NCBI GenBank assembly: GCA_031257115.1
Contig: JAIRPF010000165.1
Span: 1 to 64,000, forward strand
Reading direction: 5' to 3'
Source of the DNA: Accumulibacter sp.
GTDB taxonomy: Bacteria > Pseudomonadota > Gammaproteobacteria > Burkholderiales > Rhodocyclaceae
DNA length: 64,000 bases
Made by a program: the position numbers and the translations under genes. Below, piece by piece: positions 1 through 64,000 of this stretch. The stretch's first letter is position 1. Each line of letters starts with the position of its first letter. The notes under the pieces were generated by a model, which did not search any database, was not told the origin of the DNA, and saw only the letters and a program-made list of their open reading frames with translations.

Positions 1-154
1 GCCCGCGCTCCATCCGATATTCGCGGCCCTTCGGGCCGGAGGCAAGGCACTGGATTCCCGCTTTCGCGGGAATGACGGGGGGTGCGGGCACCGGATTTCC
101 GATTGCGCGGAAATGGTGGAAATTCGCGGGCAGTTGGGTCAGAAACGCTCTGAC

Positions 155-330
155 CGCAGTGAATACGGCAAGCGTGGCGGATACGGCGAGCGTGGCGGAT
201 GCGGCGAGCGTGGCGAATACGGCAAGCGTAGCGGACGTGGCGAGCGCGGCGAATACGGCAAGCGCGGCTGATGCGGCGGACGCGGCGAGCGTGGCGGATG
301 CGGCGAGCGTGGCGAGCGCGGCGAAAACCG
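155..330. repeat. Tandem repeat, 9-nt unit GCGRRYRYG (18-nt higher-order unit; reads ADAASV/ANTASV in one frame)
   Basis: Direct reading: gcggatacg gcgagcgtg gcggatgcg gcgagcgtg gcgaatacg gcaagcgta ... about 18 imperfect units. Confidence 0.85.
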
Positions 331-593
331 GGATCGTTATTCCCGCGAACGCGGGAATCCAGCGCGTTCCTTCCGGCGCGTCGCGCCGCATTCTTTGAAT
401 TTGCAGTCCTTCGGACTGGAAAGAACGAACCGGATTTCCGCTTTCGCGGGGGTGCGCGGGCAAATGACGGGAATTCGCGGGCCTTCGATTCAAACCCGCT
501 TTTCCCATGCTTTTTACCGTGTTCGTCGCCTTCATGTCTTTCGCCGTGCCCGCCGTGGTTGAAAATCGTCATCCCCAAAACCGTCATCCCGAT

Positions 594-2876
594 TCATGGC
601 CGCTCCACCGCTTCTTCGAAGGGTTGCCGCGAGATGGCGTAGGCCCAGGTCCAGGAGTCGCCGCCGCCCGCGCCTTCGAGGCGCGTCCTTTCGAGCACCA
701 TCGCCGCGAAGCGGCCGGGGATCAGCGTCGGCGTCACGGCGTCGGGCAGCGGCGCGACGTTGATTACCCGCAGCGCGGTCACGTACAGGCCGTCGCGTGT
801 CCAGCTCGCGGCGACGCGCGCCTGCATTCCGTTGGCGAGCGCGAGCGGTTGCCGGTCGGCGATCGGCAGCGCGATGAGGCCGTCGGGCGGCGACGCCGTC
901 GGGTCGGATTCGCGCACGGCGGCGGCGGCCGAGCGCGCCAGCGCGGCAAGAATGGCGTCGCCGCCCGACGGTTCCGGAACCGCCGCCGGCGCGGAAACGG
1001 GCGCGGCGTTCCCGCCGCCGGAGAACGCCGGCACGATCGGCTTGTTCGGGAAAGCGCCGGTCAGCGCCTCGTAGCCCTGGGTTTTCTCGCGCGCCAGCGC
1101 GTCCGCCTCCTGCGGATTGTCCAGCACGCGCGGCGTGATCAGCAGCACGATCTGGCTGCGCGCGGCTTCGCGCACGTCGCGCTTGAACAGCGCGCCGAGC
1201 ACCGGGATGTCGCCCAGCACCGGAACCTTCTGGTCGCCGTATTGCGTGCTGTCGCGGATCATGCCGCCGATGGCCACGGTCATGCCGTCCTGCGCGTGCG
1301 CGGTCACTTGCAGCGCGGCGGTGTTGACCGTGTCGATGGGGAAATAGAAGACCTCGCCGTCGGCGGTGGTGATCGGGATCGTGGCGTCGCCGATCTTGAC
1401 CGTCGAACTGTCTTGGTCGATGGTCAGGCTGACCGAGCGGTCGCCGTTGATGCGCGGCAGGATCGACAGCGTCTGGCCGATGTCGCGCGTCTCGGTCTCC
1501 ACGGTGATCGTGGTGTTGGTCGCGCCCGTGGTGCCGGTCACGCTCTGCGACGAGGCGCCGACGGTGAGCACCCGCTCGTCGCCGATGAACAGCCGCGCCG
1601 GCTGGTTGTTGGCGGCCACCAGCATCGGCGAGGAGAGCACCTTCAGCTTGTTCTGCTCGGCGAGGAGCTGGAAGCGCAGCGAGAGATGGCGGCTCATCGC
1701 CTGCCAGACGAAAGTGGCGTCGCGCTCGGCGTCGAACAGGCCGCTGGAGATCGCGTTCCTGGGAAACGCGCGGCTCGCGCCGTCCACGCCGACGGTGGTC
1801 GCCGGGCCGCTCGACGCGCCGCCGCTCGACGCGCCGATGTCGAACACCGAGCGGAAACCGTCGTCGAGCGTCACTTCGAGGATTTTCATTTCCAGCAGCA
1901 CCTGGCGCGGCGGCCTGTCCATGTCGGCGACCAGCAGGCCGATCTGCCTCAGGGCCGTCTCGTCGCCGGTGCGCACCAGCAGCAGGTTGTTCAGCCGGTT
2001 GTAGGTGACGTGGATCGGCGGCCCCTGGCGCGCGGCGAGATCCTGGATTTCGGTGATGCTGACCGTCTCTCCGCCGCTGGCGTCCGGGCGGCCTTGCAGC
2101 TTGTCCATGAGCTTGTCCATGCCCAGCCGGGAAAGGTCGGAGGACGGATCGTAGGCCGCGCCCGCCGTCGATCCACCCGTCGACGCGCCGCCGCGCGCGC
2201 CGGAAGCCTGGCCGGTGAACGCCGCCGTGTCGGCGAGCGTGCCCAGCCCGCCGCCCGAAGCGCCGCCGCCGGAGCCGCCGGAGCCACGATAGCCGCCCCG
2301 CGACGACGACGAGCCGCCGCCCGAATTGCTCCGGCCGCCGGCGCTCACGCGCGCGCCGCTGCCGAGCGAGGTCGGCGGCATTTCCTCGACCGGCGCGGCC
2401 AGCTGCACGCGGCCGCCGAACAGCGCCCGGATGGCGTTGGCCGTCGCCACGACGTTGTGATGCCGGAGCGTGAAGACCCGCGTCTGCTCGTCGCGCACGA
2501 TCGCCAGGTCCTTCTGATACTCCTCGCCGCTCATGATGATGTAGGTTTTCGAGGCGGCGTCGTGGCGATACCAGACGCCGGCGGCGCGGCACAGGTTGCG
2601 GATCATGTCGTCGATGCTCGAATCGCGCAGGTAGAGCGAGACGATCTCCCCGGAAACCTTGCCGGTGACGACGATGTTGACCTTGCCGACCTGCGCGAGC
2701 AGGCGCACCGCGTCGTCGAGGCGCGCCTGGGTCAGCATGATGTCGCCGGGCGCTTCCCCCGCCGCCTGGCCGCGCCCGTCGCGCGCCGGCGCGGCCAGCG
2801 CCGAGGCGATCCAGGCGAGGAACAGGACGGCGAGCAGCAGGCGGCCCAGGATTCGCAGGCGGTCGCGCAGGCTCAT
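594..2876 (-). CDS. mshL: MSHA-type pilus secretin (MshL/GspD/PilQ family)
   Basis: 760 aa; STN-like N-terminal domain and secretin signature (GMTVAIGGMIRDSTQYGDQKVPVLGDIPVLGALFKRD...SQIVLLITPRVL); Gly/Ser-rich insert; followed upstream by pilus genes in same orientation. Confidence 0.85.
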   Translation of the reverse strand: MSLRDRLRILGRLLLAVLFLAWIASALAAPARDGRGQAAGEAPGDIMLTQARLDDAVRLLAQVGKVNIVVTGKVSGEIVSLYLRDSSIDDMIRNLCRAAGVWYRHDAASKTYIIMSGEEYQKDLAIVRDEQTRVFTLRHHNVVATANAIRALFGGRVQLAAPVEEMPPTSLGSGARVSAGGRSNSGGGSSSSRGGYRGSGGSGGGASGGGLGTLADTAAFTGQASGARGGASTGGSTAGAAYDPSSDLSRLGMDKLMDKLQGRPDASGGETVSITEIQDLAARQGPPIHVTYNRLNNLLLVRTGDETALRQIGLLVADMDRPPRQVLLEMKILEVTLDDGFRSVFDIGASSGGASSGPATTVGVDGASRAFPRNAISSGLFDAERDATFVWQAMSRHLSLRFQLLAEQNKLKVLSSPMLVAANNQPARLFIGDERVLTVGASSQSVTGTTGATNTTITVETETRDIGQTLSILPRINGDRSVSLTIDQDSSTVKIGDATIPITTADGEVFYFPIDTVNTAALQVTAHAQDGMTVAIGGMIRDSTQYGDQKVPVLGDIPVLGALFKRDVREAARSQIVLLITPRVLDNPQEADALAREKTQGYEALTGAFPNKPIVPAFSGGGNAAPVSAPAAVPEPSGGDAILAALARSAAAAVRESDPTASPPDGLIALPIADRQPLALANGMQARVAASWTRDGLYVTALRVINVAPLPDAVTPTLIPGRFAAMVLERTRLEGAGGGDSWTWAYAISRQPFEEAVERP

Positions 2877-3505
2877 CGCAGCACCACCTTCTTGCCTTGT
2901 GGATTGCTGGGATTCGACAGCGACACCGCGTCGGCCTTGATTTCGGCCTGGAAGGTGCCCAGATCGCCGAGATCGATCAATTCCTTGTCCATGATGGTGA
3001 TGAGATCCTTGTCGTTGATGAGCAGTTGCGCCAGCGCCTCCCCGTCCGGCGCGCGCGTTCGCAGCACCGCGCGCACGCGCACGCGCCGTTGCAGTTCGAG
3101 CACGCTGGCGCCCGGCAGCCCGGTGAAACGCGCGCCGCGCCCCTCGCGCAACTGGGGCGAGACCTCGAAAGGATCGGCCGTCAGTTCGAGCTGGCGCGGC
3201 GGACGGGTTGGCGGCGCTCCCGCGCGGCGATTCACCTCGGCGGCGTAACGCCCGATGGTCTCGATCTGACCGCGCAGCGGCGCGGGCAGGTCGATTTGCG
3301 CGTCGCGCGCGAGATCGGCGGCGGGATTCGGCGCCTGCGCCATCGCCGGGACGGAAAGGAGCAGGCCGGCGGAAACCAGGAAAAGGCGGGCCACGGAGAA
3401 CACGGAGGACGCGGAGAGTACGGAGAAAGGCAAAAAATCCTTTGCGAGGTTTTTCCCCGTGAACTCCGTGGTTGAAGTTCTTCGCTTTTCACCGTGCCCG
3501 ATCAT
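2873..3505 (-). CDS. Hypothetical pilus-associated protein (MshK-like position); start uncertain, N-terminal part of ORF crosses a repeat
   Basis: ORF overlaps secretin start by 4 nt (translational coupling); signal-peptide-like stretch LFLVSAGLLLSVPAMAQA. Confidence 0.5.
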   Translation of the reverse strand: MIGHGEKRRTSTTEFTGKNLAKDFLPFSVLSASSVFSVARLFLVSAGLLLSVPAMAQAPNPAADLARDAQIDLPAPLRGQIETIGRYAAEVNRRAGAPPTRPPRQLELTADPFEVSPQLREGRGARFTGLPGASVLELQRRVRVRAVLRTRAPDGEALAQLLINDKDLITIMDKELIDLGDLGTFQAEIKADAVSLSNPSNPQGKKVVLR

Positions 3506-3600
3506 CGTCGTTCCTTTCTTGCGGCTGCGTCAGTTCCTGGGAAAAGCGGAGATTCCCGGAGCGTTTTCGATTCAAGCGATGACCGTTCCCCTTCCCTGTC

Positions 3601-3808
3601 ATTCCCGCGAAAGCGGGAATCCAGCGCGGGCCTTCCGGCGCGAAACGCCGCAAGAACTGGCCTCCCTCTTGATGGAGGTTTTGAATGGAACGCGGGCGGG
3701 ACGCCCGCAAAAAAGCGAACGAAGCGGGCGGGACGCCCGCGCTCCAGTTTTGGATTCGCGGCCCTTCGGGCCGGAAGTAACGAACTGGATTCCCGCTTTC
3801 GCGGGAAT
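3601..3808. repeat. 208-bp composite repeat bounded by inverted 20-bp palindromes (ATTCCCGCGAAAGCGGGAAT / ATTCCCGCTTTCGCGGGAAT)
   Basis: Direct reading; same-length inverted counterpart at 15472..15679. Confidence 0.85.
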
Positions 3809-4082
3809 GACGGGAGAGTGTCGGCGCCGGATTTTCGCCTGCGCGGGAATGGCGGGAGTGTGCAGGCGCCGGATTTCCGCTTGCGTGGGAATGACGGGAA
3901 TTCGCGGGCGTTTGATTCAAAAACGCTCTAGCCACGAAGAGCGCGGCGGAAACCAGGGGAAAGCGGGCCGTGGAAAACGCCGGGCAAAGGGCGAAGGCCG
4001 ACGGACGGCCAAAGGCGCGTCCCGCGAAGCGGGAGATGGCAAGGCCGCGCAAAAACGAAAAATCCTTTGCGAAGTTTTTCCC

Positions 4083-4159
4083 CGTGCCATCCGTGCCATC
4101 CGTGCCATCCGTGCCATCCGCGCCCTCCGCGCCTTCCGCGCCTTCCGCGCATTCCGTGG
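4083..4159. repeat. 9-nt tandem repeat (CGTGCCATC)4 followed by CGCGCCYTC-type units
   Basis: Direct reading: cgtgccatc x4, cgcgccctc, cgcgccttc x2, cgcgcattc, cgtgg. Confidence 0.9.
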
Positions 4160-4322
4160 CCAGGTTGTCTCGTTTTTCACCGTCCCCTTTCCTCGTCATT
4201 CCCGTGAAAGCGGGAATCCAGGGCGTGTCCTCCGGCGCGTGGCGCCGCATCCTTTGAGCCAGGGGTTTTCGTTTCTCGCCGGAACCAGGGTATCCGCCGT
4301 GGGTGATGATCTTCGCGTCCAT

Positions 4323-5549
4323 TTATCCGCCTCCCGTCGATACGGCCAGAACGGCCTGGAAGAAGGCGATGTAGACGAAGGCGACCACGCCGCCGATGAT
4401 GAGGGTCAACGCCGGTTCGATCAGCGACGAGAGCAGCTTGATGCGCGCGTCGAGGTCTTTCTGGTAATGCGCGCCGAGCGCCTCCAGCACCGTTTCCATT
4501 TCGCCGCTGCGCTCGCCGATCGCGGCCATGTGCCGCGTGAGCGGCGGGATCGGGCGGCGTTCGAGGGCGGCGGCCAGCGTCTTGCCTTCGAGCACGCCGT
4601 CGGCGACGCGGGCGAAGGCCTGGGCGAGCGCCGCGTTGGACGTGACCTGGCCGACCGAGCCGAGCGCGTCGAGCACGGTCAGGCGGCTTTTGAGCAACAG
4701 GCCGAAAGTCCAGGAAATCTGCGCCATCGACGCGGCCATCAGCGTGCCGCCGGCGAGCGGGACGCGCAGCAGGACGCGGTCGGAAGCCAGGCGCACCCAC
4801 GGCACGCGCCGCGCGAGGACGAGCGCGAGCGCCCCGGTCAGCGCGGCCAGCAGCAGCGTCCCGCCCCAGGCGGTGAGCCAGTCGGCGGCGTCCATCATGA
4901 GCCGCGCCAGGCGCGGGATGGACTTGCCGCGCGCTTGCAGGAAGATGGAAAAGCGCGGAATCACCGTGGTGACGAGGAGCGTGATCACGCCGATGGCGGC
5001 CAGCAGGATGATCGTCGGGTAGGTGAGCGCCGTCAGCGCCTGCCGGCGCACGTCGGCGCGGCGCTCGGTGAGCAGCGCCAGGCGCTCGAAAACGGCGTCG
5101 AGTTCGCCGCTCGCCTCGCCCGCTTCGACCAGCTTGACGGCGATGCGCGGGAAGATCGCCGCTTCCCCGGCGAGCGCGGCCGAAAAGCTGCTGCCGGCGC
5201 TGATGCGCTCGGCGCAGCGATCCAGCGCGCGCGAGAGGCGCGGCCGCCGCGCGAGGCGCGATGAGGCTTCCAGCGCGGCGAGCAGGGTATGCCCGGCACG
5301 CAGCATCAATTGCATCTGGCGGTAGAACATTTGCAGGTCGCTGGCGCGCACCGACAGGCCCATGCGGAAGGCGTCGGCGAGCGCGCGCAGCGGCTCGCCG
5401 CGCGACTTCGCCGCGTCCACGCCGATTTCCAGGAGGCGCAGCCCCTGCGCCAGGATTTGCCGGCGCGCCTCGCGCTCGTCGGGCGCCTCGGCCGCGCCGC
5501 GCAGTTCACGCCCGTCGGCGGCGATCGCCAGGTAATGCCAGGTCGCCAT
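4323..5549 (-). CDS. Type II secretion/type IV pilus inner-membrane platform protein (GspF/PilC/MshG family)
   Basis: 408 aa; two GspF-type domains, e.g. DLQMFYRQMQLMLRAGHTLLAALEA, C-terminal LIEPALTLIIGGVVAFVYIAFFQAVLAV. Confidence 0.9.
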   Translation of the reverse strand: MATWHYLAIAADGRELRGAAEAPDEREARRQILAQGLRLLEIGVDAAKSRGEPLRALADAFRMGLSVRASDLQMFYRQMQLMLRAGHTLLAALEASSRLARRPRLSRALDRCAERISAGSSFSAALAGEAAIFPRIAVKLVEAGEASGELDAVFERLALLTERRADVRRQALTALTYPTIILLAAIGVITLLVTTVIPRFSIFLQARGKSIPRLARLMMDAADWLTAWGGTLLLAALTGALALVLARRVPWVRLASDRVLLRVPLAGGTLMAASMAQISWTFGLLLKSRLTVLDALGSVGQVTSNAALAQAFARVADGVLEGKTLAAALERRPIPPLTRHMAAIGERSGEMETVLEALGAHYQKDLDARIKLLSSLIEPALTLIIGGVVAFVYIAFFQAVLAVSTGGG

Positions 5550-7169
5550 CTAGCGATCCTCCCGCGCGAGCAGGCGCAGATAGGGCCGCGCCTCGTCGAG
5601 GCTGGTCTGCCCGGCCAGCGCCTTGGCGCGCGCGTCCTCGGCCAGACGCCAGTAATCGCGCGCCGCGCGCGCCAGATCGTGCTCGTTCGCCCCGGCGGCG
5701 ATCAGCGTGGTCAGCGCCGCGTCGATCCACAGCGCCTCGAAGAGGCCGATGCGCCCCCGGTAGCCGGTGCCCAGGCAGCGCGCGCAGCCGCGCGGATCGT
5801 GCACCTCGGCCTCGACGCCGTCGGCGAGACCGAGCAGTTCGCGCTCGGCGGGCGTGGGCGGGCGCGGGCGGCGGCAGTGTTCGCACAACATGCGCACCAG
5901 GCGCTGGGCGATCACGCCGTGCAGCGTCGCGCCGATCATGAAACGCTCGCAGCCGATGTCGGCCAGGCGGGTGATCGCGCTCGCCGAACTGTTGGTGTGC
6001 AGCGTCGAAAGCACCATGTGGCCGGTGGTCGCCGCCTTCAGGGCCACGTCGGCGGTGTCGATGTCGCGGATTTCGCCGACCAGGATGACGTCCGGATCGT
6101 GCCGCAGAAAGCTGCGCAAGGCCCCGGCGAAGCCCAGCTTGCCGCCGACCTGCACCTGCGTGACGCCGGGCACGATCTGCTCGATCGGATCCTCGGCGGT
6201 CAGGATGTTCAGGCTGCCGGCGTCGAGTTCGCGCAGCGCGCCGTAGAGCGTCGTGCTCTTGCCGCTGCCGGTCGGCCCGGTCACCAGCACGATGCCATGC
6301 GGATGCGCGAGCGCCTCGCGCAGGCGCGAAACCATCGCCGGCGGCATGCCGAGCGAATCGAGGCTCTGCCGCCCCGGATCGCTTTTCATCACGCGCAGCG
6401 TCAGGCGCTCGCCGAAACGGGCGGGAATCGAGGCGACGCGCATTTCCACCGGCTCGAAGCCTTCCCCCGGCGTGTAGTTGAGTCCGCCGTCCTGCGGCGC
6501 GCGCGATTCGGCGATGTCCATTCCGGAAAGCACCTTGACGCGCGAGATCAGCCCGTCGCCGAGCGCCCTGGGCAGCAGCCCGCCGCACGGCTGGAGGCGG
6601 CCGTCGACGCGCAGGCGCACGCGCACGCCGTCCTTGACGCTTTCGACGTGCAGGTCGGAAGCGCGGCGCAACAGCGCCTCGCGCACCAGGCGGTCGAACA
6701 GCGCCACCGGGTCTTCCGCGCCCGCCTCGCGCGCTTCGGCGGCGACGTACTGCGCGATGAGCGGCGCCAGCGCGTCCGGCTCGGCGACGGCGAGCGGCGT
6801 TCCGGCGCCGAGGACGCGCCGCGCCGTCTCGACGCCGGCGTGGTCGCCGGGATCGTTCACCGCCAGGTACAGCGCCCCGTCCTCGTCGCGCACCGGCGCC
6901 ATCGGATGACGCTTGAGGAGCGAGGGCGGCAGGCGGCCGATCAGCGCGGCGTCTACCGTCCAGCGATCGAGCCGCGCGTAGGGCAGCGCGTGCGCCTCGG
7001 CCAGCGCCAGATAAAAAGCGGTGCGCGGCAGCGCGAGTTCGCGCGACAGCGTATCGAGCAACGGCTGCCGCGTGACGCGCGCGTGCCCGCGCAGGCGATT
7101 GACCGTCTCGCGGTCGTAGAGACCGATCTGCATCCCGGCGTTGATGAGGGCGGCTTCGTTCAGGATCAT
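5550..7169 (-). CDS. Type IV pilus/T2SS assembly ATPase (GspE/PilB/MshE family)
   Basis: Walker A GPTGSGKST, Asp box TAEDPIE, Walker B HDPDVILVGEIRD, Zn-binding CEHC...CARC; start assigned at MILNEAALINAGMQIG. Confidence 0.92.
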   Translation of the reverse strand: MILNEAALINAGMQIGLYDRETVNRLRGHARVTRQPLLDTLSRELALPRTAFYLALAEAHALPYARLDRWTVDAALIGRLPPSLLKRHPMAPVRDEDGALYLAVNDPGDHAGVETARRVLGAGTPLAVAEPDALAPLIAQYVAAEAREAGAEDPVALFDRLVREALLRRASDLHVESVKDGVRVRLRVDGRLQPCGGLLPRALGDGLISRVKVLSGMDIAESRAPQDGGLNYTPGEGFEPVEMRVASIPARFGERLTLRVMKSDPGRQSLDSLGMPPAMVSRLREALAHPHGIVLVTGPTGSGKSTTLYGALRELDAGSLNILTAEDPIEQIVPGVTQVQVGGKLGFAGALRSFLRHDPDVILVGEIRDIDTADVALKAATTGHMVLSTLHTNSSASAITRLADIGCERFMIGATLHGVIAQRLVRMLCEHCRRPRPPTPAERELLGLADGVEAEVHDPRGCARCLGTGYRGRIGLFEALWIDAALTTLIAAGANEHDLARAARDYWRLAEDARAKALAGQTSLDEARPYLRLLAREDR

Positions 7170-7356
7170 TTCATGAACCCTGGAAAAAGCGGTCGATTCG
7201 CAGCCAGGCAAGGAACTGGATTCCCGCGTTCGCGGGAATGACGGGGATGCGCGGGCGTTCGATGCAAAAATGCTCTGATCACGGCGGAAGGCGAAAATAT
7301 TTTTACCCGCGACGTGCGCGGCGAACACGACGAAAAGCAAGAGTGAAACGCATTGA

Positions 7357-7436
7357 CCACGGAGTTCACGGAGAACACGGAGAGAAACAAGGACTTTTCA
7401 CGGGGTTTTCTCCGTGCCTTTCCGTGAACTCCGTGG
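7357..7436. repeat. Hairpin with 16-bp perfect arms CCACGGAGTTCACGGA / TCCGTGAACTCCGTGG
   Basis: Arms 7357..7372 and 7421..7436. Confidence 0.85.
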
Positions 7437-7904
7437 CTGTGACGCTTCCGATTCAAGCGATGCCCGTTCCATTTCCCCGTCATTTCCGTCCGCGCGAGAA
7501 TCCGGTTCGCCGTCGCTTTCGCCGTTGCCCTCGCCAACTCCATCGCCGCCCCCATCGCCATCGTCATTCCCGCGAACGCGGGAATCCAGTGCGTACACTC
7601 CGGCGCGAAGCGCCGCATCTTTTGTATTTGCAGCCCTTCGGGCCGGAGGTCACGAACTGGATTCCCGCTTCCGCGGGAATGACGGGAAAACGGAACGGTC
7701 ATCGCTCGATTCAAAAACGCGCTGGTCACGGCGGAAGGCGAAAAATCCTTTGAAAAGTTTTTCTCCGCGCCATCCGTGCCCTCCGTGGCCAGGGATTTCC
7801 GCTTTTGTTTTTCGTCGCGCCCGTCGTGGCCGAAAAGATTTTCGCTTTTCGCCGCGCCCGCCGTGGTTGATCTTTTTTTCAAGGTTTTCTCCGTGTCCGT
7901 CGGG

Positions 7905-9014
7905 TCAGTCGTTTTTCTTTCCCTGCCGCAGCAGGCGATCGAAGTTGCCGGCTTCGCGGGCGAGATGCCGCGCGGCGTCGGCGTCGATCAGGCGATCGCG
8001 CGCGAGCGCGGCGAGCGCCTGATCGAAGGTCTGCATTCCGGTCTCGCGGCCGGATTCGATCGCCGAATAAATCTGCGCGGTGCGCCCGGAAGCGATCAGG
8101 TTGGCCACCGCCATGGTGACGCGCAGGATTTCGACCGCCGCGATGCGTCCGCCGCCGTCGGCGGACGGCAGGAGCTGCTGGGCGACGACGGCCTTGAGCA
8201 CCAGCGACAGGCGATGACGGACGACGGCCTGCTCGCCGCCGGGAAACGCGCCGATGAAGCGTTCGATCGCGCCGACGGCGTCCGCCGTGTGCAGGGTGGA
8301 AAGCACCAGATGGCCCGTCTCGGCGGCGGTGAGCGCCGCGCGCATGGTGTCGGTGTCGCGCAGTTCGCCGACGAGGATGACGTCGGGGTCTTCGCGCAGC
8401 GCCGAAATGATCGCGTCGGCGAAATCGGCGACGTCGGTGTGCAGTTCGCGGTGGGTAATCAGCGACTGCTTGGGCGCGTGGACGAATTCGACCGGGTCTT
8501 CGATCGTCAGGATGTGCGCCGGGGCGGTCGCGTTGATTTCGTTGACGATCGTCGCCAGCGTGGTGCTCTTGCCGCTGCCGGCGGCGCCGGTGACCAGCGC
8601 GAGGCCGGAGGGGAGGCGGGCGAGGTCGCGCAGGCCCTCCGGCAGGCGCAGTTCGGCGAAGGAATGGAAGCGCGAGGGCAGGTGCCGGGCGACCAGCGCC
8701 GGCTGGCCGAGCGCGCGGAAGACGTTGATGCGGAAACGCTCGCCGTCGGGCGAGGTGTGGCCGAGGTCGACCGTGCCGCGCCGCTCGAAGTCGGCGCGCT
8801 GCCCCGGCGCGAGCAGGGCGTCGAGCAGATCGCGCATGTCCTCGTCGCGCCAGGGTTCCTCGCTCATCGCGGCGAGACGCCCGTCGAGCCGCCAGGCCGG
8901 CGGCCGGCGGCAGGAGAGATGCAGGTCCGAGGCGCGATCGAGAACGACGCGCCGGAGGAAACCGTCGAAGCGCGCGGGCGCGGCGGGCGGCGTGTTCCGG
9001 GCCAGGGCGTGCAT
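7905..9014 (-). CDS. PilT/PilU-type twitching/retraction ATPase
   Basis: GAAGSGKSTTLATIV, TIEDPVEFVH, EDPDVILVGELRD, GHLVLSTLHTADAV. Confidence 0.88.
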   Translation of the reverse strand: MHALARNTPPAAPARFDGFLRRVVLDRASDLHLSCRRPPAWRLDGRLAAMSEEPWRDEDMRDLLDALLAPGQRADFERRGTVDLGHTSPDGERFRINVFRALGQPALVARHLPSRFHSFAELRLPEGLRDLARLPSGLALVTGAAGSGKSTTLATIVNEINATAPAHILTIEDPVEFVHAPKQSLITHRELHTDVADFADAIISALREDPDVILVGELRDTDTMRAALTAAETGHLVLSTLHTADAVGAIERFIGAFPGGEQAVVRHRLSLVLKAVVAQQLLPSADGGGRIAAVEILRVTMAVANLIASGRTAQIYSAIESGRETGMQTFDQALAALARDRLIDADAARHLAREAGNFDRLLRQGKKND

Positions 9015-9030
9015 GGCGTTTTCCCTTTTC

Positions 9031-9717
9031 CTAGATGGCGAAACGGATGGTGACGTCGAGCCACTGGCGGATCGGCGCGCGGGTTCGCGGGTCGCGCTCG
9101 ACGCCAACGCCGATGTCGCTCCACACGGGCGCGGCCACGTAGGGCAGGTCGGAGAGGCCGAACAGGAATTGCATCAGGCCGCGATAGCTCGCCCGCGCGC
9201 GCATCACCAGCAGGGGGCGCTGGAACGGGTTGCCGCTCGCCGCCTCCTGGATGAGCCGCGGCGTCGGCGCGCGATCCTTGTCCTCGGCGCGCGCGTAGAT
9301 GTGCTCGATGCCCAGCACCTCCATGTCGCCGGCCTCGGCCAGCGACGTGAGGCCGGTCTTGAGCGCGTTCATCGCCAGCGTGTCGTCGAGCGGCACGAAG
9401 GAATTCTTCAGCGCGGCGACGGCGGCGCGGTTTTCTTCCAGCTTCCGGCGCAGCGCGTCGCGCTCCTTCTCCGCGTCGCCCAGATTCTTGCCCGCGAAAG
9501 CGCCCGGCGCGCGCGGCGCGGCGCCCTGGCGGCTCCCCGACGCCTTCTCCCGCGCGCGCGCCTTTTCGAGGTTGTAGCCGATGCGGTCGATTTCCTTGTA
9601 CGAAAACGGAAAGACCGCGGCGAAATAGAACGTGGCGAGAAGAACGGCGGCGATCAGCACGTGCAGATTCTTCTCGCCGGATTTCCTGGCCGTCCAGGTT
9701 TTCCACGGAGTATTCAT
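9031..9717 (-). CDS. PilO/MshJ-like pilus alignment protein
   Basis: 228 aa; single N-terminal TM helix (LHVLIAAVLLATFYFAAVFPF) followed by coiled coil; position in cluster. Confidence 0.6.
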   Translation of the reverse strand: MNTPWKTWTARKSGEKNLHVLIAAVLLATFYFAAVFPFSYKEIDRIGYNLEKARAREKASGSRQGAAPRAPGAFAGKNLGDAEKERDALRRKLEENRAAVAALKNSFVPLDDTLAMNALKTGLTSLAEAGDMEVLGIEHIYARAEDKDRAPTPRLIQEAASGNPFQRPLLVMRARASYRGLMQFLFGLSDLPYVAAPVWSDIGVGVERDPRTRAPIRQWLDVTIRFAI

Positions 9718-10147
9718 GTCAGTCCTTGGGAAAAGCGGTTGGAGCGTTTCCGGTTCGAATGATGACGAATCCATTTCCTCGCCATTCCCGCGCGGATGGA
9801 AACCCGGTTCGCCGTTGTTCTTGCCGCTGTCCTTGCCCTTGCCTTTGCCGCTATCCTTGCCGGTTCCATCGCCGTCGTCATTCCCGCGAACGCGGGAATC
9901 CAGCGCGTACTTTCCGGCGCGTCGCGCCGCATCCTTTGAATTGGCGGCCCTCCGGCGGAAAACTTTTTCGTGTTCATGACATTCCCCGATCAATCGCAAC
10001 AGCCGTGGCGAAAAAGTTTTCTGGCCGTGGAAGCAAGGAAGCGAGGGAAGGCCCGCAAAAATCCCATGAAACGCCCGAATCGCCTCTCGTCACGGCTTTC
10101 CTCCGGTTTTCCGCCGCGCCCATCGCGGTCGATCGCCTTTTCCGCGG

Positions 10148-11956
10148 TCATTGCGGCTTCCTTTCCTGCGGCTGTTCGAGTTCGTCGGGTTCCTGCACCA
10201 GCCAGAAACCCACGCGATGGCCGCTCTTGCCGGCGCGTCCGTGTTCCTCGCGGATCTCGGTCTGCGCCACGCCGTAGGCGAGCGCGCGCGTCTGTTCGGC
10301 GACGCGGTTGACGAAGTTTTGCGCGCCGGTGTACGTGGGACTCCAGGCTTCGACGCGAATCGCCGTGGCGTCGGAAACGACGCGGCTGTTGCCGACCTTT
10401 TCGAGCACGGCGTCGTTGCCGATGGCCTGGCCCAGCGCCAGCATCAGGTCCGGCAGGTACTGGCGCATCGCGGCGATCGCTTCGAGTCGCGCGCGCTCGT
10501 TGATGAGCGGTTCGAGCGCCTGGCGCGAGGATTCGAGTTCGCGCGCCACCTGCTGCGCCTCGGCGTTGGCGCGGGAGACGAGCTGCGTGAGCTTCTGCCC
10601 ATCGCTCTCTTTCTTCGTCCGCTCCGCCAGCGTCTGCCGCAGGGCGTGCAGCCGGTAACGCTGGACGCCCTCGGTGGCGACGAGCGCCAGCGCGACGGCG
10701 AGGAGCGCGGCGACGCGCAGGATGTCGGGATTTTTCCAGGGCTTGCCGCGCAGTTCGCGCAGTTTCAGGCGCGGCAGGCGATGTTCCTGATTCTGGGCGG
10801 CGGCCTCGCGCAACAGCGCCGCCCACAGCGCGTCCCAAGCGGCGTCCGCGCCGGTGACGCGAACCGGGTGGCCGCTGGTCAGCTCGATGTCGCCGGCGGC
10901 CCGCCGCGCGGCGTCCTCGTCGGCGGCGTCGAGGCAGACGATCCCGATTTCAGCGCGCGCCTCGCCGCTCCAGTCCTCGATCAGCCGGCGCAGCCAGTCG
11001 CCTTGCAGCGGGCGCTCCATGCGCCCCTCGGCGCGCGCGGCGGCGATCAGGCCGCGCCGGCGGCGCACGGCGACGACCTCCTCGCAATGCAGTTCCAGGC
11101 AAAGGCGCTGGATGTCGCCGTGATCTCCCTTCTCTCCGTCCTCCCCGCTCTCTCCGCCCCCCGCGTCCTCGCTGCACAGCCAGGCGAGCGGCAATACCGC
11201 GTCGAGTTCGATGCCGCGCGCCGCCAGCGCGTCGCTCCATTGGCGGTACTGGCGTCCGGCCAGCGCGGCGGCCAGCCAGCACCGCTCGCCGTCGACGAGC
11301 CGCCCTTTCCAGGCGCTCATCGGCTCGCTGTCGAGATATTGCAGCGATTCCTGCAATTCCAGGCATTCGTTCAACGCGGCGCGGTCGATCAGCGAGAGTT
11401 CCAGCCCCGTTTCGCCGTAGCGCAGCGGCGCGCGCCGATCCTTGCGGCGCAGCGCCTCCTCGGCCGCCACGCGCTCGCGGTCGGCGCCGGAAAGGTAGCC
11501 GCGCGCGCAGAGCAGCGCGCCTATCGTCCACAAGCCGCCGAATTCGGCCAGCGCCGGCTCCATGTCGGAGCGCAAAAGCTCGCGCATCTGCGCGTCGGGG
11601 CGCGGCCTGTCCGGATCGAGCGGCAGGTCGACCACCGCCGGGCGCATCCGCCGCGCGGCCAGCGCGGCGCGGCGCGGCAGCTTGTGGCCGTCCCGCGCCA
11701 GTTGTCCGCGCAGCCGGTCGATCGTCTCGGCGAGCGCCGCGGCGAAATCGGCCTTGCGCGACTGTCCCCGCGCGAGGATAGAGACGCCCTGCCGGTCGCC
11801 TTGCGCGACGGCCGCGCGCAGGCCGCCGACGTCCCAGGCCAGCAGCAGCCACGCGCCGCTGGCGCGCGGCAGTCCCGGCGACTTGCCGGCGACAGGTTCC
11901 GCCGCCGGATTCCTTGCCGCTCCGCGGCGCGAAAAAATGGAAAAACGCGGCATCAT
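10148..11956 (-). CDS. PilM/PilN-like (MshI-type) pilus biogenesis protein, actin-like N-terminus plus TM/coiled-coil C-terminus
   Basis: 602 aa from MMPRFSIFSRR; TM at DILRVAALLAVALALVATEGVQ then coiled coil. Confidence 0.6.
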   Translation of the reverse strand: MMPRFSIFSRRGAARNPAAEPVAGKSPGLPRASGAWLLLAWDVGGLRAAVAQGDRQGVSILARGQSRKADFAAALAETIDRLRGQLARDGHKLPRRAALAARRMRPAVVDLPLDPDRPRPDAQMRELLRSDMEPALAEFGGLWTIGALLCARGYLSGADRERVAAEEALRRKDRRAPLRYGETGLELSLIDRAALNECLELQESLQYLDSEPMSAWKGRLVDGERCWLAAALAGRQYRQWSDALAARGIELDAVLPLAWLCSEDAGGGESGEDGEKGDHGDIQRLCLELHCEEVVAVRRRRGLIAAARAEGRMERPLQGDWLRRLIEDWSGEARAEIGIVCLDAADEDAARRAAGDIELTSGHPVRVTGADAAWDALWAALLREAAAQNQEHRLPRLKLRELRGKPWKNPDILRVAALLAVALALVATEGVQRYRLHALRQTLAERTKKESDGQKLTQLVSRANAEAQQVARELESSRQALEPLINERARLEAIAAMRQYLPDLMLALGQAIGNDAVLEKVGNSRVVSDATAIRVEAWSPTYTGAQNFVNRVAEQTRALAYGVAQTEIREEHGRAGKSGHRVGFWLVQEPDELEQPQERKPQ

Positions 11957-13068
11957 CGAATCTCCAGTCGAGCCTCCGGCAGCGCCATGCCGGCAACGGC
12001 GGTGATTTGGGTGACGACGGGGCGAGGGACCGGCGAGGTCGGCGACGCGGGCGGCGAGGTGTCGTCCCAGGTGCGAACTTTGTCGCCGGCGCTCGCCGTC
12101 CCGTCGGCGTTGATCCGCTCGACCAGCGCCAGCAAATGGCGGCCTTGCGGAATGCTGCTTTCTCCGCACTGCGTCGCCGGGAAAAAGAGGTCGACGCTGG
12201 CGGCGCACGGCGAGCCGTTGACCAAGCCGTCGCCGGTTCCGTCGAGGCAGGTCACGTTGATCGTGTTCGACGAAAACTGCTTCCAATGGCCCTTGCCGGG
12301 GCCATTGACGAAAACGAGCAGACTGGCCGAAAGATTGACGCTGATGGGCGTAATGTTGGGAGGAAAGTCTTTTCCGGGACGACTGACGACGCGCACCGTC
12401 CACCCGCCGATCGGCACGCGCCAGTCGCCGGGAAGGATCGCGGCGGCGACGTCGGCGGCGTAGCCTTCGCCGCCGGGCGCGTTGTCGGCGCCCAGGCTGC
12501 CGATCGTCAGATGATGCCTGGGCAAGGGCGGCGGCACGGTCTCGCCATCGGTGACGAGCCAGCCGAAATTCGAGCCGTCCTGTGTCCCGTCGCCGTTTTC
12601 GTTGCCCCAGCCGTCGCGGAAGCGCCCGTTGAAAGCCAGTCCGCCCAGATAATTGCCGCGATGGCCCTTGACGAGCAGCGCCGAGGCGTCGTCCAGCTCG
12701 ACCTGGCTCGCGCCGCCCTTGTTCTCGCACTTCGCGCCGGGTTGCGGCTCGAAGATCGGCTTCAGCGCCTCCTGTGCCTGCCATCCGCTGCCCGCCGAAA
12801 GCAGTTCCGCGATGTTCGCCGGCAGGCGTCCGTTGTCGGCGGCGAAACCGCCCAGCGCCGCCGCGTCCGCCGGGCCGAGACGGCCCAGGATCGCGCGCTC
12901 GATGGCTTGCAGGCGCGCCCGCGTGTCGTTGTAGCGCGCTTGCGAGCGGTCGTCCGCCGAGGTCTCGAAAACGAGCAGCGTCACCGTCGACAGGATGGCG
13001 ACGATCACCAGGAGTTCGATCAGCGTGAACCCCCTGGTGCGTGGCGTCCGGCGCGTCGTCGCGGTCAT
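11953..13068 (-). CDS. Type IV prepilin-like protein (prepilin N-terminal cleavage/methylation motif)
   Basis: MTATTRRTPRTRG^FTLIELLVIVAILSTVTLLVFE. Confidence 0.85.
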   Translation of the reverse strand: MTATTRRTPRTRGFTLIELLVIVAILSTVTLLVFETSADDRSQARYNDTRARLQAIERAILGRLGPADAAALGGFAADNGRLPANIAELLSAGSGWQAQEALKPIFEPQPGAKCENKGGASQVELDDASALLVKGHRGNYLGGLAFNGRFRDGWGNENGDGTQDGSNFGWLVTDGETVPPPLPRHHLTIGSLGADNAPGGEGYAADVAAAILPGDWRVPIGGWTVRVVSRPGKDFPPNITPISVNLSASLLVFVNGPGKGHWKQFSSNTINVTCLDGTGDGLVNGSPCAASVDLFFPATQCGESSIPQGRHLLALVERINADGTASAGDKVRTWDDTSPPASPTSPVPRPVVTQITAVAGMALPEARLEIR

Positions 13069-13072
13069 GGCG

Positions 13073-13600
13073 TCATTGGGCGAACGAGGTGACGACGAGC
13101 GCCGGCCCCCGCGAATGGTTGTAGACGTGGTAGGCATAGAATTGCAGGGACTGTCCGGGCTTGGCCTCCTGGGCGAGGCGCGAGGCCGCCGAATCCTCGA
13201 TGTACGCGGCCAGCGCCTTTTCGCCGCCGTAGTCGATGCCGATGCGCTGGCTGATCGCGCCGATGTCCTCGATGCCCATCATGGCGAGCGCCTTTTTCAG
13301 GTAATCGGTCTTTTGCGGCGCGGGCATCGCCGCGAGCACGGCGCGAAAGCGCACGGCGGCGGGCGCGAAGATGATGCGCTGGCCGGGAAGCTCGGTGCGC
13401 GCGCCGGCCACCAGCTTTCTCAGGTCGATCTCCCGGTAGGCCGCCGCCGGATCGGCCGCCACCCCGGCCACGGCGGGCGCGGACGGCTGCGCGGAGCCGG
13501 CGGCGGGCGGCAGAAAGCAGAAAACGGAAATCAGGAGACACGCGGCAAGGCGCGCTCCGCGCCTTTTCCGCCCGCCCGACTCTTCCCGTCCCGCGATCGC
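13073..13600 (-). CDS. Hypothetical secreted protein of the pilus cluster (5' end uncertain, no ATG in frame near signal peptide)
   Basis: Signal-like ARLAACLLISVFCFLPPAAGSAQ; C-terminus lies 4 nt upstream of the next prepilin start. Confidence 0.45.
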   Translation of the reverse strand, partial: AIAGREESGGRKRRGARLAACLLISVFCFLPPAAGSAQPSAPAVAGVAADPAAAYREIDLRKLVAGARTELPGQRIIFAPAAVRFRAVLAAMPAPQKTDYLKKALAMMGIEDIGAISQRIGIDYGGEKALAAYIEDSAASRLAQEAKPGQSLQFYAYHVYNHSRGPALVVTSFAQ

Positions 13601-13880
13601 GCGCGAACCATCTTTCTCAGGAGGAAGGCTTATCCGGGGCGCTTCGCGCGAGTCTGAACCACCGCGCGAAGCATCTTCCTCAAGAGTAAAGCCAGCCTCC
13701 CCGGCGCGAAGCGCCGCAAGCCAGGCCTCCCTCCCGAGGGAGGTGTCGCGCCGAAGGCGTGGCGGAAGGAGTTGGGCGGTTGAATCGTCAAACACGGATG
13801 AACAGGAAACCACCGTCCCCGCGAACGCGGAAATCCGGTTTGCCACCGCCCTCGCCCTCGCCGATTCCATCCCCATCGTC

Positions 13881-13998
13881 ATTCCCGCGAAAGCGGGAAT
13901 CCAGTTCCTTGCCTCCAGCCCAAAGGGCTGCAAATTCAAAAAAGGATGCGGCGCTTCGCGCCGGAAGGTAGGCGCTGGATTCCCGCTTTCGCGGGAAT
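13881..13998. repeat. Module bounded by inverted dRS3-like 20-bp palindromes
   Basis: ATTCCCGCGAAAGCGGGAAT at 13881 and ATTCCCGCTTTCGCGGGAAT at 13979. Confidence 0.8.
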
Positions 13999-14282
13999 GA
14001 CGGGAACGCGCGCGCGCCGGATTCCCGCGTTCGCGTGAATGGCGAGGAAAAGGAACGGTCGGAACGGTCATCGCCTGAATCTTTTCGGGCACATTCCCCG
14101 CCGCTTGCGGCGCGCCATCCGCGAATACCGTCTTGAGGAAGAGATCCCGCTTCCTGCGGCGGTGAGCTTCATTCAAAAACTCCCCAAAAAGACTTCCGCT
14201 TTTCGCCGCGCCCGCCGTGGTTGATCGCCTTTTCATGCTTTTCTCCGTGGTTTCCGTTTCTCGCCTCGCCCGATCGCCGTTT

Positions 14283-15212
14283 TCAGCCGCCGTCGAGGCA
14301 CAGTACGTGGTCATCGGCGCCGCCGCTGGTGTTGAGATTGGGGCGGCAAGGGTCGTCGGGATTGCGCCCGCCATACACGCCGTCCTTGCCGAGATAGACG
14401 ACGCGCGGATGGTCGCCGTTGGCGAGGCCGAACAGCAGGAAGGGGCGGGCGTGCCGTTCCAGTTCGTGTACGTCGGCGCGGTAGCCGGTTTCCCAGCGCG
14501 CGGCGGCGCGCCAGCCGAACATGCAGCCGCCGCTGGTCGCTCCCTGGCCGGAGCAGGCCGCGCCGGCCGCCCCGGCGGCGCGGTAGCGCGGGCCGGTTCC
14601 GTAGGCCGGAACGTCGCGGATCTTGACGCCGATGAGCGGATCGCCAAAACCGTCCGGGCCGTCCGTCACCACGGTCTCGCCATCCGAGCCGATGGTGTCG
14701 ACGGTGCGGGAATTCAGCGCGTCGCCGTGGTCGACCCACAGACGCAGGTTGCGGTCGAGATAAGGGCCGCGCCAGCCGCGCCCGGTTTCCGGGTTCCACT
14801 TTTGCAGATGGGCCAGCGGATGCTTGGCGCACAGGATCGGCGCGCCGAACAGCAGCGCCAGATTGGCCGGCGAGGCGAACCAGGCGTTGCGGTCGCCGTC
14901 GGGCAGATGCGCGGCCCAGGAACGCAGGATGCCGTCGGCGGCCGTGCATTGCGCCTCGACCTGCGCCGTCGCCGCGAGGGCGAACGGCCCCTGTCCGGGA
15001 TAGAAACCCGTGTCGGCCCTGAAGCGGCGCACGGCGTCGGCGACGCGGCGCAGGTCGGCGAGGGCGATGTCGTCCTCGGCGGCCTCCTGTACGCCGTTGT
15101 ACGCTCCCCAGGCGGTGAAGGCGAGCGCGGCGAGGATGCCGCACACGACGAGCAGCTCGATGAGGGTGAAGCCCCGTGGCCGCGCAAGGCGCGGGGAAAA
15201 GCGGTTCCCAAT
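14283..15212 (-). CDS. Type IV prepilin-like protein; start uncertain (possible ATT or upstream ATG)
   Basis: RPRG^FTLIELLVVCGILAALAFTAWGAYN. Confidence 0.75.
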   Translation of the reverse strand: MGNRFSPRLARPRGFTLIELLVVCGILAALAFTAWGAYNGVQEAAEDDIALADLRRVADAVRRFRADTGFYPGQGPFALAATAQVEAQCTAADGILRSWAAHLPDGDRNAWFASPANLALLFGAPILCAKHPLAHLQKWNPETGRGWRGPYLDRNLRLWVDHGDALNSRTVDTIGSDGETVVTDGPDGFGDPLIGVKIRDVPAYGTGPRYRAAGAAGAACSGQGATSGGCMFGWRAAARWETGYRADVHELERHARPFLLFGLANGDHPRVVYLGKDGVYGGRNPDDPCRPNLNTSGGADDHVLCLDGG

Positions 15213-15471
15213 CGCGGCGGGTGGGGTGGGGGCGGCGGCACCCCCGGGCGAACAAGGGAGAGAGAAAGAAAGAAGGAATCCCGCCGTTCCTTGTTTCTTC
15301 CCCCGCCTTTCCGAAAAAATATTCGCCGCGCCCATCGTATCCGCCGTGCTTGAAACCGCCTTCTCCGCGCCTTTCGCCATGTCGCCGCGGTCGGAGCGTT
15401 TTTGAATCAATCGCCCGCGGATTCCCGTCATTCCCGCGCGGGCGGGAATCCATCGCCGACACATTTCCGTC

Positions 15472-15679
15472 ATCCCCGCGAAAGCGGGAATCCAGTTTGT
15501 TACCTCTGGCCCGACGGGCCGCGAATCCAAAATCGGATCGCGTGTATCCCGTACGCTTCGTTCGCTTTTTTGCGGGCGGGACGCCCGCGCTCCATTCAAA
15601 ACCTCCCTCACGAGAAAGGCTGATTCCTGCGGCGCTTCGCGCCGGAAGGCGCGCGCTGGATTCCTGCTTTCGCGGGAAT
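15472..15679. repeat. 208-bp composite repeat, inverted relative to 3601..3808
   Basis: Same flanking palindromes and internal gcgggcgggacgcccgcgctcca / cctccct / gcgcttcgcgcc modules in reverse order. Confidence 0.85.
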
Positions 15680-15812
15680 GACGGGGAAATTTGACTGTCA
15701 TCATTTGAATCGAAAACGTCCCAAAGGTTTTTCTCCGCGCGCTCCGTGTTCTCCGTAATCAATCGCTTTTTTGCCTCTCGCCGCGCCCGCCGTGACCGAT
15801 CGCCTCATCGCT

Positions 15813-16499
15813 TCAATACCCGCCGGTCGCGCCGATCACGCCTTTTTTGCCGAGGCCGAGATAGGTGAAATTCCAGCTCACTTCGAATGGTTTCCACCAG
15901 GTGACGCCGTTCTCGGTGTCGACCAGGCGGTTGATGCCGCCTTCGGGCGGGGCGACGCGCACGGTGTAGCGGTACTTGCCCGCGCCGTCGAGCTTGACGT
16001 TGGCCCCGTAGTGCGGGCCGAACTTGCCGACGGCGGGAGTGAGCGGCCCTTCCAGCTTCCAGTTGGAACCGGGCTTCTCCAGCGTGTAGGAGACATTGAG
16101 ATAGGGAATCCAGGCGAACTTGGAATAGCCGTGCGGATTGGCCGACGCGGCCTTGATGTGCGCGAGGAAATAGGCGTCCGATTGCTCGCGCGGCCGGTTC
16201 TCGCGCCCGTTTTCGAGGATGATCGGCTGAATGTAGCCCCCCTCGATGGTCATCGATTCGCGCACGATGCGCTCGTTGCGTTTATTCGCCAGCTTGAACT
16301 CCGTGGCGTGGCAGGCGGCGGACGCCAGTAGACAGAGGGCGAGCGCCACGGGGAAAACTCTCTTTTCCCTCTCCCCTCGCGCGAAAAGGGTCGGGGGAGA
16401 GAGCGTGCGGGAGACGGAAGCCAAGAAATAAAAACCGCCTCCGCGCGCCGCTCCTCCCCCGAAAGAGCGCTCATCGAATTTCCACATTTCCTTTTTCAT
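15813..16499 (-). CDS. P19-like periplasmic iron-transport protein (Tp34/FtrA family), divergent; N-terminal boundary uncertain
   Basis: FAWIPYLNVSYTLEKPGSNWKLEGPLTPAVGKFGPHYGANVKLDGAGKYRYTVRVAPPEGGINRLVDTENGVTWWKPFEVSWNFTYLG resembles P19 core. Confidence 0.75.
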   Translation of the reverse strand: MKKEMWKFDERSFGGGAARGGGFYFLASVSRTLSPPTLFARGEREKRVFPVALALCLLASAACHATEFKLANKRNERIVRESMTIEGGYIQPIILENGRENRPREQSDAYFLAHIKAASANPHGYSKFAWIPYLNVSYTLEKPGSNWKLEGPLTPAVGKFGPHYGANVKLDGAGKYRYTVRVAPPEGGINRLVDTENGVTWWKPFEVSWNFTYLGLGKKGVIGATGGY

Positions 16500-16775
16500 C
16501 TTTGCTCCATGTCCGGTTCACTCGCCGTGGCTGGCGTGTTTCCGGTTTGAACACACGCACCCCGGCGACAGGCACTTTCCCGAACAGATGTTCGTCATTC
16601 CGGCGTTTCGATCGCCTTTCGGGACACCGGCTTCCGCCGGTATGACGGTGTCTCTCTCTGACCCGCGCGCGGCGCGCCGTTCTTTTTCGTCTTCCGCTCC
16701 GAATCCGGTTTTTCCGCCGTGCTCAAAAACGATCTTTCTCATGCTTTTTCTCCATGTTCTCCGTGGTTGCTCCGG

Positions 16776-18200
16776 CTACTCGATGGCAATCGGCCCGAAA
16801 ATCGTCACCCACCACGAGACGCCGGCGAGCACGCTGCCGATGACGCCGGGAATGAGCGGCAGCGGGCGTTCGGCGGGGGGCAGGCCCTGTTCGCCGAGGA
16901 TGCGCCAGCCGAGGTAGATGCTCCACACGAAGCTCACCGAGAACAGCGCGACCTTGGCGATGTCCGGCGCGTTCTCGCCGAACACGTCGAAGGGCGGGAA
17001 GAGCTTGGTGCCCAGGCCGATGACGAGCGATACGAGACACACCGGCGCGTACTGGTAGCCGAGTTCGAGAAAGCGCGAATAGAAAGTGCCGTCGGCTTTC
17101 GCCTCGCCCGCGAGAAAGGACGAGGCGGCGGTCGTCAGGGTGAGCACGACGCAGGTGCCGAGCGCCCAGGCGATCATGTAGCCCGATATGCAGAAGAAAT
17201 CGAGCCAGTTGTAGACTTCGCCGCGTTGCGGATGCGAACTCACGAGCCAGCCCGGCGCGGCCTCGCCGATCCACGTCCAGCCCAGACCCAGCGCCCATTC
17301 GCCGACGGCGAGCCGCAGCGTCTGGTACTGTTCGAGAAAGAGCCACAGAAAGCCGCCGAGCGCGGCGCCGATGCCGATGAAGAAGAACATCACCTCCATG
17401 ATGTTCGGATTATGCTGACGGATTTTTTCGATCTCGACGCCAGGCTTGCGGAATTCGAGTTTCAGTCCGGCGGTCGGCTTGTCCGGGTAGACGCACTTGA
17501 AGCACTCGATGCAGTGGCGCGATTCGTCCTTGCGGTTGATGTTTATCATCGTCGGGCAGACGCCGCGCTCGGTGTAGCGGGCGAGATTGACGACCTTGCG
17601 CTTGGGCGTGAACTGCACGATGCCCATGCGCGAGAAAAGACCGAGCAGCAGGCCGATCGGGCAGGTATGCCGGCACCAGGCGCGCTTGCCGTAATGCGCC
17701 TCGGCGTTGCCGTAGAGAAAGCCGAAAATGATCGCGCAGGCGAGCGTGCCGCCAAAGACGATGGCCATGCCCTCGCGGTGCTCGCGCACGCCGATGGTCT
17801 GGCCGAGCACGGTGATGATGAGAAAGCTGACGTGCGGCGTCCACTCGGAGCGCAGCCACCACGGGATCGACCGTTTCAGGCCGGACTTGCTGGCCCATTC
17901 GGACGCCGCGCCCATCGGGCACATCAGGCCGCACCAGCTGCGCCCGGTGAAGATCACGGAAAGCAGCACCAGCGGAAACCACAGGCCCCACATGATGTAG
18001 TTGGAGAAGAGCGCGAAATTGGTGAGCGGCGTATCGCCGAGGACCGCTTCGTCGGTCGCCAGCGGCAAGAAGAGCAGCGCCATGAAATAGACGAAAAAGG
18101 CGACGTGCAGGTAGCCCAGGCAAGGCCGGACGCGCACGAAGAACGCTTCGATGACGTTGGCGGCGCGCGTCGCGTCGATCATGGCGGAAAGCGGTCTCAT
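16776..18200 (-). CDS. 4Fe-4S polyferredoxin, NapH/CcoG/FtrD-like membrane protein
   Basis: CGLMCPMGAASEW, CRHTCPIG, CIECFKCVYP plus multiple TM helices; start at MRPLSAMIDATRAANVIEAFF. Confidence 0.8.
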   Translation of the reverse strand: MRPLSAMIDATRAANVIEAFFVRVRPCLGYLHVAFFVYFMALLFLPLATDEAVLGDTPLTNFALFSNYIMWGLWFPLVLLSVIFTGRSWCGLMCPMGAASEWASKSGLKRSIPWWLRSEWTPHVSFLIITVLGQTIGVREHREGMAIVFGGTLACAIIFGFLYGNAEAHYGKRAWCRHTCPIGLLLGLFSRMGIVQFTPKRKVVNLARYTERGVCPTMININRKDESRHCIECFKCVYPDKPTAGLKLEFRKPGVEIEKIRQHNPNIMEVMFFFIGIGAALGGFLWLFLEQYQTLRLAVGEWALGLGWTWIGEAAPGWLVSSHPQRGEVYNWLDFFCISGYMIAWALGTCVVLTLTTAASSFLAGEAKADGTFYSRFLELGYQYAPVCLVSLVIGLGTKLFPPFDVFGENAPDIAKVALFSVSFVWSIYLGWRILGEQGLPPAERPLPLIPGVIGSVLAGVSWWVTIFGPIAIE

Positions 18201-18293
18201 TGCTGTTTCATTGGCGGACTGGAATGTTTTCGATTTGTGCGATGACGGCTCCACTCCTCCGCCATTCCCGTCATTCCCGCCACTTTCCCCGTC

Positions 18294-18687
18294 ATTCCCG
18301 CGAAAGCGGGAATCCAGTGCGTCGCCTCCGGCCCGAAGGGCCGCGAATTCAGAATGGAAGCACGGGGGGGCCGCCCGCAAAAAGGCGGTCGATGCGGACA
18401 GAATGCCCACGCCCCGTTCAAAACCTCCCTCTTGAGGGAGGTGGCTCGCGGCGGAGCCGCGACTCGGAAGAAGCCGGGCGGTTGAATTTCAGGCGTGAAT
18501 GTTCGATGAACGAACTCGATTCCGGCAATCAGGGGAATGATGGTTTCCTGTTCATCCGTGTTTGAGGGTTCCACCGCCCTATTCCTTCCGCCACGCCCGC
18601 GGCGCGACACCTCCCTCAAGAGAGAGGCTTGGCTTGCGGCGTTTCGCGCCGGAAAGTACGTTCCCGGATTTCCGCTTTCGCGGGAAT
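18294..18687. repeat. Composite mosaic repeat bounded by dRS3-like palindromes
   Basis: ATTCCCGCGAAAGCGGGAAT at 18294, ATTTCCGCTTTCGCGGGAAT at 18668; internal cctccctcttgagggaggt palindrome. Confidence 0.75.
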
Positions 18688-18849
18688 GACGGGGGGAGCG
18701 GCGGAAATGACGGAAATCGAGGGGCATTGGATTAAAAATCGATTCGGAATTCGGAGAAGGTGGCGGGGCGCCGACCACGCGGCAGCCCCGCCGTGGCTCC
18801 GCCGGGGGGATTGGGATCCCCGGCGGGGCCGGTTGGCCGATTCGTCCGC

Positions 18850-19833
18850 TTACGTCGCGCGGACGTTGTCGAGTTCGCCGAGTTCCTCGTCCTTCGTGTC
18901 GCCCGCGCCATCGACGATGGCCTGGAAGGCCGCCTGGCCGTTGACGCCGACGCCGGAGACCTTGAACAGCACGATGAAACGGTTGTACTCGTCCGGCTCG
19001 ACGTGACGGTAGACCGGCACGTTGGAGAGCGCGCCGATGATGTCCGGGCGGAACAGCGTCGAATCCGGGCCGACGCCGAAGGCAACCAGACGGTCGTCCA
19101 CGGTCAGCGCGACGCCATCGGGCGTATCGCCGGTCTGGAAGGCGTTGACGCGATTCAGGTTGGCGCCGCCCTTCCAGAACATCAGCGCGTCGCCGCCGGC
19201 CTCGGTGATCGTCGCGTCGTCCGCAAAGCCGCAGCCATTGGCGTCGGGAATGCGGTAGATGTTCTGCGCGGTGACGTCGTTGGTCTTGTCGTTGATATAA
19301 GCCTGTTGCGTAGCCAGCGTATCGCCGCAGGGCGAGCCTGTGTCGACCACGCGCAGGCGCGTGATTCCGGCGCTTTTCAGGGCCTCGGCCTCGGCGGCGG
19401 TCAGCACCGCATTGCCACCAGCGGCACCGCCCTGCTCGATCGATCCCGTCAGGTCTCCCGACAGGATCGCCAAGGGATCGCCTTCGAGGTCCGCGGTGGT
19501 GTTTTGCAGCAGCGAATCCCAGCGATCCGGATAGCGGCCGCTGTTCAACACGCGGAATGTCTGGATGCCCTTGGAGAGTTCATCCATCATCGCCACGTGC
19601 GCGGCGGCGGACGCCTTGCGGTCGGTGTCCTGCAGCATGATCGTGGCGGTACCGGCGATCGCCGCGAGGATGGCGACGACGACGAGCAGTTCGAGCAGCG
19701 TGAAGCCGCCTTCCTTCCGGCGGATTTGCTCGAATTTGCGGCGCAGGCCGCGCCCCTTGACGGCGGAAGCGTCGATGACTTGCAGTTTCGACTTCAGTTC
19801 GGCCCGCGAAAGGGCCATGAGTTTGCTCAACAT
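18850..19833 (-). CDS. Type IV prepilin-like protein with long (about 43 aa) leader
   Basis: MLSKLMALSRAELKSKLQVIDASAVKGRGLRRKFEQIRRKEGG^FTLLELLVVVAILAAIAGTATIMLQ. Confidence 0.85.
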   Translation of the reverse strand: MLSKLMALSRAELKSKLQVIDASAVKGRGLRRKFEQIRRKEGGFTLLELLVVVAILAAIAGTATIMLQDTDRKASAAAHVAMMDELSKGIQTFRVLNSGRYPDRWDSLLQNTTADLEGDPLAILSGDLTGSIEQGGAAGGNAVLTAAEAEALKSAGITRLRVVDTGSPCGDTLATQQAYINDKTNDVTAQNIYRIPDANGCGFADDATITEAGGDALMFWKGGANLNRVNAFQTGDTPDGVALTVDDRLVAFGVGPDSTLFRPDIIGALSNVPVYRHVEPDEYNRFIVLFKVSGVGVNGQAAFQAIVDGAGDTKDEELGELDNVRAT

Positions 19834-20050
19834 ATGAAGGTTCCTAGCGAATGGTCTCGGATTCCCGCCCAGGGAACTCCTGCTCCAGGTTTTAACGAAA
19901 ATTCCGGATCGCTCCGGATGTGCTCGCCGCGGCCCCACGCCGCCAGCCTGTAAACCCCATCCGCCAGGCCCGCCCTGGCCGGAAAGTCCGGTGTTGCCTT
20001 GGTATTGCCTCGATGTTGCGTGGCTTCGCCGTTGCCCGCCGCCCGACGCT

Positions 20051-20254
20051 TCAGGCCGCCGCGCAATCGACGACGAAACGGTACTGCTTGCCGCAGTGCA
20101 GGATGATCTCTTTCTGCCCCCGGCGAAGGATGCGCATCTCCACGCGGATTTCGGCGAAACCCGCATGATTGAACGCTTCCAGGTAGAGCGCGGTCAGCTT
20201 GTCCAGCACCTGACTATTGGCCCTGGCCACGCTTGCTTGATCGGCTGCTTCCAC
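20051..20254 (-). CDS. Small conserved-looking protein, 67 aa, weakly HemP-like C-terminus; GTG start, GGAGG SD
   Basis: RILRRGQKEIILHCGKQYRFVV; located directly downstream of Fur box/promoter. Confidence 0.6.
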   Translation of the reverse strand: MEAADQASVARANSQVLDKLTALYLEAFNHAGFAEIRVEMRILRRGQKEIILHCGKQYRFVVDCAAA

Positions 20255-20288
20255 CTCGATTTCCCTCCGATGAATCTGAACTATTGCG

Positions 20289-20307
20289 AATGATAATAGT
20301 TATCATT
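20289..20307. promoter_or_regulatory. Fur box, AATGATAATAGTTATCATT
   Basis: Perfect 8-bp inverted repeat AATGATAA-TAG-TTATCATT matching the GATAATGATAATCATTATC-type Fur consensus. Confidence 0.88.
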
Positions 20308-20318
20308 AAAAATTGCAA
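20290..20318 (-). promoter_or_regulatory. Sigma70-like promoter TTGCAA-N17-TATCAT overlapping the Fur box
   Basis: -35 at 20313..20318, -10 complement at 20290..20295, 17-nt spacer. Confidence 0.6.
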
Positions 20319-20432
20319 GAGTTTTTCCAATCGATGGAAAAAATTTTTTCAGCCCCGCCACGGCGTGAAACCGCCGCTGGTCGACGGTCAAAGGGTTTAC
20401 AAACGGCCGTTTTTCTTTTAAATTTCGCCCTC

Positions 20433-20945
20433 ATGTCAGGTCATAAAACCATAACGATCCTTTTCTCAACCGTCGCCTTTTTCCTGTGCAGCCCCGGCAT
20501 CGCCCGCCCGGCCGAGCAGGAGCCGTGGTTCAGCCAGGATTCGCCCCTGTTCGAGCGTTACGGTAACGGCGTGCAGGATTTGATCCTCAAGGGCTTGGAA
20601 CTCGTCGGCATCAATTACCGCCGTGGTGGTACCAACCCGGACAGCGGACTGGATTGCAGCGGATTCGTCCAGCTCGTTTTCCGGGACGCGCTGGGCAAGC
20701 TGCTGCCGCGAACGGCCGGCGAACAAAGCAAGGTCGGCGACGTCGTCGACAAGAACGAACTCAAGCCCGGCGACCTGGTTTTCTTCAACACCATGCGCCG
20801 CGCCTTTTCGCACGTCGGCATCTATCTTGGAGACAACCGCTTCCTGCACTCCCCGCGCTCCGGCGGCAAAATCCGGGTTGAGGACATGGGCCGGGGCTAC
20901 TGGGCCAAACGCTACAACGGCGCGCGCCGTATCGTCGAACAGTAA
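20433..20945 (+). CDS. C40 family (NlpC/P60) peptidase
   Basis: Signal peptide; DCSGFVQLVF, LKPGDLVFFNT, FSHVGIYLGDNRFLHSP. Confidence 0.9.
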   Translation: MSGHKTITILFSTVAFFLCSPGIARPAEQEPWFSQDSPLFERYGNGVQDLILKGLELVGINYRRGGTNPDSGLDCSGFVQLVFRDALGKLLPRTAGEQSKVGDVVDKNELKPGDLVFFNTMRRAFSHVGIYLGDNRFLHSPRSGGKIRVEDMGRGYWAKRYNGARRIVEQ

Positions 20946-21289
20946 CCCGAAACCCCGCGCCGCCGCGAAAGGACGCCTTGGCGTCCTTTTTCGTTTCGTG
21001 GCATTCCCCGCCTTGTCTACACGAAATGCCGCGCCAAGCATTCCTTGAGAGAGGTGTCGCGCCAAAGGCATGACGGAGAAAATCCCACTCCGGCGCGAAG
21101 TGCCGCATCTTTTGTATTTGTAGCCCTTCGGACTGGAGGCTACGAACTGGATTCCCGCTTTCGCGGGAATGACGGGAATTTTCAGGCGCTTGATTCAAAA
21201 ACGCACCAGGCGCGGCAGTGGGAGGAAACCATGATTTTGATCAATTGGCGCGTTTTCGATTCAGGCGATGACCGCACCCTTTCTTCGTC

Positions 21290-21680
21290 ATTCCCGCGAA
21301 AGCGGGAATCCAGTGGGTACATTTCGGCGCGAAGCGCCGCAAGCCAAGCCTCCCTCTCGAGGGAGGTGTCACGCCGAAGGCGTGACGGAGGGAGTGGGGC
21401 GGTCGAATCATCATACGCGGATGAACAGAAAACCATCATCCCCTCGATTGCCGAAATCCAGTCCATTCATCAAATATCCACGCCTGAAATTCAAGCGCCC
21501 GACTCCTTCCGACTCACGGCTTTGCCGCGAGCCACCTCCCTCAAGAGGGATGCTTTGATTGGAGCGCGGGCGTCTTGCCCGCGAAGCGAACGAAGCGGTC
21601 GGGACGCTTGCGCTCCAAGTTTGCGGCACTTCGGACTGAAGGGAACGAACCAGATTCCTGCTTATCAAGGATAATGACGG
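21290..21680. repeat. Composite mosaic repeat (dRS3-like end at 21290..21309, degraded distal end)
   Basis: Shares cctccctctcgagggaggt, ggcgcgaagcgccgc and gcgggcg... modules with 18294..18687. Confidence 0.7.
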
Positions 21681-21732
21681 GAGTTTCTGTATTTTTATTC
21701 AGTAACTTGCGGGCATTCGATTCAAAAACGCG

Positions 21733-22752
21733 CTAACCCGTTTTCCCAGGTTTTCCCCTGGGTCCGTCGTCCTTGCGCCTGGCGCGCGGATGCGCCGCGT
21801 CGTAGACACGTGCCAGATGCTGGAAATCGAGGTGGGTGTAGACCTGGGTGGACGCGATGCTGGAGTGGCCGAGCATTTCCTGCACCGCGCGCAGGTCGCC
21901 CGACGATTGCAGCAGATGGGAGGCGAACGAATGCCGCAGCATGTGCGGATGGACGCCGACCGGCGATCGTTGCGCCAGCGCGCGTTTTTTCAGTTGCTCC
22001 TCGACGATGCGCGGATGGATGCGCGCGCCGCGCCGGCCGACGAACAGGGCGGCTTCTTCCGGCCTGGCGATCTCGGCGCGCCGCGCCGCCCAGCGCCGGA
22101 TCGCTTCGCACGCTTTTTTGCCCACCGGCACGAGGCGGGTCTTGCCGCGCTTGCCGAGTACGCGGATTTCGCCGTCCGCGAGGTCGGACAGGCACGAAAA
22201 ATCGAGCGACACCAATTCGGCGAGGCGCAGTCCCGATGAGTAAAACAGCTCGAACATGGCTTGGTCGCGCAATTCCATCGCGTCCTCGCCGCCGTCGTGT
22301 TCGAGCAGGTGGATGGCTTCGTCGGGCGACAACGCTTTCGGCAGGAGATGCGGACGCCTGGGCGCCTTGATGCCCTCGGCCGGATTGGCGCCAATCTCGC
22401 CGCGCATCCCCAGCCAGCGGAAAAAACCGCGCCACGCCGAGAGCATCCGCGCCAGCGACCGTCCGCCCAGCCCGGCGGCGTGCAGGCGGATGACGAAACG
22501 GCGGACGTGATCCGTCCGCAGGTCCCGGTAGGTGACGTTCCCCGGCAGTTCGCCGATCAGGCGATCGAGCGCGCGCAGGTCGCGCCGGTAATTGCTGACC
22601 GTGTGCGGCGATTGCCGGCGCTGCCGGGCCAATTCGTCGAGGTAGCGGCCGGCCTGTTCGGACGGGGCCGTGGCAATCGGGTTGTCGTGGTGATCGATGC
22701 GTGTCACGGCGGTCTCCGTGTCATCCCGGTTTCCGGAATGGATGAGCATCAC
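21733..22752 (-). CDS. xerC: Tyrosine recombinase XerC
   Basis: 339 aa; LFYSSGLRLAELVSLD, HPHMLRHSFASHLLQSSGDLRAVQEMLGHSSIASTQVYTHLD. Confidence 0.92.
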   Translation of the reverse strand: MMLIHSGNRDDTETAVTRIDHHDNPIATAPSEQAGRYLDELARQRRQSPHTVSNYRRDLRALDRLIGELPGNVTYRDLRTDHVRRFVIRLHAAGLGGRSLARMLSAWRGFFRWLGMRGEIGANPAEGIKAPRRPHLLPKALSPDEAIHLLEHDGGEDAMELRDQAMFELFYSSGLRLAELVSLDFSCLSDLADGEIRVLGKRGKTRLVPVGKKACEAIRRWAARRAEIARPEEAALFVGRRGARIHPRIVEEQLKKRALAQRSPVGVHPHMLRHSFASHLLQSSGDLRAVQEMLGHSSIASTQVYTHLDFQHLARVYDAAHPRARRKDDGPRGKPGKTG

Positions 22753-23236
22753 TATACCTCACCCATTCCGGCTGCCGCATATCGCAACGGGTTCGTTTCA
22801 TTTCTGAATTTCCGGGGATGACGGCGATCATGGCGGAATCGGCATTCATCAGCCTCCCTTTTGAGAGAGGTGTCATGCCGAAGGCGTGGCGGAAAAGGTT
22901 TGGCGGTTGGAGATCGGGGAAACAGGCATCGGGAAGCAGACCGTCAAATCACCTCGTCATTCCGGCGCAATCCGGAATCCGGTTCGTTCGTCAAAAATGG
23001 AGCTTGGGCATCCCGCCCGCAAAAAAAAAAGCGAACGAGGCGGGCGGGACGCCCGCGCACCATGTTCCAGGCTGGCCTGCCGCGCCCGATCGCCGGACTC
23101 CTTCCGGCCCGTGGCGTTGCCGCAAGCCACCTCCCTCACGAAGGAGGTTTTGTTTCAGCGCGCTTCGCGCGGAAGAGTAAAGGAATGAACGAAAAGCGCT
23201 CCAGCGGCAACGCGGCCGGACGATCCGCCGGCGCGC

Positions 23237-24136
23237 TCAGTCGATGCGCCGCAAGTGGATGCTTACCGAAATCCGCGCGCCCAGCCAGCCGAGGGCGGCG
23301 CCGAGGCCGACGACGGCGCCGGCTTGCGGCAGCGGAGGGTCGCCGAGGCCGGGCGTGACGCCGTAGAGCGCGAGCAGCTCGCGGACCGGCGCGGCCAGCG
23401 CCCAGCCCGCGCCGGCGATGAGCAGCAGCGCGAACAGCCCGCCCAACGCGCCCTGCAAAGCGCCGAAATACTGAAACGGCCGGCGGATGAAGGCGTCGGT
23501 GGCGCCGATCAACCGAGACACCTCGATCTCGGCGGCCTGGGCCAGGATTTGCAGGCGGATGGTGTTGAAAGTGACCGCCGCCAGCGCGCCGGCGAACAGC
23601 GCGGCGAGCAGACCCACCGCGAGCCGGCCGACGCGCAGGAAGGCGGTGAGCCGCCGGCTCCAGGCCGAATCGAGCTGGACGTGCGCCACGGCGGGCCATT
23701 CCTTGAAGGTTTCCGCCAGTTTTTCCAGCGTTTCCGGCCGGTTGTCGCCGGGTTCCACGACGAAGGCGTCGGGCAGCGGATTCCTCGTCAGGCCGGCGGC
23801 GATGTCGGCCATGCCTTCCATTTCACGGAGGCGTTTCAACGCTTCTTCGCGCGCGACGAAGCGCCATTGGCCCGGATCGGCCTTGCGCAGGCGCGATTCG
23901 ATTTCCTCCGCCTCCTTTTTTCCGGCGTCGGCCGCCATGAACAGGCTGATCTGCTGCGCGCCGGAGACCCTGCCGGCGAAAGCCTGCAAATTGTCGAGCA
24001 GAATCCAGCCGGCGGCGGGCAGCGCCAGCGCGGCGCCGATGACGGTCAGCGACAGCAGCGTGTTCAGCGGCGAGAACGCCAGGCGGCGCATGGCGCTTTT
24101 CAGCGCCGCGAAGTGTTGCGAGAAAAAGACGCTCAT
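23237..24136 (-). CDS. ftsX: Cell division protein FtsX
   Basis: ABC permease partner overlapping ftsE; EIEVSRLIGATDAFIRRPFQYFGALQG. Confidence 0.92.
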   Translation of the reverse strand: MSVFFSQHFAALKSAMRRLAFSPLNTLLSLTVIGAALALPAAGWILLDNLQAFAGRVSGAQQISLFMAADAGKKEAEEIESRLRKADPGQWRFVAREEALKRLREMEGMADIAAGLTRNPLPDAFVVEPGDNRPETLEKLAETFKEWPAVAHVQLDSAWSRRLTAFLRVGRLAVGLLAALFAGALAAVTFNTIRLQILAQAAEIEVSRLIGATDAFIRRPFQYFGALQGALGGLFALLLIAGAGWALAAPVRELLALYGVTPGLGDPPLPQAGAVVGLGAALGWLGARISVSIHLRRID

Positions 24137-24795
24137 GCGCCGTCTCCGACCAGGCGGCCGCGTTCCAGGCGCAGCACGCGCGGCGAAAAACGGGCCATCC
24201 ATTGCGGGTCGTGCGTGGCGACGACCAGCGTGACGCCGGCCTGATTGAAGGCCCGAAGGATGTCCAGTATCCGGCTTGCCGATTCGCTGTCCAGGTTGGC
24301 CGCCGGCTCGTCGGCGAGCAGCAGCGACGGGCGGTTGACCACGGCGCGGGCAATCGCCAGGCGTTGCTGTTCGCCACCGGAGAGCGCGATCGGCCGGGCG
24401 CGCTCGCGTTCGAGCAGGCCCACCTTGTCCAGCGCGGCGCGGGCGCGGCGCTGCGCCTCGCGCGGCGGCAGGCCGACGATGGAAAGCGGCAGCAGCACGT
24501 TGTCGAGGACGCTGCGGTCGAACAGCAGCTTCTGATCCTGAAAGACCAGGCCGAACCTGCGGCGCAGATAGGGAATCGCGCCGCGCCGCAGGGCGGCGAG
24601 GTTCTGGCCGTCGATCATGATGCTGCCCGAAGTCGGCTTCTCGATCGCCGCCAGCAGGCGGAACAGCGTGGATTTTCCCGCGCCGGAATGGCCGGTGATG
24701 AACGCCATCTCGCCGTCCCCGATCTCGAAACCGACGTCCTTCAGGGCTTCGATGCCTTGCGGATAACGCTTGGTGACGGCGATGGCGGAAATCAT
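24133..24795 (-). CDS. ftsE: Cell division ATP-binding protein FtsE
   Basis: GHSGAGKSTLFRLL, LSGGEQQRLAIARAVVNRPSLLLADEP. Confidence 0.95.
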   Translation of the reverse strand: MISAIAVTKRYPQGIEALKDVGFEIGDGEMAFITGHSGAGKSTLFRLLAAIEKPTSGSIMIDGQNLAALRRGAIPYLRRRFGLVFQDQKLLFDRSVLDNVLLPLSIVGLPPREAQRRARAALDKVGLLERERARPIALSGGEQQRLAIARAVVNRPSLLLADEPAANLDSESASRILDILRAFNQAGVTLVVATHDPQWMARFSPRVLRLERGRLVGDGA

Positions 24796-25027
24796 GACGA
24801 GGGCTTATCCGGGAGACTGTTCGATCGCGGCGAAAATCTTAAAAACAGTTAACCACGACGGACACGGCGGACACAACGAAAGACATGAGAATGGAGAATT
24901 TTCTGATTTTCACCTGGTTTTGTCTTTCGTCGTGCCCGTTGTGTTCGCCGTGGTCAAAAAAGATTTTCTCCGTGGTTGAGGCAATCAAGCACGGCGGTCT
25001 GGATTCCTGGTGGACATCGGGGCATCG

Positions 25028-26755
25028 TTACTCCTCGCGGGCGCGGCTGGGCACGGCCGGGTCCGGTTCTTCGCCGGCGGGGCCGAGGTCGGTCAGTTCG
25101 CTGGCCGGTTCCGCCTTCCGGCCGCGCCGGTACAGATGGAATCTGTCGCTGGAGCTACGATCGCCCGGACGGTTTCCCTGCCATGCCGGGAGCCAGCCGG
25201 CCTCGGCCAGGTCTTTCGGGTCGCGCCGGCTGCCTTGCACCAGCAGCCAGGAGCAGTCCGCCGACCGGTCGCTTTTCTGCGGGATGGTGCGTATGCCCTC
25301 GAAATAATCCAGGGTGGCGAGAAACGACAGGGGCAGGCCGGCGGCCGCGATACAGTTCGTTTTTTCGGGAAGCGCCTTTTTCAGCGACGCGGCGACGCCG
25401 CGAAAGGTTTTCCCGTAATCGATCCAGGGCATCCAGAGGCTGGCGAGCAGCAGCCAGAACAGGGTCAGTCCGGCCATCCAGTGCATGATGCCGCGCATCG
25501 GCGAGCGGGGGCTGGTGACGATCATCCAGAGCCAGACGCCGGTACACGCCAGCGCGAACACGAAGGCCGGAGCGCCGAACGCGCCCGTGAAGCCGGGTTC
25601 CAGGCGCACCGCCTGCCGCGCCAGACGTTCCGGCCAGCCGAAAACCAGGGCGCTCCAGCCGATCCAGACGACGCAGGCGAAAAAGGTGAAAGTCACCATG
25701 CCGAACCAGTCGAAGGCGTTCGCCAGGCCGCGCCGCAGCGCGCCGACGCCGGCGGCCGCGAGCAGCACCAGCGGCGGCAGGAGCAGCAGGGCCGTGGCGC
25801 TGCGCGGGGACGCCAGCAGGGCGAGCAGGGCCAGGACGGAAAAAAAGGAAACCGCCGGAATGACGATCGCCGGGCCGCCGGGCCGACGCCGTTTCGACCA
25901 CAGCGACCAGACGGCGAGGGGAAGCGCCGGCCAAGCGTACCACAGGAGCAGGTTGGCGTGGCGCAGCAGATTCGCGGCCGGGTCGACGCGCGGCGTCAGG
26001 GCGGAGAATTCGGCCTGGAAAAAAAGCGGGAGATAGTCCGGCGACGCCCGATGGACGGCCAGCAGCCAAGCGCCGCAGACAACGGCGGCGGCGGCGATTC
26101 CGGCGGACAGCGCGGCGAGGGCGCGGAAGCGGTTTTCCGCTTGCCAGACGGTGATCGTCATGGCGGGCAAAAGCGTGATGACCGGCAGCAATCCGTTGCC
26201 CAGGAAACAGGCGGCGAACGCGGCGGCGAAAACGGCGGCGGCGCGCCGGGGCCGGCGCGGCAGCAGCGTAAACGCCCAGTACGCGGCCGTGTGGGCGGTC
26301 AGCGCGGCGAGCATCGGTTGCGCCTCGTGCGCGTGGAACAGGAAACCGATGCTGCCCGCGAGGATCAGCGGGGCCGCCGCCGCGTATTCGCGTCCATGCA
26401 ATTCGCGCGCGGCCAGCAGGATGAATTCGAGCGAGAGCAGGGTGAAAATGCCGCTGGTCATCCGGGCCGCGTCGTGGAACGGCAGCAGCGGGGAAAACAG
26501 CTTGCCGGTGAGCGCCGCGAGCCAGTGATAAAGCGGCGCGTCCGGGTAGGGCCGGCCGGCCAGTTGCAAGAGCAGCCAGTTGCCGTGCCGGGCCATGTCG
26601 TGGGCGACGCCGATGGAAATCGCGTCGTCGTGTTTCCACGGATCGTGTCCGATCAGCCCGGTGAAGATGTAGATGACGAGCAGCACGGTCAGCACCCAGC
26701 CGTCGGGTGGCAGGGGAATTCCCCTGAAACGCGGTTTTTCTTCGAGAAAGGGCAT
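25028..26755 (-). CDS. ArnT/GT39-like glycosyltransferase, membrane protein
   Basis: DDAISIGVAHDMARHGNWLLLQLAGRPYPDAPLYHWLAALTGKLF and many TM helices. Confidence 0.75.
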   Translation of the reverse strand: MPFLEEKPRFRGIPLPPDGWVLTVLLVIYIFTGLIGHDPWKHDDAISIGVAHDMARHGNWLLLQLAGRPYPDAPLYHWLAALTGKLFSPLLPFHDAARMTSGIFTLLSLEFILLAARELHGREYAAAAPLILAGSIGFLFHAHEAQPMLAALTAHTAAYWAFTLLPRRPRRAAAVFAAAFAACFLGNGLLPVITLLPAMTITVWQAENRFRALAALSAGIAAAAVVCGAWLLAVHRASPDYLPLFFQAEFSALTPRVDPAANLLRHANLLLWYAWPALPLAVWSLWSKRRRPGGPAIVIPAVSFFSVLALLALLASPRSATALLLLPPLVLLAAAGVGALRRGLANAFDWFGMVTFTFFACVVWIGWSALVFGWPERLARQAVRLEPGFTGAFGAPAFVFALACTGVWLWMIVTSPRSPMRGIMHWMAGLTLFWLLLASLWMPWIDYGKTFRGVAASLKKALPEKTNCIAAAGLPLSFLATLDYFEGIRTIPQKSDRSADCSWLLVQGSRRDPKDLAEAGWLPAWQGNRPGDRSSSDRFHLYRRGRKAEPASELTDLGPAGEEPDPAVPSRAREE

Positions 26756-26778
26756 GACTCGAATGCGCTCCGTCAAAC

Positions 26779-26808
26779 AAAAAAGGCAGCCCGGCGGCTG
26801 CCTCTTTG
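26779..26808 (-). terminator. Rho-independent terminator downstream of rpmE
   Basis: Minus strand GGCAGCC-GCCG-GGCTGCC-TTTTTTG. Confidence 0.8.
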
Positions 26809-26843
26809 CCAAACTGGCCGGAACCCGCCGCCGGACACCGGCT

Positions 26844-27059
26844 TCAGGCGGCCTTGGCTTTTGTGCCGTACTTCCTGTTGAACTTCTCGACGCGGCCGGC
26901 GGTATCGATGATCTTCTGCTTGCCGGTGTAGAACGGATGGCAGGCGGAACACACTTCCACGTGCAGCGCCTTGTTCATCGTCGAATGAGTCTTGAAGTTA
27001 TTGCCGCACGAACAGGTGACTTCGATTTCGTTGTAGTTGGGATGGATGTCGGGCTTCAT
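26844..27059 (-). CDS. rpmE: 50S ribosomal protein L31
   Basis: [27 protein letters not shown]...[24 protein letters not shown]. Confidence 0.98.
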
Positions 27060-27225
27060 CTGGGAAATTCCTTTTGATCAATTCTGGCCGGCTCGACACG
27101 GATGAGCGCCCTGTCGGTGGCCGGTCCCGGAAAACGCCGAATTATCCTTGTTTTTTCGCCGGATTGCAATCGGGTCGAGAGACGGGGAACGCGGCGCAAT
27201 CGCGCCGGCTGGAAACCGGCATGGC

Positions 27226-27561
27226 TCATCCGTGGGGAACCGTTTTGGAAAAGAGATTGAGCACGAGCACGCCGGCGACGATCAGTCCCATGCCGAGCAC
27301 GGCGGGCATATCCAGGGACTGACCATGGAACATCCAGCCAACGAGGGCGATCAGCGTAATGCCGGCGCCAGACCAGATCGCGTAGGCCACGCCAACCGGC
27401 ACGCTGCGCAGGACGATCGACAGGCAGTAGAAAGCGATAGCGTAGCCGACGGCCACGATGAGCGTCGGCACGGGGCGGGTGAATCCGTCGGAGGCCTTGA
27501 GCGCCGACGTGCCGATGACTTCGCTGACGATGGCGAGCGCCAGATGAAACCAGGGCGACAT
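27226..27561 (-). CDS. SMR family (EmrE-like) multidrug efflux protein
   Basis: 111 aa, 4 TM; LAIVSEVIGTSALKASDGF, PVGVAYAIWSGAGI. Confidence 0.9.
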   Translation of the reverse strand: MSPWFHLALAIVSEVIGTSALKASDGFTRPVPTLIVAVGYAIAFYCLSIVLRSVPVGVAYAIWSGAGITLIALVGWMFHGQSLDMPAVLGMGLIVAGVLVLNLFSKTVPHG

Positions 27562-27621
27562 GGCGGCCTTTCAGAACGGGAAATGACGCTGCGTCATCGG
27601 CAAGCGCTTCACGATCCCCGC

Positions 27622-28878
27622 CTAGCGCCTCATCGAATCGAAGAACTCGCCGTTGTTCTTGGTGGCCTTGATCTTGTCGAGAAGGAATTCCATGGCTTCG
27701 AGGTCGTCCATGTTGTAGAGCAGCTTCCTCAGTATCCACATCTTTTGCAGGACGTCGGGCTTCAGGAGCAGTTCCTCGCGCCGCGTGCCGGAACGGTTGA
27801 CGTTGATCGCCGGGTAAACCCTTTTCTCGGCCATGCGCCGGTCGAGGTGGATTTCCATGTTGCCGGTGCCCTTGAATTCCTCGTAGATCACGTCGTCCAT
27901 GCGGCTGCCGGTCTCGATCAGCGCGGTGGCGATGATGGTGAGCGAGCCGCCTTCCTCGATGTTGCGCGCCGCGCCGAAGAAACGCTTGGGCTTTTGCAGG
28001 GCGTTGGCGTCGACGCCGCCGGTGAGCACCTTGCCGGAGGCCGGCTGCACGGTGTTGTAGGCGCGCGCCAGGCGGGTGATCGAGTCGAGCAGGATGACCA
28101 CGTCCTTCTTGTGCTCGACGAGGCGCTTGGCTTTCTCGATGACCATTTCGGCCACCTGCACGTGGCGGGTCGCCGGCTCGTCGAACGTCGAGGCGACCAC
28201 CTCGCCGCGCACCGAGCGCGTCATCTCGGTCACTTCCTCGGGGCGTTCGTCGATGAGCAGCACGATCAGCGTGACGTCCGGATGGTTGGCGGTGATGGCG
28301 TGCGCGACGTGCTGCATCATCACCGTCTTGCCGCTCTTCGGACTGGATACCAGGAGGCCGCGCTGGCCCTTGCCGATCGGGGCGATGATGTCGATGATGC
28401 GGGAAGTGATATTTTCCTCGCCGCGGATGTCCCGTTCGAGGCGCAGATGCTGTTCCGGATGCAGCGGCGTGAGGTTTTCGAACAGGATCTTGTTCTTCGA
28501 GGCTTCCGGCGCCTCGCCGTTGATGCGGTCGACCTTGACCAGCGCGAAATAACGCTCGCCGTCCTTCGGCGTGCGGATTTCGCCCTCGATGGTGTCGCCG
28601 GTGTGCAGGTTGAAGCGGCGGATCTGGCTTGGGCTGACGTAGATGTCGTCGGTGCTGGCGAGGTAGGAGGTATCGGGCGAGCGCAGGAAGCCGAAACCGT
28701 CCGGCAGGGTTTCCAGCGCGCCGTCGCCAAAGATCGTCTCGCCTTTTCTGGCCTTGTTCTTGAGCAGGGCGAAGATCAGTTCATGCTTGCGCAGCCGGTT
28801 GGCGCCCTCGATGTTGTTGGCCACGGCCATGTCGAGGAGCTGGCTGACGTGAAAGGCTTTGAGTTCGGATAAATGCAT
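27622..28878 (-). CDS. rho: Transcription termination factor Rho
   Basis: [61 protein letters not shown]. Confidence 0.98.
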
Positions 28879-29155
28879 GTGCGAAGTCGGAAAGGAAAAA
28901 AACGGATGGGAGGAAATTTCGTCGCGCGAGTCGCGCGGAAAGGGGGAAAATGAGGCAAAAAGAGACAAACAGGGGCGAAAAAGGGCGAAAAACAGGACGG
29001 AATGGAGATTTGGGTAAAACCGGAATGGTTGCTGCGGACTTGCTGTGGCTATGGGATCACGCGGGATCATGCCTGAAAGTACCAGCCGGCGGGGCGGATT
29101 CGTTTCTGTTCTCCGGGATCGCGGCCAAGGCTTTCAGGCAGGGAGCGTAGCGATT

Positions 29156-29482
29156 TTACAGGTGGCTGTCAATAAAGGCCGTGAGTTGCGATTTCGACAG
29201 CGCGCCCATCCGGGTGTCCTCGACGTTGCCGCCCTTGAACAATATCAGCGTGGGAATGCTGCGCACCGCGAAACTCGCCGGAGTCGCCTGATTTTCGTCG
29301 ACGTTCATCTTGGCGACCTTCAGGCGTCCGGCATACTGCGCGGCGATCGCGTCGAGGGTGGGGGCGATCATCTTGCAGGGACCGCACCATTCCGCCCAGA
29401 AATCAAGGAGCACCGGCAGGGGCGACTGCAAAACCTCGGCCGCGAAAGTATCGTCGGTGACGTAGTGAATGTGTTCACTCAT
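29156..29482 (-). CDS. trxA: Thioredoxin
   Basis: [17 protein letters not shown]. Confidence 0.97.
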
Positions 29483-29692
29483 GGTGGCGCCTCGTAGAGG
29501 ATGATGGGGGGATTGTGGTCGGGGGCCGATGGCCGTCCGAAATGTCATTGTAGCGAAAAAGCGCCGGGCGCGCCGTTTTCGCGGCCCGTTTTGTGTTGCG
29601 CCGGCGCAACACCGCGCGGCGCGCGCCACTTGCGGCCGAAATCCAAGTCCGTAGTATCATGCGGCGAAAACGCAGAAAGGCTTGGGGCAACC

Positions 29693-30076
29693 ATGAATCT
29701 GGAAAAAGTCATTTTCGGTTTTTTCGTGATTTTCGCGTGTACGATGAATTTCGGTTTTTTCGTCGGCGGTCTGGGTAACGTCGGCGAGCACGACGCCGGC
29801 CATCTGTTCGCGGCGGTGGTGGTCAACCTGATCACCCTGGTGCTGAAATTCGGCGATCGCACGCACATCGGCGCCACGCACCTGGCGACCAGCATGGTGG
29901 CCCTGTTGCAGCTGCTGGCCGCTTCCCTGGTCTGGATGTGGCATTTGAACATCAGCCAGCTGGTCATGAGCGAGGGGACGATGGCGACCATCGTTTCGCT
30001 CTCCGGCGGCGCGCTCGTGGCCAACCTGATTTCGGTGGTTCTGCTGATCAGCGAGACCCTGCGCCAGACGCGCTGA
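29693..30076 (+). CDS. DUF6394-like membrane protein
   Basis: 127 aa, 4 TM; MNLEKVIFGFFVIFACTMNFGFFVGGLGNVGEHDAGHLF. Confidence 0.7.
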   Translation: MNLEKVIFGFFVIFACTMNFGFFVGGLGNVGEHDAGHLFAAVVVNLITLVLKFGDRTHIGATHLATSMVALLQLLAASLVWMWHLNISQLVMSEGTMATIVSLSGGALVANLISVVLLISETLRQTR

Positions 30077-30091
30077 CCGGGAAGACGGCGC

Positions 30092-31816
30092 TTGAACGAC
30101 GTTCTGTTTGTCATCCTGCGCCGGCTGCGCCGGCCGCTGATCGCGCTCATCGCCGCCTACGCCGTTTCGGTGTGGGGGCTGGTGGTGATTCCCGGCGTCG
30201 ACGCGCAGGGCAACGCCGTCCGCATGGGCGTCTTCCACGCGCTGTACATCATCAGCTATACGGCGACCACCATCGGTTTCGGAGAAGTTCCCCATGCCTT
30301 CACCGATCCGCAGCGGGCCTGGACGATCGTGTGCATCTATCTTTGCGTCGTCGCCTGGGCCTACACGCTGGGCAGCATCTTCCACCTGTCGCAGGACCAG
30401 ACGCTGCGCGACGCGCTCTCGCGCCGCCGCTTCACCCGCCGCGTGACGGCGATGGACGAGCCGTTCGTGCTGATCGTGGGCTACGGGCAGAGCGGCATCA
30501 TGCTGGCGCGCATGCTCGACCGCATGGGGCAGCGCATGGTGCTCGTCGAATTGCGCGGCGAGCGCGCGGCGAGCATCGAGATCAGGGAATACCAGTATCC
30601 GCCGCTGTTCCTCGCCGCGGACGGCCGTATGCCCGACGTGCTGGTCGATGCCGGCGTGACCCATCGCAAATGCCTGGCCATGGTGGCGATCGCCGGGAAC
30701 GACGACATCAACCAGTCGGTGGCCATCTGCGGAACGGTGCTCAATCCGTCGTTGCGCATCATCACCCGCGTGCATACGTCGATCGCGCGGGCCAACCTGG
30801 AATCGTTCCGCAACATCGAACCGATCAATCCGTTCCAGAGCTTCGCCAACAACATCCGCCTGGACATGGGATCGCCCGAACGCCTGCGCGTGATCGAATG
30901 GCTCTCCGGCCTGCCCGGAGGCGCCTGTCCGGAATCGCTCAACCTGCCGAAAGGGCGCTGGGTGGTATTCGGCACGGGCAGCTTCCCCGAATACTTCGTC
31001 GCCGCCTTCCGCGACGCCGGCATGACCTGCACGCTCGTCGAACTCGATCCCAGCCAGCAGGGGGAAAGCGCGGCCTTCCAGTACAAGGGCGAAATGTCCA
31101 GGGAAAAAGTGGTCGCGGAGATCGGCAAGGCGGTCGGGATCGTCGTGTGCACCGACAGCGACGCCCTGAACCTGGCGATGGTGACCCGCGCGCGCTCGAT
31201 CAACCCCGGCGTCTACGTCGTGATCCGGCAGGCGCACGCGGCCAACGCCGCCCTGATCGACGCCTCGATGGCGAATCTGCGCTTCATCAAGGCGGAAGTC
31301 GTTTCGCACAAGGTGCGGCAACTGCTCACGTCGCCGCTGCTCATCCGCTTTCTCAAGCACCTGGACGAAGATTCGGGCGAACTCGTCCAGCGCACCGCCG
31401 CGCTGCTCGAACAGCGCGTCGGCTACAAGGTGCCGTTCATGTGGGGCTTCGATTGCTACGCGTCGTATCCCGGCCTGCGCGAGGCGCTGGCGCCGGAAAT
31501 CGACCCGCCGCTCGCCATCGGCGACCTGCTGGTCAACCCGGAAAAGCCGCCCGAACGGATCCGCGCGGTGCCGCTCCTGCTGCTGCGCAAGAACCAGGAA
31601 ACGCCGCTGCCGGCGGAAGACACCCCACTCCTGTCCGGCGACCGCATCCTGTTCGCCGGACAGCGCGGCGAAAGGGAACTGCAACGGCGCTTCCTGCTCG
31701 AACCGAGTCCGCTGGCCTACGTGCGCACCGGCGTGGAACCCCCCCGCAGCTGGCTGTTCCGCCGCCTGCTGAAAGCCACGGCGGACATGGGGAAAGACAA
31801 AAACGAAAAGCGTTGA
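30092..31816 (+). CDS. Potassium channel protein with TrkA-N (RCK) domains, TTG start
   Basis: Pore TATTIGFGEVPHAFTD; RCK VLIVGYGQSGIMLARMLDRMGQRMVLVE, second RCK WVVFGTGSFPEYFVAAFRDAGMTCTLVELD. Confidence 0.88.
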   Translation: MNDVLFVILRRLRRPLIALIAAYAVSVWGLVVIPGVDAQGNAVRMGVFHALYIISYTATTIGFGEVPHAFTDPQRAWTIVCIYLCVVAWAYTLGSIFHLSQDQTLRDALSRRRFTRRVTAMDEPFVLIVGYGQSGIMLARMLDRMGQRMVLVELRGERAASIEIREYQYPPLFLAADGRMPDVLVDAGVTHRKCLAMVAIAGNDDINQSVAICGTVLNPSLRIITRVHTSIARANLESFRNIEPINPFQSFANNIRLDMGSPERLRVIEWLSGLPGGACPESLNLPKGRWVVFGTGSFPEYFVAAFRDAGMTCTLVELDPSQQGESAAFQYKGEMSREKVVAEIGKAVGIVVCTDSDALNLAMVTRARSINPGVYVVIRQAHAANAALIDASMANLRFIKAEVVSHKVRQLLTSPLLIRFLKHLDEDSGELVQRTAALLEQRVGYKVPFMWGFDCYASYPGLREALAPEIDPPLAIGDLLVNPEKPPERIRAVPLLLLRKNQETPLPAEDTPLLSGDRILFAGQRGERELQRRFLLEPSPLAYVRTGVEPPRSWLFRRLLKATADMGKDKNEKR

Positions 31817-31998
31817 CCACGGCGAACACGGCGAAAGAAAATCATTGACGCCGATCCCCGATTCATTTGAATGGCGCCCCAGGTGTCGCGCCGTGGTTTG
31901 CGCCTGGCCGCAAGGAGCCGCGCCGATGCCCATCAACCGTTTTTTAACCGACAGCGCGAGTTCCGCGTTCTCCGCGCCGAAAGCGTTTTACCCAAAAA

Positions 31999-33081
31999 TC
32001 ATTCCGCCTCGGCCAGCGCCGCCAGCAATTCGGCCTGGTGTTCGGTCGTCAGGGCGTCGACCACGTCGTCGAGGTCGCCGTCCATGATCGCGTCGATGCG
32101 GTACAGCGTCAGATTGATGCGGTGGTCGGTCACGCGGCCTTGCGGAAAGTTGTAGGTGCGGATGCGTTCGGAACGGTCGCCGCTGCCGATCAGGCTTTTG
32201 CGCGTCGAGGCGATTTTGGCGTGCCGCTCGCGTTCCTGCGCGTCGCGGATGCGCGCGACCAGCACCGACATCGCCCGCGCCTTGTTCTGGTGTTGCGAGC
32301 GGCCGTCCTGACATTCGACGACGATGCCGGTCGGCAGGTGAGTGATGCGCACCGCCGAATCGGTCTTGTTGATGTGCTGGCCGCCCGCGCCGGAAGCACG
32401 GAAAGTGTCGACGCGCACGTCCGCCGGATTGATCTGCACGTCCTCCAGCGCGTCGGCTTCTGGCATCACCGCGACGGTGCAGGCCGAGGTGTGGATGCGC
32501 CCCTGCGCCTCGGTCTCCGGCACGCGCTGCACGCGATGCCCGCCGGATTCGAACTTGAGCCGCGCATACGCCCCGGCGCCGGCGACGCGCGCGATGACTT
32601 CCTTGTAGCCGCCAAGCTCGGCCTCGCTCGCCGAAACCACTTCGACCTGCCAGCGCCGGCGCTCGGCGTAGCGCGTGTACATGCGGAAGAGATCGCCCGA
32701 AAAGAGCGCCGATTCGTCGCCGCCCGTGCCGGCGCGGATTTCGAGAAAGACGTTGCGCTCGTCGTTGGCGTCCCTCGGCAGCAGCCGCCGTTGCAGTTCC
32801 AGTTCGAGCGCGGGCAGCCGCTCCCTGGCCGCCCGCATTTCTTCCTCGGCCAGTTCCTTCATTTCGGGATCGGCCAGCATCTCCCGCGCCGACGCGAGGT
32901 CGGCCGCCGCCCGCTGCCATTCCTTGTACAGCGCGACGACCGGCGTGAGTTCGGCGTGTTCGCGCGCCATCTGGCGATATTTGTCCATGTCGCGCGTCGC
33001 CTCGCCGCTCGCGAGGACGCGGTCGAGTTCGTCGAGCCGGCCGGCGAGGTTTTCCAGCTTGTCGCGTATGCTCTGCTTCAT
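31999..33081 (-). CDS. prfA: Peptide chain release factor 1
   Basis: 360 aa; [32 protein letters not shown] (GGQ motif). Confidence 0.97.
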
Positions 33082-34409
33082 GTTCCGGTCTCGGTCGCCT
33101 GGCCGGGAGATCGTTCCGCCGGCCTCATTTTCCGTTTCTCCGGCGGTTCCGCCGCCGCGTCGCTCGCCATTTCCTGCCCGAACAGCCGGGCCACCAGCGC
33201 CCGCGTCTCGCCGCTCTGATCTCCGAACTGGTTCAGGGCCTGCGTCGGGGCGTGCAGGTATTTGTTGGTCAGCCGGCGCGAAAGCTCTTCCAGCGCGGCC
33301 TCCGGCGGCTCGCCCCTGGAGAGCAGTTTCAGGGCGTGTTCCATTTCGTCGCGCCGCATGCGCTCGGCGTTGTCGCGCAGCATCCGAATGAGCGGAACGC
33401 TTTCGCGCGCGCGCAGCCAGCGCAGAAAATCGTCCACGCGCAAATCGACGATCGCCTCGGCCTCGTTCGCCGCCGATTGCCGCGATTCCCGCCCGGATTG
33501 GACGATTTGCGCCAGATCGTCGATCGTGTAGAGAAAGACGTCGTCGAGCCGCGCGACTTCTTTTTCGACATCGCGCGGCACCGCCAGGTCGACCATCAGG
33601 ATCGGCCGGTGCCGGCGCGCGCGGACGGCTCGTTCGGCGAGGCCCAGCCCGATGATCGGCAGCCGGCTGGCGGTGCAGGACACGACGATATCGAATTCGG
33701 CGAGGCGCTCGGCCACGTCCTCCAGGCGAATGGCCGTCGCGCCGCATTTTTCGGCCACTTCCATGCCGCGCTCGACGGTGCGGTTGGCGACGACGATGCG
33801 CTTCGGACGATGCGCCGCGAAATGCGCGGCGCACAGCCGGATCATCTCGCCCGCGCCGATGAACAGCACGCTCTGCTCGGTCATGTGGCCAAAGATGCGC
33901 TCCGCGAGGCGCACCGACGCGGCGGCCATGGACACGACGCTGGCGCCGATCGCCGTGCCGGAACGCACGTCCTTGGCCACCGAGAACGACTGCTGGAACA
34001 GTTTGTGCAACGTCGCGCCGAGCGCGCCGGCCTCGCGCGCGATGCGCACCGCCTCTTTCATCTGCCCCAGGATCTGCGGCTCGCCGAGCACCATCGAATC
34101 CAGCCCGCTGGCGACCCGGAACGCATGGCGCACGGCCTCGCGGTCCGGATGGGTGTACAGATAAGGCTCGATCTCGCGCAGCGGAACGCGCCGATTTTCC
34201 GAAAGCCAGCCCGCCGCCGCCCGCGAATCCTCGCCCTGGCAATACAGTTCGGTGCGATTGCAGGTCGACAGGATGGCCGCCTCCGCGACGCGCCCGCTGC
34301 AAGAGAGTTCACCCAGTACCCGACGCAGCTCCCCGACGTGAAAAGCCACCTGTTCGCGCACCGAGAGCGGCGCCGTGCGGTGGTTGATTCCAAGAGTGAA
34401 AAGCGCCAT
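33078..34409 (-). CDS. hemA: Glutamyl-tRNA reductase
   Basis: [35 protein letters not shown]. Confidence 0.97.
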
Positions 34410-34706
34410 GCCGTCGGATGGATCGGTGTCCGCGGTCGCGGGAGGGAAACGATTATATCACCCGCCTCAAGCGCTTCCGGCCGGAGCGGCGTGGCGTGGC
34501 ATGGCGCGTGAACGCTGGATCGGGAGGCTTGCCGGTTTCTCCACCATCGTTCTGGATACCGGCCTGCGCCGGCATGACGGGTTCTGTCCTTGGTTTTTCG
34601 CCGCGCCCGCCGTGCTCGAAAGGTTTTCGCCTTTCGCCACCCTCGCTGTGGTTAAATTCGTTTTTCTTCCTTTCGCCGATCCGATCATCCACGTATCTTT
34701 CGAGCC

Positions 34707-36179
34707 ATGCGCATACTTCACGTTGCTTCCGAAATCTTTCCCCTCGTCAAAACCGGCGGCCTGGCCGACGTGGTCGCTGCCCTGCCGCCCGCTCTGGCCA
34801 AGCGCGGCCTCGACGTCCGCGCGCTGCTGCCGGGCCTGCCGGGGGTGCTCGACGGGATCGTCGGGCTGCGGCCCGTCACGCGCGTCGGCCCCGTTTTCGG
34901 CGCGGCGTCCGTGACGCTGTGCCAGGGCCGACTGCCGGACAGCGGGCTGCCGGCCTACGTCATCGACGCGCCTTTTCTCTTCCGCCGGGAAGGCAATCCC
35001 TATACCGGCCCCGACGGGAACGACTGGAGCGACAATCACCGCCGCTTCGGATTGCTCGGATGGACGGCGGCGCATCTGGCTTCCGGGGAACTCGACCCGG
35101 AGTGGACGCCGGGCGTCGTGCACGCGCACGATTGGCACACCGGTCTCGCGCCGGCCTACATCATGCAGAATCCGGGATTGAAAACGCCCACCGTGTTTAC
35201 CATCCACAACCTCGCGTTTCGCGGCATTTTCCCGATGGAATGCCATTACGATCTCGACTTGCCCATGCACCGGGCAAATCCGCGCGGGATGGAATTCCAC
35301 GGCAACATCAGCTTCATGAAGGCGGGGCTGGTCTATTCGAGCAAGATCACGACGGTCAGCCCGACCTATGCGCGGGAGATTCGCACGCCGGAATTCGGCT
35401 GCGGCCTCGATGGAGTGATGCGGGATCGCGCCGGCGATTTGTCGGGGATACTCAACGGCGTCGATTATGCCGTGTGGAACCCGGCCAACACCCGGACCGC
35501 CAAGGCTTACTCGGTCGACGACCTTGCCGGGAAAAAGGTCTGCAAACGCGCCCTGCAGCTCGAATTTGGCCTGTCGACCCAGGCGCGCGGGCCGCTCTTC
35601 GCGGTGGTCAGCCGGCTTACCTCGCAAAAAGGGATGGATCTCCTTCTGGCGGTCTTGCCGGAATTGCTGCGGGAAGACGCGCAACTGGTCGTGCTGGGCA
35701 CGGGCGACGGAGACCTCGAAGCCGGCTTCCGCTACGCGGCGTCGGTCAATCCGGACAAAGTGGCGGTCTGCATCGGGTATGACGAGTCGATGTCGCACCG
35801 CTTCATGGCGGGCGCCGACGTCCTGCTGGTTCCGTCGCGTTTCGAACCCTGCGGCCTGACGCAGCTCTACGCCCTGCGCTACGGAACCCTGCCGCTGGTC
35901 TGCCGGGTCGGCGGCCTGGCCGACACGGTGGTCGACGTCAACGACGAAAACCTCGCCGCAGACAAGGCCACCGGTTTCGTTTTCGGCGAAGCCGCGCGGC
36001 ACGCGCTCGGCGCCCGCATCCGCGAAGCCTGCGGATTCTATCGCGACGGCGGGGACGCCTGGACGAAAGTCCAGCAAAGGGCCATGCGACAGGATTTTTC
36101 GTGGAACGACTCGGCGGCCAACTACGAGCGGCTCTATCGGGAACTGCAAGCGCGGAACGCGGCGGGAAAAGAGGATTGA
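34707..36179 (+). CDS. glgA: Glycogen synthase
   Basis: MRILHVASEIFPLVKTGGLADV; RFEPCGLTQLYALRYGTLPLVCRVGGLADTV. Confidence 0.96.
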   Translation: MRILHVASEIFPLVKTGGLADVVAALPPALAKRGLDVRALLPGLPGVLDGIVGLRPVTRVGPVFGAASVTLCQGRLPDSGLPAYVIDAPFLFRREGNPYTGPDGNDWSDNHRRFGLLGWTAAHLASGELDPEWTPGVVHAHDWHTGLAPAYIMQNPGLKTPTVFTIHNLAFRGIFPMECHYDLDLPMHRANPRGMEFHGNISFMKAGLVYSSKITTVSPTYAREIRTPEFGCGLDGVMRDRAGDLSGILNGVDYAVWNPANTRTAKAYSVDDLAGKKVCKRALQLEFGLSTQARGPLFAVVSRLTSQKGMDLLLAVLPELLREDAQLVVLGTGDGDLEAGFRYAASVNPDKVAVCIGYDESMSHRFMAGADVLLVPSRFEPCGLTQLYALRYGTLPLVCRVGGLADTVVDVNDENLAADKATGFVFGEAARHALGARIREACGFYRDGGDAWTKVQQRAMRQDFSWNDSAANYERLYRELQARNAAGKED

Positions 36180-36230
36180 CCACGGCGAAAACCCTGGAAA
36201 ACACGTTTGGAGCATTTTAATTTTCCATTA

Positions 36231-36416
36231 CCTATCCGCAGGATTTTGACCGGCCTTTTGCTTCATCGGCAGTGACGCTGTTGAAGGCTTGGACAATGGC
36301 GTCAAAAAGTTCTTCCTGGGGTATGTTTTTTCATTCCTCGCACAATCTGCTCGACCTTGCTCCCATTTTTTCCGTGGAGTTGAAATCAGGACGGTACGCG
36401 GGTAAAAACAGACTCT
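36231..36416 (-). pseudogene. IS630-family transposase C-terminal remnant with internal stop
   Basis: Minus strand reads SLFLPAYRPDFNSTEKMGARSSRLCEE*KNIPQEELFDAIVQAFNSVTADEAKGRSKSCG*. Confidence 0.75.
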
Positions 36417-36559
36417 TGGCCGATCGTGACTCATGGTGGTCTTGACACCCGATTCATCAGGAAACCCCGTCCGCCTGGCTCGCCTCCCGTCTGAAACTCG
36501 CACCAAGGTTCGCGTTGTAGAGCGATGTCCTTGCGCCCTCGTTCGCTGGCCCCCTGCGT

Positions 36560-36930
36560 TTTTTCAAAGTGTCTTGACTGGTCTTGACGGGGACAGTGGA
36601 TTTTCCCTGATGATGGTAAGTGGCAAATGATAAACGTCCGTGTTCTTGCGGTTGAATCGGAATTCGCATTCTTTCAGGTGTGGCCCTGTGAGCGCCGCAG
36701 CGGCTTTCACCAACTTCGATTTCACCCTGGACGTGGGAAGTGGTTTCGCAATATTCGGCAATTCGCATACGGCTTGCCGAAAAACAGCGATTTACCGTGT
36801 CGCGGTTTATGTAGGCAATTTCGGCTATCTGGCCAGCATCCAAGTCGACTGAAAACAGACGTATGATCTTGCGGAATTTCGCTTCTGGAATTTTCGAACG
36901 ATGCGCCTGTTTGTTTCCAGCCCCATGACT
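36560..36930 (-). pseudogene. IS1595-family transposase remnant with large internal deletion
   Basis: N-terminal HTH part IPEAKFRKIIRLFSVDLDAGQIAEIAYINRDTVNRCF...VQGEIEVGESRCGA joined to C-terminal HLKECEFRFNRKNTDVYHLPLTIIRENPLS. Confidence 0.75.
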
Positions 36931-36939
36931 CAAGATCAT

Positions 36940-37654
36940 GCTTTCAAGCCAGTGCACGCCTCGCCGTCCTCGGCGCTCTCGCGCTTTTGCCGGTTTGCGC
37001 GGCGGGCGCGGACGCGGCGAGCGTGTGCTACGGCGCGCCGGGCAAGGGTCGGTTAGAGAGAGAGGGGCGTCCGGCTTGCGAAATCCGGCCCCAATTTCGA
37101 GCCGTACAGCGTCCTGGGCGTCGCCGCAGGCCGTACTTACGCGCATTCCAGCGTCGCCGGGGCCGTCGCGGACGCCTGCGCCGCGCTCGCCAAATCATCG
37201 CCGGAGGTCAAATACGTTTACGGCGAGAGCGGGTGGAAGGACGGCGGGCGGATCAGGCCGCGCCGGACGCATCAGAACGGATTGTCGGTGGATTTCATGG
37301 TTCCCGTGCGGGATGCGGGACAGGGACGGCCAATCGGTGGCCTTGCCCACGGGAGCCGCGAACAAATTCGGCTATGGCGTCGAGTTCGACCGGGAAGCGC
37401 GGTTCGAGGGCCTGACGATCGGTTTCGAGGCCATCGCGGAGCATCTCCACGCGCTTCACGCGGCGGCAAAAGCGCGCGGCATCGGCCCGCAGCGCGTCAT
37501 TTTCGATCCCGCCTTCATTCCCAGACTGTACGGGACGAGGCGGGGCGAGTTCGTCCGCGCCAACATCGATTTCATGAAAGGACGAGCCTGGGTGAGGCAC
37601 GACGAACACTATCACGTCGATTTTTCCGCGCGCTGCAAACCAATCGAGGATTGA
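36940..37654 (+). pseudogene. Penicillin-insensitive murein endopeptidase (MepA-like) gene disrupted by two frameshifts
   Basis: Three frames needed: ARLAVLGALALLPVCAAGADAASVCYGAPGKGRLER / SGPNFEPYSVLGVAAGRTYAHSSVAGAVADACAALAKSSPEVKYVYGESGWKDGGRIRPRRTHQNGLSVDFMVPVRDA / GQSVALPTGAANKFGYGVEF...WVRHDEHYHVDFSARC. Confidence 0.75.
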
Positions 37655-37860
37655 CGGATTCGAGGATTGACGGATGTCAGAAAAATCCACCTCCGTTTTC
37701 CCGATGCCGGCAAAGGCCGTGGCGCGGCCCGGAACGCTGGAATGGATCGACGAATCGCCGCTTCGGATGGCGCGCTTCACAAAGCCCGTTCCGGCGGGTA
37801 TCGTGGACGGCGTCGGTTGACCGTGGTATGGAACGCAAGGCGCGAAACGAGGAGAATCCC

Positions 37861-38844
37861 ATGTCGGAAAAACACACCTCCAGCGGCGAATTTTCCCGCC
37901 GCGATATTTTGAAGGGCGGCCTCGCCGCCACGGTCGCGGCTTCCGGCCTTTGCGCCGGAGCGGGTTCCGCCCTGGCGGCTTCCCCGGAAAAGGCCAAGGT
38001 CTATTTCAGCCGGGAGATCAGCGCGGCGGCCCTGCTGAAACTCTACGCCCGGATCGGCCGGAATCTGACCGGGAAAATCGCGGTCAAGCTGCATACCGGC
38101 GAGCCGGGCGGCCCGTACATCCTGCCCCGCGACCTGGTGAAGGCGCTGATGGCGCAAATCCCGAACGGCGCCATCGTGGAATGCAACGTGCTTTATCCCG
38201 GCCCCCGGCACACCACGGAAGGGCATCGGAAAACGCTCATCGAAAACGGCTGGACCTTCTGCCCGGTGGACATCCTGGACGAGGACGGCGACGTGAGCCT
38301 GCCCATTCCCGGCGGCGAGCAGCTCAAGGAAGTGTCGGTGGGCAAACATATCCTGGATTACGAGTCCATGCTGGTGCTGACCCATTTCAAGGGGCACCCG
38401 ATGGGCGGTTTCGGCGGCTCGCTGAAAAACATCGCCATCGGCTGCGCCTCTGGCGCCGCGGGCAAGGCGCAGCTCCACCGGCAGGGAGCCGATCTCTGGG
38501 CCGACGGGCCGCGCTTCATGGAGCGCATGGTCGAGGGCGGCCGGGCGATTACCCATCGTTTCGGGCCGCGCATCGCCTACATCAATGTGCTGCGCGCCAT
38601 GTCCGTGGACTGCGACTGCATGGGCGTCCGCGCGGCGGCGCCCACCGCGCCGGACATCGGTATCCTGGCCTCGACGGACATCCTCGCCGTGGACAAGGCG
38701 TCGGTAGACATGATCCATGCCCTGCCCGAAGCGCAGCGGCATGATCTCGTGGAACGCATCGAGAGCCGCGGCGGCCTGCGTCAACTCGAATACATGAAAA
38801 TCCTCGGCATGGGCAACGACCAGTATGAGCTGGTGAACGTGTGA
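37861..38844 (+). CDS. DUF362-like protein with twin-arginine signal
   Basis: MSEKHTSSGEFSRRDILKGGLAATVAASGLCAGAGSALA; DIGILASTDILAVDKASVD. Confidence 0.8.
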   Translation: MSEKHTSSGEFSRRDILKGGLAATVAASGLCAGAGSALAASPEKAKVYFSREISAAALLKLYARIGRNLTGKIAVKLHTGEPGGPYILPRDLVKALMAQIPNGAIVECNVLYPGPRHTTEGHRKTLIENGWTFCPVDILDEDGDVSLPIPGGEQLKEVSVGKHILDYESMLVLTHFKGHPMGGFGGSLKNIAIGCASGAAGKAQLHRQGADLWADGPRFMERMVEGGRAITHRFGPRIAYINVLRAMSVDCDCMGVRAAAPTAPDIGILASTDILAVDKASVDMIHALPEAQRHDLVERIESRGGLRQLEYMKILGMGNDQYELVNV

Positions 38845-39070
38845 TCCATTCCCGGATTGCCCGCGCGTTCGTCGACTTCACTCTGCCGCGCCACGCGAAA
38901 AGTCTCTCTCGGTGGAGGTATCGCGCCGATGGCGGGACGGAGAAAGTTCCGATCCAGCGCGAAGCGCCGCAAGGCAAGCCTCCTGAGGGGGTAGCCACGG
39001 CGAAGCCGTGGGGTGGTTGGATTTCCGAACGCGGTTGGGAATCAGGAAACAAGTATCGGAAACCAGACCG

Positions 39071-39161
39071 CATAGGTTGGAGTGAGCGTAGCGAACTCCA
39101 ACGCAAGCAGCAAATCATCATGCCGAAATGTTGGGGTTCGCTTTGCTCACCCCAACCTATG
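39071..39161. repeat. Inverted repeat CATAGGTTGGAGTGAGC ... GCTCACCCCAACCTATG
   Basis: 16/17 arm match. Confidence 0.8.
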
Positions 39162-39314
39162 CGCTTTATCATTCTCTTGACAAGCCGGAATCCGGTTCGC
39201 CGTTGCCTTCGCCGCAGGCCACCTCCCTCAAGAGGGAAGCTTTGATTGGGCGGGCGTTCTGCCCGCGCTCCGTTTACGAGATGATTTGACGATCCGATCC
39301 CCGATTCCTGCCTG

Positions 39315-39341
39315 TTGTTTTTCACGATTTCCCGGTATAAT
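39315..39341 (+). promoter_or_regulatory. Promoter of tRNA-Gln (TATAAT -10; weak TTGTTT -35 with 15-nt spacing)
   Basis: tataat at 39336..39341. Confidence 0.55.
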
Positions 39342-39381
39342 GCGCCCCTCGTTCGCCGGGATGCCTCGGACGGGCGGTTGC

Positions 39382-39458
39382 TGGGGAGTCGCCAAGTTGG
39401 TCAAGGCACCGGATTTTGATTCCGGCATTCGAAGGTTCGAATCCTTCTTCCCCAGCCA
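39382..39458 (+). tRNA. tRNA-Gln (anticodon TTG), CCA encoded
   Basis: TGGGGAGTCGCCAAGTTGGTCAAGGCACCGGATTTTGATTCCGGCATTCGAAGGTTCGAATCCTTCTTCCCCAGCCA folds as cloverleaf. Confidence 0.96.
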
Positions 39459-39531
39459 GAGGGTTTTCCAGCCGGGCAGGTAGCGCTTACCTGCCCGGAT
39501 CGTTTTCAGAAGGCGCATCGGGATTCACGCT

Positions 39532-40482
39532 ATGGCTTACGACAGCCTGATGGTCTTTACCGGCAACGCCAACCCAAGGCTTGCCGCCGACGTTGTCAGA
39601 CGCCTGAACATTTCCTTGGGCCGGGCCAAGGTCGGCCGCTTTTCGGACGGCGAGGTTTCCGTGGAAATCCAGGAACACGTGCGCGGCCGGGATGTTTTCA
39701 TCCTGCAGTCGACCAGCGCGCCGGCCAACGAAAACCTGATGGAACTGCTCATCATGACCGATGCGCTGAAACGCGCCTCGGCCGGGCGCATCACCGCCGT
39801 CATCCCCTATTTCGGCTATTCGCGCCAGGATCGCCGCGTGCGTTCGGCGCGCGTGCCGATCGCCGCCAAGCTGGTGGCCGACCTGCTGACCGCCGCCGGC
39901 GTCCAGCGCGTGTTGACGATGGAACTGCACGCCGAGCAGATTCAGGGCTTTTTCAACATTCCGGTCGACAACATGTATTCGCTGCCGATCATGCTGGCCG
40001 ACGTGTGGAAGCAGGATTTCGAGAATCTGATGGTCGTTTCGCCGGACGTCGGCGGCGTCATGCGCGCCCGCGCGCTGGCCAAGCGACTCGAATGCGATCT
40101 GGCGATCATCGACAAGCGCCGTCCGAGGGCCAACGTGTCGGAGGTCATGAACATCATCGGCGACGTCGAGGGGCAGACCTGCGTGCTGATGGACGACATG
40201 GTCGACACCGCCGGCACGCTGTGCAAGGCCGCGGCGGCGCTGAAGGAGCACGGCGCGAAAAAGGTGCTGGCCTACTGCGTGCATCCGGTGCTCTCCGGCG
40301 CGGCGGTCGGCCGCATCGCCGATTCCGTGCTCGACGAACTGGTGGTGACCGATACCATCCCGCTGTCCGAGGAAGCGCGGCAGTGCAAGACGATCCGGCA
40401 GTTGTCGGTGGCCGACGTGCTGGCCGAGACGATCCGCCGGATCAGCAACGAGGATTCCGTTTCGTCCCTGTTCATCGAATAG
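39532..40482 (+). CDS. prs: Ribose-phosphate pyrophosphokinase
   Basis: 316 aa; [59 protein letters not shown]. Confidence 0.98.
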
Positions 40483-40538
40483 TTTTTTCCACCCCCGCCT
40501 GGTCGCGGGCGGGTTTTCAACCTCAACCAGGAGTTGCC

Positions 40539-41189
40539 ATGCCATTTGAACTCAACGCGCAAACGCGCACACAGCAGGGGTCCGGAGCGAGCCGCCGCCT
40601 GCGCCGCGCCAACAAGGTGCCAGCCATCGTCTATGGCGGGTCGGCCGCGCCGGAACTGATCGAACTCGACCACAACGAACTGCTTCTCGCCCTGCGCAAG
40701 GAAGCCTTTCAATCCTCCCTGATCTCGCTCAAGCTGGGCGGCGAGGCGCAAACCGTGCTGCTGCGCGACATCCAGATGCACGCTTACAAACCCCAGGTGC
40801 TGCACGCGGACTTCCAGCGCGTCGACGCCACGCGGGTACTGCACCAGAAAGTGCCGCTGCACTTCATCAACGCCGAACTCTCGCCGGGCGTCAAGACCGC
40901 CGACGGCCTGGTTTCGCACGCCATGACCGAAATCGACGTGAGCTGCCTGCCGAAGGACCTGCCGGCCTTCATCGACGTCGACCTGAAGGACCTGAACGCC
41001 GGCCAGTCCCTGCATGTCTCGCAGCTCGTCTACCCGGAAGGCGTCAAGCCGGTCATGCGCGGCGGCGACGATCCGCTGGTCGTCACCATCACGACCAAGA
41101 AGGCCGTGGCCGAAGAGGAAACCGCCGAGACCGCGGCAGGCGAAGCCGCGCCGGCCGCGGACGCGCCCGCGGCGGCCTCCGAGGCGTGA
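40539..41189 (+). CDS. rplY: 50S ribosomal protein L25/Ctc
   Basis: 216 aa; TQQGSGASRRLRRANKVPAIVYGG. Confidence 0.96.
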   Translation: MPFELNAQTRTQQGSGASRRLRRANKVPAIVYGGSAAPELIELDHNELLLALRKEAFQSSLISLKLGGEAQTVLLRDIQMHAYKPQVLHADFQRVDATRVLHQKVPLHFINAELSPGVKTADGLVSHAMTEIDVSCLPKDLPAFIDVDLKDLNAGQSLHVSQLVYPEGVKPVMRGGDDPLVVTITTKKAVAEEETAETAAGEAAPAADAPAAASEA

Positions 41190-41316
41190 TCCGCCCCGCC
41201 GCGCTCCGGTTCCTTTCATGGCGCGAGCCGTCGCCGATTCCATCCGCGACGGCTTTTTCCGGCTTGGCTTTTTTCGGCCGGGCTTTTTCCTGCTCTTTCT
41301 CCGTGGATAGCGCCGC

Positions 41317-41901
41317 ATGGCCGCGCCGCGTCTGATCGTCGGCCTCGGCAATCCCGGAGGCGAGTACGCCGGCACGCGCCACAACCTGGGTTTCTGGTTC
41401 GTCGACCGACTGGCCGCCGACCTCAAGGTGACGCTGACGCCGCAGGGCAAATTCCACGGGCGCGCCGGGCGGCACGGCGGCCTGTGGCTGCTCGAACCGG
41501 AAACCTTCATGAACCGCTCCGGGCGGGCGGTGGTTTCGCTCGCGCTTTTCTACAAGATACTGCCGGACGAGATATTGATCGTCCACGACGATCTCGACCT
41601 GCCGCCCGGCGGCATCCGCGTCAAGCAAGGCGGCGGCAGCGGCGGACACAACGGCCTGAAAGACATCGTCGCGCATCTCGGCGTACCGGATTTCTGGCGC
41701 CTGCGCCTCGGCATCGGTCATCCCGGCGACCGCGACGAAGTTCTCAACTACGTCCTCAAGGCCCCGCGCCGCGAAGAACAGGACCCCATCGACCAAGCCA
41801 TCGACCGCTGCCTGCTCGCCTGGCCGAAACTCGCCACGGGCGACTACGCGGCGGCGCAGCGGGTTCTGCATGGCAAGGCGTCGGCCGATGAAAAGCGTTA
41901 G
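41317..41901 (+). CDS. pth: Peptidyl-tRNA hydrolase
   Basis: [46 protein letters not shown]. Confidence 0.97.
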
Positions 41902-42023
41902 CCACGGAAAGCCGGAGAAAGGCAAGAACGAAAAGCGTAAACTCCGTGGCCAACCCAGTGAAAAACCGGACGGGCGCTGATTTTTTCGTAAAACGTCTGG
42001 TACCCATCCGAACCGAAAACGCG

Positions 42024-43262
42024 CTAACTCCGGTAATCCGCGTTGATCTTCACGTAGTCGCAGGAAAGGTCGCAGGTGTAAATCCTGGCGCTGGCCGGGC
42101 CGCGTCCGAGATCGACGCGGACGGTGATTTCCTCGGCCCGCATGACGCGGACGCCGTCTTCCTCGCGGTACGTCGCCGCCCGGCCTCCGCGCTCCGCCAC
42201 CAGCACTTCCTCGCCACCGCTGCCGAGCCAGACGCGGATCTTGTCGACGTCGAGCGCCGCTACCGGCGCGTAGCCGATGGCGGCGAGGATGCGGCCCAGG
42301 TTGGGATCGGAGGCGAAAAAAGCGGTCTTGACCAGCGGCGAGTGGCCGATGGCGAAGCCCACTGCCCGGCATTCCTCGCGGTCGCGCCCGCCCTCGACGG
42401 CGACGGTGATGAACTTGGTCGCGCCCTCGCCGTCGCGCACCATGCCCTGCGCCAGTTCCAGCGCCACGCCGGCGATCGCCTCGCGCAGCCTTGCGTAGCC
42501 GGGCGACGAGGCATCGCCAAAGACGACGCCAGATTTTCCGGTGGCGATCAGGATGAAGGAATCGTTGGTCGAGGTATCTCCGTCGACGGTGATGCAGTTG
42601 AACGATTCGTCGGCCGTCTCGCGCGCCAGGGCGCTCAGCAGCGGCGCGGCGACGCCGGCGTCGGTGGCGATGAAACCGAGCATGGTCGCCATGTTCGGAT
42701 GGATCATGCCGGCGCCCTTGCTCATGCCGGTGACGGTGATCGTCCGCCCATCGATGTCTATTTTGCGTGAAGCCGCCTTGGCGACGGTGTCGGTGGTCAT
42801 GATGGCGTGCGCGGCGGCGTGCCAGCGATCGGGCGCGAGATCGTCCCGGCAGCGCGGCAGCGCGGCGGCGATGCGATCGACGGGCAAGGGTTCGAGGATC
42901 ACGCCGGTGGAGAACGGCAGCACCTGCTCGGCTCCCACGCCCAGCAGCCGCCCGGCCGCCGCGCAGGTTTCCTTCGCCGCGCGCAGGCCCTCGTCGCCGC
43001 TGCCGGCGTTGGCGATGCCGGTATTGATGACGAGCGCGCGGATTTCCCGCCCGCCGGAGAGGTGCTCGCGGCACACATGCACCGGCGCAGCGCAAAAGCG
43101 GTTCCGGGTGAACACGCCGGCCACCGTCGCGCCCGGTTCCAGCGCCAGCAGCGCAAGATCGCGCCGATTGGCCTTGCGGATGTTGGCCTCGGCGACGCCT
43201 AGGCGGACGCCGGCGACGGGGAAAAGTTTTTCGGGAGCGGGAGTGGCGTAATTGATGGTCAT
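42024..43262 (-). CDS. argJ: Bifunctional ornithine acetyltransferase/N-acetylglutamate synthase
   Basis: [42 protein letters not shown]. Confidence 0.96.
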
Positions 43263-43537
43263 TTTTTTGAGTGAAACGTGAAAGGTGAGAAGTGAAACGT
43301 GGAAAGCCGCGGCGACGAAGATGTTCAGTGTACCAAATGGCAATGGAACTGGCGTGGACGGAATCGCGGGCAGTTCAACGCGAACCGCCGCCTGGATGCG
43401 CCTCCAGTCATTGCCGTCCGATGGCCGTCAGACGGTAACGCTGGCCGTGGTTGTTGGGTTTGTCGGGCCGGGTCATTTCGCCATCAGGCCGCGCCAGCAA
43501 TGTTCCGACTTGCGCGGTAACGGACGCGGAAACGAGT

Positions 43538-43572
43538 GCATGGGTTGGGGCTCGCTACGCCCCAACCCATGC
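43538..43572. repeat. Hairpin GCATGGGTTGGGG-ctcgctacg-CCCCAACCCATGC
   Basis: 13-bp perfect arms. Confidence 0.85.
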
Positions 43573-43791
43573 AAGCTATCCATAACAGGCCGCCAATTTA
43601 ATTCTTTTTATTTTCTTTTTCTTCAATAAGAGTATTTACTTGGCGCCTGAAATCCAATGGACGACTGATTCCAGGGATTGGCGCATTCGATCCGCCAGTA
43701 ACTACTCCGCTTTACCTGTACTCGACGCATTCCTCATTTTCCTTGAATTGCTTCAGCGCGTGGCGATTCTGGTCGGATGTCGTCCAGTAGA

Positions 43792-46500
<2,709 letters not shown>

Positions 46501-46644
46501 TCTGGGTTTGGCGAGAGGGCGTGGAAAAGAAAATTCTATCACGCGCCTGCCCGGCGGGTCTGGACGAAAGGCGGAAAACGGCAGTAGACACGAGGCGGCC
46601 TTCCTGCGGAAAATGGCTCCTCGTTTCCCATTTACCGCCTCCCG

Positions 46645-47079
46645 ATGCGCGACAAGCCCCTCGAAGACTTCCTCGACTCGCCGGACGGCGCGGGCAAGGT
46701 GCTGGCGCACGCGAGGCTGTTGCTCAGGCTCTCGCGCCTGTATCGGGAGATCGCGCCGGCGTATCTCTCCGAAGCCAGCCGCCTAGTGAACTACAGGCCG
46801 GGAACCGTGGTCATCCACGCGGCGAACGGCGCCGTCGCGGCCAAGCTGCGGCAATTGGCCCCGACCTTGGCCGACGGTTTTTCGAGACGGGGAATCGAGT
46901 GCGCCGCAGTCCAGGTCAAGGTGGGCGTCGGCGAACTGCCCGCGCGCCCCGGAAATTCCAGACAAAAGCCCCTGTCGAGACAGGCTTTCCAGACGCTTGG
47001 CGGCTTGCGCGAGGCATTGCCCGATTCCAGCCTGCGCCAGGCCGTCGACACGCTGATCCAGCGGTCGGCCAGCGCGTAG
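46645..47079 (+). CDS. DciA/DUF721-like protein
   Basis: 144 aa; [29 protein letters not shown]; divergent from secA. Confidence 0.75.
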
Positions 47080-47593
47080 GAATCGCTCATTCCGGAAAAA
47101 GCGATCAACCACGGCGGGCGCGACGACGTCGCGCGAAGCGCGCCGAAACAAAGCCTCCCTTTTGAGGGAGGTGGCCGAGGAGAAAACCGGGCGCTTGAAC
47201 GCGGCAGGCCGGACTGGAACGTGGGGCGCGGGCGTCCCGCCCGCTTCGTCCGCTTTTTTTGCGGACGTGACGCCCGCGCTCCATTTTTTGCCGGACGAAC
47301 TGGATTCCCGCTCATCAAGAGAATGACGGTTTCCTTTTCTGTTCATTCGCGTTTGGAATTCCATCGCCCAAATCCCTCCGCCCCGCCTTCGGCGTGACGC
47401 TTCCCTCAGGAGGGAGGTCTGGCTTGCGACGTTTCGCGCCGGAACGAACGGCCGCCGGCTTGCGCCGCTTCGCGGTTTACCCAACCCGCGATCTTCGCGT
47501 TGTGTCCGTCGCGGTTAAAAAAAGTTTTTCGCCGCGCCCGCCGTGGTTAAACTACGATTTTCAGGATTACCGACCACGAAAGCGAACCGCGCG

Positions 47594-48910
47594 ATGCCCG
47601 ATCCCGTCGACCTGCTCATCGAAGCCAAGTGGGTCATTCCCGTCGAACCGGCCGGAATCGTCCTCGAAAACCACTCCGTCGCCGTCGACAAGGGGCGGAT
47701 TGTTGCAATTTTGCAACAGTCGGAAGGAAAATTTCGCTTCGCTCCCCGCGAAGTCCGCAAATTGCATGACCATGTCCTGATTCCGGGCCTGGTCAACCTG
47801 CATACGCACGCCGCAATGTCCCTGCTGCGGGGCCTTGCGGACGATCTTCCGCTGGACGTCTGGCTGCGCGAGCACATCTGGCCGACGGAGGCGAAACACG
47901 TCTCGCACCGGTTCGTCCATGACGGCACCCTGCTGGCTTGCGCGGAAATGCTGCGCGGGGGAATCACCTGTTTCAACGACATGTACTTCTTCCCCCAGGA
48001 AGCGGCGAAAGCCGCGCGGTTACTGGGAATCCGGGCCGTCATCGGATTGATCGCGGTGGATTTTCCCACCGCCTACGCCGCCGACGTGGACGACTATCTG
48101 GCCAAGGGCATGGCCGTCCGCGACGAGTTCCGCGGCAGCCCGCTGCTCGGTTTCTGCCTGGCCCCGCACGCGCCCTACACGGTCAGCGACGCCAGTTTCG
48201 AGAAGGTCCTGACCCTCGCGGAACAGTGCGACATCCCCGTTCATGTGCATATCCACGAAACCCGCAAGGAGATCGAGGACAGCCTGAAAATCCACGGGGC
48301 GCGGCCGATCGAGCGGCTGCGCCGCCTGGGCGCGCTCGGCCCCGGACTGATCGGCGCGCACGCCGTCCATGTCGAGGATCACGAAATACAGATACTGGCC
48401 CAGCACGGCTGCTCGGTCGCGCATTGTCCGAGTTCCAACCTCAAGCTCGCCAGTGGTATCGCGCCACTCGCCCAAATGGCCCAAAGGGGCGTAAACACTG
48501 GCCTTGGGACGGATGGCGCCGCGAGCAACAACCGCCTGGACATCCTCCAGGAAATGCGCCTGGCATCGCTTCTGGCCAAGGGTTTCAGCGGGCGCGCCGA
48601 GGCCGTCGGCGCCCATCAGGCGCTGCGCATGGCCACGCTGAACGGCGCGCGCGCCCTCGGCCTGGACGGGGAGATCGGCAGCATCGAGGCGGGCAAGTCG
48701 GCGGATCTTTGCGCCATCAGGGTTGATGACACTCTTCTGGCGCCGTGTTACGATCCGGCATCGCTGCTTGCCTATTCGGCGGGGCGTGAGTACGTATCGG
48801 ATGTATGGGTGGCTGGAGAATCCCGCGTTTCCGATGGAGTTTTGCTTCATGGCGGCACGGTTGAGTTGAAAAACCTGATTGCTTTGTGGCAGAATCGCAT
48901 CCGTTCGTGA
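47594..48910 (+). CDS. TRZ/ATZ family amidohydrolase (5-methylthioadenosine/S-adenosylhomocysteine deaminase-like)
   Basis: VLIPGLVNLHTHAAMSLLRGLADDLPLDVWL; GTDGAASNNRLDILQEMR. Confidence 0.88.
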   Translation: MPDPVDLLIEAKWVIPVEPAGIVLENHSVAVDKGRIVAILQQSEGKFRFAPREVRKLHDHVLIPGLVNLHTHAAMSLLRGLADDLPLDVWLREHIWPTEAKHVSHRFVHDGTLLACAEMLRGGITCFNDMYFFPQEAAKAARLLGIRAVIGLIAVDFPTAYAADVDDYLAKGMAVRDEFRGSPLLGFCLAPHAPYTVSDASFEKVLTLAEQCDIPVHVHIHETRKEIEDSLKIHGARPIERLRRLGALGPGLIGAHAVHVEDHEIQILAQHGCSVAHCPSSNLKLASGIAPLAQMAQRGVNTGLGTDGAASNNRLDILQEMRLASLLAKGFSGRAEAVGAHQALRMATLNGARALGLDGEIGSIEAGKSADLCAIRVDDTLLAPCYDPASLLAYSAGREYVSDVWVAGESRVSDGVLLHGGTVELKNLIALWQNRIRS

Positions 48911-48996
48911 AATGGTTTTTCCAGTCCATCGACGATGAATTGCAACAACTGTTTGGACACCGCAAGCTCTACTCAACACTAACGAGGTAAATCGAG

Positions 48997-49683
48997 ATGA
49001 ATAAGACAGCAAAACATTCCGTGATGGCCCTGTTGGCCGTAACCCTTGGTCTGTGCGCCTCGTTGGCGCAAGCGCAGGCCGTCAACCGGGTCTATGCCAT
49101 TGATCAGCGCGGAGAGGTGGTAATGGATCCGTACGGCCTGTGCTGGCGGACTTCATGGTGGACGCCGGCCGCCGCCGCCCAGGACCCCGCCGGCTGCAAG
49201 TGCGACAAGGATCTGCTGCCGAAGGGAACGTGTGACGCCGCCGCGCCCGCCGCCGCGCCCGCCGCTCCGGCTGCCCCCGCCGCGCCCGCCGCCGTTCCGG
49301 CCAACAAGAAAGTGACCGTTGCCGCCGACGCGCTGTTCGACTTCAACAAGGCGACGCTGCGCCCCGAAGGCAAGGCCAAGCTCGATGGAGTCGTTGCCGC
49401 TTCCCAGAAGCTCACCCTTGAAGTCGTCATCGCCGTCGGCCACGCCGACCGCATCGGCGGCGCCGCCTACAACCAGAAGCTGTCCGAACGACGCGCCGCC
49501 GCCGTCAAGGATTATCTGGTCGGCAAGGGAATCCCGGCCAACCGCATCTACACCGAGGGCAAGGGCAACAAGCAGCCCGTGACCAAGCCCGGCGATTGCA
49601 AGGGACCGAAGAGCGCGAAGGTCATCGCCTGCCTGCAACCCGACCGCCGCGTCGACATCGAAATCATCGGCACCCAGAAGTAA
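48997..49683 (+). CDS. OmpA family outer-membrane protein
   Basis: Signal peptide; OmpA C-domain DALFDFNKATLRPEGKAKLD...ADRIGGAAYNQKLSERRAAAVKDYL. Confidence 0.93.
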   Translation: MNKTAKHSVMALLAVTLGLCASLAQAQAVNRVYAIDQRGEVVMDPYGLCWRTSWWTPAAAAQDPAGCKCDKDLLPKGTCDAAAPAAAPAAPAAPAAPAAVPANKKVTVAADALFDFNKATLRPEGKAKLDGVVAASQKLTLEVVIAVGHADRIGGAAYNQKLSERRAAAVKDYLVGKGIPANRIYTEGKGNKQPVTKPGDCKGPKSAKVIACLQPDRRVDIEIIGTQK

Positions 49684-49700
49684 TCCGGGTTCGATACAAT

Positions 49701-49728
49701 GAAAGCCCTGCTCCGGCAGGGCTTTTTT
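49701..49728 (+). terminator. Rho-independent terminator after ompA-like gene
   Basis: AAAGCCCTGC-TCCG-GCAGGGCTTTTTT. Confidence 0.85.
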
Positions 49729-49761
49729 ATTGCCCGCCATTCCGCCATTGCCCGTTTCCAC

Positions 49762-50481
49762 ATGGATATGGACGCCATGCACAACGCCGACCCCCTGGAA
49801 CTCGACAAATTCAGCCAGCTTGCCCACCTCTGGTGGGATCCCCGCAGCGAATTCAAGCCGCTTCACGACATCAATCCCTTGCGGCTGGACTGGATCGACC
49901 GACATGCCGGACTGGCCGGAAAAATGGCGCTGGATGTCGGCTGCGGCGGCGGCATCCTGTCCGAAAGCCTGGCGCAGCGCGGCGCCAGCGTCACCGGCAT
50001 CGATCTGTCCGAAAAGGCGCTCGCCGTGGCCAAGCTCCATCTCCTGGAAAGCGGCCGGACGGTCGACTATCGGTTGTCATCCGCCGAGGAACTGGCCCGG
50101 CAGAGGCCCGGCGCGTTCGATGTCGTCACGTGCATGGAAATGCTCGAACACGTTCCCGACCCGGCAAGCGTCATGGCGGCCTGCTCGGCGTTGGTCAAGC
50201 CCGGCGGCCACGTCTTCTTTTCCACGCTCAACCGCAATCCGAAGTCGTATCTGTTCGCCATCGTCGGCGCCGAATACATCCTCGGCCTGTTGCCGAAGGG
50301 AACGCACGATTACGCGCGATTCATCAAGCCGTCGGAACTTTCACGCTGGGCAAAGGACGCCGGACTCGAACCGGACGATCTGACCGGCGTGGCCTACGAT
50401 CCGTTGGGCGGAAAATACAGTCTTTGCGGCGACGTCGGCGTCAACTACCTGATGCACGCGGTCAAAATGGAAACGGGATGA
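49762..50481 (+). CDS. ubiG: Ubiquinone biosynthesis O-methyltransferase
   Basis: [46 protein letters not shown]. Confidence 0.95.
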
Positions 50482-50486
50482 ACCGC

Positions 50487-50936
50487 TCAGTCTTGCCCAC
50501 GCACCGCGTCGGCCCAGCAGTTCGGAGTTTCGTACAGCCGCACCCGTTCGAGCCGCAAGTGATTCCCATAAGTGTCCCGGTAGGTCGCGTCGAGAATCCG
50601 GAACGCTTTCATGGCCAAGTTTTCGGCCGTCGGAATACAGTCGAGGAGCACCGTCTTGTGCCCCGCGAGCGTGGCGAGGAATTCGACGACCGGCGCGTCG
50701 CCTTCATAAACCAGGAACGCATGATCCCACGGATCGACCAGTCTGCTTTTCGCCAGCGCCTTGACCTCGGAAAAATCCATGACCATGCCGTTGGCGGGAT
50801 CCCCGTCCTTCCGGATGATTTCCCCGGAAAGCGTTACCTCGATCGCGTAGCGATGGCCGTGCAGATGCCTGCATTGGCTTTCGTGATCGGGAATGCGGTG
50901 GCCGGCGTCGAACTCCAGGCGGCGGGTGACAAGCAT
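50487..50936 (-). CDS. queD: 6-carboxytetrahydropterin synthase (QueD)
   Basis: FDAGHRIPDHESQCRHLHGHRYAIEV. Confidence 0.92.
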   Translation of the reverse strand: MLVTRRLEFDAGHRIPDHESQCRHLHGHRYAIEVTLSGEIIRKDGDPANGMVMDFSEVKALAKSRLVDPWDHAFLVYEGDAPVVEFLATLAGHKTVLLDCIPTAENLAMKAFRILDATYRDTYGNHLRLERVRLYETPNCWADAVRGQD

Positions 50937-51010
50937 GGCATACTCGGTGGAAGAACCGTGTGATTATATCATTGAGCTTCCACCCGACCCGATCTCCGAA
51001 ACCAGTTTTC

Positions 51011-51844
51011 ATGCTCAGCATCCATGACCACAGCCGCGATGGCGCCGGAATGAAATACGTTTACCCGGTCGTTTCCCGCCGCGCCCAGGGCGTCTCGATC
51101 GGCATCAACCTCAATGTAAACAACGCCTGCAATTGGGCCTGCATCTATTGCCAGGTTCCCGATCTCGAACGCGGCGGGCCGCCCGAAATCGATTTGCCGC
51201 GGCTCGAGGCCGAGCTGCATGATTTTTTTAATACCGTGGTTTCGGGAGATTTTCTTCAGAGAGAAGTGCCTTCCGGATTCCGGCGGCTCGTCGACGTGGC
51301 CTTTTCGGGCAACGGCGAGCCGACCAGCGCCTGGGAATTTCCCGAAGCCGTGGAAATCGTTGGGCGGCAGATGAAGGAATTCGGCCTGCTCGGCGGACTC
51401 AAGTTACGCCTGATAACCAACGGCAGCCTGCTGCATCAGTTGCATGTGCAACAGGGGATCGCCCGCATCGGCGAACTCCAGGGCGAGGTATGGTTCAAGA
51501 TCGACCGTGGAACGAGCGATGGCATCCTGCGCGTCAATGGCAGCCACACGCCCCCCGAAAAAATCCGCAAGGCGGTTTCGGTGTGCTCGAAACTGGCCCC
51601 CACGTGGATACAGACCTGCCTGTTTTCCATCGACGGCGCGCCGATCGAGGCGGAAGAGATCGACGCCTATCTTGAACTCATCGCCTCGATCAGGACGCGG
51701 ATCGAAGGCGTGCATCTCTACGGACTGGCCCGTCCTTCCCGGCGGCCAGAAGCGGCGAGGCTTTCGGCGCTCAACGCCGAAAGCCTCTCTTCCTTCGCCC
51801 GGCGCATGGCCGCGCTGGACATCCGGGTCATCACGAACCCCTGA
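51011..51844 (+). CDS. Radical SAM protein
   Basis: NNACNWACIYCQVP (CX3CX2C); SGNGEPTSAWEF. Confidence 0.88.
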   Translation: MLSIHDHSRDGAGMKYVYPVVSRRAQGVSIGINLNVNNACNWACIYCQVPDLERGGPPEIDLPRLEAELHDFFNTVVSGDFLQREVPSGFRRLVDVAFSGNGEPTSAWEFPEAVEIVGRQMKEFGLLGGLKLRLITNGSLLHQLHVQQGIARIGELQGEVWFKIDRGTSDGILRVNGSHTPPEKIRKAVSVCSKLAPTWIQTCLFSIDGAPIEAEEIDAYLELIASIRTRIEGVHLYGLARPSRRPEAARLSALNAESLSSFARRMAALDIRVITNP

Positions 51845-51845
51845 T

Positions 51846-52193
51846 TCAGCCGGCTTTCCGCCTGGCCTTGGCCGCTTCCTTGGCGGCTTTCTTCAGGGTT
51901 TTGTACAGCCCAGGCTCCTCGCTCTTGAGATAATCCAGGATGTCCACGTCGTCACGCCGGAGGCGCTGGATGTCGATCTGCTCGACATGGACGAGGCGGA
52001 GCAATTCGCGCACCGGGCGCGGCATGTTGCGACCGCTCTCATAACGGGAGCCGCCGCTTTGCGTCACCCCGATCTTCGACCAGAACTGCTGTTGATTCAA
52101 GCCAAGCTTATGGCGAATCTCGCGCGGCTCGCTGGTTTTGTCGTTCGTCTTCACTGTATTCATTTGCATTGCATCCTTTTCCATCGGCTGCAC
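51846..52193 (-). CDS. XRE/HTH-type DNA-binding protein
   Basis: IRHKLGLNQQQFWSKIGVTQSGGSRYESGRNMPRPVRELLRLVH. Confidence 0.75.
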   Translation of the reverse strand: MQPMEKDAMQMNTVKTNDKTSEPREIRHKLGLNQQQFWSKIGVTQSGGSRYESGRNMPRPVRELLRLVHVEQIDIQRLRRDDVDILDYLKSEEPGLYKTLKKAAKEAAKARRKAG

Positions 52194-52433
52194 GCCGGAC
52201 GTGATTCAGGTCAATTTCGTAAATCTCGATCGCCGCGTTCCCACTCTTTCCACACACGACCCCTACAGTGGCCTGACGAGTATAGAACAGGAACATATGT
52301 CATGGCAAGCGGCATCCGGCCATCCGTTTCAGGCGGATCCGGACACCGGGAAAAGGAGGCGCCGCCTTGTATCCCAGGAGCGTGTTGAGCTAGAATTCCC
52401 CGGTTCGGTTACCAACTTCCTTCTGGATCGCGC

Positions 52434-53660
52434 ATGGCCCTGATAGTGCAAAAATTTGGCGGTACGTCGGTCGCGTCGCCCGACCGGATCAAAAACGTCG
52501 CCAGGCGGGTAGCCCGCTGGAAAGCCCAGGGGCATGACATCATCGTGGTCCCGTCGGCGATGTCCGGCGAAACCAATCGTCTGATCGCGCTGGCCAAGGA
52601 AATTTCGGCCTTCCCCGACCCCAGGGAACTGGACGTGGTCGCTTCGACGGGCGAGCAGGTGACCATCGGTCTTCTGGCCATGGCCCTGAAAGAAGAAGGC
52701 GTGAAGGCAAAGAGCTATACCGGCCCGCAGGTGTGCGTGTTGACCGACAGCACCTTTACCAAGGCGCGCATCCTGCGGATCGACGACGAAAAAATCCGCA
52801 AGGACCTAGCCGGCGGCTGCGTCGTCGTCGTCGCCGGCTTTCAGGGCGCCGACGGCGAGGGCAACATCACGACGCTCGGACGCGGCGGCTCCGATACTTC
52901 CGCCGTGGCGCTGGCAGCGGCCCTGAAGGCGGACGAATGCCAGATATACACCGACGTCGACGGCGTTTATACGACCGACCCGCGCGTCGAGCCGGACGCG
53001 CGGAAGCTCGATACGATCACCTTCGAGGAAATGATGGAAATGGCCAGCCTCGGCTCGAAGGTCCTGCAAATCCGCTCGGTCGAATTCGCCGGCAAATACA
53101 AAGTCAGATTGCGCGTACTTTCCAGCTTCCAGGAAGAAGGCGAAGGTACACTGATCACCGTTGAGGAAGACAAGTCCATGGAACAACCGATCATCTCCGG
53201 AATCGCCTTCACCCGCGACGAAGCCAAGCTCACCATCCTTGGCATTCCCGACCGCCCCGGCGTCGCGTACCGGCTGCTCGGCCCGGTCGCCGACGCCAAC
53301 ATCGACGTCGACATGATCATCCAGAACATCGCCAATGACGAAACGACGGACTTCTCGTTCACCGTCAATCGCGGCGACTACGCCAAGGCGCTGGAAATCG
53401 TCAGGAACACCGCCGAAAAGCTGGGCGCGCGCGGCGTGCTGGGCGACAACAAGATTTGCAAGGTTTCCGCCATCGGCGTCGGAATGCGCTCGCACCCCGG
53501 CATCGCCAGCCAGATGTTCAACGCCCTGGGCCAGGAAGGCATCAACATCAAGATGATATCGACCTCCGAAATCAAGATTTCGGTCGTGGTCGACGAAAAA
53601 TATCTGGAATTGGCGGTGCGCGTCCTGCACAAAGCGTTTGGCCTGGACAAGGCGGGATGA
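52434..53660 (+). CDS. lysC: Aspartate kinase
   Basis: MALIVQKFGGTSVASPDRIKNVARRV; ACT domains. Confidence 0.97.
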   Translation: MALIVQKFGGTSVASPDRIKNVARRVARWKAQGHDIIVVPSAMSGETNRLIALAKEISAFPDPRELDVVASTGEQVTIGLLAMALKEEGVKAKSYTGPQVCVLTDSTFTKARILRIDDEKIRKDLAGGCVVVVAGFQGADGEGNITTLGRGGSDTSAVALAAALKADECQIYTDVDGVYTTDPRVEPDARKLDTITFEEMMEMASLGSKVLQIRSVEFAGKYKVRLRVLSSFQEEGEGTLITVEEDKSMEQPIISGIAFTRDEAKLTILGIPDRPGVAYRLLGPVADANIDVDMIIQNIANDETTDFSFTVNRGDYAKALEIVRNTAEKLGARGVLGDNKICKVSAIGVGMRSHPGIASQMFNALGQEGINIKMISTSEIKISVVVDEKYLELAVRVLHKAFGLDKAG

Positions 53661-53728
53661 ATCCGGGGCGGAACGAACCCCGGCCCGTTTGACCGGCAAG
53701 CGCGGAAAGGCTATCATCGCGCCCTTCC

Positions 53729-53821
53729 GGAGACGTGGCCGAGAGGTCGAAGGCACTCCCCTGCTAAGGGAGCATACGGGCAAAACCTGTATCGAGGGTT
53801 CGAATCCCTCCGTCTCCGCCA
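53729..53821 (+). tRNA. tRNA-Ser (anticodon GCT), CCA encoded
   Basis: GGAGACGTGGCCGAGAGGTCGAAGGCACTCCCCTGCTAAGGGAGC...GGGTTCGAATCCCTCCGTCTCCGCCA with long variable arm. Confidence 0.96.
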
Positions 53822-53857
53822 GCCAATAAAAACGAGCCAAAACGAGCGCCAGGCCCC

Positions 53858-55246
53858 TCATTTCGCGCGGCGCGTCTTGATCTCGCGCACGAGTTCGAGA
53901 AACCGGCGATCCGACAGGGGATACAGGAACATGACGAGAAACGCCGCGGAGAACGCGATGGCCGGAGCCAGGGCCACGCCTTCGCGGATCGCGGTCAGGA
54001 CGCCGGCATCCTGCGTGGCCTGGTTCGGCGCATACGCGGCGCCAGCGAGCAGGAAGGCGGGAATCGACCCGCCCAGCGCCAGGCCGCATTTGCGCGTCAG
54101 CGAAAACAAGGAATAATTTAGTCCTTCCAGGCGCATACCGCCGCGCCACTCTCCGTATTCCACCGTATCGCCCTGTAGCGCCCACATGACCGCCATCGCC
54201 AGCATCAGCCCGGCGGAAGCGATGGCCAGGCAGGCGAACGCCGGCGCGGGGTGCGCGGTGGGCGCGAAAAACAGCAGAAAGTGCGCCGTGGCGGCCGTCG
54301 CCATGCCGAACTGGAAGACGGCCCTTTTGCCGAATCGTTCCACCAGCGCCGGCCCCAGCGACACTGATACGAGCAGGCCGAACGGCGTGCCGACCAAGGT
54401 AAAGGTCAGGAAATGCCGGGCGTCGCCCAGCAGGTAGCGCGCGAAATACATGGCCGAGGCGCTCAGCGATCCGGCCCCGGTCAGCGCGCACAAGGCCGCC
54501 AGGCAGAGCACGTGCAAAGCGCGGTTGGAGGCGAGCGTCGCCCAACTCTCGCGCCAGGAAGGGTGAAGCGTCCGGCGCTCGACCACCTCGCGCGTCGTCG
54601 AAAAGCATACGGCATAAAGCGCCATTCCCGCCACGGCGAGCGCGACGGTCAGGAGCGTCAGGCGGTTTTGCAGGGCTTCGCCGTGGATGTCGCGCAGCGC
54701 CGGCACCAGGGCGAAAGCGAGAAAAATGGCGGCGGCGGTCGACATCAGCGTGCGCGCGGCGGCCAGGCGCGAACGCTGGCGCGGCGATTGCGTCATCGCG
54801 GCGGCGAGCGAACCGTAAGGGACATTGACGAATGAATAGGCGGTTCCGAGCAGCGCGTAAGTGACGTAGGCATAAACGAGCTTTCCCGCCGCGCTCCATC
54901 CGGACGGCACGGAAAAGACGGCCACGTTCAGGAGCAGCAGCGGCGCGGAAGCCCACAGCAGCCAGGGACGGAAACGTCCATGCCGCGCCGGCAGACAACC
55001 GCGGTCGATGACGCGGCCCGCCGTGATGTCCATCACGGCGTCATAGACGCGCACCGTCATCAACAGGGTTCCGGCCGCCGCCGCGCCGATTCCCGCCACG
55101 TCGGTATAGTAGGGAAGCAGGAACATCAACCCCAGCGAAAACACGAAATTGTTGGCCGCGTCCCCCAGTCCGTAGCTGATGACGCTGCGCCATCGCAGCG
55201 GTTCGGCGGACATCGTTTTCGATTCGGATGGCATGGTTTTTTTCAT
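53858..55246 (-). CDS. MFS/GPH-family sugar:cation symporter
   Basis: 462 aa; SYGLGDAANNFVFSLGLMFLLPYYTDVAGI, about 12 TM. Confidence 0.85.
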   Translation of the reverse strand: MKKTMPSESKTMSAEPLRWRSVISYGLGDAANNFVFSLGLMFLLPYYTDVAGIGAAAAGTLLMTVRVYDAVMDITAGRVIDRGCLPARHGRFRPWLLWASAPLLLLNVAVFSVPSGWSAAGKLVYAYVTYALLGTAYSFVNVPYGSLAAAMTQSPRQRSRLAAARTLMSTAAAIFLAFALVPALRDIHGEALQNRLTLLTVALAVAGMALYAVCFSTTREVVERRTLHPSWRESWATLASNRALHVLCLAALCALTGAGSLSASAMYFARYLLGDARHFLTFTLVGTPFGLLVSVSLGPALVERFGKRAVFQFGMATAATAHFLLFFAPTAHPAPAFACLAIASAGLMLAMAVMWALQGDTVEYGEWRGGMRLEGLNYSLFSLTRKCGLALGGSIPAFLLAGAAYAPNQATQDAGVLTAIREGVALAPAIAFSAAFLVMFLYPLSDRRFLELVREIKTRRAK

Positions 55247-55264
55247 CCTTCCGCGCGGCGCGCG

Positions 55265-56158
55265 TCATTCCCCGGCGTCGCCGGCCGAACGCAATTCACG
55301 GACCGCTTCCAGCAATTCCGCCAGCAGCGCGGAACGGTCGTCCTTGCGGTACATGCACATCAGGTCGAATGGAATCTTCGACGCGAAGGAACACGGGCGA
55401 AACACCACATTTGGCATATTCAGGGATTGCATGGAAAATGACGTGAGAGTGACGCAAAGGCCGCTGCTCACCAGGGCCAGGCTGGTCATGACGTCGTCGG
55501 CCCGGTGCGCCACGCGGCCCGTGGAGCCGAAAATCTGCGACAGCCTGGATTCCATTTCCATGTCGGACGTCGAACCGACGCGCGGCTCGCCGGCCAGATC
55601 ATCGGCGTCGATGACCTCCCGCGCCGCCAGGGGATGATCCTTGTGCAGGGCGACATAAAGCCGCTCCCCTTCCCGGTACGCCAGCTCGTAGGCCATGTCC
55701 GGCTCGCGCGGCAGGAAGCGGTCGAAAGCGGCCTGGATTTTCCCCTGCCGCAGAAAGGCGATCTGCCGATCCTTGCGGATGTTGTGCAGGCGCAATTCGG
55801 CCCGCGGATTCTTTCTGGCGAATTCGCCCAGGATGCGCGGAATGACGGTGAATATCGCCGAGCCATAAACGCCGATGTCGAAAGGCTGGCGTTCCCCGCG
55901 TTCGGCGTGCTTCACGTGGAGCTTGGCCTGCGCCAGTTCGGCCTGAATGATCCTGGCATGGCGCAGCAGGGCCGCGCCCGCCGCCGTGATTTCCATTCCC
56001 GCCGGAGTGCGCGTGAAGAGCGGCGCGCCCACTTCGTCCTCCAGCGACTGGATTTGCCGCGTCAGGGCCGGCTGCGTGATATGCAGACGCGATGCGGCGC
56101 GGCCGATTTTCTTTTCCTCGGCCACGGCGATGAAATAAAGAAGCGAACGTGTTTCCAA
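55265..56158 (-). CDS. LysR-family transcriptional regulator (TTG start)
   Basis: LETRSLLYFIAVAEEKKIGRAASRLHITQPALTRQIQSLEDEVGAPLFTRT. Confidence 0.92.
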   Translation of the reverse strand: METRSLLYFIAVAEEKKIGRAASRLHITQPALTRQIQSLEDEVGAPLFTRTPAGMEITAAGAALLRHARIIQAELAQAKLHVKHAERGERQPFDIGVYGSAIFTVIPRILGEFARKNPRAELRLHNIRKDRQIAFLRQGKIQAAFDRFLPREPDMAYELAYREGERLYVALHKDHPLAAREVIDADDLAGEPRVGSTSDMEMESRLSQIFGSTGRVAHRADDVMTSLALVSSGLCVTLTSFSMQSLNMPNVVFRPCSFASKIPFDLMCMYRKDDRSALLAELLEAVRELRSAGDAGE

Positions 56159-56433
56159 CCGCGACCCCCCGAATTCCGGCGCGGCCCGCGCGCCACATTG
56201 ACCCCGACACCCATCGCCCGCCAAGGCGAAATCCCCCGCCATTCCCCGCGCCGCCGACGGCCCGCTCCCCATCATCCGGCGGCATGGAGAACATAACAAT
56301 ATGGCATTGGACGTTTTCCGGGGCGGCAAGTAAAAATCATACTTGCCGCTTGTATCGGCGCGCAAGCCCGATGGAAAGATTCGGCGACCGGCTTTCAAAC
56401 GCTGTATACCACGATTGAAAAAGGAGACGTGAA

Positions 56434-59097
56434 ATGGAAGGGTTCGATATCAAAAGAACCGTGTTGAGTTTTGCCGTGGTTTTTGCATTGGCGGCGGGAC
56501 TGGCTTCGTGCGGAGGTGGAGGCGGAGGCGGAGGTGGTAGCGGCGGTGGCGACGGCGGCACAACCCCGCCCCCCTACACCGGCCATGCCTGGTTCGACCC
56601 GGCGATCATCGCCGAACAGAACGCGGCGGCGACCGATGAAGCTAGGGAAGACATCGCGCGGACTCGCGCCAAGGCGCTCATCGCGGCGATGACGGAGGAT
56701 CAGAAGCTGGCGCAATTGACGGGCGCGGGTGTCGGTGCCGTTCCCGAACTGCCTGAGTGCGAGGGGGGACGCCATGTGAAAGACATTCCCGAACTGGGTA
56801 TCCGGACCCTGCGCATCACCAACGGTCCGGTCGGTGTCGGACAGAACGATTGCGCGCCGCCCGGAACGACGGCCATGGGTGGCCAGGCGCTGGTCAGCGA
56901 CCAATCGGCCAAGGCCACGGCGCTGCCCTCGGCGATTGCCTTGGCCGCCTCGTTCGACCGGAGCGCCGCCAAAATGTACGGCGACGTCATCGCCACCGAA
57001 ATGAGGAACCTCGCGCTGGATGTCTTTGAAGCGCCGGGCGTCAACATGGCGCGGATACCGCTCCTGGGACGCAACTTCGAATACTTCGGCGAAGACCCTT
57101 ACCTCTCCGGCACGATGGCGGTCGAGGAATCCAGGGCCATCCAGTCGGCGGGCCTCATCGCCATGCCCAAGCATTTCGTGGCCAACGAGCAGGAAACGCA
57201 GCGCCAGAAAACCTATTCGACGGTCGACGATCAGGTCTTGCGTGAAATCTATCTGATCCCCTTCGAGATGGCGGTGAAAGACGCCAAGGTCGGTTCGATC
57301 ATGTGCGCGTATAACTACACCAACGGTGTGCAAGCCTGCGAGAACGACGTGGCGCAAAACCAGATCCTGCGCGACGATTGGGGTTTCACCGGCTACATCC
57401 AGTCCGATTTCATGGCGACCCGCTCGATGGGGCCGGCGCTGCTGGGCGGCATGGATCACGAAATGCCGAATCCCAGCCTGTGGGCGCCCGACAAGGTCAA
57501 GGAGGCGCTGGCCGATCCTTCGAGCGGCGTTACCTGGGACAAGATCAATCTGGCGCTGGAACGCCGTTTCACGCAGATGTTCAAACTCGGCATCCTGGAT
57601 CGCAAGATTGAAACGACGCCGGTCGACTTCGCCGATGGCGGCGAAAAGGCGCGCGAGATCGGCGTGAAATCGTCCGTCCTCCTGAAAAACCGGAACGGCT
57701 TTCTGCCCTTGTCCGCGACGCTGGGCAGCGGTGAATACGTCACGATCATCGGCAAGGCCACCCAAGTCTATGCCCAGCAGGCGGTCGCGGGCGGCGCGGT
57801 CGTTGGTCAGGTGTCCGCCATCGGCAGTTCCGACGTGATCCCCAGCTACACGGTCACGCCAGCCGAGGGTATCGCCAAGGCGCTGGGCGTCAGCGTCGGT
57901 TCCAACAAGGTGCGGCTGATCCTGGTCGACGACGACAACAATCTGGCGTCGGTCAACGGCGCGGCGATGACCTTCGCGCAGGCCATGACCGACCACATCG
58001 ACAAGCCGGCCAACAAGGCCGTCATCATCATGGCGGGCACGATCGCCGAGGAAGGCGGCGATCGCGGCACGGTCTATTTCCGAACAAGCCTCTCCGGCAC
58101 GCCTTATGAGAATTATTGTGGCTTCATGGGCGACGCATGTCAGATAACGGAGATCGGTTTCGATTCCGACCCAGCTTACCATCCGGGCAACGGCATGACG
58201 CTCGACTGGTATGCCGCGGGCGGCCCCGGCGTCCAGACCTTGAAAGCCGCCACCAGGAGCAGCAAAACCCAAGCCATGATCGATACCATCATGGGGACCG
58301 GTAATCTCAAGGATCGGGCCGTGCTGGTGCTGAAAGACAACGCCAGTTTCGCCGTGCCCGACAGCCTGATCGGCGTCAACGGCCCGGCGGCCATCCTTGA
58401 AGCCTGGTTCCCCGGCCAGGAAGACGGCAACATCGTCGCCGATCTCCTCTTCGGCAAGGCCAACCCGTCGGGCAAGCTGCCGGTCACTTTCCCCAAGGAA
58501 GGCAAGGGCTTCATGGACTACATCACCGAGGCGCAATTCCCCGGCGCGATGAAAGCCGTCCCAGGCCTTACCGGCGCGAAGCCCGTGGTCGAATACAGCG
58601 AAGGCCTGAACATGGGCTACCGCTGGTACGACGCCAACGCCGTCCCCGCCGCCGGATGCACGGTGAGCGGCGGCGTGAACGATTGCGTCGCCTTCCCGTT
58701 CGGCCACGGCCTGTCCTATACGACGTTCGATTTCTCCAATCGGTCCGTCGCGGCCAATGGCGGCAAGTATGACGTCAAGGTCACGGTGAAGAACACGGGA
58801 AGCCGGAAGGGCGCGGAAGTCGTGCAGGTCTACCTGCAATTGCCGGCCTCGGCCAACGCGGGAGGACGCCTGGCGCAGCCGCCCAAGCGCCTCGTCGGTT
58901 TCGCCAAGGTCGAACTCGAATCCGGCGCGCAACAGGACGTGACCCTCACCATCGACCCGGCCGCCAGCAACCACCCGCTCGGCGTCTGGGACACGGCGGC
59001 CCGCGCCTGGGTGACCCCCACGGGCAGCTATACCGTGCTGGTCGGCAATTCCTCGTCGCCGGGCGATCTCGCCTCGGCCGGGACGTTCAGCCGCTGA
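56434..59097 (+). CDS. Glycoside hydrolase family 3 lipoprotein (beta-glucosidase-like) with C-terminal FnIII-like domain
   Basis: Lipobox LASC then Gly-rich linker; GH3 PLLGRNFEYFGEDPYLSG, KHFVANEQE, GYIQSDFMAT; FPFGHGLSYTTFDFS. Confidence 0.92.
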   Translation: MEGFDIKRTVLSFAVVFALAAGLASCGGGGGGGGGSGGGDGGTTPPPYTGHAWFDPAIIAEQNAAATDEAREDIARTRAKALIAAMTEDQKLAQLTGAGVGAVPELPECEGGRHVKDIPELGIRTLRITNGPVGVGQNDCAPPGTTAMGGQALVSDQSAKATALPSAIALAASFDRSAAKMYGDVIATEMRNLALDVFEAPGVNMARIPLLGRNFEYFGEDPYLSGTMAVEESRAIQSAGLIAMPKHFVANEQETQRQKTYSTVDDQVLREIYLIPFEMAVKDAKVGSIMCAYNYTNGVQACENDVAQNQILRDDWGFTGYIQSDFMATRSMGPALLGGMDHEMPNPSLWAPDKVKEALADPSSGVTWDKINLALERRFTQMFKLGILDRKIETTPVDFADGGEKAREIGVKSSVLLKNRNGFLPLSATLGSGEYVTIIGKATQVYAQQAVAGGAVVGQVSAIGSSDVIPSYTVTPAEGIAKALGVSVGSNKVRLILVDDDNNLASVNGAAMTFAQAMTDHIDKPANKAVIIMAGTIAEEGGDRGTVYFRTSLSGTPYENYCGFMGDACQITEIGFDSDPAYHPGNGMTLDWYAAGGPGVQTLKAATRSSKTQAMIDTIMGTGNLKDRAVLVLKDNASFAVPDSLIGVNGPAAILEAWFPGQEDGNIVADLLFGKANPSGKLPVTFPKEGKGFMDYITEAQFPGAMKAVPGLTGAKPVVEYSEGLNMGYRWYDANAVPAAGCTVSGGVNDCVAFPFGHGLSYTTFDFSNRSVAANGGKYDVKVTVKNTGSRKGAEVVQVYLQLPASANAGGRLAQPPKRLVGFAKVELESGAQQDVTLTIDPAASNHPLGVWDTAARAWVTPTGSYTVLVGNSSSPGDLASAGTFSR

Positions 59098-59342
59098 CGC
59101 TGGGAGATGATACGCCGGCCCTCGTCCTCTCCCTCCGAGGGCCGGCGCGATTCTCCTGTCGGACGGGACGCCAGACGCTTCGGCGCGCGGCGTCCCTTTT
59201 TCACCCTGAAAAAAGCGGTTGGCGTGTTTTTGAATCAACCGCCGGCGCATTCACGTCCATTCCCTTGCGTGGGAATCCAGCGTCCGCACATTTACGTCAT
59301 TCCCGCGAAAGCGGGAATCCAGCGCGGTGGTTGAAAACCGCT

Positions 59343-60077
59343 TTAGAGCTTGAAGCCGCGATGCAGGGCGACGACGCCCATTGCCAGGTTGAAGTACTCG
59401 ACTTTCTCGAAACCGGCGCTTTCCATCATCGTCTTCAGCGCCTCCTGATCCGGATGGACGCGGATCGATTCGGCCAGGTAGCGGTAGCTGGCTTCGTCGC
59501 GGACGACGAGATTGCCGATGCGTGGAATGATCTTGAAGGAGTAGAAATCGTAGAGCGGCGCGAGCGGTTTCCAGACGCGCGAAAACTCCAGCGCCAGCAG
59601 CCGGCCGCCGGGGCGCAGCACACGGAACATTTCGGCGAGCGCCCGCTCCTTGCGGGTCATGTTGCGCAGGCCAAAAGCGACCGATACGCAATCGAAATAG
59701 TTGCCGGGAAACGGCAGGTTCTCGGCGTCGCACTGCGCCACGGGAAGAAGGACGCCTTTGTCCGTCAGGCGATCCCGGCCGCGAGTCAGCATCGCGTTGT
59801 TGATGTCGGTGAGCCAGACTTGTCCGCTCTTTCCCGCGCGGCGCGCGAAGGCGAGCGACAGATCGCCGGTGCCGCCCGCCACGTCGAGCACGCGCGAGCC
59901 TTCGCGCACGCCGCCACGGTCGACGGCGAAAGCCTTCCAGAGCCGGTGCAGCCCCCCGGACATGAGGTCGTTCATCAGATCGTAGCGTCGGAAGACCGAA
60001 TCGAAAACATCGGCGACGCGACGCGCCTTATCGTCTTCATCGACCTGCTCAAAACCGAAATGGGTCTGCGTATTCAT
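59343..60077 (-). CDS. ubiE: Ubiquinone/menaquinone biosynthesis C-methyltransferase
   Basis: [44 protein letters not shown]. Confidence 0.97.
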
Positions 60078-60363
60078 CGTAAAACTGCTCCGGCTTGAAA
60101 CCCGGCGAAAGGCGCGGGCGAACTCGACAAAATATCATTTTCATCGCGGAATGGAAGGACGTCCACGGGCGGGCAAGCCCCAGGCGCCCGGTGATTGATT
60201 TTCCCCCCCGGTGTCCGTTTCCGGGAGGAATGTCTGTCGTATTTTGGGAATGGTTCGACCGTGCTCGTTGCGGAGAAAGACCCGGCTCTGGTTCGAGCCG
60301 CGAACAGCGCAAATGGCGCGGCAAGGCGAAGGCGGCAAGGGCGCGGGCGTTCTGGAGGTGGGA

Positions 60364-61491
60364 TCAGCCGGCGAAAAATTCCCTGACTTTGTCCATCCAG
60401 GATTTGGCGCGCGGGTTGTGGCGTTCGCCCCGGCTCGTTTCATCGAATTCGCGCAGCAGTTCCTTCTGGCGCTCGGTCAGGTTGACCGGGGTTTCGACGA
60501 CCACGTGGCAAAGCAGGTCGCCGTGGGCGGAGCTGCGCACGCCCTTGATGCCCTTGCCGCGCAGGCGGAAGGTTTTTCCGGATTGGGTTTCTTCCGGAAT
60601 CCGGAGCTTGGCGGCGCCGTCGAGCGTCGGAATCTCGATTTCTCCGCCCAGCGCGGCGGTGGAAAAGCTGATCGGCATTTCGCAGTGCAGGTCGTTGCCG
60701 TCCCGCTGGAAAACGGTGTGCGGCTTGAGGTGGACTTGCACGTAGAGATCGCCCGGAGGGCCGCCGTTGATGCCATGCTCGCCCTCGCCGGAGAGCCGGA
60801 TGCGGTCGCCTTCGTCGACGCCGGCAGGAATTTTCACCGCCAGCGTCTTGTGCTGCTTGATGCGTCCGGCGCCGTGGCAAGCGCCGCAGGGATCCGCGAT
60901 GAACTTGCCGGTACCCCGGCATTTGGGACAAGTCTGCTGGATCGAGAAAAAACCCTGCCGGATGTGCACCTGGCCGCTGCCCTGGCAGGTCGGGCAGGTC
61001 TTGGGCTGGGTGCCGGCCTTGGCGCCCGTGCCCTTGCAGGATTCGCAGACATCCATCGTCGGGATGCGGATCTTGGTTTCCGTGCCGAAGGCCGCCTGTT
61101 CGAGCGTGATCTCCAGGTTGTAGCGCAGATCGGCGCCGCGATAGACGTTCGAGCGCCCGCTTCGGCCGCCGCCGCCGAAAATCTCGTCGAAGATGCCGCC
61201 GAAAGCGTCCGAGAAACCGCCCGCGCCGCCGAAACCGCCAAAACCGCCGCCCATGCCGGCCTGGGGATCGACGCCGGCGTGTCCGAACTGGTCGTAGGCC
61301 GCGCGCTTCTGCGCGTCGGAAAGAATCTCGTAGGCTTCCTTGGCTTCCTTGAAGGATTCCTCCGCCTTGGGGTTGTCCGGATTGCGGTCCGGATGGTATT
61401 TCATGGCCAGCTTGCGGTAGGCCTTCTTGATGTCGTCCTCGGAAGCGTCACGATTGACGCCAAGAATTTCGTAAAAATCTTTCTTTGCCAC
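60364..61491 (-). CDS. dnaJ: Chaperone DnaJ (GTG start)
   Basis: [38 protein letters not shown]; four CXXCXGXG repeats. Confidence 0.97.
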
Positions 61492-61540
61492 GATCTCTTC
61501 CCCTAGCCTATTTGTGCCTGCCGATAACCGCACACGGCTG

Positions 61541-62536
61541 CTATTGCTTGATGTTACAGTTCTCTTCCTTCGACTTTAACCACGCCATAAGTAGCCGCCT
61601 GTCGTTGTTGGCAGAAGTTTCGAACCACTGAGAACACAAATAATAGTCTGCTCCGTTGATCGTCAAGGGGTTGGCGTAATAGCGCACACGGTCGAAGCTG
61701 GTGTTGGCAGCGACCAGCAGGGGAAAATCAATCCCGAACATGCGCTTGGAGTAATCCTTGGTTTGTAGCTGGGTTAGTTCTTCCTGCGAAACGCACCCGC
61801 TTTCGAGGGTCTTGCGCAGTAGGTTGTTCGCAATCTTGCCGATTTTCAGTTCCTGCCCCCCATCAGTGGACGGCTTGTCGTCTGGCCTGAAGGTGGGTTT
61901 TTCGGGGTTTCGCTCGTTTTCAAACATTTTCACAAGCTGATAGGAACGCAGGAAGAGTTCCGTTGTATCGGAGATTCCTTCGCTAGCAATCAAAGTGGGG
62001 CGCAGGACGTGTTTGTTAAAATCCTTGTTGGCGAGTAGCCGCGCCTTAAACCTCAGATTATTTTTCGCAAACAGATCGTTCAAGTCGGCGACAGCAGGTT
62101 GCATGTCTTTCAAAACAGCGTCATTAATCTTTGGCGAAGCAAAAATAAGTTCGCCCTGCATCACACTGAGGTAACCCCACAGACATAGCGCGGTACGCAG
62201 GAATTTCTTGATGACCCGTGTGACGGTTTCCGATTGTTTGCCATAATTGAGACCCGCCTCGTGGTACGCCACGTCTACAGCATAGACCTCCAAGCCGTTT
62301 TCGGTTTGCGCGGTGCCGATGACATCAATTTCTGCTTGGGCCAGCAACTGCGCAAGCGAGTTGTTTTTGTAAACATCCGGGAACCGATCCGCTGAAACCT
62401 GCATGAACCGTTCCAGTTCTTCGCCGCGTTGCAGCGTCCACGAAGGCGATGGTTTCCAGTTAAGCTGCACTATCTGACACTCTTTCACGTGCCGTAGCCA
62501 CGAATAGAACAGCGACTCGCCTATTTCGATTTTCAT
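61541..62536 (-). CDS. Hypothetical protein, possible PD-(D/E)XK-like nuclease fold, between dnaK and dnaJ
   Basis: 331 aa ORF of visibly lower [28 protein letters not shown] ... [32 protein letters not shown]. Confidence 0.65.
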
Positions 62537-62731
62537 GCTATCCCTTCGTCGTAATACCGATCAACCAGAATCGGCTAGCTTCTCGCCTTTGATGCGATCG
62601 AGCGTCTACAACATACCTTCACAGGCTACCTTGTGCGTTTTCGGGCGCATCATGCGCCCGGCTTCTCCATGACCAGCCTTCCGGCGAATCGGGCGGTCTG
62701 CCGAACACGACCGCCTCGACCTGACTCGGAC

Positions 62732-64000
<1,269 letters not shown>

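Follow-up and report, generated by a model that had tools for sequence, protein, structure and literature searches.

A P19-family protein predicted to lack the known copper/iron site, encoded in a pseudopilus–FTR1 locus of Accumulibacter

P19-family proteins have been studied as copper and iron proteins. Their copper ligands are presumably His42, Met88, His95 and His132, a set to which the titles of mutant structures point in part. The manganese (iron-analogue) site of P19 consists of Glu3, Glu44, Asp46, and Asp92 (PMC9174327). FetP interacts with FetM (PMC10783030), and for the FtrABCD system a coupling of Fe2+ oxidation to transport through an FTR1-type permease has been proposed (PMC11966278). 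Few earlier studies link type IV pili with iron acquisition, according to one report (PMC13170364), and a literature search for a pseudopilin–FTR1 locus found nothing relevant.

The locus described here lies in a 64,000-nucleotide stretch of DNA from Accumulibacter sp. (positions 1 to 64,000 of contig JAIRPF010000165.1), which is called the window below; the features are collected in Table 1. One of its genes encodes a P19 variant that is probably a derived, functional periplasmic paralogue without the known metal site, forming a two-gene cassette with a polyferredoxin inside a pseudopilus–FTR1 locus. Our preferred reading, to which we give a probability of about 0.45 from sequence comparison, is that the variant may be a P19 adaptor without a metal site, working in a pseudopilus–FTR1 apparatus for iron uptake that is induced by iron starvation.

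Table 1. Features of the pseudopilus locus in the window, in order of transcription.
Feature	Positions	Strand	Basis
Candidate Fur-box-like site, two overlapping 19-mers	20286..20310	.	15/19 and 14/19 to Fur consensus
Conserved small ORF, first gene after Fur-box-like site	20051..20266	-	kept in 8/8 loci
pilinC, large pseudopilin, second gene of locus	18850..19833	-	PF07963; kept in 8 loci
NapH/FtrD-type membrane polyferredoxin	16776..18245, true start inside range	-	PF12801, Cys alignment, tree
P19-family variant, predicted to lack the Cu/Fe site	15813..16499	-	PF10634 match, PDB search, alignments
pilinA, large pseudopilin downstream of P19 variant	14283..15173 from prepilin motif, leader start provisional	-	PF07963
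Conserved small periplasmic-looking protein without known family	13073..13540	-	conservation across loci
pilinB, large pseudopilin	11953..13137	-	PF07963
PilM/GspL-like protein	10148..11953	-	role by position only
PilN/O-like protein	9031..9759	-	role by position only
PilT-family ATPase	7905..9107, start provisional	-	TIGR01420 395.8 bits vs cut-off 319.1
GspE/PilB-type ATPase, MshEN domain	5550..7340, start provisional	-	
GspF/PilC-type inner-membrane platform protein	4323..5549	-	PF00482
Conserved protein between GspF and secretin genes, without family	2873..3505	-	
Secretin	594..2876	-	PF00263

The product of the variant gene is a genuine P19-family protein. The open reading frame has an ATG start and encodes 228 amino acids on the minus strand, with the mature part at about 15813-16304, a predicted signal peptide upstream and a provisional start. 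The PF10634 profile matched it at 121.7 bits (cut-off 21, E 4e-35) over positions 11-150 of 150, and the PDB matches obtained with phmmer were FetP, FtrA, P19, and spirochaete relatives and nothing else. The predicted structure is a weak model (pLDDT 53, from an alignment of two rows), and all 38 of its PDB matches with E <= 0.001 were P19, FetP, FtrA, HftA or Tp34 chains at a TM of about 0.6. The N-terminal part of the frame at 16310-16499 (MKKEMWKFDERSFGG...SPPTLFARGEREKR) has no counterpart in either of the two related genomes introduced below, G025 and G890; the gene may in fact start elsewhere, or its signal-peptide region may carry a small insertion. It is not a window-wide repeat, as it occurs in a single copy in the window.

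The metal-site residues were examined in an alignment of 65 canonical P19s with C. jejuni numbering. His42, Glu44, Asp46, Met88, Asp92, His95, and His132 are each found in all 65 canonical proteins, and the variant reads Y, L, H, A, F, H, and L at these positions. Six of the seven are thus replaced (His42→Tyr, Glu44→Leu, Asp46→His, Met88→Ala, Asp92→Phe, and His132→Leu), and the only one left is His95, within GPHYG. Taken by site, the copper set His42, Met88, His95, and His132 reads Y, A, H, L, and the acidic iron set Glu44, Asp46, and Asp92 reads L, H, F. According to their PDB titles, the crystallised site mutants FetP E46Q (5i0y), FetP M90I (5i0x), and FtrA H151A (8vv6) mark metal-site positions, and in the phmmer alignments FetP Glu46, FetP Met90, and FtrA His151 are matched by Leu, Ala, and Leu in the variant. 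The position of His48, a lysine in the variant, holds R, K, A or S in 14 of the 65 canonical proteins and is therefore no strict ligand. The first-pass annotation, made from the letters of the window, had called the P19 core clear, which the profile E-value and the PDB matches bear out; its suggestion that His and Met ligands are replaced by Leu, Tyr, and Lys holds, except that the lysine falls at the non-strict position and His95 is kept. By these alignments the variant is predicted to be unable to form the known copper/iron site. Loss of the site is not a genus-wide feature, as the canonical P19s found within this genus have retained every ligand. Ordinary P19 function through a degenerate but sufficient metal site would agree with the retained fold, the one copper ligand kept, and the presence of FTR1 and a polyferredoxin, but it is very unlikely in view of the loss of residues invariant in 65 of 65 canonical proteins.

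The best orthologue of the variant (L004) was found in the Accumulibacter MAG Kf353_bin148, on contig C362 of genome G025; it is 85% identical and carries the same replacements at all seven positions. A third variant, from a genome of another genus (G890), shares 58% identity and has Y, Q, H, A, Y, H, and H at these positions, so that His132 is kept there and absent from the other two. Among 399 family genomes searched with a profile of the variants, only these three scored 319–338 bits, the next match being at 137 bits. The tree unites the three, at 100/100 support, in a single clade whose stem measures 1.49 changes per column and which groups with canonical proteins of FTR1–polyferredoxin–P19 operons and with FetP. 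The partner polyferredoxins are monophyletic as well, but their stem is just 0.39; the P19 therefore changed fast and its partner did not. Genome G890 also encodes a canonical P19, which belongs to another locus with FTR1 and a polyferredoxin. Between the window protein and L004, dN/dS is 0.22, compared with 0.19 for the polyferredoxin and 0.29-0.52 for other genes of the cluster. These comparisons indicate that the variant is under purifying selection and has a single origin. That the gene is decaying or is an assembly artefact might be suspected from the existence of only three known copies and from a window assembly in 212 contigs, yet the same changes recur in different genomes, the frame is open in all three, and the low dN/dS contradicts a pseudogene, which makes this explanation scarcely credible.

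Two further groups of P19 proteins were observed in the same comparisons. A divergent branch with a stem of 1.81, consisting of L091 (G324), L092 (G407), and L079 (G709), has kept the metal residues; a polyferredoxin lies near the P19 in all three, and FTR1 is present in L091 and L092. Pairs of a polyferredoxin with a P19 bearing the canonical ligands occur in L066 (G554, 13376-15374) and L067 (G558, 10225-12275), in genomes where FTR1 was not detected, and may represent another way for P19 to work without FTR1.

The main rival to an adaptor role is a remodelled site, in which iron, another metal or an anionic ferric chelate would be bound through Tyr42, His46, Lys48, and His95 (with His132 in G890) and handed to FTR1. 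Tyr42 and His46 are invariant in the three variants and absent from all 65 canonical P19s, His95 is kept throughout, and the AHIKAASA stretch is identical in all three despite the 58% identity of the G890 protein. The variant could still bind metal, because His95 and the new His46 remain and G890 keeps His132. Against such a site, the acidic iron ligands and Met88 have given way to Leu/Gln, His, Phe/Tyr, and Ala, so that the former pocket has become more hydrophobic, and His132 is not kept in the window or G025. On balance we regard a remodelled site as less probable than an adaptor role.

The variant gene lies within a same-strand block. The order of the locus is small ORF, pseudopilins, PilM/N/T-like genes, GspE, GspF, secretin, outer-membrane protein, in some cases a di-haem protein, MoxR, DUF58, TgpA, and FTR1. 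A search keyed on the PilM-like protein recovered the system from 8 of 200 family genomes, with only one weak match in 300 genomes of the order outside the family. The small ORF after the Fur-box-like site encodes about 60-70 residues in all eight loci (window and L101-L107), with the pattern LYxEAFxHDGFAEIRVEMRILRRGQKEVILHCGKQYRFVVDY; it matched no family in Pfam or NCBIfam, and an assignment as HemP was rejected since PF10636 gave no match even at E 10. The small periplasmic-looking protein likewise matched no Pfam or NCBIfam family, and the structure prediction for pilinA reached a pLDDT of 30, too low for use. A dispersed element with GGATTCCCGCTTTCGCGGGAATGACGG-like palindromes is present in many copies between genes and at the contig end (for example, 1-80, 13743-14000, 15600-15700, and 18197-18778), and its translated frames read HSRESGNP or FPRKRESS.

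In seven of the seven loci whose contigs reach that far, the one in the window genome included, the last gene encodes an FTR1 permease with both RExxE motifs. FTR1 and the P19 variant lie about 20-24 kb apart. In G025 a single 25-kb contig carries the polyferredoxin, P19 variant, pseudopilus genes, secretin, outer-membrane protein, di-haem oxidoreductase, MoxR, DUF58, TgpA-like protein, and FTR1. Absence of FTR1 from the window genome was considered and rejected, as the permease was found on contig C175, which adjoins the window contig. This contig corresponds to the second half of the G025 gene order, and at its end it shares exactly 81 bases with the window at position 1, in the orientation expected; since a common repeat lies within these bases, the junction is argued better by synteny than by the overlap. 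Positions 2482-12446 of C175 (L083) encode cytochrome b561, FTR1, TgpA-like transglutaminase, DUF58, MoxR, di-haem oxidoreductase, and outer-membrane protein, with Pfam matches to DHOR, TgpA_N/Transglut_core, and FTR1. All three P19-bearing loci have the di-haem oxidoreductase, as does G974. A search of the window genome for an imelysin/EfeO partner gave none. The window genome also has a strong FeoB match, and the locus is therefore not its only iron route.

A match of 12-17 of 19 positions to the Fur consensus was found 570-720 bases before the prepilin motif of pilinC in all eight loci for which the upstream region was present. The summed score of 109 was reached in none of 1000 dinucleotide shuffles (mean 82.5) and none of 5000 AT-matched band draws, one locus without a matched band having been assigned a fixed value. 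From these matches the locus is apparently controlled by iron starvation. An NlpC/P60 peptidase gene (20313-20945, plus strand) diverges from the cluster, and it could also use the site because the intergenic region is common to both.

The polyferredoxin gene is directly upstream of the variant gene. All Cys motifs are kept and the protein is 57-59% identical to those of FTR1–polyferredoxin–P19 operons; its score with the NapH-type model is below the cut-off. The cassette of the two genes stands between pilinC and pilinA in the window and in G890, and precedes pilinA in G025, where the contig ends upstream. At six loci pilinA directly follows pilinC, without P19 or polyferredoxin, and the pair is therefore dispensable for the machine. 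In a tree of eight machine proteins the window, G025, G890, and G887 fall together, so that either one gain and one loss of the cassette or a gain after G887 split off would explain its distribution. Since the gene lies between pilinC and pilinA in the window and G890 and was found nowhere outside this kind of locus, the variant could also have left iron handling and now serve pseudopilus structure or assembly, for example as a periplasmic protein that partners pilinA or pilinC. We consider this improbable, as six genomes have the pilus genes without the variant, the retention of every Cys motif in the polyferredoxin argues for a redox role, and FTR1 and the Fur-box-like site belong to the locus.

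The first-pass annotation had further taken a ligand-poor P19 among pilus genes as a possible sign of changed function, and had proposed looking for a second, canonical P19 with FTR1 elsewhere in the genome. The loss stands, in three monophyletic proteins that are maintained by selection and occur only in this locus; a search of the window genome gave no second P19, G025 (88% complete) likewise showed only the variant, and FTR1 is present in the same locus. The cluster is not just a pilus cluster, given its FTR1, polyferredoxin, di-haem oxidoreductase, and Fur-box-like site, and because of these same components the protein probably still takes part in iron uptake, though in a changed role. Under iron shortage, iron or an iron-bearing substrate would reach the periplasm by way of the pseudopilus and secretin, the variant would serve as an adaptor that docks the membrane polyferredoxin to the FTR1 permease (or to the pseudopilus), and the iron redox work would fall to other components, among them the di-haem oxidoreductase and the polyferredoxin. 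Retention of a docking role is the economical reading for a locus that looks iron-regulated and has both its polyferredoxin and its FTR1 intact. The locus as a whole could tentatively be viewed as an undescribed iron-acquisition machine, in which an iron-starvation-induced, PilT-equipped pseudopilus would work with the secretin and FTR1, and P19 and polyferredoxin would form an optional redox module. A natural P19 that is selected without its metal site separates the role of the fold from that of the metal in FTR1-type uptake, and a conserved pseudopilus locus with its own FTR1 and a Fur-box-like head offers a testable tie of filament machines to iron uptake.

Compared with P19, FetP, and FtrA (PF10634; C. 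jejuni P19, E. coli F11 FetP, and FtrA of Brucella and Rubrivivax), the variant has the same fold, family, and signal peptide, and a polyferredoxin partner and FTR1 in the locus are also common to both. In contrast, the variant lacks the copper/iron ligands except His95 and is encoded inside a pseudopilus locus, and its FTR1 is distant rather than adjacent. The FtrABCD and FTR1–polyferredoxin–P19 operons likewise share a P19-family protein, an FtrD-type polyferredoxin with intact Cys motifs, and FTR1, whereas in the variant locus pilus genes separate FTR1 and the P19 is without ligands; no FtrB-type cupredoxin was found among the variant-locus genes scanned with Pfam. In Legionella PilA2 and the type IV pilins of Synechocystis (PMC13170364) a filament system is likewise tied to low-iron growth, although the accessible part of that report describes no dedicated filament locus with its own FTR1 and P19-family protein. 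With type II secretion and type IV pilus machines the locus has in common the secretin, the GspE/PilB and PilT ATPases, GspF/PilC, and prepilin motifs. Because the scores for GspD (181.9 vs. 351 bits), GspE (433 vs. 630), and GspF (284 vs. 424) are all below the curated equivalog cut-offs, it does not qualify as a canonical type II secretion system, and it differs from both kinds of machine in its pseudopilins of about 300-390 amino acids and in its linkage to FTR1, MoxR, DUF58, and TgpA.
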